DNA of 64,000 bases. Source: Siphonodentalium dalli (Eukaryota > Mollusca > Scaphopoda > Gadilida > Siphonodentaliidae). The notes beneath the pieces were generated by a model, which worked only from the letters and a program-made list of their open reading frames with translations, made no database searches and was not told the origin of the DNA. Location of the stretch: positions 18,788,991 through 18,852,990 of the forward strand of contig CP136061.1 of the NCBI GenBank assembly GCA_032622095.1. The letters are read 5' to 3'. Shown here in pieces: positions 1-64,000 of this stretch. Position 1 is the stretch's first letter. Every line of letters begins with the position of its first letter. Made by a program: the position numbers and the translations under genes.

Positions 1-112
1 TGTTGCAAAATGTCAAGATACTAGTAGTTGGGAAAGGGGTTGGTCACCCGGAAGTCAGCTCGCCCCATTGGTATTCGATGTCGTAGGTGGACAAAGACAA
101 TTAGCTTGAGTG

Positions 113-591
113 TTAATCCTTTCAGTGCCAGGTCCGATTTTTGTATCAACCCATACGCCCTGTGCCAATGCATTCTCTTATATATGCGAGTCGACAATAG
201 GTCGCCTCGCATATATAAGAGAATGCATTGGCCTAACAATTTTTCATCATAAATTTGTTATTATTTTTTACAATTTTTTACAATTTTTTTAATTTTTCTT
301 ATATTCTTTAACGGACTTATTTTGTAGGTTTAATGCCAGGGAATCTTACATTTTTCATGGGCATCAAAATTATTACTATGAATACTTTGGTGATAGTTTT
401 GAGTTATAACATGCCCCTAAGGTTTTAACCAGTTTGTTTTTAAATTCGCTATAGCAAGCTTAAGCAGACCCAAAAAAAATTCAACCCAAAAACAAAAACA
501 AAAAAAAAAACAAAAAATTTATTTTTTAGGGCCGCTTTTACAGACCGTAAATTAGGGCCGATGAGATCGGCCCTGGCACTGAAAGGGTTAA
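113..591. mobile_element. piggyBac-like MITE, GTGCCAGG subfamily
   Basis: TTAA stands at both ends. The left end reads TTAATCCTTTCAGTGCCAGG and the right end is its near reverse complement (CCTGGCACTGAAAGGGTTAA). A near-perfect hairpin of the GCCAATGCATTCTC type lies at about 164-231. TTAA flanks and CCYTT termini are piggyBac hallmarks. There is no transposase, so it is non-autonomous. Confidence 0.7.
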
Positions 592-2249
592 GGCAAATAA
601 AGTAATTATTATAACTGATGTGACATATTGAAACTGATATACATGGATTAAATAACAACAAAACAGCTAGTAAGGATAATTTATTATAATAATCTCACAT
701 AAATGCAAACAAAATGTTTTATTCATAATACACAATTTTTTTGGCTGAAGACCTGTGAAGACAAAAATAATTTTGCTTAGACAAGCACCCTATCATATGT
801 CACCCTGACAATACCGCCAGGGTGACACATAACCTCCCGAACTAGCATAACAATGTAAAATAGTGCAACATATCAGACCACTGTCACGCGCGGGCGATGT
901 GCCTCTGATATTAAATTTACCTAGAAAGCTGAAATCAGAGTCACTAAGCCATCACTGATAGGTCATAGATTTTAAATGCATACAAAAAAATATCAGTTTT
1001 TTCTGATTTCGTTGGTGTTTTTATACAAGAGCGTAGAAATCTCAGCTTATTTAACAATGAATTATATTACATGTATACGCTAACACTGAAATTGGAAATA
1101 ATTTAACACTTTAGTGCCTCGCAACTTATCACATTGTATATATGTTTGCATAGATTATATGACACACATAGTTATACATGTCGCATAATTAGAAATACAT
1201 TGCGTATATCACAACTAAGCATGTATGGGTGAACTTAACATATATATATATAGATGTATATAAACCAATGTAATACTAGAACAATAATTTATTCACAATA
1301 CATTTGTATACTACCAGTATTTATGTTCACCAAATCATGATGTTTGATGGGTACAGAAACTTGGGTTCAGGAATATATTAAAATTTCCGTGCCGTAACAT
1401 TTGATTAAATAATAAACATTCGCACCAAAACTCGACATCTTCCCTCTGATTGCTGCATGCATAATCAGACCACATAAATAATTTCATAGGCACAAGACTG
1501 AAACAAATTTAGCGTTCATTTATATGTGTTTGGCAGACAAGTTTGATTTGAGTTTTGTTTTTTGGCCACCAGCATTGGATTTGCTTATCATTTTCATCAG
1601 AAAAGTGAAAATAATGAACATAATATTCAGTGAATCACACCTCCAGTTACAACAACAACCACATTTATTACAACAACCACATTTATTATAAGCATCAATG
1701 AATAAAAAAAAAATCAAGTCAATGAGCCACATACATGAATTTTATGACAAAAAGTTTATAATAATTTCATAAAATGTTCAGAAAGCTAATTTTCTACTTT
1801 TAGCATTTTAAATAATCATAAGCAAATGATAATTTGAGTGAAGTTCAGGAAGAGAAGAAAAAGTGAAGTGAAATTATATTCTCTATGTTGCTGATGTAAC
1901 TGGGACCCTGGAAAAATCTGAAAGTGATGTTTGCCATCAGAACAAGATCATCTGAGAAGAAAAGAAAAAAAAGTGAAGGTTAATCCATGCACTCCATCTA
2001 CTAGTATAAGATAGAAAGTATAACATAAATCCCTGGTATAACATAAATATCTGGGAAGAAAACAATGTACTCTTTGTGTTCCAAATAAACGTGCAGACCC
2101 AGGCAGACCCAAATAAACATGCAAATCCTGATAAAATTTAATAAACATGCAGACCTGAATAAATGTGCAGGAAGAGCATTAAGTTGCAGACCATTTTAAC
2201 TGTTGACAATTGTAATTATTGGATCAAGAAATTGCCCAGAATGTACATA
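592..2249. other. gene-free AT-rich stretch
   Basis: Only short frames without start context or recognisable motifs occur here. I see no RNA gene and no clear repeat. Confidence 0.5.
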
Positions 2250-2478
2250 CAGTAATGTCCTAAATAATCAACTCCTTAACCACAGCAGAATTATGGGTAA
2301 TTTTCAGGATTTAGTCGGAAATATGGCTTGTTGCCATTCATCAGAAAGCCATTCATCAGAAAGCTCTCAGTGAGAGCTTTCCGATGAATGGCAACAAGCC
2401 ATATTTCCGACTAAATCCTGAAAAATTACCCATAATTCTGCTGTGGTTAAGGAGTCGATTATTTATGCCATTATACTG
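2250..2478. mobile_element. pogo-like palindromic MITE, copy 1
   Basis: The left end is CAGTAATGTCCTAAATAATC and the right end mirrors it as ...CATTATACTG, next to TA. The whole unit is a near-palindrome with a central GAGAGCTTTCCGATGAATGG segment. TA flanks and CAGT termini fit Tc1/mariner, pogo branch. No coding capacity. Confidence 0.7.
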
Positions 2479-2816
2479 TTACATAGACCAGAATTTCCAA
2501 GGGTGCATCCTATCCAGTCTGAAATAGTTATTGTTATACCTGTTCCTGTGTCCCTCTTCCGCACAATTGTCAATACATAAACAAACATGACATCTTAGTA
2601 AGGGTTAGATATAAGAATAGTTGTTAATTATAATAAATCCAGTCAAAGACAAGATTTAGTTTGTTAAAGAACTATTTGCATTCTCTGACCGACTTAGAGC
2701 ACAATTGACCCCACACAATGGGATTAGTTGCACATTGCCTTTGATTGTGTGTTGACTACAACACACAACCTGTGTGCTGACCAACATTGAACATTGAACA
2801 TGCCATGGTAACAATT

Positions 2817-2959
2817 GTAGCTTGTTGCTATTCATCAGAAAGCTCTCACTGAGAGCTTTCCAATGAATGGCAACAAGCCATATTTCTGACTAAATCCTGA
2901 AAAATTACCCATAATTCTGCTGTGGTTAAGGTGTTGATTATTTAGGGCATTACTTACTG
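2817..2959. mobile_element. truncated pogo-like MITE
   Basis: This keeps only the centre and right arm of the same family, ending GGGCATTACTTACTG. The left arm is missing and joins unrelated sequence at GTAGCTTGTTGC. Confidence 0.6.
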
Positions 2960-4090
2960 TACAGGGACTAGTATATTTGACATCATAATTTTAGGTATTG
3001 AATACAAAATGGTGCTTTAGTATGTACAACTGGCATTAAAATGTGTACAGCTGGCATTAAAATGTGTACAGCTGGCATTAAAATGTGTACAGCTGGCACC
3101 AACAGGGAAATAGACACTTCCCATTGATTTTTATTAACAAAACATACTAAAGTTTCTGGTGGAAGGAGCAAATAAAGATCCAAATAAGGAACGTGCAAGT
3201 TGGAAATTAATAACGTGCATGCTTGTATATTTGGAACAGTAGAGTAGAAGCATGATGCACTGTGGACAAGGGACATTATTTGTTTGTTTGTTAAAAAAAT
3301 ATATACCTGTGTTTCTGGTGACATACATGTACATGCAAGAAAAAAATAGGGGCTTTTCATTTTATTTAATTTTTTCATTTTATTTTCGACTATGTTCAAA
3401 ATAAATATGAATACGACCCCCAAGCCTACTTCTCCTTGTTTGTAATTGACTATAAAATAATAAAACTAAGTAGATTCTATTAGAATATATTATATCTCAC
3501 GTGACTTTCTCGCATTCTGATTGGCTGGCCACTGCTATACTATTTTAAGATAGTACCCCAGTAGGATTCCTACATGCCTACTATTCTTTTTCTATTTATA
3601 GTAACAAACTCATTTCGCGAAATCAGGCTGCTGCCTGAAGATACGGCCAATTTTAAACTATACCTTGTGCGATATTTATTGCAATATCAGTATAGCATTA
3701 TATTTATTGATGAATTGCAATGATCTTACAAATTTCCGATGATATCAAGCCAATGTATTAAATAGTTTGTCCGTTTAGTTGGCAAGAGGCCAGTCCTAAG
3801 TTTTGCAAAGCCAGTGGACGTTATTTATAATTTCCTTTTCCGGTTAATCGAAGGTAAACAAGTTAATTCAAAAATTTCGCCTAAATGTCTTTGCTAATGA
3901 CGTATTTATATAAATTAATGTATGAATCATGAAGAGATGCTGTTAGATGTAACTAATAACATAGTTATGCTCCCCTGCCATCGTCAAAATATTGCCGTAA
4001 AATCTGAGACCGATTTCCAAAATTCAAGGTAAATAAAAATGTGACAAAATCAGACTCAGAAATTGTGTGAGAATTGGCACAAATGTTCGA
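2960..4090. repeat. gene-free stretch with a 21-bp tandem repeat
   Basis: About four copies of GTGTACAGCTGGCATTAAAAT run from 3022 to 3102. The rest is unassigned. The minus-strand frame over 2983-3423 translates the repeat and shows no domain, so I do not call it a gene. Confidence 0.55.
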
Positions 4091-4192
4091 TATAATATAA
4101 TAAATAATGAATGTCTTGTCGTTGACTATGCCAAAATAGTGGACCACTATTTTGGCATAGTCAACTCCAAGCCATTCATTATCTATATAATA
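4091..4192. repeat. foldback with a perfect 22-bp palindrome
   Basis: Positions 4121-4142 and 4144-4165 are exact reverse complements around the single base 4143 (arm starts GTTGACTATGCC). Weaker complementarity (AATGAATG / CATTCATT) extends it outward on both sides. Probably a small foldback MITE. Confidence 0.65.
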
Positions 4193-5638
4193 GTGTAATT
4201 TATTGTTTTATTGAATAAAACATGGAAAAACATGATGTTTACAATAGAGATCAATATTTGCCATGAATATATAAGCTTCAGAATGCAAGGAAAGAATTTC
4301 ACATACATCTATGTACTGCATACGGTAGTGGTGATCTTAAAGCCACATGGTAGTTTGAGCTCCAAAATAGACTTAATAGTACATGCTTTTGAATTTTTCC
4401 CAGTATCGAAATAGGTCGATAAATACTTTATCTACATTTTTATTGAAGTCATATGAATTTAAAGAAATACAACTTTAAACACGGTGTTTGGGTCCCAAAC
4501 AAACAGTCATGTGCAAGACATTGAACAGAATGGAGCATTCCGTGCTATAGTCTATTCCTGATATGGTAGAAATAATGAGTATTGTTTCACTTCTGTGGGA
4601 AAATTTTTAAACAGCTGGAACATGACTATGGCCATGGACAGTATAAATTTTATGTAGCCATTAAATATACTATATAGCATATGTAGCCATTATAAGTATG
4701 TTGATATTTCGTTTATTTGTCAATCTATCATATACATGTACTTCCTTCCAAAATTACTTAGACAAAATTTGGAAGCTTGAATGAGCCATGTCCATTTAAA
4801 AACAACTGTGTTAAATATTATTAGCCAGGACGGCTGTTATGTCATGTAGCTAGTAGTTATAACTATTATATTCAAATTAATAGTCCTAAATATATGTATG
4901 ATCTAGATATAAGTGAGTAATTAGAGTTCACTCCATTGCAGTGGCTATGCCATAATAGCATGCTGTGTGAAAGCATGAGTTCCCTGTATGTGAACAATAT
5001 TCAACCTGCTTAAAAAATCACCACCCAACCACTAATGTTCAATGTTTTCATCCTTACTAGTGTTACACCTTTTAATGTCTGCCTATCACAACAACAGAAC
5101 TCGAATTTAACTTCAGAATGTTGAGAAAATCTACTCTAAACTCATTTTAATTCTATTAACCAATACCCCTTCACATATCAAATTGAGTTAAACAGAGATA
5201 GGCTCAATCATGAACCATAAGCCTAAAATACATTGTTTATTCTTGCTTCATGTTCCCTATTTTCGAGGTAGTCCGTTATTTTGCGATGAAATTCCCGTTT
5301 TTGGATATTTGATGTGTTTTGTGAGATTGCTTTACACAGTTAATTAACTAAATTATGCTAATGACTCATTGAATTAAATTAATGACTGCAACTAATAGAA
5401 AATGGAAGATGATTTTGCACATTTGTGCATGAAATTTTTCCAGGTGGCACGAAAATAAAACCTGATGCGGACTAATTTTGCAAAATGAATAAAATGAAAA
5501 CCGTCGGGAACTCCCAAATAGGCTGGTCACAGGAAACACAGGTCTTTTTTTTTTGGCCTAATCATCACCACCCCAAAAATTGACAAACAGTGGAACTGCA
5601 CATGAAATTAACAAGATTTTTGAAAATGATGTTTTAAA
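4193..5638. other. gene-free AT-rich stretch
   Basis: I see no gene, RNA or clear repeat. A 67-codon plus frame at 4211-4414 has no recognisable motif. Confidence 0.45.
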
Positions 5639-6085
5639 ATAAAAACGAGAGGCCGATCATGATCGGCAGATGTTTAACCCATACCTTGGCGATATTGATT
5701 GATATTTTTCAGCTTGGACACTAAAATCCATAACATTCATGTTGATATTCAAAGATTGAAAAATGGCCACACATGTACGTATGTCCATTTAAAAAAATCG
5801 GATCAAATCCATATTCGAACTCATTCTTTATTTTGGCTGAGAAACTAACATACCAAATTTGGTTTTGATCAGATAATTTATTTTTGAGTTATTGCAGCGT
5901 GTGTGAATTCTAAGTCGAAAAAGGGCCATAACTCCATATAAAAAACTCGAATCAAACCCATATTAGATCTCTATCTGCATTTTGGACTGAGAAAAAAAAA
6001 TTTGGTTCTGATCGGATAAAAATTGTTTGAGTATTGCACCATGCGTAAAGTGTCTTCGGACAGACAGATGGACAATGAGTGGTCA
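5639..6085 (+). repeat. GAGGCCGATC repeat followed by GGGCCATAACTC repeat
   Basis: ACGAGAGGCCGATCATGATC at 5645 starts a family also found at 11780 and 62961; it contains a short palindrome (GCCGATC/GATCGGC). From about 5755 there are monomers of the 'GGCCATAACTCC ... accaaatttggttctgatcag' family, ending in GGACAGACAGATGGAC. This family recurs through the window. Confidence 0.6.
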
Positions 6086-6560
6086 ATCCGGACGTCAAAA
6101 CATAATAAAGTTATGTACTGCATGGGTTTTGAGACAATGCAAAAATGTTTGGTATTGGGAGGGATTCGATGACAGCAAACGCGCATTTGCGACTAAAAGT
6201 CAGACGTCAATACCACACAGCCACCGAAGCGACCCCAAAAAAGGAAGCTGTATTCCGAATACGCACTTAGGACACTATACATGTATGTTCATTTTAAGGT
6301 CTCTGGGTTAGATACATGGTAAATATTTGGCAGCTGCATGTTATATGTACTTGTCTTCGAGTCACGCCGAGTGTTGACCTTTGTACATGCCTGGAATTAA
6401 TAACACACAAGGCGCCAATTTTAGAAGCTGCATGGGTTTTGAGACAATGCAAATTTTTTGTGTGCAAAACATCTACCATAAACTTAGGTAAATATTTTCA
6501 TAAAGCAATTTAACCCTTTCATTTGTTGCATGTATTCTTTTGAGTATATAAGGAGATGGT
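6086..6560. other. gene-free stretch with a short internal duplication
   Basis: The phrase GCATGGGTTTTGAGACAATG occurs at about 6121 and again at about 6431. Nothing else is recognisable. Confidence 0.4.
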
Positions 6561-6857
6561 GACATAAATGGCCGGATTTAGTGTACAATACCCCTTTAAA
6601 TGGCCAGATTTAGTGTACAGTACCCCTTTAAATGGCTGGATTTAGGGTACAGTACCCCTTTAAATGGCTGGATTTAGTGACAGTACCTCTTTAAATGGCC
6701 AGATTTAGTGTACAGTACCCCTTTAAATGGCCAGATTAAGTTAACAATACCCATTTAAATGGCCAGATTTAGTGTACAGTACCCCTTTAAATGGCCAGAT
6801 TTAGTGAACAATACCCCTTTAAATGGCTGGATTTATTGTACAGTACCTCTTTAAATA
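6561..6857. repeat. 32-bp minisatellite, about 9 copies
   Basis: The unit is TTTAAATGGCCAGATTTAGT followed by GTACAGTACCCC. Copies differ at a few positions (CCAG/CTGG, CAGT/CAAT) and one or two have small deletions. Confidence 0.85.
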
Positions 6858-7027
6858 ATGGAAAAGGAGAAAGCAAAAGAATAGACTGCCATCAACTATT
6901 TTCATAATTTAGTCAACATGATCATAAACAAGGAACTATTTTAACAATATGGAATACAATTTGTAAGAGGGGTTCGTAATTCAGACTACAGTATTAAATT
7001 GCTGAGAAAAATCTAAAACAAGCTGTA

Positions 7028-7296
7028 CCATATTCACAGAATACAAAGGAAATTCTTTAACAACCCATACCATATTCACAGAATAACAAGCCATCCCATA
7101 TAATATTCACTGAATAGACACTGGAATAGATATATAATTCTATACACAACCCATACCATATTCACAGAATAACAAGCCATACCATATAATATTCACAGAA
7201 TACATATATAATTCTATACACAACCCATACCATATTCACAGAATAACAAGCCATACCATATAATATTCACAGAATACATATATAATTCTATAAAAA
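7028..7296. repeat. long-unit tandem repeat, about 3 copies
   Basis: Blocks of CCCATACCATATTCACAGAA followed by TAACAAGCCATACC, and ending ATATATAATTCTATA, repeat with a period near 78-80 bp. Confidence 0.7.
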
Positions 7297-7790
7297 GCTT
7301 GAAGTGTTAAAGTGTTAATCGAGCCAGTAGTTATACATTCACTGTTTCGCAACTACCATGAACTACCATGCACTGTATCACACATAGTTAAGTGATATTT
7401 GTATTCTACTATGATGCTGGTGGGTCCGTCTGAATTGCTGATGATGGTGGGTCAAAATAATGCCACAATGGCCGCAACTCATGTGAAAATTATTGGACAG
7501 AACCCATATTCGAATTTGTCCTGTATTTTTAGCTGGGAAATGTACATACCAACTTTGGTTCAGATAAAATAATCCAAACTGGAATTATCAGTCAGAATAA
7601 AAAAATGTTAAAGGATGGACGAACAAAGTACGACAGAGGGATTAAAACAACCGTTTTTCAAACGGGCATATAAAAACATATATTGTAAAATATTTAAATA
7701 TTGGCACTTTTTGTCGTTGAAAAGCAACTGAAATTACAATGGGTATTCCTATCATTTTGCAGCCATCAGAGCACCTATGATAAAAACATT
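7297..7790 (+). repeat. mostly unassigned; one GGGCCATAACTC-family monomer
   Basis: A diverged monomer covers about 7495-7630 (CCCATATTCGAATTTGTCC, then ACCAACTTTGGTTCAGATA). The rest shows nothing. Confidence 0.45.
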
Positions 7791-8190
7791 TTAACCCTTT
7801 ACCCAACAGAAGGGCCCTGTGCCAATGCATTCTCTTATATATGCGAGTCGACCATAGGTCGCCTCGCATATATAAGAGAATGCATTGGCTTAACACATTA
7901 AAAATTATAAAATTGTTAAAGAATGTAAGAAAAAATGGTAAAAAGTGTTAAAAAAAGATTTTTTTTAGGCCAATGCATTCTCTTATATATGCGAGGCGAC
8001 CTATGGTCGACTCGCATATATAAGAGAATGCATTGGCACAGGGTATAACTGTAACTATCACAATGTGGTCAAGGAGCCGATTCCAATGATATCCATATTT
8101 GTATGGTTCTATTGAGACAGACCGAAGATATTTTAGGCTGTTGAAGCTTTATTTGGCCGGTTTTGGCCGGTTTGTTGGGTAAAGGGTTAA
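7791..8190 (+). mobile_element. piggyBac-like double-hairpin MITE, copy 1
   Basis: TTAA is duplicated at both ends. The termini are CCCTTTACCCAAC and GTTGGGTAAAGGG. Inside are two long near-perfect hairpins, each of the form GCCAATGCATTCTCTTATAT ... GAATGCATTGGC, separated by an A/T-rich spacer. A unique right portion ends GGCCGGTTTTGGCCGGTTTG. No coding capacity. Confidence 0.8.
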
Positions 8191-8629
8191 GATATATATG
8201 TTCATGAATGTTTCATACAGTCCCAGGATTTTTTCTCAAAATCGCTCAGTTAAAAATAATGAAAATGACAACAGAAAAATAATGGTACAGTTTCTTAACA
8301 GCATCAGTTTCCGCCACCAGCATCATAGCAATTCAGAAGGACCCATCAACATTAAGGTAAATTATCACAACCACTTAACCATGGGTGTGCAAAGCATGCA
8401 GGGTGGAGGAGTCCGAGGAGAGAGATCTTACCATACGTGCTATGACCACCCATCATAGTTTGCATAAAGTGGCAGGACTAGTGAAAGCTTTGGAAGACCA
8501 TATAATAGCAGCAGAGTATGATGTGTTGATATATGCAGTTAACTTAGGAAGGCTTAGGCAACACCTGTTGAAGATATAACAGACAGCAAGTTTAGAAATC
8601 AAATCTATAATGTCTATTGATCTGATATA
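8191..8629. other. gene-free stretch
   Basis: Two overlapping short plus-strand frames (8198-8458 and 8385-8579) have no recognisable domain. No other signal seen. Confidence 0.4.
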
Positions 8630-8841
8630 CAGTAATGCTCTAAATAATCGACTCTTAACCAAAGCAGAATTATGGGTAACTTTTCAGGATTTAGTCGGAA
8701 ATATGGCTTGTTGCCATTCATCGGAAAGCTATCACCGAGAGCTTTCCGATGAATGGCAACAAGCCATATTTCCGACTAAATCCTGAAAAGTTACCCATAA
8801 TTCTGCTTTGGTTAAGGAGTCGATTATTTAGAGCATTACTG
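8630..8841. mobile_element. pogo-like palindromic MITE, copy 2
   Basis: Runs from CAGTAATGCTCTAAATAATC to GATTATTTAGAGCATTACTG, flanked by TA. Both arms are nearly intact, so the strand folds end to end. Confidence 0.75.
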
Positions 8842-8871
8842 TACCTGGTAGGTAAAAAGACATGAAGCCTA

Positions 8872-8945
8872 CACAGTGTTAGACCAAGTCTTCTCGGTCC
8901 ACAACAGCTTGGGATAATGGTGTTTTTGGAGTCCCACCCCATTGC
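8872..8945 (-). repeat. inverted partner of a repeat at 9750-9855
   Basis: ACACAGTGTTAGACCAAGTC ... CTCGGTCCACAACAGCTTGG is an inverted, diverged copy of the block at 9750-9855 (GTTGTGGACCGAGAAGACTT). The pair flanks a piggyBac-like MITE. Confidence 0.55.
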
Positions 8946-9113
8946 ATTCCTATAACGGCCGTTCATTTAAAAGATGTACTGTAAACGTGGAGCCCGGGCA
9001 TTCACATAAACCCCTGAATGTGATTGATCACCTGCCATGTCCGCGATTAATCTTTCTTAAAAATTATTTAACACCTACCTCAATAGAAAAAGGTATAGTG
9101 ATGATACAGTCGA

Positions 9114-9512
9114 TTAACCCTTTACCCAACAGAAGGGCCCTGTGCCAATGCATTCTCTTATATATGCGAGTCGACCATAGGTCGCCTCGCATATATAAGA
9201 GAATGCATTGGCTTAACACATTAAAAATTATAAAATTGCTAAAGAATGTAAGAAACAATGGTAAAAAGTTTTTTTTAAAGATATTTTTTAGGCCAATGCA
9301 TTCTCTTATATATGCGAGGCGACCTATGGTCGACTCGCATATATAAGAGAATGCATTGGCACAGGGCTAACTGTAACTATCACAATGTGGTCAAGGAGCC
9401 GGTTCCAATGATATCCATATTTGTATGGTTCTATTGAGACAGACCGAAGATATTTTAGGCTGTTGAAGCTTTATTTGGCCGGTTTTGGCCGGTTTGTTGG
9501 GTAAAGGGTTAA
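9114..9512 (+). mobile_element. piggyBac-like double-hairpin MITE, copy 2
   Basis: Same structure as the copy at 7791-8190: TTAA at both ends, CCCTTTACCCAAC termini, two long hairpins, and the right portion ending GTTGGGTAAAGGG. Confidence 0.8.
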
Positions 9513-11065
9513 TGTATTGTTTACATGCATTTTCTGATAGCGCGAACAATCAAAATTCTCTGGAAAACAATGCTTTGTTTTCTTATATATCTCGTTGCTT
9601 TGACATTTAACGGACCTCTGATGTACATGTATGCATGTTTGATATCATGGCATGCTTGGGAAAGGCTCCCTCCATGTTCATATATGCAAAGCATTTATTT
9701 GACCTAGTTCGAAACATAGAAGCAATATAACTCCTGCCCATGATTCTGGGGGTAAAGTCAATTATAGAAGAGCGGGGCGGGACTCGGCCCAAAAACAGCA
9801 TCATTCCAACCAATATCCCAAACTGTTGTGGACCGAGAAGACTTGGTTTAACACAGTGTGCACATGTAAAAATAATAAAGTCTGTAAAAATCATCATCAT
9901 TTCAAATAACAAGAACAAAATAAATATACTTTTTTCTCAATTTTATATTGATAATTTGCAAATAACAAGATTTGATATGTTTAAACTATTTTTAATTAAT
10001 CTATTCTATTACATTATGTTTACATAACCCCTAAATAACCCATTATTTTATCTATAAACATTTCTAACAAGAGATGGACTGTCGTCCGGTGTATACCCCC
10101 TTGTGATGTACCGCCTAGTGTGGGCATACCTATATAACGGGTCGAAATTCTGTGGTTATGGTAGTCAGGATCTGAAGATGTCCAATGTCATTAAACGAAC
10201 AAGTCTGATGTTGGGGAATAGCTTTTATTTACAATCATCCGGTTTTCCAAGATGGATATAACATATAACAGCAACAGGTATTCCTTATAACGTTAGCATG
10301 AAGTGTCCAATGGTAATCCTAATGACGTGAAACAATATAGCCACTAGTCTAGATAAAATGTTCTTTTTCTAAGTTCTTGTTGTGTAGTTTCCGGCCGCAG
10401 GCCGGTTAGGATGGTCGCAATGCATTGTGCAGTTCCCTTCACCCTATTTTCCCTTCACCCTTTTTCTAAGTTTGAAGGTGAAGATATTAATATACAATTG
10501 GAGGTGTGAAATGCCAAGCTGAATTAACCAATGAGTAAAAGGCGACAAGCAAAAACATGTTAATAGAAATAGAAAGTGTTGACTGAATGAATAGGCCAAT
10601 TAAGATTAATGAACTGGATAAGCCAAGGGGCAAAACAATTAAAAAGGTACAACATAATTAACAGGTTTGATTAAATGAATATGACAATTAAAAACTAATG
10701 AGTTATAACCTGACAGGCTAAAAGATCTAAGATGTGATAATAATAAGATTAATTAATGATGAATGTGGAATGGCCAAAATTAGAAATATTACTTCACAAA
10801 ACACACACTAAATTGAACAACAGTTCTAAGTTCTAATATGGCGAATATGGCCCGGTGATACCTATATAATATGACTGTTTTTCTCAGATAGACGTACCCA
10901 AAGATCAGCATTTTCAAATAAACAAAGATGGATAACTATAGACCGAAAAACCTAAACAAAACAATTGAACATGCTATTGAATGTGCTCATCTCAATTACA
11001 TTGAGATCCAAGCACTACTGTTCAAGTTATGCATGAACACTTTCCATTTCTTATACTAGTATTTA
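9513..11065. repeat. gene-free stretch with fragments of an AACAAGAG-type repeat
   Basis: Block 9750-9855 pairs with 8872-8945. AACAAGAGATGGACTGTCGT at about 10067 and TTTCAAATAAACAAAGATGG at about 10913 match parts of the repeat at 18081-18510. The remainder is AT-rich and unassigned. Confidence 0.5.
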
Positions 11066-11294
11066 CAGTAATGTCCTAAATAATCGACTCCTTAATCACA
11101 GCAGAATTATGGGTAACTGTTCAACTTTTCAGGATTTAGTCGTAAATATGGCTTGTTGCCATTCATGGGAAAGCTCTCGGCAAAGAGCTTTCCGATAAAT
11201 GGCAATAAGCCATATTTCCGACTACATGTTAAATCCTGAAAAGTTACCCATAATTCTGCTGTGGTTAAGGAGTCGATTATATAGAGCATTACTG
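11066..11294. mobile_element. pogo-like palindromic MITE, copy 3
   Basis: Runs from CAGTAATGTCCTAAATAATC to the mirrored ...GCATTACTG, with short extra bases in both arms (GTTCAA near 11118, ATGTTA near 11225). Confidence 0.7.
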
Positions 11295-11775
11295 TATGAC
11301 ATGAACTCAGGTGATTTTTTTTTCTGAAATCAGTCTGCAGTTTGGATATTATACCATGCAGTACAGTGCCCAATATTCTACATGTGAATTACCATATTGA
11401 TTATATTCTATGGTCAGGCACTTAAACACGCCCCCTGTCCATCTACCACTTATTGTCATCTAGGTCACGAAGATGTGACGTTTTTTCGTGTTATGGGGTG
11501 TTTTATTGGGATATAAAATGCATGACCCAATTGGCAGTTGACCAATCACCAAAAAGTAATTAGTGTAACACATTAGCTATGAAAATATCCCATGATGATG
11601 ATGTTTTACAGACTTTATTTTTGTGTACTCACTATGAAGGTCCTTCATGTACATGTGTAGGTGCCTTTAAGAATATACAATACTCCATTGATAAATAACA
11701 ATAAGTAGCTAATAAAACAAAAACAAGTAGGGCATAGCATCTGTCACAAATTTATATTTGAGTAAATTAAAGCAA
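11295..11775. other. gene-free stretch
   Basis: Nothing recognisable seen. Confidence 0.4.
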
Positions 11776-12005
11776 TTAAAAAACGAGAGGCCGATCACGA
11801 TCGGCAGATGTTTAACCCATCCCTTGGCGATAGTAAATTGTTATAATCAGAATCATAATCTTTTAATGTTGAATTATAGAGTATACTGTTATGATATGAA
11901 GTAGTATATGGCAAATGTACATAATAACCAGTAATAACACAAATTATTGGAAATGTATGAGTCAATATAGAAGGGTTAATATAACGTCTAAACTCTAGAG
12001 CCTGT
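11776..12005 (+). repeat. GAGGCCGATC repeat, longer copy
   Basis: Begins ACGAGAGGCCGATCACGATC and continues AACCCATCCCTTGGCGATAG, then TGTTGAATTATAGAGTATAC. The same order recurs at 62957-63120, so this is a dispersed element rather than chance similarity. Family unknown. Confidence 0.6.
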
Positions 12006-12409
12006 CACCACTATCATAGTATAAGCAGTTCTATTCATGTTGTTGCAAATTGCCATGTGAGATATCAAAATAATATAATTATTTATTTAATGGAAAAGGT
12101 TAAAAGACATGGAATGGGTAAAAGGGGTTAAATCACCTATCTCTGCCCTGTTTGATCCAATGTAGTCACATCATCCAAGGACTTAGAGAGCTCCATTGGT
12201 CTAGTTAAATAAATTCACATTAAGTTGTGGTTAATAAGATAGCTAAATCAATTTATCCAATAATTCACTAATTTGTGTCTCTTATACAGAGGGAACATAT
12301 GAGGGCTATAAATAACTCTCAATAAACCATGTCTTTTTATCTCTCTCACAGAGAAGCTGTGAGGCTGAGGTATTCATTAATTGTAAGTTACTTGGGTTAT
12401 AATTGGATA
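12006..12409. other. gene-free stretch
   Basis: Nothing recognisable seen. Confidence 0.4.
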
Positions 12410-12975
12410 ATTCTTAGTTGAAAAAGGGCCATATCTCTGGTATAACAAATTGGATCTAACCCATATTCAAATTCGTTCTGTATTTTGAGTTGAGACACTC
12501 ATATACCAAATTTGGCTCCTATCAGATGAAAAATGGTTGCTTTATCGAAGTATGTGTGAACTATATGTCAAAGGACCATAACTCCATTAAAAAACATCCG
12601 ATCAAACCCATATTCGAACTCAATCAGTATGTTGGTCTGAGAACCTCATATACCATATTTGGTTACAATCAGATAAAAAATGTTTGAGTTATGGCAGAAT
12701 TCATGAATTCTAAGTCAAAAAAGGGCCATAACTCTGTAAAAAAAAGTCGGATCAAACACATATTCGAACTCGATCTGTATTTTGGGCTGAAAACCCCATA
12801 TACAAAATTTGGTTTTGATAAGGTAGAAAATGTTTGAGTTATCGCATTAGACGTAAAGTGTCTACGGACGGACAGACGGACGGACGGACAGACGGACGGA
12901 CGGACGAACGACGAGTGGTCAATCCGGACAACGACACTATGTTTACCATACATGGTATGGGTAAACATAAAAAGC
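12410..12975 (+). repeat. GGGCCATAACTC tandem array, about 3 monomers
   Basis: Monomers share GGGCCATA(A/T)CTC, ACCCATATTCGAACTC, ATACCAAATTTGG and GTTTGAGTTAT. The array ends in a GGACGGACGGACAGACGG run and GAGTGGTCAATCCGGACAA, a typical 3' end of this repeat. Confidence 0.75.
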
Positions 12976-13239
12976 AATAAGCTCCGACGAACTCAAAAGT
13001 AAACTACAAATTGTGTAGGCATGCACTTACAGTGTATGCTATATTGCACAGAAAATTGAGGTTTAGAGATTCACTTAATTTACTCTTGTTTTTATCACAT
13101 TTCAGTGTTACCTTGAATCTCTTTGACACCATCATGATGTTTCCAACAATAATGATAACTTATTATTTATATTTCTAAATCACACAATGAAGACGAAAAA
13201 TTCATCGAATGTATTCTCAAATTATACAGGTATTAAGTT

Positions 13240-13980
13240 GTCATGCAAAATTCGTTGGACGTACCGGTAGCCCAGATTCGAACTGGGCCAAGATTCTCAA
13301 GTTGTAAGTCAACAAGGACCATAACTGCAGTTAAAATGGGCAAACATAACCTAAATTTGAACTTGATCTGTGTATTCATATGAGTAATCCTTACACCAAA
13401 TTTGAAAAAAATCAGATAACTAAAACAAAAGAAAAAAAACCATAAACCAAAATAATCGGCAAATTCTAAGTCGACAAGGACCATAACTCCAGCAAAAAAA
13501 TTGGCAGGGCGGAAAGAAGCCAAATTTGAATTAGACCTGTGTTTTCATACGAGTAATCCATATACCAAATTTGAAGAAAGAAAAAAAACAACTAAAACTA
13601 ATGTTATCACCCGGAAACCAAAATTTTTATCAGCAAAATTCTAAGTCGACAAGGACAATGACTCCAGCAAAAATGAGTGGACTGAACCCAAATTCAAACT
13701 GGAACTGTATTTTCAAGTTGGTTATCCACATACGAAATTAAAAAAAATGAGATTACTAAAACTAAAGTTATAATCCGGAAATAATCTGGGACAGACAGAC
13801 AGACAGCAATAATTATCTGGGACAGACAGCAGATTTCTATAGTCCCCAAAAAACAATTTCAGGGGGACAAATTTTTTTAATTCAAATAAAACAAACACAC
13901 CTATCCAAGCACAGCTTGAGCCAATTAAACCACATACCAAGTTTGGAGGTAATTAACAGGGTTCACGCTGGACTGATATT
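13240..13980 (+). repeat. AAGTCGACAAGGACCATAAC tandem array
   Basis: Several monomers of about 160-180 bp share AAGTCGACAAGGACCATAAC and ATACCAAATTTGAA. Simple GACAGACAGACAGC runs lie at about 13790-13830. The 60-96 codon minus frames here are translations of the repeat. Confidence 0.7.
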
Positions 13981-14383
13981 TTTGTTTGCCAAATGAAAAT
14001 ATTTTTTGCCAAATGCTTTTAGAAATTGCCAAATGCTATCACTGATAGTATCAGTTTCTGCAACATTGAGTCTTACGTTTTGACAATTATGGTTGGAACG
14101 ACTTTTAATATCGATAGGAAAGCATTTAGTTAATAATTATTTTCGCCTCTCTACAACAATAACTTCTCTACAACAATAAACCAATCACGAACAATAAAAT
14201 GACAGAAGGGCATATCAAAAGAGGATTAGCTATGTAAACACCACCACAATCCATATGAGTACATGTGCATGCAATCCATCAACCCGTTGATACTAATACT
14301 ATCAGATCAACTGCATATTGATAGGTGTCAACTGTTCGTTAACTTTTCCTAAACCTAAACACAACTAATACAATGATATATTG

Positions 14384-14471
14384 TTAACCCTTTGAGTGCC
14401 AGGGGCCGATCTCATCGGCCCTAAACCTACAAAATAAGTCTGTTAAAGAATATAAGAATAAATTATTAAAA

Positions 14472-14510
<39 letters not shown>

Positions 14511-14635
14511 TTAGGCCAATGCAGTCTCTTATATATATGCGAGGCGACCTATGGTCGACTCGCATATATAAGAGAATGCATTGGCACAGGGTATATGGGT
14601 TGATACAAAAATCGACCTGGCACTCAAAGGGTTAA
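14384..14635 (+). mobile_element. piggyBac-like MITE, GTGCCAGG subfamily
   Basis: TTAACCCTTTGAGTGCCAGG at the left and CCTGGCACTCAAAGGGTTAA at the right. One long hairpin (about 14515-14585) and a poly-A run of about 33 at 14475-14507. Confidence 0.75.
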
Positions 14636-14703
14636 GAATTTCCTGAAATGAATAGTATAGATTGACCAATATTTTTCAACTTTCTTGAGAAACTAAAGGT
14701 ACA

Positions 14704-15046
14704 GATGGCCTTCACAGTGGGTATTGCTGTTAAAATAGTTTATACATCCGTTAAAACTACCATAAACAGAAAGAATACTCAAATATTACATTTTTTTCTT
14801 CTTACACCAATAAAAAATATTGTGTAAATAGTATGTTATTGTCAAGTTCATATGCTTTGTTATGTAAACAAAACCCAAAAATGTTACAGAACCTGGCTTT
14901 TGTTTTAAAAAACAGGGTACAAACTAGATTATGATTGGTATAAGAAAAAAATATGTCAATACTTGTATTTTAATATTCTTTCTGTTTATGGCAGTTTTAA
15001 CAGATGTGACTATTTTAACAGCAATATACCCACTGTGAAGGCCATC
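14704..15046. mobile_element. foldback MITE with long inverted ends
   Basis: GATGGCCTTCACAGTGGGTA at 14704 is mirrored by TACCCACTGTGAAGGCCATC ending at 15046. Complementarity runs inward for roughly 100 bp (ACTACCATAAACAGAAAGAA / TTCTTTCTGTTTATGGCAGT). No coding capacity. Confidence 0.7.
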
Positions 15047-15179
15047 CATGCCTATAAAAGTGACTTGCGAAATGAAAATAATTTTTGCCAAATGTGAGTT
15101 ATTTTTGCCATTGGCAAATGACAGAACAAACCCAAATAATCAACCAAACCTAACTGCAGTTATCAATGGGGAAGAATGA

Positions 15180-15992
15180 AATCCAGAAATTCAGTCGAAA
15201 TAGGTCCATAACTATAATAACTAGAGGTGTGACTGTCCCAATGGGACTACGGATACCCCCCTTTTTTAAAAATACTAAGATGTTTGACATGTCAGTAAAC
15301 ATTTAGTTAAAATAATAAAATAACAGTTCCCATTGCAGGCGTACAACCATAACCCTAATCTTAAACCTATTGACCGAAAATTGTAGGAATAAAAGCTTGG
15401 ACAAAATTATGTATGTTGCGAAAAAAATTCTAAGTCGAAAATGGGGAATAACTCCACACAAAAAATGTCGGACAGACGTCATAATTGCAGGTGCACAGGT
15501 TCCCATGGTACTAAATATCAGTGCCAAGATTAAAAAACATTGACCGAAAAATGTAGGAATAAAAGCTCGGACAAAATTATGCATGTTGCAAAAAAAGTTT
15601 CTAAGTTAAAAAAGGGGGATAACTCCACCAAAAAATGTCGGACAGATGTCATAATCGCAGATGCACAAGTTCCAATGGTACTAAATATCTGTGCCACGTT
15701 TTTAAAAAATTGACCAAAAAATGTAGGAATAAAAGCTCGGACAAAAGTATACATGCTGCGAAAATTTTCTAAGTCGAAAAAGGGGGGATAACTCCAAAAT
15801 AAAAGTCCGACAGACGTCATAATCGCAGGTGCACAGGTTCCCATGGTGGTTGATGCCTGTGCCAAGTTTCACGGAAATTGATCAAAAAACGACTGAGAAA
15901 AACTCCGGACAAATTTGTGTCCACGGACGGACGGACGACGGACGGACAAGCTGACTCCAGTATACCCCCCCTAACTTCGTTGCGGGGGGTAT
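15180..15992 (+). repeat. repeat array ending in a GGGGGTATAA tail
   Basis: Starts around AGAGGTGTGACTGTCCCAAT. Internal monomers of about 170 bp share AAGTCGAAAAAGGGGGATAA and GGACAAAATTATGCATG. It ends with GGACGGACGACGGACGGACA, then CTGACTCCAGTATACCCCCC and a small hairpin closed by GGGGGGTATAATAAC. Minus-strand frames here are repeat translations. Confidence 0.7.
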
Positions 15993-16094
15993 AATAACAA
16001 GAGGTGGCATCAGAGATGCTGTGTCTCGTTTTCGGTGGCTTACCGCCGGTGGCTACCGCCAATTGGTGTGCATCAGTATCGGTAGACTAATTAA

Positions 16095-17200
16095 TAGGTA
16101 AAATCGAAAAATGACTAATTAAGGGCCATAACTCCATCAAATTTTATCGGGCCAGGCTGGTTTTCGAACTCGTCCGAAATATTCTTGGCAAGTATGTCTA
16201 TTCCAAATTTTAAACAAATCGGAGGACGTTTGTTTAAGTTATCGCGCTAACGAGCTAAAAATTCACGAAAAATGACTAATTAAGGGCCATAACTCTATCA
16301 AATTTTATTGGGCCAGGCTGGTTTCGAATTCGTCCAGGATATTATTGGAAGACACTTATATACCAAATTTTAGTTGAATCGGATGACGTTTGTTGAAGTT
16401 ATCGCGCTAACGAGCTCAAAATTCGTACAAAATGACTACTTAAGGACCATAACTCTGTAAAATTTTATCGGGCCGATTTTCTAACTCGTCCGAGGTATTC
16501 TTGGGAGACACCTATATATCAAAATTTCAATCAAATAGGATGATGTTTGTTAAATTATCGTGCTAACGAGCTGAAAATTCGTGAAAAATGACTAATTAAG
16601 GGCCATAACTCTATCAAATTTTATCGGACCTGGCCGGTTTTCGAACTCGTGCGAGATATTCTTGGGAGACACCTATATACCAAATTTCAATCAAATCGGA
16701 TAACGTTTGTTGAAGTTATCGCGCTAACGAGCTAAAAATTCATGAAAAATGACTAATTAAGGGCCATAACTCTATCAAATTTTATCGGACCAGGCCGGTT
16801 TTGGAACTCGTCCGAGATATTCTTGGGAGACACCTATATACCAAATTTCAATCAAATCGGATAACGTTTGTTGAAGTTATCGCGCTAACGAGCTAAAAAT
16901 TCATGAAAAATGACTAATTAAGGGCCATAACTCTATCAAATTTTATCGGACCAGGCGGGTTTTCGAACTCGTGCGAGATATTCTTGGGAGACACCTATAT
17001 ACCAAATTTCAATCAAATCGGATAACGTTTGTTGAAGTTGTTGTGCTAACGAGCCTAAAATCAGTGAAAAATGGCAAAGGGCCATAACTCTGTAATAAAT
17101 GTGCGGACAAACCCGATTTTTTAATCCGTCAATCCGCCCACCCGTCCGCCGCCCGCCCGCCGTCCCTCATCAAACTATAAGTCGAGTTTTGGAAAAAAAC
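16095..17200 (+). repeat. 160-bp GGGCCATAACTC tandem array, 7 monomers
   Basis: Anchors GGGCCATAACTC (or GGACCATAACTC) lie at about 16123, 16284, 16444, 16600, 16761, 16922 and 17079, a spacing of 156-161 bp. The two middle monomers are nearly identical. The array ends in CCGCCCGCCCGCCGTCCCTC. Confidence 0.85.
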
Positions 17201-18080
17201 TCGACTAATAAATAATAATGACCAGTTTTATATAGCGATTAACCAATTACTTGCTCTAACGCGCTTGGTACAATATTACCCCAGTCATTTGTACAAGCCA
17301 ACCAATGAACCGGCTGCAGCCATAGCAGGCCCTGCTCTGATACTCATCAGTATGACAAGCTGACTGGTACTCTTTTAACGCATGAGTGATGCGAAGCCGA
17401 CACAGTAAGAGCGACCTTGCTCAAGGGTCACAACTTGGCGCAGGTTTTGAAACAGCGAGCAATCCGACAATTGCACGTCGATCAAATCGGCCAAGCCACT
17501 GCTATGTGGAGACTCAATGACCGGCGACGCGTTGCAAACCCATATCGATGTGTTTGCAGTGAATACAAGTTTGACACGCTGACCACCGGACCACGGAGCT
17601 CCACTCTGGTAAAAATAAGTTAATGGAATCCAAAATCAAAATTGACCTGTATTTTATTATTGTAAACCTACATGTACACCACCAATTACCAAACTTAATT
17701 TCATTCAGTTAACATTAACTGTAGTTATCATCTGGAAACGCAAATTGAGCCCAAATTTCAACAATGGCCATAAAATGAAATATGAACTGACGGATGGACA
17801 TTTCCTAAATTAAGTTTCCCTGAGTACAAATAATATCTCTGTGCAAACAGGTGCAAAGAGAATTCACATAGAAACATAAATTTTGTTCAAAAGTGATTTT
17901 TCAATCTATATATTTTAACTAGGTTTGATATCTAATGGGTTACATTACATGGGTTAGATGACTTAATTACCATATTTTCTATTTTAAAGGTCTCAATTTC
18001 ACATTTACCAGTATAGATATAGGTGTAATTAATATGTTAGGATGATGTTATTTTGCAGAGAAACGAATTATGTTATAGTA
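17201..18080. other. gene-free stretch, locally GC-richer
   Basis: A 68-codon plus frame (17417-17623) lies in a GC-richer patch. It uses TTG as its first codon and shows no known motif, so I leave it uncalled. Confidence 0.35.
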
Positions 18081-18510
18081 AATAATTTAATAAAAACAAG
18101 AGCTGGGCTGTAGCCCGGTGCATACCCCATGTGGCATGCTACCTACTATGGGCATACCATGGCTGAGATAATCAGGCAGACAGACAAACAAACATTTCAA
18201 ATAAACAAAGATGAATAACTCTAGAACAGAACGATTGAACACACCATTGTATGTCCTGATAGCAAATTTCATTGAGATCCAACAACTAACAGTTAAGATA
18301 TCTGCTCAGATGGACAAAAAATACCAACAATTCCAGAGAAACAAAGATGAATAACTCTAGAATGGAAATCTCAAACAAAACGATTGAACACTCCATTGAA
18401 CGTCCTCATAGTAGTGAACATCCATACCAAATTTCACTGAGATCCGACAACTGGTGGCTGATATATGGTATCTGCCCGGATGCAGACAGACGTAGTTACT
18501 GATGATATGA
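18081..18510 (+). repeat. AACAAGAGCTGGGCTGTAGC dispersed repeat
   Basis: Starts AACAAGAGCTGGGCTGTAGC. Two internal monomers carry AACAAAGATGAATAACTCTA and TTGAACAC(A/T)CCATTG. It ends CCGGATGCAGACAGACG. Fragments occur near 10067 and 10913. Confidence 0.6.
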
Positions 18511-18527
18511 CATGATATGTCTACTCA

Positions 18528-18926
18528 TTAACCCTTTACCCAACAAACCGGCCAAAACCGGCCAAATAAAGCTTCAACAGCCTAAAATATCTTCGGTCTG
18601 TCTCAATAAAACCATACAAATATGGATATCATTGGAACCGGCTCATTGACCACATTGTGATGGTTACAGTTATACCCTGTGCCAATGCATTCTCTTATAT
18701 ATGCGAGTCGACCATAGGTCGCCTCGCATATATAAGAGAATGCATTGGCCTAAAAAAAATCTTTTTTTAACACTTTTTACCATTTTTCTTACATTCTTTA
18801 ACAATTTTATAATTTTTAATGTGTTAAGCCAATGCATTCTCTTATATATGCGAGGCGACCTATGGTCGACTCGCATATATAAGAGAATGCATTGGCACAG
18901 GGCCCTTCTGTTGGGTAAAGGGTTAA
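18528..18926 (-). mobile_element. piggyBac-like double-hairpin MITE, inverted copy
   Basis: Same element as at 7791-8190 in the opposite orientation: starts TTAACCCTTTACCCAACAAA and ends CAGAAGGGCCCTT context then GGGTTAA at the right. TTAA flanks and both hairpins are present. Confidence 0.8.
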
Positions 18927-19147
18927 TGTGGCTAAAACCCGATATGACTACCCTTTTTATGTGACTTTATGTGGGGGGTCAAAGGGGGCCTCAAACTTCA
19001 AAGGGAAAGTGATCTCAACCTTCATAAGGGCAGGAGCGCTCAACCTTCATAAGAAGAGGGCTCAACCTCCATAAGGGTAGGGCAGGAGTCAGACAGGGGC
19101 AATGGCGGCTGGTGCCCCTGCATGCCTGGTGCACCTGGTCAGAGGTA

Positions 19148-19409
19148 CAGTAATGCCCTAAATAATCAACTCCTCAACCACAGCAGAATTACGGGTAACT
19201 TTTCAGGATTTAGTCGGAAATAGGGCTTGCTGCCATTCATCGGAAAGTTCTCAGTGAGAGCTTTCCGATCTCTCAGTGAGAGCTTTCCGATGAATGGCAA
19301 CAGTGAGAGCTTTCCAATGAATGGCAACAAGCCATATTTCCGACTAAATCCTGAAAAGTTACCCATAATTCTGATGTGGTTAAGGAGTCAATTATTAAGG
19401 GCATTACTG
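19148..19409. mobile_element. pogo-like palindromic MITE, copy 4, with expanded centre
   Basis: CAGTAATGCCCTAAATAATC at the left and GGGCATTACTG at the right. The central GAGAGCTTTCCGAT segment is present three times (about 19255-19320), so the loop has grown by local duplication. Confidence 0.7.
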
Positions 19410-19942
19410 TACAAAATGCAGCTCAACTATTATCAGCTATTATCATGACTTCGTGACAAGCTGTTACACAGTGTGTATTCGTCCTAAGTTTAGTACTAGA
19501 ATCAATGAAAAATTCAGGAAGAAAGTGAAGCATTTTTAAACGTGAACCAGGACAATATTTATCTTAGCGAGAAAAATGATGGACAAGAACAGCTACTAAT
19601 ATCTGCAGTATCCACTGAGGAGACACTCCCAGCAGAGTATTGTTAAAGCTGACGTATATCAACAAAGACACCTGTACTGCTAGGCAAACAGTACGTTACC
19701 GGTTCCTATAGGATCAATAGACCCTATACAGGTCCTTTTATTTAAAACCAATCCCATGCATGTTTTACAATGTAGCACGACAGTATTCTTCAGGTATGTT
19801 GGGCAATGTTATACCTCTGAGTCCTGACATACATTGTATTTAAATATTGATTTAGAAAGGCTCTGCAGTTGAATGAAATCCTATGGAATCCATCCCACTT
19901 TTATACTTGTTAACAAAAGCATGGGTGGGGCGTGACTGAATA
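19410..19942. other. gene-free stretch
   Basis: Nothing recognisable seen. Confidence 0.4.
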
Positions 19943-20119
19943 CAGTAATGCCCAAAATAATCGACTCCTTAGTTGGAAAAATGGCTTGTTGGCATTCATC
20001 AGAAAGCTCTCAGTGAAAGCTTTCCGATGAATGGCAACAAGAAATTTTTCGGACTAAATGCTGAAAAATTACCCATAATTCTGCTGTGGTTAAGGAGTTG
20101 ATTATTTAGGGCATTACTG
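19943..20119. mobile_element. pogo-like MITE, left arm deleted in part
   Basis: Begins CAGTAATGCCCAAAATAATC and ends GGGCATTACTG. About 45 bp of the left arm between the CTCCTTA and GTTGGAAAAATGG segments is missing. Confidence 0.65.
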
Positions 20120-20237
20120 TACTTGTTAACAAGAGCATGGCTGGGGTGTGACTGAATACCATACTCAAACAGAGTCAAACTTGGCCTTTATTTTTGGCTG
20201 ATATATACACATACATGATACAGGTACATGTACCAAC

Positions 20238-21041
20238 TAGGTATGCGAACCGGACCACCACTCCAGTGAAGAGGTGGTCCAGTCAGCTCTCAGTGGTCCG
20301 GTATTCTTGCCTGGACTGCTCCATGCAGACTGGTCTGATCATTATAAAATAAATGTGTTAAATCTTACTTTGGTATATGCAATTGTGTTACGGAAAGAGC
20401 AAAGTTACTGCCGGGCCAGCTTGTATTAAAATCTGAACATCATATAATATAATACAATACATTGTATATATGCACATTGTGTATTTTGTTATCTCCATCA
20501 TTGTATAGAAGTTATAGAATGAATAAATGTGCTTAAAACTTGTGACTGTGACTCAATATACATGTACATGTAGAGTCTGTAATTCACGTTTCAGCTATTC
20601 TCCACATGCTATGATTGGGTTGAGTGCAAATGCTCCAAATCTTTCAGCACTCATAACGTTTTGTTCTTAGCATAGCCAAATGAATATATTCCAGATAGAT
20701 TGTCAATTTCCAACATGCAGGTATGTGTACAGCCATACCGGTATTGATGTAGTTACTTCAGGTTAGATATTGCCAACTACATGTACATGTATAGGCTAGT
20801 ATATCGTGATTCACAACCTATGTTCAGTACAGTGATATGTATATGAGGGTAATTAGTTGACATGGTAATGGCCCAGTACTTAAGCAATATACATGTAGAC
20901 ATACATCTATGTATTAAAGTTCACGAATCAGTACAGTAATGGACCAGACTGCCATGTGTGGACCAGTCCAGTGATGACGGTCCGGTCCACGGTCTGGCCC
21001 TGGACCGTACCGTTGTTTTTTGCGGTCTGGTCGCATCCCTA
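20238..21041. mobile_element. possible hAT-like non-autonomous element
   Basis: The left end TAGGTATGCGAACCGGACC resembles the reverse complement of the right end GGTCTGGTCGCATCCCTA. Both ends have G/C-rich GGTCCGGTCC repeats. It splits a GGGCCATAACTC-family monomer: 'taccaac' precedes the left end and recurs just after the right end ahead of 'tttggttctgatc'. The right TACCAAC lies a few bases past the terminal repeat, so the exact target duplication is uncertain. No coding capacity seen. Confidence 0.4.
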
Positions 21042-21259
21042 ATAGTAATACCAACTTTGGTTCTGATCAAATACTGGTAATTCAAAATGGAATTAGCAGT
21101 TGGAAACCAAAAATGTTAACAGATAGTAAGACAGGTGGATGGATGGACAGATGGACAGGCGGATGGATGGACAGACATTCTGATTACAAAATACGACCAC
21201 GGGTGTATAACAAAAATATATACTAACTATGGTCACTCATCATGTACTTCACTGATGGC

Positions 21260-22161
21260 ATAAACTCTGAGGAATATCAACACAAGCTTCGAAAGCAATC
21301 TACCACAAACCCATATGCATTTAAACTCCGAGGAATATCAACACAAGCTTCGAAAGCAATCTACCACAAACCCATATGCATTTACACTCCGAGGAATATC
21401 AACACAAGCTTCGAAAGCAATCTACCACAAACCCATATACATTTACACTCCGAGGAATATCAACACAAGCTTCGAAAGCAATCTACCACAAACCCATATG
21501 CATTTACACTCCGAGGAATATCAACACAAGCTTCGAAAGCAATATACCACAAACCCATATGCATTTACACTCCGAGGAATATCAACACAAGCTTCGAAAG
21601 CAATCTACCACAAACCCATATGCATTTACACTCCGAGGAATATCAACACAAGCTTCGAAAGCAATATACCACGAACCCATATGCATTTACACTTCGAGGA
21701 ATATCAACACAAGCTTCGAAAGCAATATACCACAAACCCATATGCATTTACACTCCGAGGAATATCAACACAAGCTTCGAAAGCAATCTACCACAAACCC
21801 ATATGCATTTACACTCCGAGGAATATCAACACAAGCTTCGAAAGCAATCTACCACAAACCCATATGCATTTACACTCCGAGGAATATCAACACAAGCTTC
21901 GAAAGCAATCTACCACGAACCCATATGCATTTACACTCCGAGGAATATCAACACAAGCTTCGAAATCAATATACCACAAACCCATATGCATTTACACTCC
22001 GAGGAATATCAACACAAGCTTTGAAAGCAATATACCACAAACCCATATGCATTTACACTCCGAGGAATATCAACACAAGCTTCGAAAGCAATATACCACA
22101 AACCCATATGCATTTACACTCCGAGGAATATCAACACAAGCTTCGAAAGCAATATACCACA
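21260..22161 (+). repeat. 61-bp minisatellite, 15 copies
   Basis: The anchor AATATCAACACAAGCTT occurs every 61 bp from about 21273 to about 22127. Units differ by single bases (AATCTACC/AATATACC, CACAAACC/CACGAACC). Because 61 is not a multiple of 3 and the unit lacks stops, all three plus frames stay open for about 780-960 bases. These are repeat translations, not genes. A single matching unit lies at about 52319-52350 inside a dispersed repeat. Confidence 0.9.
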
Positions 22162-22342
22162 AGATGGTTTGCGGATCCGACCGACCGCAAATTTTCGTTT
22201 TTCAAAAAAAAACAAAAATTGAAATTTCATGTTATTTTTTTGCCGCCGATCCTTTACAAGCCCACCTGATGACATAAAAATAAAAATATGGATTTCATTG
22301 AGCAACATCGTTGATCGTGATGTCGACGAAAATAGGAAATAT

Positions 22343-22876
22343 TGTCCGATAGTACATACGATAGTTATGTGTTGTTATATGTGTTCCTGGAATCTAGGAT
22401 AAACTTCCTTTCCCCAGTGATTGTAACTGCTAGGGTTAATTGTATAGATAAGCACAATACATAGAAGACAGATTATATATAGTGTAGAAACACACACGCA
22501 TCATTAACAAGATCACATTCTTAAGTGGTTATGACTGGTAGCAACCATTGTATAAGTTAGGGTGGATAAAGCCAGTATCATTCTATAAGACAGTATATAG
22601 TTATACACGTCATATCCAAGTGTATCATGTATCTCGGACCTTATTTAAGAGGATGATACACCAGAGGTGGGAATAACTACCCGTGCTCTGAAGCGGGAGC
22701 TTCACTTATCCGACAACCTGGCTACTATACCAATACCTCTATTCTTCCGCCTATGTACTGTGCTTATCGAGAAAGACTTATACATATATATAAAGTATGA
22801 AGATCTATGAACCAGTTATTGTTATCAATGTTCCCGACACGGCCAATTCAACATCTAAACCCTAGACACCGGGACA
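22343..22876 (+). repeat. 5' LTR (534 bp)
   Basis: Starts TGTCCGATAGTACATACGAT and ends CTAGACACCGGGACA. By eye it matches 31191-31724 along its whole length. Confidence 0.95.
22785..22795 (+). promoter_or_regulatory. putative LTR TATA box
   Basis: TATATATAAAG lies about 80 bp before the LTR end, a plausible place for the U3 promoter. The same sequence is in the 3' LTR. Sequence match only. Confidence 0.45.
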
Positions 22877-22877
22877 A

Positions 22878-22895
22878 TGGTGCCGTAGCAGTAAA
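22878..22895 (+). other. putative primer binding site
   Basis: TGGTGCCGTAGCAGTAAA starts one base after the LTR. TGG is the complement of a tRNA CCA end, as in most LTR elements. I cannot assign the tRNA without a search. Confidence 0.55.
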
Positions 22896-23171
22896 CCAGA
22901 ACTTGTGTTTCGTCACGGAATGGTGCTCGTGAGCTTGGAACCAGAACTTGTGTTTTCGTTCATACGTGAGTACTTACTATACCAACCAGGACGTTTCTTT
23001 TGATCTAATAATTCAAATTACATAAACACAATACCCGCATTATGTTCTAGAGCAATTCTGTAATGTCACAATTAGAATGTGCATGTGCCAACCCAACTCA
23101 AATTATTCATTTCTTATATACCTGCACTTTTGCCTTTTCTATTCCCAATTACTTTAGTAATTAAAATCAAG

Positions 23172-24374
23172 ATGAATATGACACAAAGTCACCTTTCCTG
23201 TCCTTCCTTTTCGGATGACGTTAATTATAGTAGCGCCCAAATTGATGGAGAGATAGAGCGAATGCGATCTATTTTGCATGAAACCCATTAAAATCACGAG
23301 GTACGAAACGCAAATGACAGCGTCGTACTAGATCGCATTTCCACACAATTGGGTCATTTTAATAGTGCAATAGACCAACAGTTGGACGCCACACGCATTT
23401 CGTCAGCAATTCAGATGGCAACTGGTGTGACAAATGTTATCACCCCTTTTTCGGGAGACCCTAAATCTTTTCTTGAATGGACCAACGAATTATATCGTTA
23501 TGGCCAAGCAATTGCTGCGACTGATCAAACATTAATTAAATTTGCTCTGCAGACCAGCAGAGGTTCAGTTTTCGAATTTTTAACTCAGTTCACACAAGAA
23601 CGCATAAATGCTGATGGTGTGATCAGAAGTACATGGGCAGAAATCAAGCAGGAATTAAAAGTTCGATATAGCGAAGCAAAAGATAACAGAGATGCGCTCC
23701 TTATTTTTCAAGCAGCACAGCAAACACCTGACGAATCTGTACAAGTTTTTTCTGATAGATTACAATCATTAGCGATCGATGTGTATGGGCTAGTAAATAT
23801 TCGACAAAAAGTCGCCCAATTATATATGTGTGAACAATTCATCACAGGATTAAAGAGTAAATTATTGAGAGATAAACTTTTGCGAGAAGATCCACAGACC
23901 TTAAATCAAGCAACCGATCTCGCTTTAAGAGAATATACTATTCAACACCGATTACAGTCTTATTATAGACAGAATAATAAGAGTACTGATCGTAATTATC
24001 GATCATTTCGTGATAATAATTATTCTAGTATGGAAGGCAATAAATTTCATGGACGGAACACTGGTAATAAATTTAATGCGCCCGCCACACCAGAAAGACG
24101 ATGGCCAAGGTATTTACAGGGTAGAAATTCATTTAGCTCATATTATTCGAATAATAATCAGCGCCCACGGATTGGATTATATTCTAAACAAAATAGATAT
24201 GATAACACGCGAAGTTGGCCTAATATTCAACATATACGACAATCACGAACTTCTATGTTTAATCCACAGACCCACGCATTTCAATTATTATGCCGATATT
24301 GTTGGAAATCTGGTCATAATATCACATGGTGTCGAAGACGTTTGGATGCAATGAATAAACATTATTTAAACTAA
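23172..24374 (+). CDS. gag: Gag (capsid/nucleocapsid), interrupted by a stop
   Basis: Gag makes the retrotransposon particle. The first ATG of the frame is at 23172. An in-frame TAA at 23289-23291 (codon 40) interrupts it, and the frame then runs open to TAA at 24372. Sequence on both sides of the stop looks like one protein: a polar, helix-prone N-terminal part, then a capsid-like region around 23430-23940 (for example the SGDPKSFLEWTNELYRYGQA segment). A basic Asn/Arg-rich tail follows, then a single CX2CX4HX4C zinc knuckle at about 24291-24332 (LCRYCWKSGHNITWC). The next ATG after the stop is at 23414, so downstream restart would lose the N-terminus. The last sense codons form the frameshift heptamer. 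Confidence 0.85.
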
Positions 24375-24409
24375 AACATTCCACCCAGAGCGGAGCATCT
24401 GAGTGGAAT
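24365..24409 (+). promoter_or_regulatory. -1 ribosomal frameshift signal (gag to pol)
   Basis: The heptamer T TTA AAC (24365-24371) stands in gag phase, directly before the gag stop TAA (24372-24374). After a 6-nt spacer a stem forms: 24378-24384 pairs with 24103+300-24409 (ATTCCAC with GTGGAAT, 24403-24409), then a C/A mismatch, then CAGA (24386-24389) with TCTG (24398-24401). The loop is 8 nt. Loop bases GGAGC (24392-24396) could pair with GCTCC at 24443-24447 as a pseudoknot. The pol frame is the -1 frame and is open from this point. Confidence 0.85.
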
Positions 24410-25504
24410 CGTGTAAAAAGCAAGAATAATAATCAAGCTAACGCTCCATCATGGAATAAATGGCATGCACACAGAACAAACGGGAAAGAATTATGTTGGC
24501 ATAAATCACATAGAGATGGTAAAAATAATGTTCACAGGCCATTTCATCAAAGCTTACCGCATATAAATAAAAATAAAATATCCGCGCCCGTGAAAACAAG
24601 AGCTCCATACACATCGCATAAGCCTTACGATAAGCCTTACGATCATAAACAAACACCACCGGTGATACAACACCAGATAAATATTAAATCAAATTTATCA
24701 ATTCCGGAATATCAAAATAATTCAAACTTAATGAAAGGCATAAATGCACAAGTGGCATCATCGATATTGATTACAATAGGCACACAAAAATATCGAGCCA
24801 TTCTGGATAGCGGAGCCGATATCAGTTTATGTTCATTAAAATTTTATAACAATTTAAAATATAAACCGCAAATGCAAGAAACGCAGTTTCATGCAACATC
24901 TGCAAGTGGAGATGCACTAACCATAAATGGTTTCATCATATTAAATTTCCACATTAATAAATTAAAGGTCTCACATAAATTCTATGTGTGCTCAAACATG
25001 CATCGATCTTTATTGATCGGCAGAGATTTTCTCAGTGGAAACGGCGCCAGACTATTCTTCGACCGCCAAATAATGAAGATTCGCGGAACAATCATTCCGC
25101 TTATACAAGATATTCACGTTGCAACCTTGGTCAGAATACAGTCTGCCCATGTTATTCCACCAAAGACAACGATATTAACGAAAGCGCGTATAATTGGAGG
25201 TAATAAATTGTTTGCCACGAAATTTCTGCAGGTGGAACCAATAGACGAAGGGTTTATGGGAAATGAACCTGGGTTGACAGCCGAATATACGGCAAGCACT
25301 AACAGCGATAGTATACCTGTACTCATAAGCAATTACACAGATAAGCATTTTAATTTGCGACGTGGGTGTATTGTCGGCAGGGTGTCTGCTGTAAGGTGTG
25401 TGGAAACACCTCATCCGAATAACAATGAAATAAAAGAACAGATTAACTTGGATGATGTACAAGTTCCCGATTCATTTAGGGACGATGTAATACCACTAAT
25501 TTGA
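24374..25504 (+). CDS. pol: Pol, protease part, read after -1 frameshift
   Basis: This is the aspartic protease that cleaves the Gag-Pol polyprotein. The frame is open from the slippery site without an own ATG at its head, so it is expected to be made as a Gag-Pol fusion. A low-complexity Asn/Lys/His-rich linker comes first. The protease core has the active-site triad ILDSGADISL at about 24800-24829 and the flap/second-strand segment LLIGRDFLSGNG near 25009-25044, both typical of retropepsins. The frame ends at TGA 25502-25504, in the linker to reverse transcriptase. The following sequence stays in the same frame and continues as RT, so the TGA looks like a nonsense mutation in one polyprotein frame rather than a natural end. 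Readthrough is an alternative I cannot exclude. Confidence 0.85.
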   Translation, partial: KHSTQSGASEWNRVKSKNNNQANAPSWNKWHAHRTNGKELCWHKSHRDGKNNVHRPFHQSLPHINKNKISAPVKTRAPYTSHKPYDKPYDHKQTPPVIQHQINIKSNLSIPEYQNNSNLMKGINAQVASSILITIGTQKYRAILDSGADISLCSLKFYNNLKYKPQMQETQFHATSASGDALTINGFIILNFHINKLKVSHKFYVCSNMHRSLLIGRDFLSGNGARLFFDRQIMKIRGTIIPLIQDIHVATLVRIQSAHVIPPKTTILTKARIIGGNKLFATKFLQVEPIDEGFMGNEPGLTAEYTASTNSDSIPVLISNYTDKHFNLRRGCIVGRVSAVRCVETPHPNNNEIKEQINLDDVQVPDSFRDDVIPLI

Positions 25505-28500
25505 AATAATAGTGATATTTTCGCTACAAAATTAACCGAATTAGGATGTACCACGGCTGTGACCATGAAGATTCCCACGGGAGACCACCCACCAATAAGG
25601 TTAATGCCTTATCGATGCCCATTGAAAAAGCGTGAAATTCTTAGTGATAAAATTGATGAATTATTACAAGCAAAAATAATTTCACCAGCCCCAGCAACTG
25701 AATGGTCATTTCCGTGTATGGTTCTAAGAAAATCAGATGATTCATATCGATTTATAGCCGACCTTCGCAGACTTAATGCTATCACAAAACCCACATTCTT
25801 CCCAATCGATCAAATCGAGGATATCTTGGCCGAAATGAAGGGAGTTAAATATATAACAGTTCTCGATTGTTTTTCTGCATATAATTGCATTCCAATACAT
25901 CACGCGGATCGAAGTAAGGCAACTATAACGTGTTTTAGAGGGAATTTTTCGTTTAACCGCGCCTGCTTCGGTGCCATTGGAAGTTCTAGCGCTTTTCTTC
26001 AACTCATGAATCGTGTGTTGGAGGGGATTAAAGGATGTCGCGCCTATGTCGACGATTTAATTTTGTACTCAGTGGATAAGAAGTCCCATTTAAGACTTCT
26101 TCAAGAAGTATTTGATCGCCTTAGGAAGTTTAATGTGAAATTAAAGTTAAAGAAATGTTCATTCTTTAAAACAGAATGCTCATTTTTGGGGCACATCGTT
26201 GACCAACATGGTGTTAGACCAGATGCTCATAAAGTGAAAGCAATTCAAAATTTAGCTCCGCCAACAAATGTGAAACAAGTGAGAAGTGTTATAGGATCAT
26301 TCTCGTGGTTCCGGAAATTTATTCCTAAATTTAGTGAAATTTGTGGACCTTTGGTAGAATTAACAAAGAAAAACACAAAATTTGAATGGACAGATGAATG
26401 TGATAAGGCATTTCAAAAATTGAAATCTGATTTAACAGAAGCCACATATCTCGCATATCCAGATAAAAATAAACCATTCATCATGTATACTGATGCCAGC
26501 GCGCATGCTATTGCAGCAGTGATTACACAGTCACGTGACCCAGGTGACCCGTGTATATCAAGATCGAATACGGAAAATCCTATACATTTTATTTCCGCAC
26601 GGCTGAATAAATCTCAAATTCGTTCATGGAGTACATTAGAACGGGAATGCTTTGCTATTTATTGGGCAATAAAGAAACTTCAATTTTATATCAGCGGGTC
26701 TCCGTTAATTATAAAGACTGACCACAAGGTATTAACCCATATGTTATCTGCTCCCATGGACAATAAAAATGTCGCACGTTGGGCTGTGTGCATAGCTGCC
26801 TACAAGCCGCAGATAATCCACATACCCGGCAAAGAGAATATATTTGCAGATTATTTATCACGACCGGAAAAGTTACAAACTGGTATGTCAGAGGTTCCAG
26901 ATCAGTCCGACGTAACCGGCCCTGAACGAGAAGTACCAATGGATGTTGAAATAATTGACACATCTAAATTAAACACAAAACAATATGCAAATTGTCGCAT
27001 AGACAAAATTCTACCTGAAAATCAAGAAGCAATTCAGTTAGAGGGGTTTGACATACAATTTGAACAAGAACGCGATATCGAAGCAATAGAGATTGTTCAA
27101 AAATTAAATTCCACCAAACCACCCAGACAAATAGCAGATAAATATATAGTAATTAAAGATGTGCTATATTTCATCAGTAATCATGATGATGATCCAGATA
27201 TACGCCTATTTATTCCCGCAAATATTCGACAAGCTGTACTCAAACAATACCATGACTTAGCAGGACATTTTTCCACAGTTAAGACTTTTGCAACAGCAAA
27301 ACTTAAATATTACTGGCCAAATATGTATAGAGATATACATAATTATTGTCAAGCTTGCATGATTTGTAAAATGAGGAATTTATCACAACAAAAGGCCCCA
27401 ATACAAGAGATGGACCGCCCTCCATTTCCGTTTGCGACAATAAGCACTGACATACAAGGACCGTTTGAAACAACAATGTCCAATAACAAATATATTTTAA
27501 CTTTTATTTGTTGTCTGACTAAATATGTCGAGGCATTTGCGATTCCCGACAAACGAGCCGATACGGTGATAATGATATTTTTAGATGAGGTCATTAGCAG
27601 ACATAGCTGCTGTTTAAATCTAATGAGTGATAATGGCTCCGAGTTCAAAAATAAAAAGATGGATCAGGTGTGCAAAGAACTAAACATCCACCATATTTAC
27701 TCAAGCCCCTACCATCCAAATTCGCAGGGATGTGTCGAGAGATCGCACGCCGTACTAAATTCTGTTATATCAAAATTGGTATTACAAAACACACACACTT
27801 GGGACATGTATTTGTCACAAGCCTTATTTGCAATGCGTGTTCACGTAAATGATACAACAAAATTCAGTCCATTTTATTTATTATATCATAGGGAACCCAC
27901 TTTAAGTCTTGATAATATTCTAAAACCCAGATTGAAATATGTAGGCGAGGACTTTACATCTATCGCTTTACAGGAACAGCATCGAAACTTTCGTTTAGTT
28001 CTATCGCGTTTAAGATCTCAAATCAGAACACAAAGAAAGAATGAAAAACGGAAAGAGGTTTCATTTGAAATAGGCGATCCAGTTTATTACAAATCGGGGC
28101 GAAAAACGGGTAAACTGAGTTTATCATGGCAAAGTCATTGGAATATAATTGAAAAACGTAGTAATGTCTCATTCTTAATTAAAGATCAATTAAGTGCCCG
28201 AACAGTCCGCTGTCATGCCGACAATATTCGTAAAGCCGACACTGCATGGAAAATTCCTCCCAAAGATACAATACGTCAATTGCGAAGACAGCGATTTGTT
28301 GTAAATAGTTCTAACGAAGACCCAGAACAACCTGCGTCATCAGAATGGTCGTCTAGTGACGAAATTCCACTTGCGCAATTAATGAAACGCAAACAATTGA
28401 GACGGAAAAATTCTTCAAGCGACGATGAAATACCACGATTGGAATGGGCAGACAGATTGCGCGCAAATGAGCAAAACAATAATAATTCAGATGCTTTTGC

Positions 28501-28669
28501 GGCCGAAACTGAAGAAATTGAAAATGTTGCCTCTGATAACATAAACCCATATGTACAAACAACTGTTTCTGACATGGATATCGATTTAAATTCGCGTTCA
28601 TATGATGCATCTACACAAGCAGGCGTGAATGATATCATTCGTGTTATAAGCACACGGGAAACAAAATAG
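25505..28669 (+). CDS. pol: Pol: reverse transcriptase, RNase H, integrase
   Basis: This part copies the RNA into DNA and inserts it. First ATG after the TGA is at 25565; residue numbers here count from 25559. RT: catalytic YVDD at residues 163-166 (26045-26056). RNase H: YTDAS with Asp 312, later TLERECFAIYWA and the KTDHK segment. Integrase: zinc motif His565, His570, Cys597, Cys600; catalytic Asp631, Asp691 and Glu727, a D-X59-D-X35-E spacing that matches retroviral-type integrases. A GPY/F-like module follows near residues 845-880 and a Ser/Asp-rich tail ends the frame. I see no chromodomain. Domain order RT-RH-IN marks Ty3/Gypsy. The region itself has no further stop. Confidence 0.95.
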   Translation, partial: NNSDIFATKLTELGCTTAVTMKIPTGDHPPIRLMPYRCPLKKREILSDKIDELLQAKIISPAPATEWSFPCMVLRKSDDSYRFIADLRRLNAITKPTFFPIDQIEDILAEMKGVKYITVLDCFSAYNCIPIHHADRSKATITCFRGNFSFNRACFGAIGSSSAFLQLMNRVLEGIKGCRAYVDDLILYSVDKKSHLRLLQEVFDRLRKFNVKLKLKKCSFFKTECSFLGHIVDQHGVRPDAHKVKAIQNLAPPTNVKQVRSVIGSFSWFRKFIPKFSEICGPLVELTKKNTKFEWTDECDKAFQKLKSDLTEATYLAYPDKNKPFIMYTDASAHAIAAVITQSRDPGDPCISRSNTENPIHFISARLNKSQIRSWSTLERECFAIYWAIKKLQFYISGSPLIIKTDHKVLTHMLSAPMDNKNVARWAVCIAAYKPQIIHIPGKENIFADYLSRPEKLQTGMSEVPDQSDVTGPEREVPMDVEIIDTSKLNTKQYANCRIDKILPENQEAIQLEGFDIQFEQERDIEAIEIVQKLNSTKPPRQIADKYIVIKDVLYFISNHDDDPDIRLFIPANIRQAVLKQYHDLAGHFSTVKTFATAKLKYYWPNMYRDIHNYCQACMICKMRNLSQQKAPIQEMDRPPFPFATISTDIQGPFETTMSNNKYILTFICCLTKYVEAFAIPDKRADTVIMIFLDEVISRHSCCLNLMSDNGSEFKNKKMDQVCKELNIHHIYSSPYHPNSQGCVERSHAVLNSVISKLVLQNTHTWDMYLSQALFAMRVHVNDTTKFSPFYLLYHREPTLSLDNILKPRLKYVGEDFTSIALQEQHRNFRLVLSRLRSQIRTQRKNEKRKEVSFEIGDPVYYKSGRKTGKLSLSWQSHWNIIEKRSNVSFLIKDQLSARTVRCHADNIRKADTAWKIPPKDTIRQLRRQRFVVNSSNEDPEQPASSEWSSSDEIPLAQLMKRKQLRRKNSSSDDEIPRLEWADRLRANEQNNNNSDAFAAETEEIENVASDNINPYVQTTVSDMDIDLNSRSYDASTQAGVNDIIRVISTRETK

Positions 28670-31178
28670 ACAATTTGTCCGACAGAATTAATATCAGGAT
28701 TCCATTAAAGTCATACTTACCAGTATAAATGTGCAACAGTTATGCATCCGTAAATCATTATATATTGTAGTCCTGACGGAATAACAAACAATGTATAACA
28801 AAATCCTGAATGTTCACTTTCCGTATAACAAAGGAATAGAAATGATAAACAATTGAACTAAATATCACAAACATGATTTAAATCATAATCTTAATATTCA
28901 TAGTCTACGCGTGTATAACATAAATATATCCAACATTGTGCCACTGCACGCTTAAATAACGTGCCGACAACACATGCAAACTTTTCTGTATACCAAGCAT
29001 GAGGTTTTCTTGATTTATGTATCTGGACAACGAGTCCAGGAATATCGTGTAAAGCTATTGATATGATAAATTTGCACATACAATTGAACTGACCAGCATG
29101 AGTATTGCATAGAGTCCATAACTCAGCTGACATGCGTGTTATGTAGGTTATTGTATCGGTAAGCACCGCGATGAGCTGCCAATTGCCTATAGATACAGTA
29201 CAACGTTCAATCGTAATACTAATACAAATAGATTATCATTAATCGTCATTGACCATGCATCCTTAGCATTCGATTTGTGGGCACACAAAGCATTACCCAG
29301 CTGAGATGAATACAAGTATCGCGGCATTCGAGGGGTGCGCAGCCCTCGGATTCCTGGTTTGACATGTAATATATAGGGATATACACCCTGGTGTTGGTAA
29401 TGGAATGCTAAGCGTTATTAAATAAGAATGGTCGTTCGATGGATTATACCAAGCACAAGTATAATACTATTTTATTCACTCTGTAAACCGCATATTGAGT
29501 TTAGTTTACAATGATAAATATGACAATATAATATAATATGATATAGATAGCCGAGAAGTACATGTATGTGGTATTTCATTACCACGTGATTGTTCATAAA
29601 TAGCTGTGAATAGTTTAACGAAATCGCAATCATCTACTGATTGGTTCTAATTCTACTGGAATGGTGAACGCTAATTCACCCGATTTTAACAATAATTTCA
29701 CACCAAAATAATTACACGATTGTTGATTATAAATATCGTCGCGGCAGGCATGTTTGGTTATCGCACAGCAATTGTTTTCAGCGACAATTACATTTTTTAT
29801 GAAATTTTATGGCCTGATATACATATATATAGCGGTTCCCTTTAATGTCATGATTCAAGACATATTTTTTAATTCCTACGATCACATTTTATTGATCATA
29901 AACCCAATTCCCTTAATGTTCATATCCCTCATTTATTGCATGACCATTTTTCTTTACATTTTATGGAAATGCTCTACGAACAGGTTCAAAATTTATGAAA
30001 ATGCAAATTGCATTGGCGAGTCACTGATTTTGTTTCATGATTCGTACTTTGGACATATTTTGGTTTCAAGATGCTTATTAGCTATTGTGGGTTTATTGTG
30101 TTCTTTTTACAAACACATTATTTAGACTTCGTGTCATTTATGTCGAACTAAATGGGTTCGCCAAACACGATCAATGGTTGGTACTGTAAGTCAGGCAAAT
30201 GACGTCACACGCGATGGACCATCCAATATACACCGTGCTGACATACCAGACACGCAGACCGGACCAGACATTGGTGTTCAACCACATCTAGCGACACCGC
30301 TGCTAATCTTCGACCGTTCATGACACTGTCCTCACAAGATTATCGGACATAGCTATTCCACCGACTGTCCACAATGAACACTCGTTGCTGCATTTCCTCG
30401 TTCGACGTCTCCTATACAGTCGTCTTCTCACCGCTGACATCGTCACAGTTCCTTAGATGATTACCTCAATGACGCATATGCTGCCAGATTATCGCTGATG
30501 TGATGTTACTATACGTTTGATATACATTGGCATAAAAGAATTGACATTTGATCGCAACTGTACACTGCTGTTACATGTACACCGATCATTACACGTTACG
30601 TCATTGACTCCACGTCGCTTGCTGACTAAGATCAGACGATATCCTGTGAAGCTACATATACCTTCCCAACTGATGAATATATCGGTTACTACACATTCTC
30701 ACGCCGCACGGACAATAACATTTATCATCCTTAATTGTTGCTGTCAATTAACTGTATCCTGCATGTGTGATTATTCTCTACTTCACACACCAGTGTTCTA
30801 CATGGTGTTGATTATCCGACCTTGGATAGAATCGTTTGCCGATTATCTATTGGACACATATCTCATGTATACCCGCCAAGCCAGAACTTCTATAAGACAT
30901 TCTTGGATAAATAAACTGTTCGCTGATAAACCAGTGCTCCAGTGACTTACTGTTCGATGCTAATCCAGTAACCTAGTGACATACTGTTAACCAGACTCGC
31001 CATGGATAAATAACTCTCGTTTCGTTTGCTGTTGAGTTTTTATGTATGAATATCCATGTGTTGATTTTTTTTAGGTTCGCGTTCGCGATTATAGATCCTA
31101 GATTCCAACTATCTTCTGTACACTCGGACTTTTACCACACTTTTAATTTGTAACTACATGAAGTTACAAATTTCTGTA
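28670..31178 (+). other. post-pol region inside the retrotransposon
   Basis: About 2.5 kb separates pol from the 3' LTR, much more than most Gypsy elements need. Two plus frames stand out: 29754-30125, rich in hydrophobic stretches that could be membrane segments, and 30517-30945. Both start with non-ATG codons in the longest reading and show no signal peptide plus fusion/TM layout. They could be remnants of an env-like or accessory gene, or noncoding. I do not assign a function. Confidence 0.5.
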
Positions 31179-31190
31179 GCGAGGGGAGTC
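31179..31190 (+). other. polypurine tract candidate
   Basis: GCGAGGGGAG followed by TC directly precedes the 3' LTR start TGTCC. This is the expected place for plus-strand priming. Confidence 0.6.
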
Positions 31191-31724
31191 TGTCCGATAG
31201 TACATACGATAGTTATGTGTTGTTATATGTGTTCCTGGAATCTAGGATAAACTTCCTTTCCCCAGTGATTGTAACTGCTAGGGTTAATTGTATAGATAAG
31301 CACAATACATAGAAGACAGATTATATATAGTGTAGAAACACACACGCATCATTAACAAGATCACATTCTTAAGTGGTTATGACTGGTAGCAACCATTGTA
31401 TAAGTTAGGGTGGATAAAGCCAGTATCATTCTATAAGACAGTATATAGTTATACACGTCATATCCAAGTGTATCATGTATCTCGGACCTTATTTAAGAGG
31501 ATGATACACCAGAGGTGGGAATAACTACCCGTGCTCTGAAGCGGGAGCTTCACTTATCCGACAACCTGGCTACTATACCAATACCTCTATTCTTCCGCCT
31601 ATGTACTGTGCTTATCGAGAAAGACTTATACATATATATAAAGTATGAAGATCTATGAACCAGTTATTGTTATCAATGTTCCCGACACGGCCAATTCAAC
31701 ATCTAAACCCTAGACACCGGGACA
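31191..31724 (+). repeat. 3' LTR (534 bp)
   Basis: Matches the 5' LTR by eye without a difference. TGTCC/GGACA ends; followed by ATAT, the second copy of the target duplication. Confidence 0.95.
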
Positions 31725-32103
31725 ATATAAACTGCATAAATCGTCCGTTTCTGTTATTCCTATTTTTACACTATAGCGACTACCCCTGTTAGAACTTCCG
31801 CTTTTGGTACATAAACATGGCCGCGCCCGCAAAATCGGTCAAACTATATATTTGTGACGTATTCAACAGAAAAGGTGAAACTATGCGATCGTTAAGAACG
31901 TTGTCCAATAATGGAACTGTGGCAGATATATGTCTTCAACATTAGGATGAGGATGTGGCGCTTAGATAGTCTGATGACTACAAACGGGCAACACATATTC
32001 CGGATTGGACTGTACGTGTCAGTTGATGTTCAGGCCGATAACCTTGTGCAGGCTGCTACTCAAAGGGCATTATCCCCGAAACGCCGTGAAAGTCAGGTAC
32101 CAA
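31725..32103 (+). other. short native segment between two large insertions
   Basis: This is the only sequence between the retrotransposon and the CACTA element. It is less AT-rich and holds a 69-codon ATG frame (31911-32120) that runs into the CACTA end, plus another frame starting ATGGCCGCGCCC at 31818 that stops after about 40 codons. AAAGTCAGGTAC at 32090 could be a splice donor. It may be part of a host exon or an older repeat; I recognise no domain. Confidence 0.3.
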
Positions 32104-32770
32104 CACTACTGCATGCATAATCCATTAAAAAAACATCAAAACAGCATCAAAATCTCATTAAATCATTAAAACACACCCTTAATCTTTGTTTTCAACATTT
32201 TAAGGGACAGCATTAAAATAGCATTAAAACAAAAGCAGAAACAAAAATTAATGTAAAAATCCATTAAATTTTAAGGTGAAATCATTAAATAGTCTAAAAA
32301 TATTTCATGCATTAAATTTGATCGCATTAAAAAGCATTAAATTTTGTTCTGACTGTAATAATGCATTAAAACCTCTAACTTTAATGAACTGAAAACAGCA
32401 GCAAACATTGGGTTGGCACTTTTTCTTTTAATTTAATGCCCTTACTTATAAATTTAATGCACTTAATTATAGTTAAGAGCCTTAACTCCAAATTTGGCAA
32501 TTTAGTAGGTAATTTTAATGATACATTAATGAGTCCTATACATACTTAAAATTTTAACAAAGCATGCTGTTCATTAAAACTACATCATTTTTGTACTCAT
32601 TTTGTCTTTTTCAATTTGATGCAATTTTAATGGAATGAAAGAAGCATTAAACAACAATTGATCAAGTTATACAAGTGTACAAACACATTTAATGTGATAA
32701 CCTTAATTCAAGTTAATGGCATCAAACTGCTGTTGCATTAATGTTGTAATTCATTTAATTAATTATAAGT
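32104..32770 (+). repeat. left subterminal array of CATTAAA words
   Basis: I count about 13 CATTAAA and about 6 inverted TTTAATG words, with the first 250 bp almost all CATTAAA. The word first appears about 18 bases inside the end, as it does (CATTAAC) at the other end. In plant CACTA elements such subterminal repeats bind the TnpA protein; here the binding protein is unknown. Confidence 0.8.
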
Positions 32771-34135
32771 TATATAAAAAATTAACACAAATAATTTCTC
32801 ATCACCTATGAGAAATTATTTTTTATATAATTTTTTGGGATAGAAGTATATACGATGTGGGTTTCTTGACTCAGATCTATTAGTTTAGCCCCCTGCATCT
32901 CTCTAAATAATAATCTGGGTTTCCATAAAAAAAAAATTGGCCTCCACGAACAACTTGACTATATATCCTTAAAGGCCCACTTTTAACTCAAACAATTGTA
33001 ATGTCACAGATGTAATATTAGACCGAAATTGTTCCTGTGGATTAAGATTTCCACCCCAATTGGTTTCATCACCCAAAACTCCTAAAATTCCAAAAATTTA
33101 GCGATAATCATATAATATTTTGGTGTTACACCGATTAATTCAAAAGGGATGTGGTTTACGCTCAATTTACTACTAATGGAAAGTAACTCTTTTATTTCTG
33201 GCCATTGTTGAACGGGAAAAGCAGACGTAATATCACTATGTGGGTTTTTTGTTGTAAAGAACATAAATTTCCTTGACATAGTCGTTTATTCTACATCAAT
33301 ATATGAACAAATGTCGCTGTTGCTGGACTTATAATAAGTCGATTTTATCAAAAGTTGTGAGTTAAAATTGTGCCTTTAAGTATACATGTACATGTCCTCT
33401 TATGTACATATATGTAGGCCAGATGCCATCGATGGCAGACATCGAGTGATCATTTGAAGGTGCACCATATGAATAACTAATTGCGAACTTTTCTGGGTGG
33501 TAAAAATGAGTCGGAGAATTGCAAATGCCAACAACTACATGTATAAATGTTACAAAGGAAATTTATGTTCATTTCAACAAAAAACATACTAAACATAGAA
33601 AAACCTGAAATTTGGTCTTCCACTTAATATATAAATAAGCTTGTTTGGTCAATGCATCCACGGGGAAAATGCTTGCATGTTCCCTATTTTCTAATAGTAG
33701 AGATGCTCTATATATTCACTCGCACTCAATGCATATTGTGCTATCGAAACAGGTAGAAATGTTACTTATTAAGTTTTTAAACCTGTTGATAGTAAAACAT
33801 CAGTGAATGTACATGTATATATACAAGTGTCAAGTGAACATGTACAGTACTAGTGTCAGCTGTACTATATATACTGAACTTTATTACACACATATTGCTA
33901 TATTTTGGTCCATTCCGTTACTTTGACCCGTGTGGCAGTTTCACCTGATCGCACTAGTGCTAGCGACCGCGACATAATGACGTCATGCATGACAACCCAA
34001 CTGGGACTACAACTTTACCTCAATGTGTAACATGTTGGTGAGATAACAGATAACTAAATATAACTGGCCTGAAAACCAAACAAACTTGTTCTTTTAGCCA
34101 AAATAATATGAAGTTATATGGTGTGTAATAAATAT
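32771..34135. other. CACTA interior, no firm gene
   Basis: About 32780-32975 is a diverged inverted copy of part of the small element at 49105-49535 (it shares AATAATAATCTGGGTTTCC and CCACGAACAACTTGACTAT). A 65-codon minus frame starts with ATG at 33279 and ends at 33082; it has no known motif but could be a small protein or lost exon. Confidence 0.4.
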
Positions 34136-34278
34136 AGAACCACATGGCAGTCTGTATTCGATGGAATTATCGCACTCAATCGGTTAGCAGAGTGTCAATG
34201 CGTACCTCCACTCGAGGTGTCACTCCGCCAACCGATCTTGTGCGATAATTTCCTCGAATCAAGACACTCAGTGGTTCT
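34136..34278. repeat. foldback inside the CACTA element
   Basis: AGAACCACATGGCAGTCTGT at the left is mirrored by AAGACACTCAGTGGTTCT at the right; inside, GGAATTATCGCAC pairs with GTGCGATAATTTCC and ATCGGTTAGCAGAGTG with CACTCCGCCAACCGAT. Arms are about 55 bp. Confidence 0.65.
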
Positions 34279-34304
34279 ATCTATATACATAGTTTTGCAA
34301 ACTT

Positions 34305-34662
34305 CAGTGACACCCTAAATAATTGACCTCTTAATTAACCATGGCCACTGAACAATATTTTTCAGGATTTAGTCGGATATACGGCCTGTTTCCATTCATT
34401 CGGTTTTTATCATCATTTTATAATAGTGATGTATATAGCGATCTTTAATATATAAAAGGGTTACTTTTTATAAGAAAACAGACATTTATTATGATTTATA
34501 GCGATGTTTAGCCAACACAAGTCCAACCTGGTCATTGATTGGTATCTATATGTCATATTTTTACACACAAAACCACATCCTTTTAAATAAAAAAAATATT
34601 TCGCCTCACGAAGAGCTTCTTGGGCTTTATAATTAAGTGGTTAATTATTTAGGGCATCACTG
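34305..34662. mobile_element. pogo-like MITE, diverged subfamily
   Basis: Left end CAGTGACACCCTAAATAATT, right end AATTATTTAGGGCATCACTG. It retains TTTTCAGGATTTAGTCGGA but the centre differs from the other copies and is longer. It lies just past the 3' end of the transposase gene and shares the CAGTGA-type end with the intronic copy at 37717-37895. Confidence 0.6.
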
Positions 34663-34722
34663 TATACTTATCTCCTCGTATCGGATGAATATACACAGGT
34701 ATTCTCGTAATGTAACAAAATA

Positions 34723-37700
34723 CTACACACAATTGAATGGCGTCAGTCTACTATTCAGAATCCACAATTTATCATCCTCAATCGCACTTAGCAAGGGTCT
34801 TGATAGTTCAGATATTTGTTCGATTGATGTGTGGGTGATGTTTTTTTTACAAAACCAAAGCCCTGTTTCATGTTCAAAGTTAATGTCTTTATACCATTTG
34901 ACCTTTGCAACTATTTCTGTTTCATCAGTACCAGAATTTGAACAATAACAATTGTAAAAACATTGTATATTTCCAAACTGGACAAACTGTCCCGACATTG
35001 TTTTTGTATCTCTTAGTCCCCTATTTTGTAATCGAAATACTACAGAAGAAACAGTTTTGGCATTGGAATGTTCCTTGCTGGCACATCCATAAAGTGTCTC
35101 ACGTCTAGTAGTGACATCAGTAGCAATGTGGTTGAAAGACAACGAATATACACAGTTATCACAGTGGTGGCCAACTACTTTACTAACAGCCATACGCTGA
35201 CTTTTTGTAAGTTCGATCGGTTTGCTGCATTTCATTTTCAAATGACTCTCGGATGAATCTTCATGTTCGTCCATTAGAATCCCTTGATCAGAATTGTTTT
35301 CTAGTTGTGGCATTCTACCACTAGCTTGCATAAACTGGCACCAGTCATAGATAATGAACGTCTCAACTGCACACGCTTCAGGGTGCCTCATATTCAGAGA
35401 TCTCTTGCATATCCATGAATTGAAACGTTCAAATATGTACATCCACGTTGTGTATACTGGACCAAATCGTCGCATTCCATCAACTACATGATGAAGAATA
35501 TGAGTAGTTATATTATGCAGAGATACCGGGAAATTTCTTTCCAATGCTGCGAGCGCTCTGCATATCTGTGCATCTAATTTATCCAGTTCTTCACCATCTT
35601 GACACTCAGCACAAATAGCGGCGAAACAATCAAACAAATTAAATAATGTTTTCCTGTGTTGCTCATCCATTGTGGATCTTAAGCAGTACTTAAGTATTCC
35701 TTGAGTAGCAAGCTGTTTCCAGTCGTGGGATTTCAATGAAGCTGTCTTTGTAATGAAGGGACCTGGTTTAGTGCCGAATCCTGCAGGTGGGCGTATTGAC
35801 ATCGCACGTTCATCAGCCAGTTTTAGTTCAGCTTTTGTTAAGAAATATGGTACCGGTATGTTTATTGACGAGTCCGAAACCTTATTTTCCGGTTTTCTTG
35901 TTTTCTTTCTTTTTTTTGATTTTGATGGTTGAACTGTTGTCTGGTTGTAGTCACTGGACGATTCTGGAATCTCCGGGTTAATGACTTCATCACTATTATC
36001 AGTCACAGAAGGGAGACGACCATAAGCTACTTCAGCTCGGACTATTTTTTCTCTACATGTATTCTTGCCAGTTAAAAGGTTCATAATGTTTTGCACAACA
36101 TCCTTTATTGTGTGCATTGCATCTGGTTGTGTTTCCTCTATTCGATTTAGTCCAGGAAGGGAATTTATAGCCTTTATTCCTTTACAGCCTGTGGATGTTG
36201 CCAATATATTAGCGTTTGTTTTATTCTTGGCATTATCAAATGCTTTTCGATACGCCTGTTCTGAAATAACATCTCTCTGATGTGGCTTATTTGATGTGTC
36301 TGAAGATTTGACAATGAAATTCTCTTGATCATCGCGCATAACATCATCAGGTTCCAAATACGATCTGTTTGACAGATATATAACTTTATCATTATGAGTA
36401 CATTTGAAGCCTTGAACCAGACACCAGTGGCAGCCCATTAAACTGGCAGCTCCATGTTGGCCGAAAAGTTTGCATAGGCCAGGATAGTCGAGCACATAAA
36501 ACAATAGTTTGATTTTCACTGTTACTGGAGCATTTTTATATGCGTCAAATGTTGGACAACCACTGAGAGAGGAAAGCTCATCAACTAATATCTCCACATA
36601 AGGCTCCAATTTCGCTTCAGAATGATCATTACTAGGAATAATTCCTGCCAGTAATATGTTTCCAAAACTATTTCGCATGTGTCGCGGCCAATTCAGCACT
36701 GTGATCATCATCGGTACCATTGAGTAAGACAGACCAATGTTATGAAAAGGATTAACTCCATCCAGTTCTAATGCCAGAGAAAATCCGGAATTGTTACCTT
36801 TGAAATATCCATCCTCAGAATAGATATCCCTCCAAACTGGGGAATCGTGCAAATCCCACATAATGTCTCCAGGTTGTTTATCCCGTGGATGATGTGCCTG
36901 TATAATCTGAGCCAAATTAGTCTCGCCATGAATCCTGGCAAGCCTGGGTCCAATAGGCAAATACGTAAAGTGACGCTTTGAAATTGTTTTTTTCGTACGC
37001 GCACTGGTTTCGTAAAATCTTGGTTCTGCACAAACTGGGCAAACTTTTAAGTCTGCAAATGGTTTATCTGCTGAATTTCTGAATACCACACAGTCATTAC
37101 TGCAAACACTGAACACTTTCTTTTTAAGCAGATATGGCTCTATTAATTTTCGCGCCTCTGTATAACATTTTGGTAGGGATGAATTGTTTTGTAGTTGCCG
37201 TTGTAGTTTGAGGTAATCACTGAACGCGCTTTTGCTAGTTGACGGGTGGCTTGTAAATAAATTGAAATTCAATGCTAACCACTGCAGAAGAGTTATTCCA
37301 GTTCCAGGTAGTTTTGTACAAGCTATTCCTTCAGAATATAAACTTCGGTCATAATCGCATGTCCAAATACTTGTCTGAATATCTTCATCACTGGATGAAG
37401 AAGAACAAGACGCTGGAAAGTCGTCCTCGTCTGAATTACTTGAAATTGATGACTCTTCTGTTATGCCATCACGGTTAGACCATTCCCCATTGTCTGATGA
37501 GTTTTGGGCGTCAACCCTGAAACATTGAATAGGAGAGCATGTATGAATTGATACTGTGTGACATTGAACTAGTACCTATGTTGTGTTCTGAATTTTATAT
37601 ACTATAGCCTAGGTACTCTTACCTGCCTAATAATAGTGATGTCACGATTATTAAATTTGGAGGCAAAATTCCACCCATCACTATTATTAGGCAGGTAAGA

Positions 37701-40607
37701 GTTCTGCAGACTACTACAGGGATGCTCTAAATAATTGACTTCTTAACCACTGAAACATTATTAAATATTGTTCAGGATTTAGTCGGAAATACTGCTTGTT
37801 GGCATTCATCGGAGAAGCAATATTTCCGACTAAATCGTGAAAGGTATTTCATAGTTATTTTGTGGCTAAGAGGTCAATTATTTAGGGCATCACTGTAGTG
37901 TACACAATATTTATTCAAACCTAAATATCCAAATACATCACATGCATGTCTAAATGGAGAGAGATACTAACTACTAAACTAATAGAGAGCTTGAAGAGGA
38001 TTTGGCAGCAAGAGTTTACCCTTTTATTGAGCAATCTCCTTGGAACAAAAGAATGTAAGACATACATGTAGCAGAAGGAGGGAGAAATACTACTGTACCA
38101 CTGTAAGTAATTACATTTGATTATCTGCTAATTATTATATGCATTGAACTTGATTGAAGTGACATTTAATATAAGTTAACAATAACATGATTTTGGAGGG
38201 TGTTACCGATTATTATTACTACCAGAAATTATTAACAGCCATGGCCGCTTATACATGTAGGCTCTTGTGCTGTTAAGAATTTCAGTTGGGCCATTAATAA
38301 ACCACAATGCCCGACAAAGTAATGGTTTGGTCATTTTCTTGTGAAGGCTCACGGAAAGAGTACATATTTTTTAGTACTTTTATATTGCCCTAACTAGTGT
38401 TAATTTGAAAGTTGTTGTTGGTTATGACGCACTTAACGTTTAGTGGTGTCACGAGTAGGAGGAGCTTAAGTAAAACTTAATTTAGGGAATTTTTTTTGGA
38501 AAACAACCCATTTTGAAGACATTATTCATTTTAAATTTACCAACAATAGTTGGTATGAGATCGCCAGAGGCTCACAAAATATCCAACTTCCAACTCATTG
38601 AGATATCTAACATCTCCAAACACACTATGCCAATATCGTATATTTATACCATGATCACATGTTTTACTATGAAATAAAGCCATCTGGATAAATGTTTACT
38701 TTAATCTATAAGGTATGTGACAGTTGCGTTGCGTAAAAATCTAATGTTACTGCAACGGTTGCGTCAACGCATCAGACGCAACGCTGTAGTGTGAACGTCG
38801 CTATGCAATTATCACTAAGCTATAACTGTCGCATCAGACGCGACGCACGCATCACAGTACTTGGTGTGAATGGGGCTTTATGCTGGTGACCCCAACGTCA
38901 CCAACAACGTCGTTTGCCTCATTCAGGAATCACTGTGAATAAATTCTATCAACGAATTACAGCCAATGCATAAACGTGCTGTAAGATATAGTTTGTAATC
39001 ATTGTTTGTTTGGAATAAGCTCTGACAATTAACATCATGGTATAAACAAAATACACACAAAGTGTTTCTCAATAAAAAATTTACTCCACTCGTGGGATTG
39101 ATGATTTACCACACTCGCTAAAGCTTGTGTAGTAAATTGTCAATCCCACTCATGTATTTTATATGTCTCCAACTGATATCCGGCACTTTATAGTGATAGA
39201 AATATTATGTAATTGAGAGCATACCGTGTATTCCGCAAGCTAGCTGAATTTGAACTGCAAATACTTGGGTCATCAATATCATCAATCATTACATCAATGT
39301 CATCATTGCTGACATTAGAACTCTCCGTGCTGTTTGTAGAATCAATTTCTGAAAAAAAATTGGAAATTCAAACATTTTATTCAGAATAGAACACACATAC
39401 GCATTATCACAGAATACTGTGAGTTAGGCCAAACAAAATTATACCTGTGTTTGGGGTCCCACCCTCTCTGAGAATTAGGGTAGGTAGGTAGATTTATTTT
39501 ATTTATTTTTTATTTTTCTGAAATACTATGGACATTGAAAAAAAATTTGATCTCAAAATACTTAGGATGATAAAATTAAATGTGTATCAATGTAAAATTT
39601 ATGTATATAATCCACTATAGTGTCAAAATATATTAATTTTTATAATTTTACTTAACAAAAACTCAATATCTGGGCATAGAGGGGTTAAAAATCTACTGGA
39701 GGCCCAACAAAAAGTTTAGGGTAGGCACCTTTAAGATAGGGTAGGTAGGGAGACCCCAAACACACACATATTTTGTTTTGGCCTTAGTCTAATGTCCAGC
39801 CCTCCAAATGATGGGACTTACCGTTTACAATTTCATTTAAAATCTCTTGTCTATGGGAATCGAGTTTGCAACATGACATAAGTGTAATTCATCCTCAAAT
39901 CCATTTTTTTCATAAGTTACAGTTTAGATTTTAGCAAGGCCACCAGCTTTTTTCAAGACACAAAACCACCGTTATCTAAATTACATGATTTGACGATATT
40001 GGTCACATACATGGAACTAGGAGTAATTTGTGCTAGGCTATATAGCCTATAACGGGACAAACGCGGGACAGATAATTGGGCGATGTGGCCTCCCCAAGAC
40101 TCGGCAAGAGGGCACGACGAACCCTCCGGAACTTCTTCTTCTCTTATAATATAAATGCAAATCCCTTGGTATCAAGATAAAAGTGTTAATTTGAAAACAT
40201 GATTAATGTTTTATTCCACAGGGATTGGGGGAATGAGGGATTTGCAATTGCATTTGACTTGTTTGTAAACATGATCGAACCCTCGCTGGTTAGCTTACTA
40301 TTAAATACGGCCTTGGGTTTTAACGTTTAGTATATCTACCTTCTTCTGGAAACCAATCTTCAGACTCGACTGTAGATGTCTGGTCAACATCAGTGTGACT
40401 GCTAGGCTCAAGTCCCACATCAGAATCTGACTCTTGATAATCGATTTGTGTTCGTGTGCTGTCAGTGTGACGAGTGTCACAGTCGTCCATCGTCTGCATG
40501 CAGTTGCCATATTTTCCGATGTGCTTTCGAATGACACGACTGCTAATTGGTTGTAATCTCCATTTACAAACAGAACAACCACACGGTCTGTGGAGGGTAG
40601 ATGCCAT
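34723..40607 (-). CDS. Tnp2-type CACTA transposase, three exons
   Basis: This protein should cut and rejoin the CACTA ends in the nucleus. Exons: 40607-40340, 39348-39225 and 37516-34723, with GT-AG introns whose phases agree; total 1061 codons, no internal stop. The ATG at 40607 follows an in-frame TAG. Exon 1 encodes a small CxCxxC segment near residues 9-14. In exon 3, residues about 290-293 form a CxxC (KVCPVCAEPR). The Transposase_21-like core has LALELDGVNPF (Asp 383) and PDAMHTIKDVV (Asp 596), and a basic KSKKRKKTRK (663-672) may be a nuclear signal. A DUF4218-like C-terminal region starts near residue 790 (FPVSLHNITTHILHH, then GPVYTTWMYIFERF, then a conserved Glu near 849). The length fits plant Tnp2 proteins. 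Which acidic residues are catalytic is inferred from family layout. Confidence 0.92.
37615..37702. repeat. perfect 27-bp foldback in transposase intron 2
   Basis: Arm 37615-37641 (ACTCTTACCTGCCTAATAAT...) is exactly reversed at 37676-37702. The loop is about 34 bp. Looks like a tiny foldback MITE within the intron. Confidence 0.7.
37717..37895. mobile_element. pogo-like MITE in transposase intron 2
   Basis: Left end CAGGGATGCTCTAAATAATT, right end AATTATTTAGGGCATCACTG. Part of the CAGTGA subfamily with 34305-34662. It does not touch the exons, so splicing of the transposase may be unaffected. Confidence 0.65.
37896..39224. other. rest of transposase intron 2
   Basis: No gene. About 38700-38880 holds repeated CATCAGACGCAACGC / CATCAGACGCGACGC words ending GGTGTGAATGGGGCTTTA, resembling one end of an unknown MITE. 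About 39080-39160 is an imperfect foldback (CACTCGTGGGATTGATGATT with AATTGTCAATCCCACTCATG). Confidence 0.45.
39425..39787. mobile_element. foldback MITE in transposase intron 1
   Basis: GGCCAAACAAAATTATACCT and TGTTTGGGGTCCC at the left are mirrored by GACCCCAAACACACACATAT and TTTTGTTTTGGCC at the right, with TTA on both sides as a possible target duplication. AGGGTAGGTAGG occurs near both inner ends. Confidence 0.6.
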
Positions 40608-41640
40608 CGCTGTTTTGTGACTATTGGGGGCCTAGTCTGACATCAAAATTGAAAAAAATAACGCATTTACCATGTTTACAGAAAACCTGGCTATTGCGCA
40701 TGCGCTTCAATGGGTCATAATAAACATTGGGCGGCCAGTCCGATTATGTAGAGGAAATAAACGGATCATATCTTTCAACAAAACAAGCTTCTAATTACGT
40801 TTTTGTTTATTCGTTTAAACAAAATATTCATAGTACGACAACACCCTGAAAACGTAACCATAATGATTTTAAAGAAATACAAGTACAATACATAAACCAA
40901 TGAGTTTTACATTTCGGACTGAGCGAACACGTTTTAGCACTTTCCATCGTGAGTTACGGTAGACCGAATTTGTAATCCTCTATCAGGGTTGCTGATAAAA
41001 AATGTTCGAATCTTAGTGGATTGCAGCTATCCCAGTCCCTTGTTCATACGTCCTTGGGATAACATGTCGAATATTGGTGGTGAACTAATTTAGTAGAGTC
41101 GCCTGTTTGGCTGCAGACGTTGACTATATGGTTGGTACATGCATTCACAAACCATGGAGTTTGTATGTCAAAACGCGCTTCCATAGTTTTTTTTTTTTTA
41201 CGAAAACACGTGCATTTTATTTTCGCGCGCCTGGCGATCGCAGACGACATCAGATTTGTTATAAATTATAATAGGCCTAATGGACCTAATACGTCGCCTA
41301 AAAGGCGCGGGTGTAACCGCCGGTGGAATTAAGGCATTAGAGGGTAACTTGAACAATTTGATTTTCCGACATGTTTTTTTTTATTGTAACTGTTAGGTCT
41401 ATTTGAGTATTTCTAACAACTTAACAAGATCAGTGACAGTGTTGATGAATCGATAATTCCTAAATTCGAATTTCGTCAATTTTCGATGACTGATGAGCAG
41501 ATGATGACTTATTGACTAGGCCTATTCTGTATTCAGCTAGCCTATTGCCATTGATGATGACTTAGTCAAGGAAAGCTATTCTATTGCCATGGCGCTTTGT
41601 CATGTTCATGATGTTGTCTGGCGTCTGTCTGTTGGTTCCA
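40608..41640. promoter_or_regulatory. intergenic region upstream of the transposase
   Basis: The transposase promoter must lie here, upstream of the ATG at 40607 on the minus strand. I see no clear TATA element. Any 5' exon of the plus-strand gene (45438-47050) could lie between here and 45437; I could not identify it. Confidence 0.35.
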
Positions 41641-42860
41641 GAGACGGTAGGGGGGGGGGGGGGGGTCTCACCCCCCAAACTTTGGTCAAAATTTTCAACA
41701 GTTGGAAATTTCATACCTGCCAATACATTAGTTGGAAATTTCACACCAACAGTATGTTGAAAATGTTCTTGTAGTTTGATTTTCAAACAATTTTTTGGGG
41801 GGAATAAATTGTTTTTGTACCAATATTTGCAAATTTTCTAATTTTTGGTAAAACTTTTGGACTGAAATAGTTATCAGTTGGAAATTTTCCAACCTCAGGG
41901 GGGGTGTCAGGTTGGAAATTTCCAACAGTTGGAAAGCTTGTGTCCTGGTCCCTCCGCCATGGCCAGTCATGAGTCAAAAACTGCTAGTTAATTTAAGGAA
42001 ACAATATTATTATATGACTATCGTTTTTCGTTCCCCAATACCACTATAGTAAAGTGATAATTTCCCGACCATCGGATCAGCAACAGTTTGATCCGATGTC
42101 ATACCACCCTTCTCTATCTCGCATACTGCGCATGACTGGAAAAAGCAGGACAGTTAATTCTTTCTTTATTTTTGATACTAGCGAGCGTGTGCAATTGGTT
42201 TCATTTCATAATTAATGAGAGAAATTGTGCTTTTTAAATAAAAAGCATGTCATATAATAAACCTGTTATCGCTGCAGTGAATTGATCTGGGCTTCGCATC
42301 ACGTCTCGTTGAAGAGGTCAGATCGCTGGATCAAACTCGACGCCTGCGGCGGCTCGTTTAATCCAGCGATCTGACCTCTTCAACTCGACGTGATACTTCG
42401 CCCCAGATCAATTCACTGCAGCGATAACATGTATTTATCATACATTTGGTCAACATTGTCATTGGAATTGTCATCAGTTGTAAATTTTCCAACCTAAGTG
42501 GAGTGTTAGGTTGGAAATTTCCAACTCTACTAGTAGGAGGGCTTGAGGCTAGTCTAGATTCTAGGATTTTGTGATTTTCTTGTTCAGATTACAAAATTTT
42601 CCCACACCGGGCCGACCATTGTGTCTCTGCTGTGGCCAATACAAAAATTCTAATAAGTTTAACAATATTTTACTATATTTGGTCAAATTTGTGGACTGAA
42701 ATGGTCATCAGTTGGAGAATTTTCCAACCTCAGGGGGAGTATGAGGTTTGAAATTTCGAACACTATAGGAAAGCTTAAATTCAGTTGAGGCCAGTCTAGA
42801 TGCTAGGATTTGCGATTTTCTTGTTTCAAATTTCAAAATTTTCTCACACCGGGCCGAACG
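41641..42860 (+). repeat. array of TTGGAAATTTCCAAC-type palindromic repeats
   Basis: Three related monomers (about 41820-41960, 42440-42616, 42660-42860) carry CAGTTGGAAATTTTCCAACC, then a G-run and GGTTGGAAATTTCCAAC, then CTAGTCTAGAT(T/G)CTAGGATTT and CACACCGGGCCGA. A G-run of about 17 stands at 41650. A separate 166-bp foldback interrupts the array at 42264-42429. Confidence 0.65.
42264..42429. repeat. foldback with arms of about 75 bp
   Basis: TGTTATCGCTGCAGTGAATT at the left is the exact complement of AATTCACTGCAGCGATAACA at the right. Inner arms pair too (GTTGAAGAGGTCAGATCGCT with AGCGATCTGACCTCTTCAAC). The loop region is GCCTGCGGCGG. Confidence 0.75.
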
Positions 42861-43139
42861 GCCATGGTAAGCCTGGTGTGTCGTGGTCTGTTGCCCGTAG
42901 CCGTGTGCTTTTGTATGGAGTTAAATATGTAACATATCTGAATGTTCTCATAACGGGAATATATAACCATGGGATATTAGGCCTAAGAGCACTGAAATAC
43001 AAGGGGGGGGGGGTGCAAATGGAATTATGCAAAACTTGTGTTCGGTCTGATTCTGATTCAAGGGGTGGGGGTGCAGTTGGAATTTCCCAAGGTGGACACC
43101 CCCCGAACGGAAACCCTCTAGCCACGTCCCTGGTTGGTT

Positions 43140-43580
43140 CGTACGTCCTAACCTATGGGGCGGGCTACAGCTTATACCGCTTCATCGATCATCATGAAAT
43201 TTTTCATGGAAGATGAGTCATTTTGGGGTCATTCGGCAAAACAAGATGGCCGCCAGATGTCATTTTCGATTTTAATATTGCATCCAATCGCGCGGGATAC
43301 AGTTTGTACCATTTCTCCGATCATGATGAAATTTGTCATGGAAGTTGACATTGACACGTAGATGGGAACGAGTCATTGTGGGGTCATGATTTGGTAAAAC
43401 AAAATGGTCGCCAGATGTCATTTTCGATTTTGATATTTCATGCATTTGAACAGCTATGCTACAGGTCATACTATTTGTCCGATCATCATGATATTTGTCA
43501 TGGAAGTTGACATTGACATGTAGATGGGAACGTGTAATTTTGGGATCGTTCAACTAAACAAAATGGCTGTCGTCAGCCAT
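43140..43580 (+). repeat. tandem repeat, about 3 monomers of 150 bp
   Basis: Monomers share GATCATCATGAAATTT(T/G)TCA, GGAAGTTGACATTGACA, AAACAAGATGGCCGCCAGAT and GTCATTTTCGATTTT. The overlapping frames at 42800-43553 on both strands are repeat translations. Confidence 0.75.
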
Positions 43581-43699
43581 TTTCTTTTTCATTCAGTATA
43601 TCACAATGCAATTACTAATTGGCTGATCATCATGAAAGTAATAATGGCCATTTCTTACATATCATGAAACGAACATTTCACTGGCAACAAATAATTTAA

Positions 43700-44020
43700 A
43701 AAATACACAAGTTAAGCTACTGTGTCATTGACACTTTCATTTAATTTATAAATCAAAATTTAGTTCCTTATTTTTATCCACTATTTAAAGGGGCATTATT
43801 AGTATGATTATGATTATCACTTCGAAAGCAAAACACTTTTTTTCTATATTAAATCGTTCAGTCAATCACTGAATCAGTGGCAAAAAAACAATCAGTTTAA
43901 AACTTTTATTTATATGGTGGGTCGGAGTTTTGTATAATTGCCGACATATGGCCATTTGAACTTTAATGTAGGCCTATTGTAATTGTTTATAAATTAAAAA
44001 TAAGCACTGAGGCTTGGAAC
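43700..44020 (+). repeat. internal CACTA duplication, copy 1
   Basis: CAAGTTAAGCTACTGTGTCATTGACACTTTC and the later CTTCGAAAGCAAAACAC ... AGTGGCAAAAAAACAATCAG ... GTTTTGTATAATTGCCGA blocks recur, in the same orientation but a different order, around 49637-50130. Confidence 0.55.
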
Positions 44021-45437
44021 GTCATTTAAATTATATATAAATTATAATATATCACTCGGACAAAAACATCAGCCGAATTTGGGGCTTACGAGCGAAGCAA
44101 GAGGGAATGAAACAATGCACGAAATTAGGAGACATAATTATGAAACATGTTTAAAGATAATCATTAAAATCAAGTTGTTCGTGGAGGGGTGTGAACAAAA
44201 ATTAAATTTTTTTTTTATAAACTGACGGCTTAAAGAGCTGTATACAAAACTCCGTTGTTCTGGCTAAAGAGCCGTATACGACTTAAAGAGTCGTAAAAAA
44301 GGGACACATGTTTCACTTTCAGAATAATTAGCATGAAATATGTAAATATGTACTACTTTCGATGTGAATGTCTATTTACTATTTTAATTTTATATTTAAA
44401 CATCCAAACACAAACAAAGCATTCAATATTAGTGTGATGCGTGCATGTGAAATGGGTACTAGTAATCAAACAAATACAAGCTGAATCGATAGCATTGGCC
44501 ATTGTCAACAAATAAATCACAATATGGATCGAACTGTGTCTTTAAAATTTACAAACCAGTGCGAAACATGTCAGTATTTGTGTATTATTTAATAAATTAA
44601 TGATTTCTTTAAAAAAGTTCACTTAGTTAAATGTTCATTGATATTTAAAGGAGCTTTATATATATTTATTGTGAGAAAAAAAACAACTATATTTACAGTT
44701 GTGATGTAAACGCTGAAACAGATTCCACATATTTCAGGAACAATTTCTGGCATCTGTGACTAGTTTGCATATCAATCTCCCGTATTATTATTATTGAAAT
44801 ATACTTTACACTCCGCGTTGATATGTGATATAACCATATATGCCTTAGGCTAACCCGACCGACCCTATTTTAAACCGCCGACTCAGCACTTTTTATGCTA
44901 ATAGACCAGCATCCATGGGGGAAAAGATTTCCCTATAACAGCGGTTTCGTCCGCCCTTTTTTTTCTAGAGTTACGCCCCTTTTTGGACTTAGAACATTCA
45001 GTTTTTCTTCTATTTTTCTGGTGTCCGGATGATAACTTGATTTTTGGTTGTTTATTATCAAAACCCGTTTTTTGGGGATTACCTATATCGAAATACAGGT
45101 TAAGGTTGAATTTCGGTTTAATCCGATAATTTTTGCAAGAGTTATGGCCCTTTTTCGACTTAGAAAATTCAGTAAAGAAAAAACGTTCTCTGATTGTACA
45201 GTTGGGGGCGTTATCACCGCCCAGCGGTGCACTTGTTTTATAAGAAATGTGCCAGTTGTGAAATTTGATCGACAATAATTAGATGTAACTAAACATGTCC
45301 TTAAAAGTAAATCTTTTATCTTCTTTTAAGCATTGATACTCTTAATTTTCAGGCTACAACAGACAGTCAGTTATGTTTTAATCTTTAATTACATTCATTA
45401 TTCACAATACTATGAATTTTTTCTTTAATCCTTTCAG
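44021..45437. repeat. CACTA interior upstream of gene 2
   Basis: A piece at about 44171-44215 (GTTGTTCGTGGAGGGGTGTG) matches the ends of the element at 49105-49535. About 44900-45245 is a minus-strand GGGCCATAACTC-family copy. Position 45425-45437 (TTAATCCTTTCAG) is a good splice acceptor for the next exon. No further exon identified. Confidence 0.5.
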
Positions 45438-47050
45438 ATTGTGCCATTACGCCCGAGATCTTCATAAAATTGTCGAAAGCTGATCTAGCGGATATTTTCC
45501 CAGAAGTTTTCATGGACAGGTTTAAGGTCCTACAGATCCAAGAAAAAATGAAGATGGAAAGTGGAACACCAGACGGTCCAGTATATCTACAGGCAGAAGG
45601 TGATCTTGAGGCCTCAACAGAAGAAGATACAGAGCAGTCTGACATGAGCACAGATGAGTATGATGTGGATGTCAGATCACAAAGGCAAAGCCCGTATAGC
45701 GTAGATGAGATGATGTCGAAAAAAGAATTAAGAGGCAGGCCTACCGAAGCGCAGTCATATTTTGCAAATCTTATCAGGGATGGTGCAAAAGCAGCACATA
45801 TATGGAAGAAGGCAGCAAAAGTTGCTGACATATCTCAAGAAAAAAAGACGCTTTTTTTTGAAAATATTTTACGCATATGTCCAGCTTTGTCGAGTCATAG
45901 ATATGCGTTATGGGATAATCTGAAGAAGAGGCTTGGCAACCGAAGGAAATACCGGAATGACAAAGAAATTGGCAAGAGAGGCAAATCTGCACGTACATGT
46001 AGTTCAGAATCTGTAACTTCCCCGTCTTCTGGCAAAAGTCATCAGAAATTTGATTTTGAATGTGGTTCCCTGTTGACCATAAAAAGCCAAACTGGGCTAA
46101 CATTAGGCCAAGGTCTGTTTCTGAGGCAACCGTCTAAAATGTTTGCAGAAATAACATTAAAATCTCTCAAAATAGAGAACATAAGGCCCTGTGATGAGTT
46201 ACCAGTGGCAACTGGGTCAGCAACGCACATTAGTGAACTGAAACCAAAGCAAATCTTTTCATGGAAAGTGTCCAATTTATCAACTGCCAGCAAACCTAAC
46301 ACTACGCTTAAGGCGACTGGTATGATTCGTCAAACAAAACCGTCAACATTGAAGTCCGCAACTGCCAGCAAACCTAACACTACGCCTACGGTGACTGGTA
46401 TGATTCGTCAAACAAAATTGTCAACATGGAAGTCCGCAACTGCCAGCAAACCTAACACTACGCTTAAGGCGACTGGTATGATTCGTCAAACAAAACCGTC
46501 AACATTGAAGTCCGCAACTGCCAGCAAACCTAACACTACGCCTACGACGACTGGTATGATTCGTGAAACAAAACCGTCAACATTGAAGTCCGCAACTGCC
46601 AGCAAACCTAACACTACGCCTATAGCGACTGATATGATTCGTCAAACAAAACCGTCAACATTTAAGTCCGCAACTGCCAGCAAACCATCGACGAGTAGTC
46701 CTGGAAATAACTCCCAAGTCTACATGTATGAGTGGAATGCTGGGAAGGTGTTCCTTGGCATAATGTCTGTGGATGGAAGTAAATGTACAATAACTAACTG
46801 TATTTCACCCATTGGAAGGCTTTCGAAGGATGAGTTTATTCCATGCTGCACAATCATGCAGAGATCTAGAGCATTAAAGTTGAATACTGGGGACGTCCAG
46901 CAAAGTCCAGATTCAAGGTTCTTAATCTGGAGAATTCCCCTGTCAGTTTGTGGTCCATCGGAAGATGGGTTACAGATCCAACTTCATTTGCCACACGAGG
47001 AGTTTGTTGAGCTCGTGTGCCGTCAGTTGTTAGAATACAAGCTTGAGTAA
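45438..47050 (+). CDS. second CACTA gene, last exon; unknown DNA-binding-like protein
   Basis: The frame is open from the acceptor TTTCAG|AT at 45437/45438 to TAA at 47048. The first in-frame ATG is 45512, so either the exon follows upstream coding exons or translation starts there; sequence before it (PEIFIKLSKADLADIFPE) reads as protein, which favours a spliced start. Parts, in order: an acidic Ser/Glu-rich segment; a helical, basic module near 45720-45960 (RPTEAQSYFANLIRDGAKA to RLGNRRKYRNDKE) that looks like a nucleic-acid-binding fold; a Ser/Lys-rich link; five coding repeats of 26 residues; and a well-conserved-looking C-terminal domain (46715-47045). I do not recognise the family. Its place inside the CACTA element suggests a TnpA-like partner of the transposase, by analogy only. 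Confidence 0.7.
46279..46690 (+). repeat. coding 78-bp minisatellite, 5 copies
   Basis: The unit encodes ATASKPNTTPTVTGMIRQTK plus PSTLKS (26 residues). Changes between copies are mostly at codons 10-13 and keep the frame. It links the basic N-terminal module to the C-terminal domain of the second gene. Confidence 0.85.
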
Positions 47051-47454
47051 CATGGTGTGATCATAGATGTTTGCGGCCCTAAACATACATGTACATGTAT
47101 GCATGTTCAACTGAGCCTGAAACATTAGACCATGCATATGATTCCGTCAACCACAATAACTATAAGGCCAATATAACAAAATTACTAGACTATTCCGTCC
47201 CCTCCCGACCCTATTTTGTCCCCGTCCTCAAATGATATTTTGTATGCAAATTTTCTCTCATGCATTTAGATATAATAACAGTAAAAATAACTAGTAATAT
47301 TCTAATAATGAAATCATTTTATCATTCAGATTTGAGCAATTTGAAAACATGTGGTACCGGTATATCATAAGATAGCATATCGGAATTTCAAGAACTTCTT
47401 CCCATGATAATTTGCATTTGGTAGCTATTGAATAAGAAGTATACTTTTCTCGCA
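47051..47454. other. 3' flank of gene 2
   Basis: About 47160-47240 (ATAAGGCCAATATAACAAAA, then CCCCTCCCGACCCTATTTTG) is an inverted relative of 59620-59705. No gene. Confidence 0.4.
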
Positions 47455-48008
47455 CAACCACGGGGGGAGAACTGCGACGTGAGGATCGGTTGCATACCAA
47501 TAAAGAGACGGTGGAATTCCGATAAACGAGACGGCGGCTATTCGATCTGAGACGGTTCATTTTCAGGCATTCAAATGGAATTTCGGTGACCTCTCAGGTT
47601 TCATATCATCATATCGTTATTTAAGTTACTAATATCCATCAAAATCTGGACGCTACGGTGACTAAAATCAAGAGAATAGCCATTTAAAAGTCACTCGACG
47701 GTTCGTTTTCCGATAAAAGACATGCGACGGTTCGTTTTTTATCGGAAAACGAACAGTCGCGTGACTTTTAAATGGCGATTCTATTGGTTTTACTCACTGT
47801 AGCGTCTAGATTGTGATGGATATTAGTAAATAAAATAACGATATGATGATATGAAACCTGATTTGTCACGGCAATTCCGTTTGAATGCCCAAACACGAAG
47901 AAAATCTTGTTTGTCGCCGAAAGTGAACCGTCTCGTTTATCGGATTTCCACAGTCTCTTTATCGGAATGCAACCGATCCTCACGTCGCAGTTCTCCCACC
48001 CGTGACAA
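47455..48008. mobile_element. 554-bp full-length foldback element
   Basis: The left half is complementary to the right half over almost its whole length: GAGAACTGCGACGTGAGGAT (47467) with ATCCTCACGTCGCAGTTCTC (ending about 47995), AGCCATTTAAAAGTCAC with GTGACTTTTAAATGGC near the centre. The centre has repeated CGACGGTTCGTTTTCCGATA words. No coding capacity; a cruciform-capable MITE. Confidence 0.75.
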
Positions 48009-48461
48009 CCTAACTTAAGAAAGAAGATCCTTGATGATAATCTAGTAATTTATTTATAGTGGCCTATGTATTTTGATATCAAGTAGTATCAAAATGTTTT
48101 GCTTTTTAACAAATATTCTAGTCAAGTTAACTGGAGTAAATGTATGGTCATTATGTTTGCTTGCTTAGACCGTTATTTTTCTGCAGTTGATTGTTATTTT
48201 TCTGTATTTTTTCTTGCCTATTTAGACAGTATTAGAAAGTTATTTCTGTACTTTTAGCTAAACTTAACTGTAAAGTTTGATGAATTCGAAGTTGAGCTGA
48301 ACATTACACTTTCGATTTGTAGTAAATACTATGTCGGTAATAGTATGGAAGTTGAAATTTTCTTTGGCATACTAGTAGTCTAATACCTAGGGTTGAACAA
48401 ATGAGTGTACAGGTAAACAGAGGTGGGTTTTTTTTGGCCTAACGTAATGGTAATTCAGAAC

Positions 48462-48606
48462 GATTACACCATCACATCTATTTCCGCACCCGCAGGACAT
48501 CATAATTGACTCATAAAGTAGTTATTGAAATTTGACCTCCAACTACGTAATACACGTAAATGTTCGGGAGGTGCGGATACGGAAATAGATTTGATGGTGC
48601 ATTCAT
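48462..48606. repeat. imperfect foldback
   Basis: ACACCATCACATCTATTTCC is mirrored by GGAAATAGATTTGATGGTGC; the inner arms (GCACCCGC / GGTGCGGA) also pair. Arms of about 45 bp. Confidence 0.55.
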
Positions 48607-48706
48607 TCTGATATATTATTCACGTTAGTACATGTATAACGTTGGATTAACTTTGACTGCGTGGGGGATATACCAGTGTGTTGTTGCATTTGTTCGTTTT
48701 AACTTT

Positions 48707-48841
48707 TAAGAAATGAATGTCATGTGGAATGTTGTAATCGGGATATGACAGTCAGATCAGTGTCACATGTACATTAACGTTGTGACACTAATCTGATTGT
48801 CATATCCCGATAACAACATTCCACATGACATTCATTTCTTA
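48707..48841. repeat. foldback with arms of about 60 bp
   Basis: TAAGAAATGAATGTCATGTG pairs with CACATGACATTCATTTCTTA, and inward AATCGGGATATGACAGTCAG pairs with CTGATTGTCATATCCCGAT. Only a 10-15 bp loop remains. Confidence 0.7.
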
Positions 48842-49104
48842 TATTTAAATACTTTGTATAAAATGAGGCTTTGAAATATATTTTAATTGTACTTATAAAT
48901 GCATGCTCGGCTATTCCATCAAGATCTATTCCCATCAACAAGTCATCGCCATCACTTAAGTCAGATATGTTAAGTTCGAAGCTCATTTTGTGACTTTCCG
49001 ATATGCCCTATCGCGACATTCGGTTCAATTATAAGGGAAATATTAGCTATACAACGTAATACTATGGGATTTATTCTCATTACTCAGCAGGTATTCACAT
49101 GTGC

Positions 49105-49535
49105 TTAAAGATAGTCAACTTGTTCGTGGCCATTTTAATGAAACCCAAATTATTATTCGGACAGTTGTAGGGGACTAAAATATTAGATTTGAGACGAGAA
49201 ACCCCATTAGAATATGCTTCAATCACCATATATCACAAAATAATATATATAATTTTTATCAAATTTCATTTCTCGACGCCTTCGAGAAATTAATACTAAG
49301 TCGGGTAACTCTATTTTGCCGCATTGGCACTACGTTAATTTGAATGAAACTGCCAATTATTCGCCACTTTTGATGTCTATAAAATGCTGTTTTCTTCCAT
49401 TTACAAACTCCTACCAATTCAATACAGGACATGGAATATTATTGATAAATCACACACTGGGGTATCCAGTTATATATTTTTAATTTAAAAAAAATTTTGT
49501 TCACCCCCCTCCACGAACAAGTTGACTATCTTTAA
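49105..49535. mobile_element. small TIR element with 25-bp perfect ends
   Basis: TTAAAGATAGTCAACTTGTT at 49105 (continuing CGTGG) is exactly inverted at 49511-49535. TGC flanks both ends (49102-49104, 49536-49538). A diverged inverted part-copy is at about 32780-32975 and an end fragment at 44171. No coding capacity. Confidence 0.65.
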
Positions 49536-49636
49536 TGCGTATGTGATAATATGGCCACCTTTAATAATTATGCCCACACAATTGGTCTATAGATTTATTG
49601 GGATAATAGACAACCAGTGTTATATCAATGTTCTCA

Positions 49637-50130
49637 TTTAAAGGGACATTATATCTTCGAAAGCAAAAAAATATTTTATAAATAAATCGCTCAGTGGCAA
49701 AAACAATCAGGTTTATATATACGGTTTTGTATAATTACCGAAATATGATCGTTTTAGTGTTTTATCGAAATGAAGAAAAAAATGAGCACCATATTGCTTT
49801 CGAACATATGATGTCAATTTAAAACACACTAGATGTGTCACGTTACTTACTCACTGAAGCATAAAATTATTAAAGGCCCGCAACTACTTGGGAGTCACAA
49901 AGACAAAACAAATTTTTTTAAATGTGGTTTTGTGTGTAAATATATGTGGGAAGACTTCTAAATGCCCATCAATTATCTGATAGGACTCATGTTGCCTAAA
50001 CTTCACTAAAATCGTAATAAATGTCTCGTCAAAAGCTTAAAAAGCTTATATCTATTGAATCCGCCATTCTACGCAGTCACATTCATCATTGTCAAGTTGA
50101 GCTGCAGTATCATTGATACTTTCATTACTA
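49637..50130 (+). repeat. internal CACTA duplication, copy 2
   Basis: Shares CTTCGAAAGCAAAAAAAT, CAGTGGCAAAAACAATCAG, GGTTTTGTATAATTACCGA and, near 50092, CAAGTTGAGCTGCAGTATCA with 43700-44020. Confidence 0.5.
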
Positions 50131-50250
50131 TTCTCAATAATGGTTGTTTATGCCTATTTGGGGGCTTCCTCTGTCCAATGATACACAATGCATAGACAAT
50201 AAATGTGAAAATTCTGACCTCCCGAAGTAGTTGTGTGCCTTCAACTACAA

Positions 50251-50536
50251 ATCACCCAATAATTCGGCCCGATGAAACTGCAGGAGGTATTTCACATTGT
50301 ATCGCCAAAAATAGATATCCACAAACGTTTGTAAGCCATTGTAGCATATAACACTGAACATGTAAATGTCATTCAGATATAATTTTGAAAACCGTGGGTG
50401 CCTGTGGTTATTCAGATTGACAGCTTTTATTTCAAATCCGCCCAATGGCTTAACGTTTGTGGATATCTATTTTTGGCGATAAAACATAAAATACCTCCTG
50501 CAGTTTCATCAGGCCGATATGCAATTACTGGGTGAT
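50251..50536. repeat. foldback with arms of about 85 bp
   Basis: ATCACCCAATAATTCGGCCC with the mirrored GGGTGAT end; inner arms ACTGCAGGAGGTATTT / ATACCTCCTGCAGT and CCAAAAATAGATATCCACAA / TTGTGGATATCTATTTTTGG pair well. Confidence 0.7.
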
Positions 50537-50789
50537 AACACCAGCGTGTCACGTAATTGGCGGCCAATCATAAACCCGGATTTAGGGTAACACACACAGG
50601 GTATGTAAATATTTTATTATGAGCACTTATGAGCATGTTTCTTATTTTCACTGTGGTTCATTGTTAAGTTACAATTAATAAATAATGTTTCATAAATCCT
50701 GTTTTTGAATGATGTGACATCGACCTGGCCATGATCAGGTAACCAGATACATACTATATATTCGTAATATTACATATATACTACTAATA

Positions 50790-51260
50790 GCTCACCTGAG
50801 ACAAAGTCTCAAGTGAACTATACCCACCACTGTTTGTCTGTGCATGCATGAAGATTCCTGGGGTGACCGAGACAAGGGTTCACATTTGATCATTAGGGCT
50901 CCGTCCATGATCAGATAGGTGTCAGTGGTCAAGATCAAATATATTGATTCTGGTAACATTTTCTAACACCCTCTTCTCCAAAACCATTCAACCCATTTGA
51001 CTGACATTTGGTGTGGGGGTTCATTGAGTGATCAGGGTTGACATTTGTTCATTAAGAGCTGGCTCTATAAATTAGGGGCCAGGAGTCAAGGATAACTCCA
51101 TTTCGTCAATATTTCTAAAAACTTCTCTACTGATCATGAAATTAAAAGTTATTTAGTTGAAATCTGGTGTGAAATTTCCCTTGGTGATATCTGTTTGTTC
51201 ATTAGGTACCGACTCGTCAATTAGGGGTCAGGGTTCAAGAACTTATTAGAACCAGTCTCC
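50790..51260 (+). repeat. CTCACCTGAG-type dispersed repeat
   Basis: Starts AGCTCACCTGAGACAAAGTC followed by the near-complement TCTCAAGTGAACTATACCC. Diverged monomers with CATTTG(A/T)TCATTA(G/A)G follow. This head is very common in mollusc repeats as far as I know. Confidence 0.55.
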
Positions 51261-51329
51261 TACTTAATTATATTATAACAGGTAATCATGCGCACTCAAA
51301 TAGTCCCTGGACTATCTTGTTACTATATA

Positions 51330-51916
51330 TAGCTCTCCTGTAGTTTCCATTAAAGTACCATTAATTTTCTACATTTCTTTTAAGGACATTATAATGCCAT
51401 TAAACCCCTTCACAAGCCCATTAGTTTTAAGTTCCTTAACATTGGATCAAACATATTTAATGCCATTAAACACCTAGCCCAAGCCCGGTAATTTTTTAAG
51501 AGCCTTATTTTTCAGTATGTGCATTAAATACTTATTTAATGACATTAAACATATTTCATTAACTGTTTAATGCCTGTTTAATGGGAAGTTAATGGCATTG
51601 AAAAAGCATTAATTATAGAGTGATTCATTAATAATATTATTGATGCTATTTTAATGCATCATTAAAATATCTAGTTGAATTTAATGCTGTTAATATAATC
51701 TTAATTAATAGCATTAAACGAGGGAGAACAGGTTAACTATTTTAATGCATGTTTCATTGTTTTTAATGGGTCCTTAAACAGTACCTGGTTAATGGGTTTT
51801 TTTAATAGTTTTTTAAAGGTTTTTTAAGTGAAATTTTATGACCCTTTAATGGAATTTTAAGGACTAATGTTTGATGGTGTTTTAATTGGGTGTTAATGTA
51901 TAAACCTGCAGTAGTG
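51330..51916 (+). repeat. right subterminal array of TTTAATG words
   Basis: I count about 9 TTTAATG and 7 CATTAAA words. Near the end nearly all read TTTAATG, so they face the end in the same sense as in the left array. TAAGAGCCTTA occurs in both arrays. Confidence 0.8.
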
Positions 51917-51919
51917 CAA

Positions 51920-53055
51920 GAAGAGGAAGATTTAAATGAACTAATAAAAAATAATCAACATTTTAATAATATTGTCTCAATTGAATATTAATAATACTAT
52001 CAATACAGGTAGTTCAATACCCACACACGGACCATCTCTACCACACGACCTGCAGTTTAAAATATGGTGCATATGTCTGACATCTGTGAATTCTCTGTAT
52101 TCAAGGATTCCAAGCCAATATTTGTCCTATCACATAGCAATATATTAGAATTATCTATAATTCCTTAGTATAAATAAAATAGTGTTGGAAAAAAAAAACA
52201 TGTTTTCAGACTGTTTGTGTATTTATTTTCCCAACCATGTTTTTTTTTTCCCCGTCCGACCGACCCACTATTCTGGGAAAAAAATCCGCAAACCATCTTA
52301 TCAAAAAAAAAAGGCCAAAGCAATATACCACAAACCCATATGCATTTACTAATGACATCTTCATCTGAGTAAAACTGACTGAACTCAAAATGATATGCAC
52401 CAATAAATGCATTATTATGATGGCCTTTGGGTTGCGCCCTTGGCAATATTAGATTGCATGTGGCAATTGAAGCTGCATTACTTTATTTAACATACCCTGG
52501 AGATAAAATCAGAAGCAATATATGTATATCAGCAAACAATACATGGAGATTTACAAAGCTGAACTTAAATCATTTGAAAATTCCTTAAGATTTTCATATT
52601 ATATCAGATGAACATTACTGCTTTGATTATGAAGTACCCTAATTAAATTAAATCTGAATTATCAGTTTCACCACCATTGGATAGGGGAACTGAATTTCAA
52701 TTGTTCAATGTTCAGCAATGGAGAAAATACCCATTAACACTCTTTCAGCCATATTCACCTAGTAGGCGAGTCTATACAGGGACATGGTTAGAGGGGATAG
52801 AAAAACAGAACAAAAACAATAATTTTCATACTAAAATATTGGTTGTTATTTCAAACTATTTCAACGAACGATTGGTCTAAACTTTCCTCTTAACTTTTCA
52901 CTGAAATTTGTTACAAATTTAGCCAAACAATAGCCAGGGTATCTGTGGTTGTTGCTCTGACAGACAGGATCATCTTATACAATTGATGACTGGTAACAAA
53001 AAACTCAAATAGCAAAACCTACATTGTTTATGGAATGTATTTTTTAATGGGTACA
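51920..53055. repeat. mostly unassigned; dispersed module with a 61-bp-satellite unit
   Basis: At about 52240-52350 CCCCGTCCGACCGACCCA and ATCCGCAAACCATCTT are followed by AAGCAATATACCACAAACCC and ATATGCATTTAC. The second part equals half of the 61-bp unit at 21260-22161, and the first part is the inverse of GATGGTTTGCGGATCCGACC at 22164. No gene seen; frames at 52165-52446 read this module. Confidence 0.5.
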
Positions 53056-53118
53056 GTGCATTAGTCCGAGGATTCTCTAGTCTGATGGTTCAATGATCCA
53101 AGGGTTCGATAGTCCGAG
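53056..53118 (+). repeat. 16-bp tandem repeat (TAGTCCGAGGGTT type)
   Basis: Four units of the form CATTAGTCCGAGGATT, diverged. The same 16-bp unit type recurs at 62250-62345. Confidence 0.65.
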
Positions 53119-53373
53119 GCATTTCAGGTGTCTAACCTGGTTTCAGGGCAATTTTTCACCAGATGTTGAGTAATCACCTTGGTCATCTTTCCCTTCTGAT
53201 GTCCCATAGTCTAGTGGTGAATGTAGAGTTGGCCGTGAACGGGAACAATGAAGATTCCAGGCGGTTTGATATTTTTATATTTTAAATAAGTCTGTTGGTT
53301 GTTCGGTGGTCTAAGCGGGAGTGTCTCTATATTTCTGGACACGAGTATATGTAGTTATACTGGTTTGATCGTC

Positions 53374-53591
53374 CCTCACTTATACAATGGTTGCTACCAG
53401 TCATAACCAATTAAGAATATGATCTTGTTAATTATGCTTGTGTGTTCTTATACAAAATCATTTACATCTCCCACATACTGTGCTTATTTATACAATTAAC
53501 CCTATCATTACAATCACTGGGGAAAGGAAGTTTATCCTAGATCCGGGAACACATATAACAATAACTATACTATCTTATGTACTATCGGACA
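53374..53591 (-). mobile_element. fragment of a related Gypsy LTR
   Basis: Reads, on the minus strand, as a diverged copy of the first about 215 bp of the LTR at 22343 (minus-strand start TGTCCGATAGTACATAAGAT). It includes ACTTCCTTTCCCCAGTGATT. Several substitutions and deletions show it is older. Confidence 0.8.
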
Positions 53592-53772
53592 CTGCATCAA
53601 TATTGTTCGTGGCATATTGGAACACAGTCAAACATTGCATAGCCCATAACCATTAGATACAGAAAGGGAACCCTAAAGCTGGAAATTATTAAATGTCCTC
53701 AGTGTTTATTTCTTAGTAATACATGCACAAGCAATCTGTGTTTCATTTTTATGTTTCTATTACCTTGATATA

Positions 53773-53940
53773 CAGTAATGCTCTAAGTAATCGACTCCAT
53801 AACAACAGCAGAATTATGGGTAACTTTTCAGGATTTAGTCGGAAATATGGCTTGTTGCCATTCATCGGAAAGCTGTAAATCCTGAAAAGTTACCCATAAT
53901 TCTGCTGTGGTTATGGAGTCGATTACTTAGGGCATTACTG
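53773..53940. mobile_element. pogo-like MITE, shortened centre
   Basis: CAGTAATGCTCTAAGTAATC to GATTACTTAGGGCATTACTG. The central GAGAGCTTTCCG part is mostly deleted. Confidence 0.75.
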
Positions 53941-54263
53941 TATTTCTTTTCCAAAGTTGGTAGTGAGACCCCAAACACCCCTGTTGCCATGCCAATGCGC
54001 TCTTGTCTTGTGTTCAATGTGTTGCATGATACTTATTGGATTATAGAAGGGTGATGTTGAAGTGTAAATTGAACTTCAGCCATTGTTACTTCTCCCGGAT
54101 TACAGTCCACTTCTCCCTAATGACAAACCAGGGAGAAGCGACTTCTCCCAATTTGAAACCTCCAGGCTTGTCCATGTACATGTACATGTACATGTATTAT
54201 GGACTTACTTCTATGAATAAAACCAATAATTTGAGTGTTGAGTGTAGAAAGGGCTATAGTATA

Positions 54264-54440
54264 CAGTAATGCCCTAAATAATCCACTCCATAACCACAGC
54301 AGAATTATGGGTGATTATCAGGATTTAGTCTCAGTGAGAGCTTTCCGATGAATGGCAACAAGCCATATTTCGGACTAAATGCTGGAAAGTTACCCATAAT
54401 TCTGCTGTGGTTAAGGAGTCGATTATTTATGGCATTACTG
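54264..54440. mobile_element. pogo-like MITE, left arm shortened
   Basis: CAGTAATGCCCTAAATAATC to GATTATTTATGGCATTACTG. The left arm jumps from CAGGATTTAGTC to the CTCAGTGAGAGC centre. Confidence 0.75.
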
Positions 54441-56315
54441 TAGGTGTGTTTGAGCAGAGGAAAGAGACCATCTAGAACTTCATTAAATGGACATCTGTTT
54501 TCACTTTAACCTAATATAAGTTGACTTGTTTGCTTCACTAACTTCAATTATTATATCTCAATGTGTAAGGCTCCTCAATTATCTCCAATTACAATGTTAC
54601 AATGTACTCTATTTAGGATAAATAGGGCAGGGAAGATTATATCTCACAAACTCCCACTATGCAATGTTAAACCTAGACAGTGTAGCAATCTTAATTGGGT
54701 TATACAAGTGCATTTTAATGAGGTACATGTCTGTAATATTACTGGTAATGTTCAAACTGCATTCCCAATTGCACAAAGCATGTGCATAGCAGGCAGACAA
54801 AAGATATAATATCTATTTGAATATAATTTAATAGACCTCATAACATACATTTACATTTTGCTCAGTCTGAAGTAACATTAAAAAGATTTATACCATAATT
54901 GCCTACATGGTGTACCTAAAATAATTATTTTGTAAATTTCAGTTTACACCCTACTGTGGGTATAAATTTCTGCTGTTGGTGTAAATGTTCAAACGACATT
55001 TAGAATGGGTTAAATGTGTATACCCATAGTAGTAGTAGTAGTAGTATCATGATCTGTTTTCACACTCAAAATGCTGTGATTACATGTATTATAACCATTA
55101 AAGTGATGTGAAACACTCCGGTTGGGTGATCAAATAGAAATGGAGAATAATCTTGCTCAAAGTAGTTATTTTTATGAATATTAATCCAAATATACAACAC
55201 ACACCGTCAGTTTTATATATTTATTAAATGCAATCTCAGTATCGATGGCAAAATCATTTGCGTCAGTTTATCGGCGATTGTTGCATCCCGAATCGAGATG
55301 TAACTATTTACAATTGACCGTAGTTCAGATGGTGTTTTCTATGGAGTTGTATGGTCGATTACTTTGAGATTTTGGGGAATGTAAGTAGAATGCTACATTC
55401 TCCCAGTTGCATAGCGCCTGAATACTAACATCAGTTTCACGCACCCAAACAAGTCTGTAATATGTCTTTAATTGCCACATGGAAATAATAATACAATTGA
55501 GGCCCCTCCCAATGGATTACCTTTCAATACCGATTTATAACATGATACATGCAGTCAACAAAATGGTGGTGATTTCAGAATATAACATTTTCAATTAATG
55601 AGTCGATATGGCAGTAACACTGAAAGTGATGTAAAACACTCCGCTGAGGTGTTCAAAACATAATAACAAAGAATCATGCCAAAATAAGTTATTTAAAAAC
55701 AATTTGTATCAAAATACACAGAAAACAGTCATTGTTAAAAAACGAAATATATGAAGTGACTATCATTGACCATAAAGTCTATGTCCAATAATTTGTCCTG
55801 AATAAAGTAGTAAAATTTACATGTGTGTAGTAGTTAAAATGTCGTTCTCTGAAATGGTACAGTCAATGTGGTTGGAATTTTCAATATTCTTAGTTTATTG
55901 CAACTACTACACATGTAGTACTAGTAGTACATTCTTCCAGCGGGGATAAGTGTTTGGAAATTTGGATACTAACTTATTCACTGAAGTAAGGCCATAATAC
56001 ACATGTATGTATTTAATAAATTTAATTTGTTTTGTTTAGTCAAATGAGCACAAATAAATTTGAAACATTAATTTGTTGTTATTGAATCAGATGTCTTATC
56101 TATGAATATCTCGCCTGTTGTGCAAGATTTTAGAGATCCTGAGTACGCTGATCATCGTTTCGGTCTTTCTGATATCCTGGGTACCCTAATAAATGTTTCG
56201 GGATGAACTCATACATGTATGCCTTAGTAGTAAGTCAACTACGTAAATGTATTTCCCTTGATCAGGAATAGTTTGGATTTACCCAGAAGTTTCTGACCCC
56301 GAAATTCCAATACCC
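54441..56315. repeat. gene-free; diverged direct duplication of about 525 bp
   Basis: AAAGTGATGTGAAACACTCC at about 55098 and AAAGTGATGTAAAACACTCC at about 55624 start two blocks that share further words (AAAGTAGTTATTT / AAATAAGTTATTT, ACATTCT(C/T)CCAG). No coding motif. Confidence 0.5.
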
Positions 56316-56375
56316 GGTACTACCGGGTCAGGTACTACCGGGTCAGTTACTACCGGGTCAGGTACTACCGGGTCA
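56316..56375 (+). repeat. 15-bp tandem repeat, 4 copies
   Basis: GGTACTACCGGGTCA repeated four times with one base change. Confidence 0.9.
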
Positions 56376-56458
56376 CGGGGTCAGTATTGAAAAAAGTGTA
56401 AACATTTGCCAAGGATTCAGCTAGGAGAAAATAAATGAGGTTGGTTGGGAGACACAAT

Positions 56459-57101
56459 TTAAACCTTTCATGATGGGAGCTGCGCTGGTGCAACATTAAA
56501 GATCCTATGCCAGTGCATTCACTTAACCCTTTACCCAACAGAAGGGCCCTGTGCCAATGCATTCTCTTATATATGCGAGTCGACCATAGGTCGCCTCGCA
56601 TATATAAGAGAATGCATTGGCTTAACACATTAAAAATTATAAAATTGTTAAAGAATGTAAGAAAAAATGGTAAAAAGTGTTAAAAAAAGATTTTTTTTAG
56701 GCCAATGCATTCTCTTATATATGCGAGGCGACCTATGGTCGACTCGCATATATAAGAGAATGCATTGGCACAGGGCATAACTGTAACTATCACAATGTGG
56801 TCAAGGAGCCGATTCCAATGATATCCATATTTGTATGGTTCTATTGAGACAGACCGAAGATATTTTAGGCTGTTGAAGCTTTATTTGGCCGGTTTTGGCC
56901 GGTTTGTTGGGTAAAGGGTTAATGTATATATGCAAGTCTCCCATATATAGGAACTTCCGGAGCCTCGCATATATAAGAGAAGGTAAATATTGTTAGGCCA
57001 ATGTATTCTCTTATATATGCGAGTCTCCCTATGCATACATAGAATGCATTGGCACAGGGTTTTTGCAAAATTTTAGGAAGCTCCAGTCATGGAAGGGTTA
57101 A
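56459..57101. mobile_element. piggyBac-like MITE (CATGACTGGAGC subfamily), split by another
   Basis: TTAAACCTTTCATGATGGGA at the left and CAGTCATGGAAGGGTTAA at the right mark the outer element. It resembles 59346-59591. Position 56523-56922 is a second MITE inserted at a TTAA inside it; removing it joins CAGTGCATTCAC to TGTATATATGCAAG. Confidence 0.65.
56523..56922 (+). mobile_element. piggyBac-like double-hairpin MITE, nested copy
   Basis: TTAA on both sides, CCCTTTACCCAACAGAAGG start and GTTGGGTAAAGGG end. Very similar to 7791-8190, including the ATTCCAATGATATCCATATT portion. Confidence 0.8.
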
Positions 57102-57379
57102 CTCAATGGGGCATCCATTGTTTGCCCTGTTGGAACAAAATTTGGGTATTTACTATCTATTTGTCGGTAGAATATAGAGTCATCAGCAAAGAGTCTTGAA
57201 CTGTCTTACATCTGATTTAACTTCTTTGGAAAGCTCATTTACAAGGCAGAAGTATAGAAGCAGTACAGTATCTGTATTTGGTAGCGCCCGATCCTCTCCA
57301 CTAACTCTGCTAGTTGGACTATTACATTTCAGCAGTAATAGTAGCTCATGTATTGTCTTCCAGGCTGTTCCAATCCAAG

Positions 57380-57955
57380 ACTGTTTATATTGGTCGGTGT
57401 TTGCTCTATTGTGTTGATAACTTGATACACTCTTGAGAGCTGATGATGTTGACTGTTTATATTGGTCGGTGTTTGCTCTATTGTGTTGATAACTTGATAC
57501 ACTCGTGAGAGCTGATGATGTCGACTGTTTATATTGGTCGGTGTTTGCTCTATTGTGTTGATAACTTGATACACTCGTGAGAGCTGATGATGTCGACTGT
57601 TTATATTGGTCGGTGTTTGCTCTATTGTGTTGATAACTTGATACACTCCTGAGAGCTGATGATGATGACTGTTTATATTGGTCGGTGTTTGCTCTATTGT
57701 GTTGATAACTTGATACACTCCTGAGAGCTGATGATGATGACTGTTTATATTGGTCGGTGTTTGCTCTATTGTGTTGATAACTTGATACACTCCTGAGAGC
57801 TGATGATGATGACTGTTTATATTGGTCGGTGTTTGCTCTATTGTGTTGATAACTTGATACACTCGTGAGAGCTGATGATGTTGACTGTTTATATTGGTCG
57901 GTGTTTGCTCTATTGTGTTGATGACTTGATACACTCCTGAAAGCTCATGATGTTG
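57380..57955 (-). repeat. 72-bp minisatellite, about 8 copies, open on minus strand
   Basis: Unit GACTGTTTATATTGGTCGGT to GCTGATGATG(A/T)(T/C). 72 is a multiple of 3 and the minus frame reads VYQVINTIEQTPTNINS plus (H/Q/R)HHQLS(G/R). No ATG opens the frame and the flanks are not protein-like, so coding is unproven. Confidence 0.85.
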
Positions 57956-59345
57956 ACTGACTCATATCCTGGGAATTTGGTTGCTTTAATTTACCTCTTA
58001 TCTGATTTCTTCGGTATTGGAATGTCATGTGAGCATATTGCTGGAACTGACTGACAAGAAGAGCTTGAGTCTTTTTGTTTCTCGTGTAGACTGGAGGTTG
58101 TCTAACCCAGCTTCATCTATCTTTTTTGTGACTGACCGCTTTGTTCTATCTCTGTAATGTTGTTTATGAAGCTAGCAGCTCGTTTTTAACTTTCTCCCAC
58201 TTGAAGATGTATATAAGCACGTGTGGATACATGCATTATACTTATTTATGGATTGGTATAAATCATGTTTTGTCCATGCAAATATTCATGTAATTGTTAT
58301 ATGGCACCATGCTGGTTACACATGGAATTACTATGTGTTTACATTCGTGACAACACTTGGGGAATTCCAATTTGAATTAGGAATCACCATATATGGAAGT
58401 TGTAAACCACACTTGCTCACATCCAAACTGCCAAGAAAACCATCATGGTAGGACTTTACAGAAAATATGATATTGTGTCAGATGGGTATTGTTGTGAGTC
58501 GTTATTGGTAATAAACTAATTTGGGTAAATAAATCGGCATTTGGTGAAATTCAATTTTTGTTGTAACTGGATGATACGGGGACAATCGATTCAGATTGTA
58601 TACCAATAATCATTTCACTCATACTCAAGTGATATTATTTTATATTAATCCAAATTATATATATTACATAATGACAACATGGCTCTGTGGGAGACATGGC
58701 TCATAGGCCAGAGCCCTATAATAACATATACACATGTATACTAATAAAACTTAATTTTGTTGTTTGTCCGCTTGTACGACCATCAGAGCTGAAAAATTGT
58801 AAAGAGGGGCAATTGGACCCGTTATTAGATAGGACATCAGATGTCTTAAAAGGGCATTAATAATTATTTTATATAAATTTGGCTAGAGGCGACCAAATAG
58901 TTGGATCAACAGATCTGAAAATTTGCACATATGGGTAATATGACCCCGGGGAATCTCATTACTAGTAAATATGTGCAGTTGACCTCAGATGTCTTAAAAG
59001 GACACTAACAATAAAATAATTATATAACCCATACAGGGCATATATTTCATCTGATTTTGTGAGATTATTTTACGAGAATCTAGATTTGGATTCTCGCCGA
59101 AATATAAGCCCTGCCATAAGGCCAATATAAATAAATTGATAGATTTACATCCAACTTTTTTAGAAAAATGGGGCGGAAGGGCGAATTTTATTTTTTATAT
59201 TTTATTCTTCCTAACATAAACGGTCATGGTCAGTTCTAGATAGTGAAGCAGTATCCTATCTTACATGATACAAGGTGATTTAGATTGTCCAATTTGATCT
59301 AAATAGACTGACTGATTAGTGGATCATTGTAATGTAATTTGATGA
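57956..59345. other. gene-free stretch
   Basis: CAGATGTCTTAAAAGG(G/A)CA recurs at about 58850 and 58987 and again near 59790; ATGACCC(C/G)GGG phrases accompany it. Otherwise nothing recognisable. Confidence 0.4.
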
Positions 59346-59591
59346 TTAACCCTGCCATGACTGGAGCTTCCGGATTTTTTGCCAATACATACTCTTATAT
59401 ATGCGAGTCACCCATAGTGAGCCTCGCATATAATCGAGAATGCATTGGCCTAACAATATTTACCTTGATCTTGTAAGCCAGTGCATTCTCTTCTATATGC
59501 ATGACTCTCAATGGGAGACTCGCATATATAAAAGGATGCACTGGCACAGGATCTTTAATGCTACATGCAGCTCCCTTCATGAAAGAGTTAA
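59346..59591. mobile_element. piggyBac-like MITE (CATGACTGGAGC subfamily)
   Basis: TTAACCCTGCCATGACTGGA at the left and TTCATGAAAGAGTTAA at the right. Two hairpins of the GCATTCTCTTATATATGCGA type sit inside, more diverged than in the 400-bp subfamily. Confidence 0.7.
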
Positions 59592-60861
59592 GGCGTGAGA
59601 AAAATATTTGCATAAACGATATGCAAATAAAAAAAATTGAGGAGCGGACTGAAAATAGGGTCGGGAGGGGATGTAAATCAAGCAATATTTTTATATTGGC
59701 CTAATGGTTGCAACCTGGTTGGTCAAAATTTAAACACGGGGATAAATTGACCCATAGAGTATCATGTGGAAGATGTCGTTAACCTCAGATGACTTAAAGG
59801 GGCAAATATGAGCAAAAAAGAATGTTTCTGATCAGCTTAGGAGATATGTAGGAAAATTGGTACAGATGGGTCACCTGACCCGGGGATTGTCATGAGATAG
59901 ACATCAGATGAATTAAAGGGGGACTAATAAATGATATGGGGCGAAAAGGGGGGTACATGTTGTGCATAAAATGTTGGAGATATGCTCATAAGCAACACAA
60001 TATATACTAGTACATGTATATATATATTTAAATCAAAGAACATTTTAATATAGTCAAACGTAAAGCGAATGTGCAAGAATGTGTCGCAGACTAGCGATCA
60101 TAGAGACAACATTGTCAAAACAATCATTGATATTGCGATGTCATCATTCACAATAAGCATGTGGTGCCAAGACCCAAAAAAAGATCTCTGTTTCCGGTTG
60201 CCGACTGACCTGCTGAAATTTGGCCAACCTGAATTTTTTTTTTCAAATTAAAAACAAAATTATTGCTGATTAATGTACCGGAAAGAAAGCAGAATGTTGT
60301 TATATGGGAATATATGCTCCAAGTATCCGAAACCAAGAATGTTATACAGTTGATTAGTTGTAGCCAGGAAAAGATCTTATTTAATACAATTGATATGCTT
60401 GATTTAACGCATTTACTGACATGCATTAATTCTATCAATTTTCTCATTTTCAAGAATTTTTCAAATTTTGAGATAAATATTCATGAAAGAATCTTCCAAG
60501 TTTAATCAGATTTTAATTGAACCGTAATCTAAATTCTAATCTAATCTACATGTCATTATTTTGTTTAAATCTAATCTACATATATAAAATTCCGGCTGTC
60601 CTGGTAAGCTTGTAATTGGCTAGATTCATTGGAACTTACTGTAGTGGCATGGCTTACACCATCTAAGTTCCATCGGTGGACAATGAACGCTGTGAGTGAG
60701 TAGATTTTCAATAAAAGTAACAATTATGACCAACGCACATGTATTTATCGACTAAATACTAATATAAGTTTGAAACCATCCATTCACCTACTACATAAAG
60801 GCTACATTGTACATGTCATTTATTCTTAAAATCCGACAAATAACAGAACGTAAACACTGAC
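59592..60861. other. gene-free stretch
   Basis: About 59620-59705 (AATAGGGTCGGGAGGGGA, then TATTGGCCTAATGG) is the inverse relative of 47160-47240. Short frames at 60069-60505 show no domain. Confidence 0.4.
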
Positions 60862-61714
60862 TAGTGCTGGGACGGTTGGGTTTTTTTCCAAAATGGTTAA
60901 CCACAGGCATTAACCTAATCATAACCGATTAACCGCGACCATCATTACCCTAAGTACGAGATTGAATACACTGGTCACTATATCGGCAAATATCGGTAAA
61001 AACAAGTGTTTATTACGCGTCCCGGAAACGTTGATATACTAGTACATGCGATCACAAACGATGTCTTGGTCGTACAATGCGGTCCTGTTATGGCGATCAA
61101 ATAGTGGTAAATGTGTATAAATTAATTCAGTTTTGAGCCCAAACAAACTCAAATATAATATATATTAGTAGTGCGCTAGTATATCAATGTTTACGGGAGT
61201 TCCGCACCGCATAAACAACGCTTGCTTGCAAAACCTTCAGTGACGAAATATAGTTCCTTCCTCGTGTATATCCTGGGCACAATTAGCCCAAACATGTCTA
61301 CTACAAGGTACTAAAGATAGGTATACTGTTGTTTAGTAATGTTTACTAGTGTTTGGGTATAGGTAGGTATGAATTAATCACAGTGGCTCCACGATGTTAC
61401 TTCAATTATTTTATAAACAATCGTCGTGATTCATTACACAAGCCCCAGCCAGTGTTTAGGAAATAAAGTTATCGAACACATCACTAGAGATTCCGGCACT
61501 CTGAGTTCCCACTCCCAGTAGGCCTATGTGTTTTTTCTGGATGTGCGACTTCATATTGGATGTTGATCCAGAATAAACGAATCGCTTTCGGCAGGCCTTG
61601 CATTCCGCCCATTTCTTGTTTTTTTTCGTCATCTTCAATTAGGAATAAATGTCCCCAAACATTTGATTTCCGTTTTTGTAGGTCTTCTGCCATCGTTTTG
61701 AATGATAATGACAA
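60862..61714 (-). mobile_element. decayed hAT-type element remnant
   Basis: TAGTGCTGGGACGGTTGGGT at 60862 resembles hAT terminal repeats. The minus strand toward 61714 encodes a BED zinc finger, the usual hAT transposase N-terminus. No transposase core is left between them and I could not find the second terminal repeat. Confidence 0.45.
61456..61714 (-). pseudogene. BED-type zinc finger, N-terminal transposase fragment
   Basis: One minus frame starts MAEDLQKRKSNVWGHLFLIE (from 61693). The next frame carries KWAECKACRKRF and STSNMKSHIQKKH, the W-x2-C-x2-C ... H-x4-H pattern of BED fingers that bind DNA in hAT transposases and host factors. The two frames meet in a run of eight A (minus strand, about 61622), which looks like a one-base indel; alternatively the ATG just before that run is the true start. 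The frame ends at 61456 with no catalytic domain. Confidence 0.6.
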
Positions 61715-62249
61715 AGGGGGGACAGTTTCAAGAAAACAGACAGACTATTGGTGATGTAGTAAAAGTCTAGACTTAATTCCTTTGATGTATGCCACGGTGC
61801 GCGTGCAGCCGGAACGTCAGGTAATGCCGCCAAAGGAAATTTGCATTCAATGTGTACTCTCAGGTGCCAAATAAAAGTGCTGGGTGACATTTTTACCAAA
61901 AAAAGAATAATAGTGCTGGTGTACAATAAATGTGCTGGGTTACGGATTTTACTTTTCATGGCAGTATGCTTAAAACTCAAGTCATTAAGGCTTATGTGTA
62001 CATTTATATTGTACAGGGAATCATACCAGTGCGGAGGAAGTGACATTTACATGTAGGTATTATGCATCATGTATCTTCACTATCTTGTTTACCCCATTCA
62101 TACATTATGTATGACCATGCGTGCAATTACATATTACTCATATGATGTATAGTTGGCATAGATTGTGTTACATGTTGATTGTTGTATTCTACAGTACACA
62201 CTGCACATGACTCTTTTTTCTCTTCTTGTAGGTTGTGGGGTCTTCGGGT
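61715..62249. other. gene-free stretch
   Basis: GTGCTGGGT words recur near 61880 and 61935. Nothing else seen. Confidence 0.35.
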
Positions 62250-62410
62250 ATATATGGTTCACTATTCCGATGGTTAATTATTCTGAGGGTTCGTTATTCC
62301 GCTTTTCCATGAGGGTTCATAATTCCGACTATTTCAATATTCCGATACCTTCTATATGGCTTAGAATACAAGTAAATTCCCATGTCGCTGATAATTTGGG
62401 ATCGGAATAA
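62250..62410 (+). repeat. 16-bp tandem repeat (TATTCCGAGGGTT type)
   Basis: Units such as CACTATTCCGATGGTT, AATTATTCTGAGGGTT and CATAATTCCGACTATT follow each other. An inverted unit (GGATCGGAATAATGAA) lies at 62400 and more inverted words (CTCGGAATAATGGACTC) near 62556, suggesting the two ends of one element of about 350 bp. Confidence 0.6.
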
Positions 62411-62956
62411 TGAATCAAACAAACATAACAGAAATAACCTAAATTACACACCATTTTTCCACTTTGTATACTATAGGGATTAGCCATACTTAATAAATAA
62501 TTAATTAGTTGAAAGTGTGATACACAGGTAGCATTAATGAATATGGTGCTTATGACCTCGGAATAATGGACTCTCAGAATAATTATCCCGGGTCCACTGG
62601 CAATACTCATGAGTCTCATATTAATGTCACTTAATTTACAAGTAAGAATTAAATGGGCGGTCGGTCAGGTAGTGTCATGGGGGTGTGATAGTCAGTTGCG
62701 TTATGTACCGCAATGTTTGTGAAACTCAGTTAACATTGTTGTACCGTAACTGGTCATTACACTCCCTTATAAGACATGTAGCATTCAACTTGATGTATTA
62801 TAGCACACATAATGTAGATTTAAAAGATTCCCTATTGCAGTGTCAGGGCCCTGTTGCACTGAAAGCTGCGATCAGCTAATATCAGTGATCGGACATCAAA
62901 GGTATAAAACTCATCCAGGGTCATCTCCAGGGCATATTTTATATTAGTTACATACA
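62411..62956. other. gene-free stretch
   Basis: Apart from the inverted 16-bp words near 62556-62590 nothing is recognisable. Confidence 0.35.
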
Positions 62957-63195
62957 GAAACGAGAGGCCGATCACGATCGGCAGATGTTAACCCATCCCT
63001 TGGCGATAGTAAATTACTCTGATCGGAATTATAAATGAGAGTTTTGATGTTGAATTATAGAGTATACTGTTAGGTACTATTATAGACAATGCACATAACA
63101 CAAATTACTGGAATTTATGTGTCACTCACATTTATATAAGAGAATGCACTGGAACAGGATCTGTAATGCTGAACCACCACAGCCTTGGGTTAAAT
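62957..63195 (+). repeat. GAGGCCGATC repeat plus piggyBac-like MITE end fragment
   Basis: ACGAGAGGCCGATCACGATC to GGAATTATAAATGAGAG matches 11776-12005. From about 63130, TATATAAGAGAATGCACTGG and AACAGGATCTGTAATGCT match the right part of 59346-59591. Confidence 0.55.
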
Positions 63196-64000
63196 GTGAA
63201 AAGGTGACTTGGACATGCAATACTTGATCAAGAGATTCCAATATAATGATAATGTATCAAATTCTACCCACAACAGCAATCAAGATAAACATCTCACTGC
63301 TGACCGATTAATATCTGTTATACAGCAGAGTTGTTGTCAATAAATCACATGCTTATGTTAAATAGGGCAAGGAATTCAAACTAAATTAATTTTTCAACTG
63401 TGATTAGTAATAAAAGTGAACATAAACCTTTATTTTGGACTCCATTAAATTTGGGGAAAATTGGGTTAGCAAAGTCCTTAAGGGGATGGCAAAGTCTGTT
63501 TCATAAAAAATGTCTGGAAACGGGCTGACAAAATTGGTATTTTTCACATAAAAGCAGACAGAAATAGATATAACAACATAGAGATAATATATAGAGCATA
63601 TATCGTTAAAGGAGGTGCCACGATAGATGTGAGCTAAAAAGCTTTTTGTACCAGAAAAATGACTTTGAAACAGAGTATATCTGCAATATTATGTCATTGT
63701 TTTGGCATTCAAATGTGAAAAACTATAACTTCAACAGTATCATTAGGCAGCCCATTATGATAAGTGACATACCGTTAAGAGCCAAGGAGCTACTAGTATG
63801 CTTTAGATTAATGTTCACTGTATCGTTTGCAAAACGTCCGCTAAAACGTGTCAGTTTTTCTTGGGAGCCAGTCGCCATATTTCAATTGTAAACACATGTT
63901 CATGACGTTGTTGTCAATTTTTAATTCGCGGCAGGTACATGAAAATCGACCAGAAAAGCAATCCGATCCTGCAATCGGGCAAGTTTATGATATGAAATCG
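63196..64000. other. gene-free stretch to window end
   Basis: An 81-codon plus frame at 63646-63891 has no recognisable domain. No other signal. Confidence 0.35.

Follow-up and report, generated by a model that had tools for sequence, protein, structure and literature searches.

A 19.8-kb CACTA/EnSpm element with two divergent genes in an animal genome, and its sister families

The CACTA mechanism is known mainly from plants, and a single gene of En/Spm gives rise, by splicing, to both the transposase and the end-binding protein. The TNPA protein of maize En/Spm binds the subterminal repeats and unites the two ends for the transposase.

The soybean element Tgmt* is a plant CACTA of 20.5 kb, and both En/Spm and Tgmt* yield two products via alternative splicing of one gene (PMC2613891). 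Transposase_21 elements of animals were published as early as 2006; these TRC elements, which are filed in the CACTA superfamily, carry CCC at their ends and make 2-bp duplications, and three described cases measure about 4.5, 5.2 and 9.2 kb (PMC1636069). CCC ends and 2-bp duplications have also been described in Hydra (PMC4298943), and a clam genome paper annotated 8.2% of the genome as CACTA (PMC11373642). In fungi, EnSpm elements carry a TET/JBP gene, the dioxygenase of which was proposed to serve escape from methylation (PMC12730594).

The locus studied here resembles maize En/Spm and the plant CACTA elements in its CACTA ends, 3-bp duplication, subterminal arrays, Transposase_21 (tnp2) domain and two protein products, and it is in the same size class as Tgmt* (PMC2613891). 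Unlike En/Spm and Tgmt*, it has two separate genes (divergent in two families, on the same strand in a third) and an animal host. With SmTRC1 and the animal and fungal TRC elements it shares Transposase_21, animal hosts and more than one reported product (PMC1636069), but it differs from them in its CACTA ends, its 3-bp duplication and the size of 19.8-32.4 kb in the families described here. The fungal TET/JBP elements belong to the same superfamily, with CAC..GTG ends and 3-bp duplications, and have an extra gene inside the element, whereas the extra gene here encodes an unnamed protein without an enzyme match. A sequence-only reading of this DNA had considered a full-length animal copy of such size unusual, which is partly right. 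Since three papers (PMC1636069, PMC11373642, PMC2613891) cover both points, the novelty lies not in the kingdom or the size taken singly but in the conserved second gene. No paper on an animal CACTA element accompanied by a SAM- or BEN-type partner encoded in a gene of its own was found in the open literature, judged by title and start of the abstract among the matches listed. Compared with the literature searched, the separate partner gene and the size of 20-32 kb in an animal are new, and animal EnSpm families described in Repbase or subscription journals may have the same second gene.

Boundaries and subterminal arrays of the element

The features of the element within the window, that is, the whole 64-kb stretch of DNA that was analysed, are listed in Table 1. 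The inverted termini at 32104 and 51916 that the sequence-only reading had pointed out are real and consist of CACTACTGCA and its reverse complement. The terminal 10-mer occurred a single time on its own strand at each end, counted over the whole window; the match between the ends is 10 bp only, and the left and right sequences diverge beyond it. The CAA reported to be doubled just outside both ends was likewise present.

Chance pairing was assessed over the whole window, in which exact inverted pairs of 10-mers separated by over 5 kb numbered 10,211. Equal 3-bp flanks were found in 113 of those pairs, and only two of the 113 started with CAC. Exact inverted pairs starting with CACTA and lying more than 1 kb apart numbered two in the window, and a 3-bp repeat was present only at the 32104/51916 pair. 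The signals said to agree on the same boundaries are real, and the window control singles out this pair. The left boundary at 32104 was confirmed by the copies on C8 and C3 described below, which begin there with other flanks.

CATTAA was counted on both strands in the outer 700 bp of each end, using 1000 dinucleotide shuffles per end as the control. The shuffled ends gave means of 1.8 (left) and 1.4 (right) with maxima of 8 and 7, compared with the 25 and 23 copies observed, so that the matching word arrays claimed earlier, which occur in both orientations at both ends, withstood the control. Elsewhere, CATTAA was found 14 times between 33200 and 51000 and 64 times in the window outside 32000-52000.

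Membership in the animal TRC group (Schistosoma) rather than in CACTA proper was also considered, since Transposase_21 occurs in both and TRC is filed in the CACTA superfamily (PMC1636069). TRC elements are set apart by their CCC ends and 2-bp duplications (PMC1636069, PMC4298943), and neither the window element nor the sister family C has these; both have CACTA ends and, in family C at 5 of 9 copies, 3-bp duplications. Assignment to TRC is thus highly improbable, and the element is treated here as CACTA/EnSpm.

Table 1. Coordinates of the element and its parts, numbered from the first base of the window
Feature	Position	Strand	Remarks
Element, full extent	32104..51916		19.8 kb within the 64-kb window
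Target-site duplication, left copy	32101..32103	unstranded	CAA
Left terminal inverted repeat	32104..32113	+	CACTACTGCA
Left subterminal array	32104..32803		CATTAA(A), both orientations, 25 copies
Transposase exon 3	34723..37516	-	Transposase_21 + DUF4218; all presumed catalytic residues
Transposase exon 2	39225..39348	-	acidic linker, predicted; AG/GT borders, phases fit
Transposase exon 1	40340..40607	-	CxCxxC motif; matched by P0014, P0012, P0026, P0028
Stretch between the two predicted start codons	40608..41279		672 bp; presumed shared promoter region
Second gene exon 1	41280..41343	+	predicted, 64 bases; start of SAM-like part
Second gene exon 2	45438..47050	+	rest of SAM-like part, RGxPTEAQ...NRRKY domain, tandem repeats, YEW C-terminal part
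78-bp tandem repeat in second gene	46281..46686	+	5.2 copies, 26 residues per unit
Right subterminal array	51217..51916		CATTAA(A), 23 copies
Right terminal inverted repeat	51907..51916	-	CACTACTGCA
Target-site duplication, right copy	51917..51919	unstranded	CAA

The two genes and their predicted products

The element carries large frames on opposite strands that face apart, with predicted starts at 40607 (-) and 41280 (+). The CpG observed/expected ratio was 1.31 in the intergenic stretch, which presumably serves as a shared promoter region, versus 0.78 in the whole element.

Pfam analysis of the minus-strand frame 37516-34723 revealed Transposase_21 (E 7e-26) and DUF4218 (E 1e-11). Exon 1 was placed by comparison with relatives (best E 4e-5), and the three predicted exons, with AG/GT borders and compatible phases, gave a single open frame of 1061 aa. 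The Tnp2-type transposase described as intact is thus open over its predicted exons, and we infer that it is spliced and expressed in this form. The residues D383, D474, C493xxC496, H803xxxH807 and E827 were recognized; they agree with the pattern described in PMC12730594 for transposases of EnSpm, Mirage, Chapaev and Transib, in which C(2)C and H(3-4)H stand between the second D and the last E. In an alignment of 29 rows, both D and both C were conserved in 29/29, and the E in 21/21 of the rows with a residue there, the other 8 being gapped.

At least 28 relatives of the transposase were found among 8000 candidates scored, seven of which bear an organism name. They come from Mizuhopecten, Argopecten (2), Solemya, Ylistrum and Mya and from a bacterial bin, Candidatus Thiodiazotropha, and are 44-52% identical; the relative from the bacterial bin is taken as host DNA. 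The six bivalve proteins lend only indirect support to the suggestion of the sequence-only reading that the DNA looks like that of a bivalve. The bivalve relatives P0009 (Mizuhopecten) and P0012 (Argopecten) have the same Pfam pair as the window transposase and show 46% identity over 94-96% of the query; they are single uncharacterized proteins, and the comparison with the window is one of proteins alone. No transposase relative was detected in a viral contig collection with either the single sequence or the profile, and none in bacterial genome contigs with the profile.

The second gene was predicted to have two exons encoding a protein of 558 aa with a pI of 9.5. Its exon 1 was picked by eye among five donor-site candidates, because the encoded peptide runs into exon 2 so as to align by eye with the N-terminus of P0031; a tblastn search with the P0031 N-terminus against the sequence upstream of exon 2 gave no match. 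Splicing and expression of the gene, and DNA binding by its product, are predictions. The protein matched no Pfam family. A search with residues 9-290 yielded three relatives among 1,696 candidates (P0029, P0030 and P0031), whereas with the full-length protein none of the 7,996 candidates scored reached E ≤ 0.001, the probable reason being that the words used for seeding lay in the tandem repeats. P0030, from another source, has the full layout of SAM-like part, RGxPTEAQ...NRRKY domain, tandem repeats and YEW part, and P0029 stops inside the tandem repeats. P0031 (Mizuhopecten) has the SAM-like and RGxPTEAQ...NRRKY parts only, without the YEW part in the alignment. A profile of the second protein detected no relatives among the viral contigs, sequence searches of solved structures gave no meaningful match, and Foldseek returned no match at E ≤ 0.001 for either of two models. 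One structure search of the second protein contained a BEN row, the single structural hint at DNA binding, which was gone in the repeat search. No sequence link between the second protein and TNPA was found.

Copies in the genome and two sister families

The element, located at C1:18.82 Mb, and its relatives were searched for in the 2.23-Gb genome; every match count from this search is a minimum. With the left 700 bp of the element (family A), at least 29 matches were obtained: the window itself, a copy of 100% identity on another chromosome (C8), one of 94% on C3, and 26 of weaker similarity. Five of the weaker loci (L004-L008) were cut out, and all begin exactly with CACTACTGCATGCATA, flanked by CAT, CCA, ATA, ATA and TGA, respectively; for L004 and L005, two candidate right ends were tried, and no target duplication was present at either. 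The C8 copy was colinear with the window from 32104 to 50722, up to 1.2 kb short of the right end; over 18,526 aligned positions it differs by 32 mismatches, and the alignment has 17 gaps (BLAST 99.19% counting gaps). Its transposase frame is intact, and its second-gene frame is broken by a 2-bp deletion. The 2 kb outside the left ends of the C8 and C3 copies showed no similarity to the left flank of the window element (E ≤ 1e-3), indicating that these copies are separate insertions. Copies with unrelated flanks, as expected of a mobile element, were thus found for the family-A left end and also for a sister family.

The sequence-only reading had proposed a search for other copies sharing both terminal 700 bp and would have taken the lack of such a locus as a refutation. 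The left 700 bp has copies, but the right 700 bp matched the window only, among the genome matches listed, and no other locus with both ends of family A was found in the assembly, which is the weak point of the present reading. This could mean that the two ends come from different insertions and were paired by chance or joined into a composite of 19.8 kb. The C8 copy, however, fails the two-end comparison because of an assembly gap: colinear from its left end onward, it breaks off at a run of 100 N before the right end. Moreover, both ends of the window element have the same 10-mer, 3-bp flank and subterminal word, and in family C this 10-mer likewise occurs at both ends and encloses a divergent gene pair. 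A composite origin is accordingly scarcely credible, and a single element is the preferred reading.

The second protein had at least 45 genome matches (62 candidates scored) and the transposase at least 50 (49/105 candidates scored). After 13 and 16 rows, respectively, were dropped as fragments of counted loci, 32 second-gene loci and 34 transposase loci were compared. Of the 32 listed second-gene loci, 19 have a transposase no more than 30 kb away, the expected number being 0.03, and these 19 pairs comprise 15 divergent and 4 same-strand ones. Among listed loci only, 15 of the 34 transposase loci have no second gene; eight of the 34 are just 27-31% identical.

Family C comprises 12 transposase loci at 49% identity to that of the window, with a second protein at 31-32%, and shares with the window element the terminal 10-mer, the CATTAA core in the end arrays and the divergent gene pair. 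A complete copy (C1:6345434-6376863) spans 31,430 bp; it is flanked by ATA on either side and carries a CATTAA array at each end. Eight further copies could be read at both ends and measure 31,740-32,365 bp, so that terminal repeats beginning with CACTA, in the form of CACTACTGCA, were present at both ends of all nine. An exact 3-bp target duplication was found in five of the nine (ATA, TTA, TAA, TAA and GAT) and none in the other four, the chance of such a duplication being about 0.02 per copy (hand arithmetic, 36% G+C). For a tenth copy (C3:271.4 Mb), one end was read, and the second was looked for and not found. A 34-base pattern from the transposase-side end gave at least 51 matches with up to 3 mismatches, versus 0 for the reversed control; 13 matches were exact, and 12 of these adjoin a family-C transposase. 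When 3.7 kb surrounding the second gene was compared with the complete C1 copy, three copies showed 1 mismatch and 1 gap, and six others 5-9 mismatches. The three closest copies are all among the four without a target duplication.

In family B, the transposase is 55-57% and the second protein 36% identical to those of the window. Its four pairs share one strand, with 16,575-16,579 bp between the matches, which shows that the divergent gene order is not fixed. In the 40 kb around the C2 copy of this family, neither CACTACTGCA, and hence no family-B end, nor a catalytic exon was found.

These data bear on whether the second gene might be a captured host gene, or a passenger without a role in transposition, inside a genuine CACTA element. 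Consistent with a passenger, no listed transposase is found within 30 kb of 13 of the 32 listed second-gene loci, the C8 copy has lost the open frame, and P0031, lacking the YEW part, may be a host gene. On the other hand, the second gene adjoins the transposase in three families, although the sister transposases are 49-55% identical to that of the window; its frames are open in families B and C; and P0030 has the same layout in another source. Because a passenger would not be expected to track the transposase across such divergence, this explanation is unlikely, and a second gene belonging to the element is preferred.

In summary, the window element is a CACTA/EnSpm element with recent copies, and it is almost certainly a cut-and-paste DNA transposon that looks autonomous. 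The initial description as a complete CACTA element with two divergent genes is borne out by the ends, target duplication, arrays and domains, by a near-identical copy with an unrelated flank, and by a multi-copy sister family.

Proposed mechanism and implications

In the proposed mechanism, the 1061-aa DDE transposase would cut at the CACTACTGCA ends, and a staggered cut at the insertion site, once filled in, would give the 3-bp target duplication. The second protein would bind the CATTAA(A) arrays inside both ends and bring the ends together for the transposase. By analogy with maize En/Spm, it is probably, though by a modest measure, a counterpart of plant TNPA in array binding and synapsis. 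The account as a whole, a CACTA/EnSpm transposon with a DDE transposase and an array-binding partner protein, is held with good confidence. More tentatively, a giant animal CACTA lineage may have built its own TNPA counterpart from unrelated protein parts, in which the SAM-like part would self-associate and a BEN-like central domain would read CATTAA(A), while the gene pair would have switched between divergent and same-strand arrangement from one sister family to another; we regard this as possible rather than probable.

An animal lineage thus keeps two adjoining genes, in three families within a single genome; the frames are open, and several chromosomes carry near-identical copies. The two components of this system are naturally separate, which makes the function of the partner protein open to direct test, and the recent spread of these elements of 20-32 kb can be dated.

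Comparison of the window element with its C8 copy

Alignment of the CACTA element with the copy on chromosome C8 (188652499-188671052) placed 17 of 17 gaps inside window 40295-46266, and the outer 8.2 kb and outer 4.5 kb were gap-free. The MITE-like units nested in the element travel with it, because the colinear C8 copy also spans them. Past the assembly gap, C8 below 188652400 (pieces L040-L041) is a tandem array with CATTAA words repeating about every 1499 bases, and a tRNA-like candidate gene, judged by eye, seems to lie within this array. Elsewhere in the window, two tandem repeats are open in several frames and thus yield long ORFs, which are probably meaningless.

Features of the window and family-C copies lacking a target duplication
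Feature	Location	Strand	Remarks
MITE-like short inverted-repeat units inside element	window 34301-34664, 37713-37899, 47556-47899, 48696-48852, 49105-49535		
Ty3/gypsy-type retrotransposon	window 23292-28669	+	frames: gag-like, protease, RT/RNaseH/integrase
Tandem repeat	window 21227-22277		open in three frames
Tandem repeat	window 57183-57961		open in two frames
Family-C full-length copy	C3:459920-491706		CACTA ends intact, duplication absent
Family-C full-length copy	C2:230262293-230294032		CACTA ends intact, duplication absent
Family-C full-length copy	C4:160946867-160979147		CACTA ends intact, duplication absent
Family-C full-length copy	C5:191026867-191059190		CACTA ends intact, duplication absent

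Copies and ends of the sister families

The nearest relatives of the family-C copy at C1:6.35 Mb were the duplication-free copies on C3, C2, and C4. The missing duplication in the four copies may reflect mis-joining of near-identical copies in the assembly, ectopic recombination, or a true lack. In sister family B, the copy at C2:156962187-156971013 carried the second gene, its C-terminal YEW exon, and a transposase-exon-1 match, all on one strand; no catalytic exon was found within the 40 kb fetched. Many additional ends were detected as at least 38 genome matches to the family-C end pattern at 1-3 mismatches, most with the ..ATCTCATT variant. By eye, none of the transposase loci listed adjoined these ends, and such transposase-less ends are perhaps non-autonomous relatives mobilised by the same transposase.
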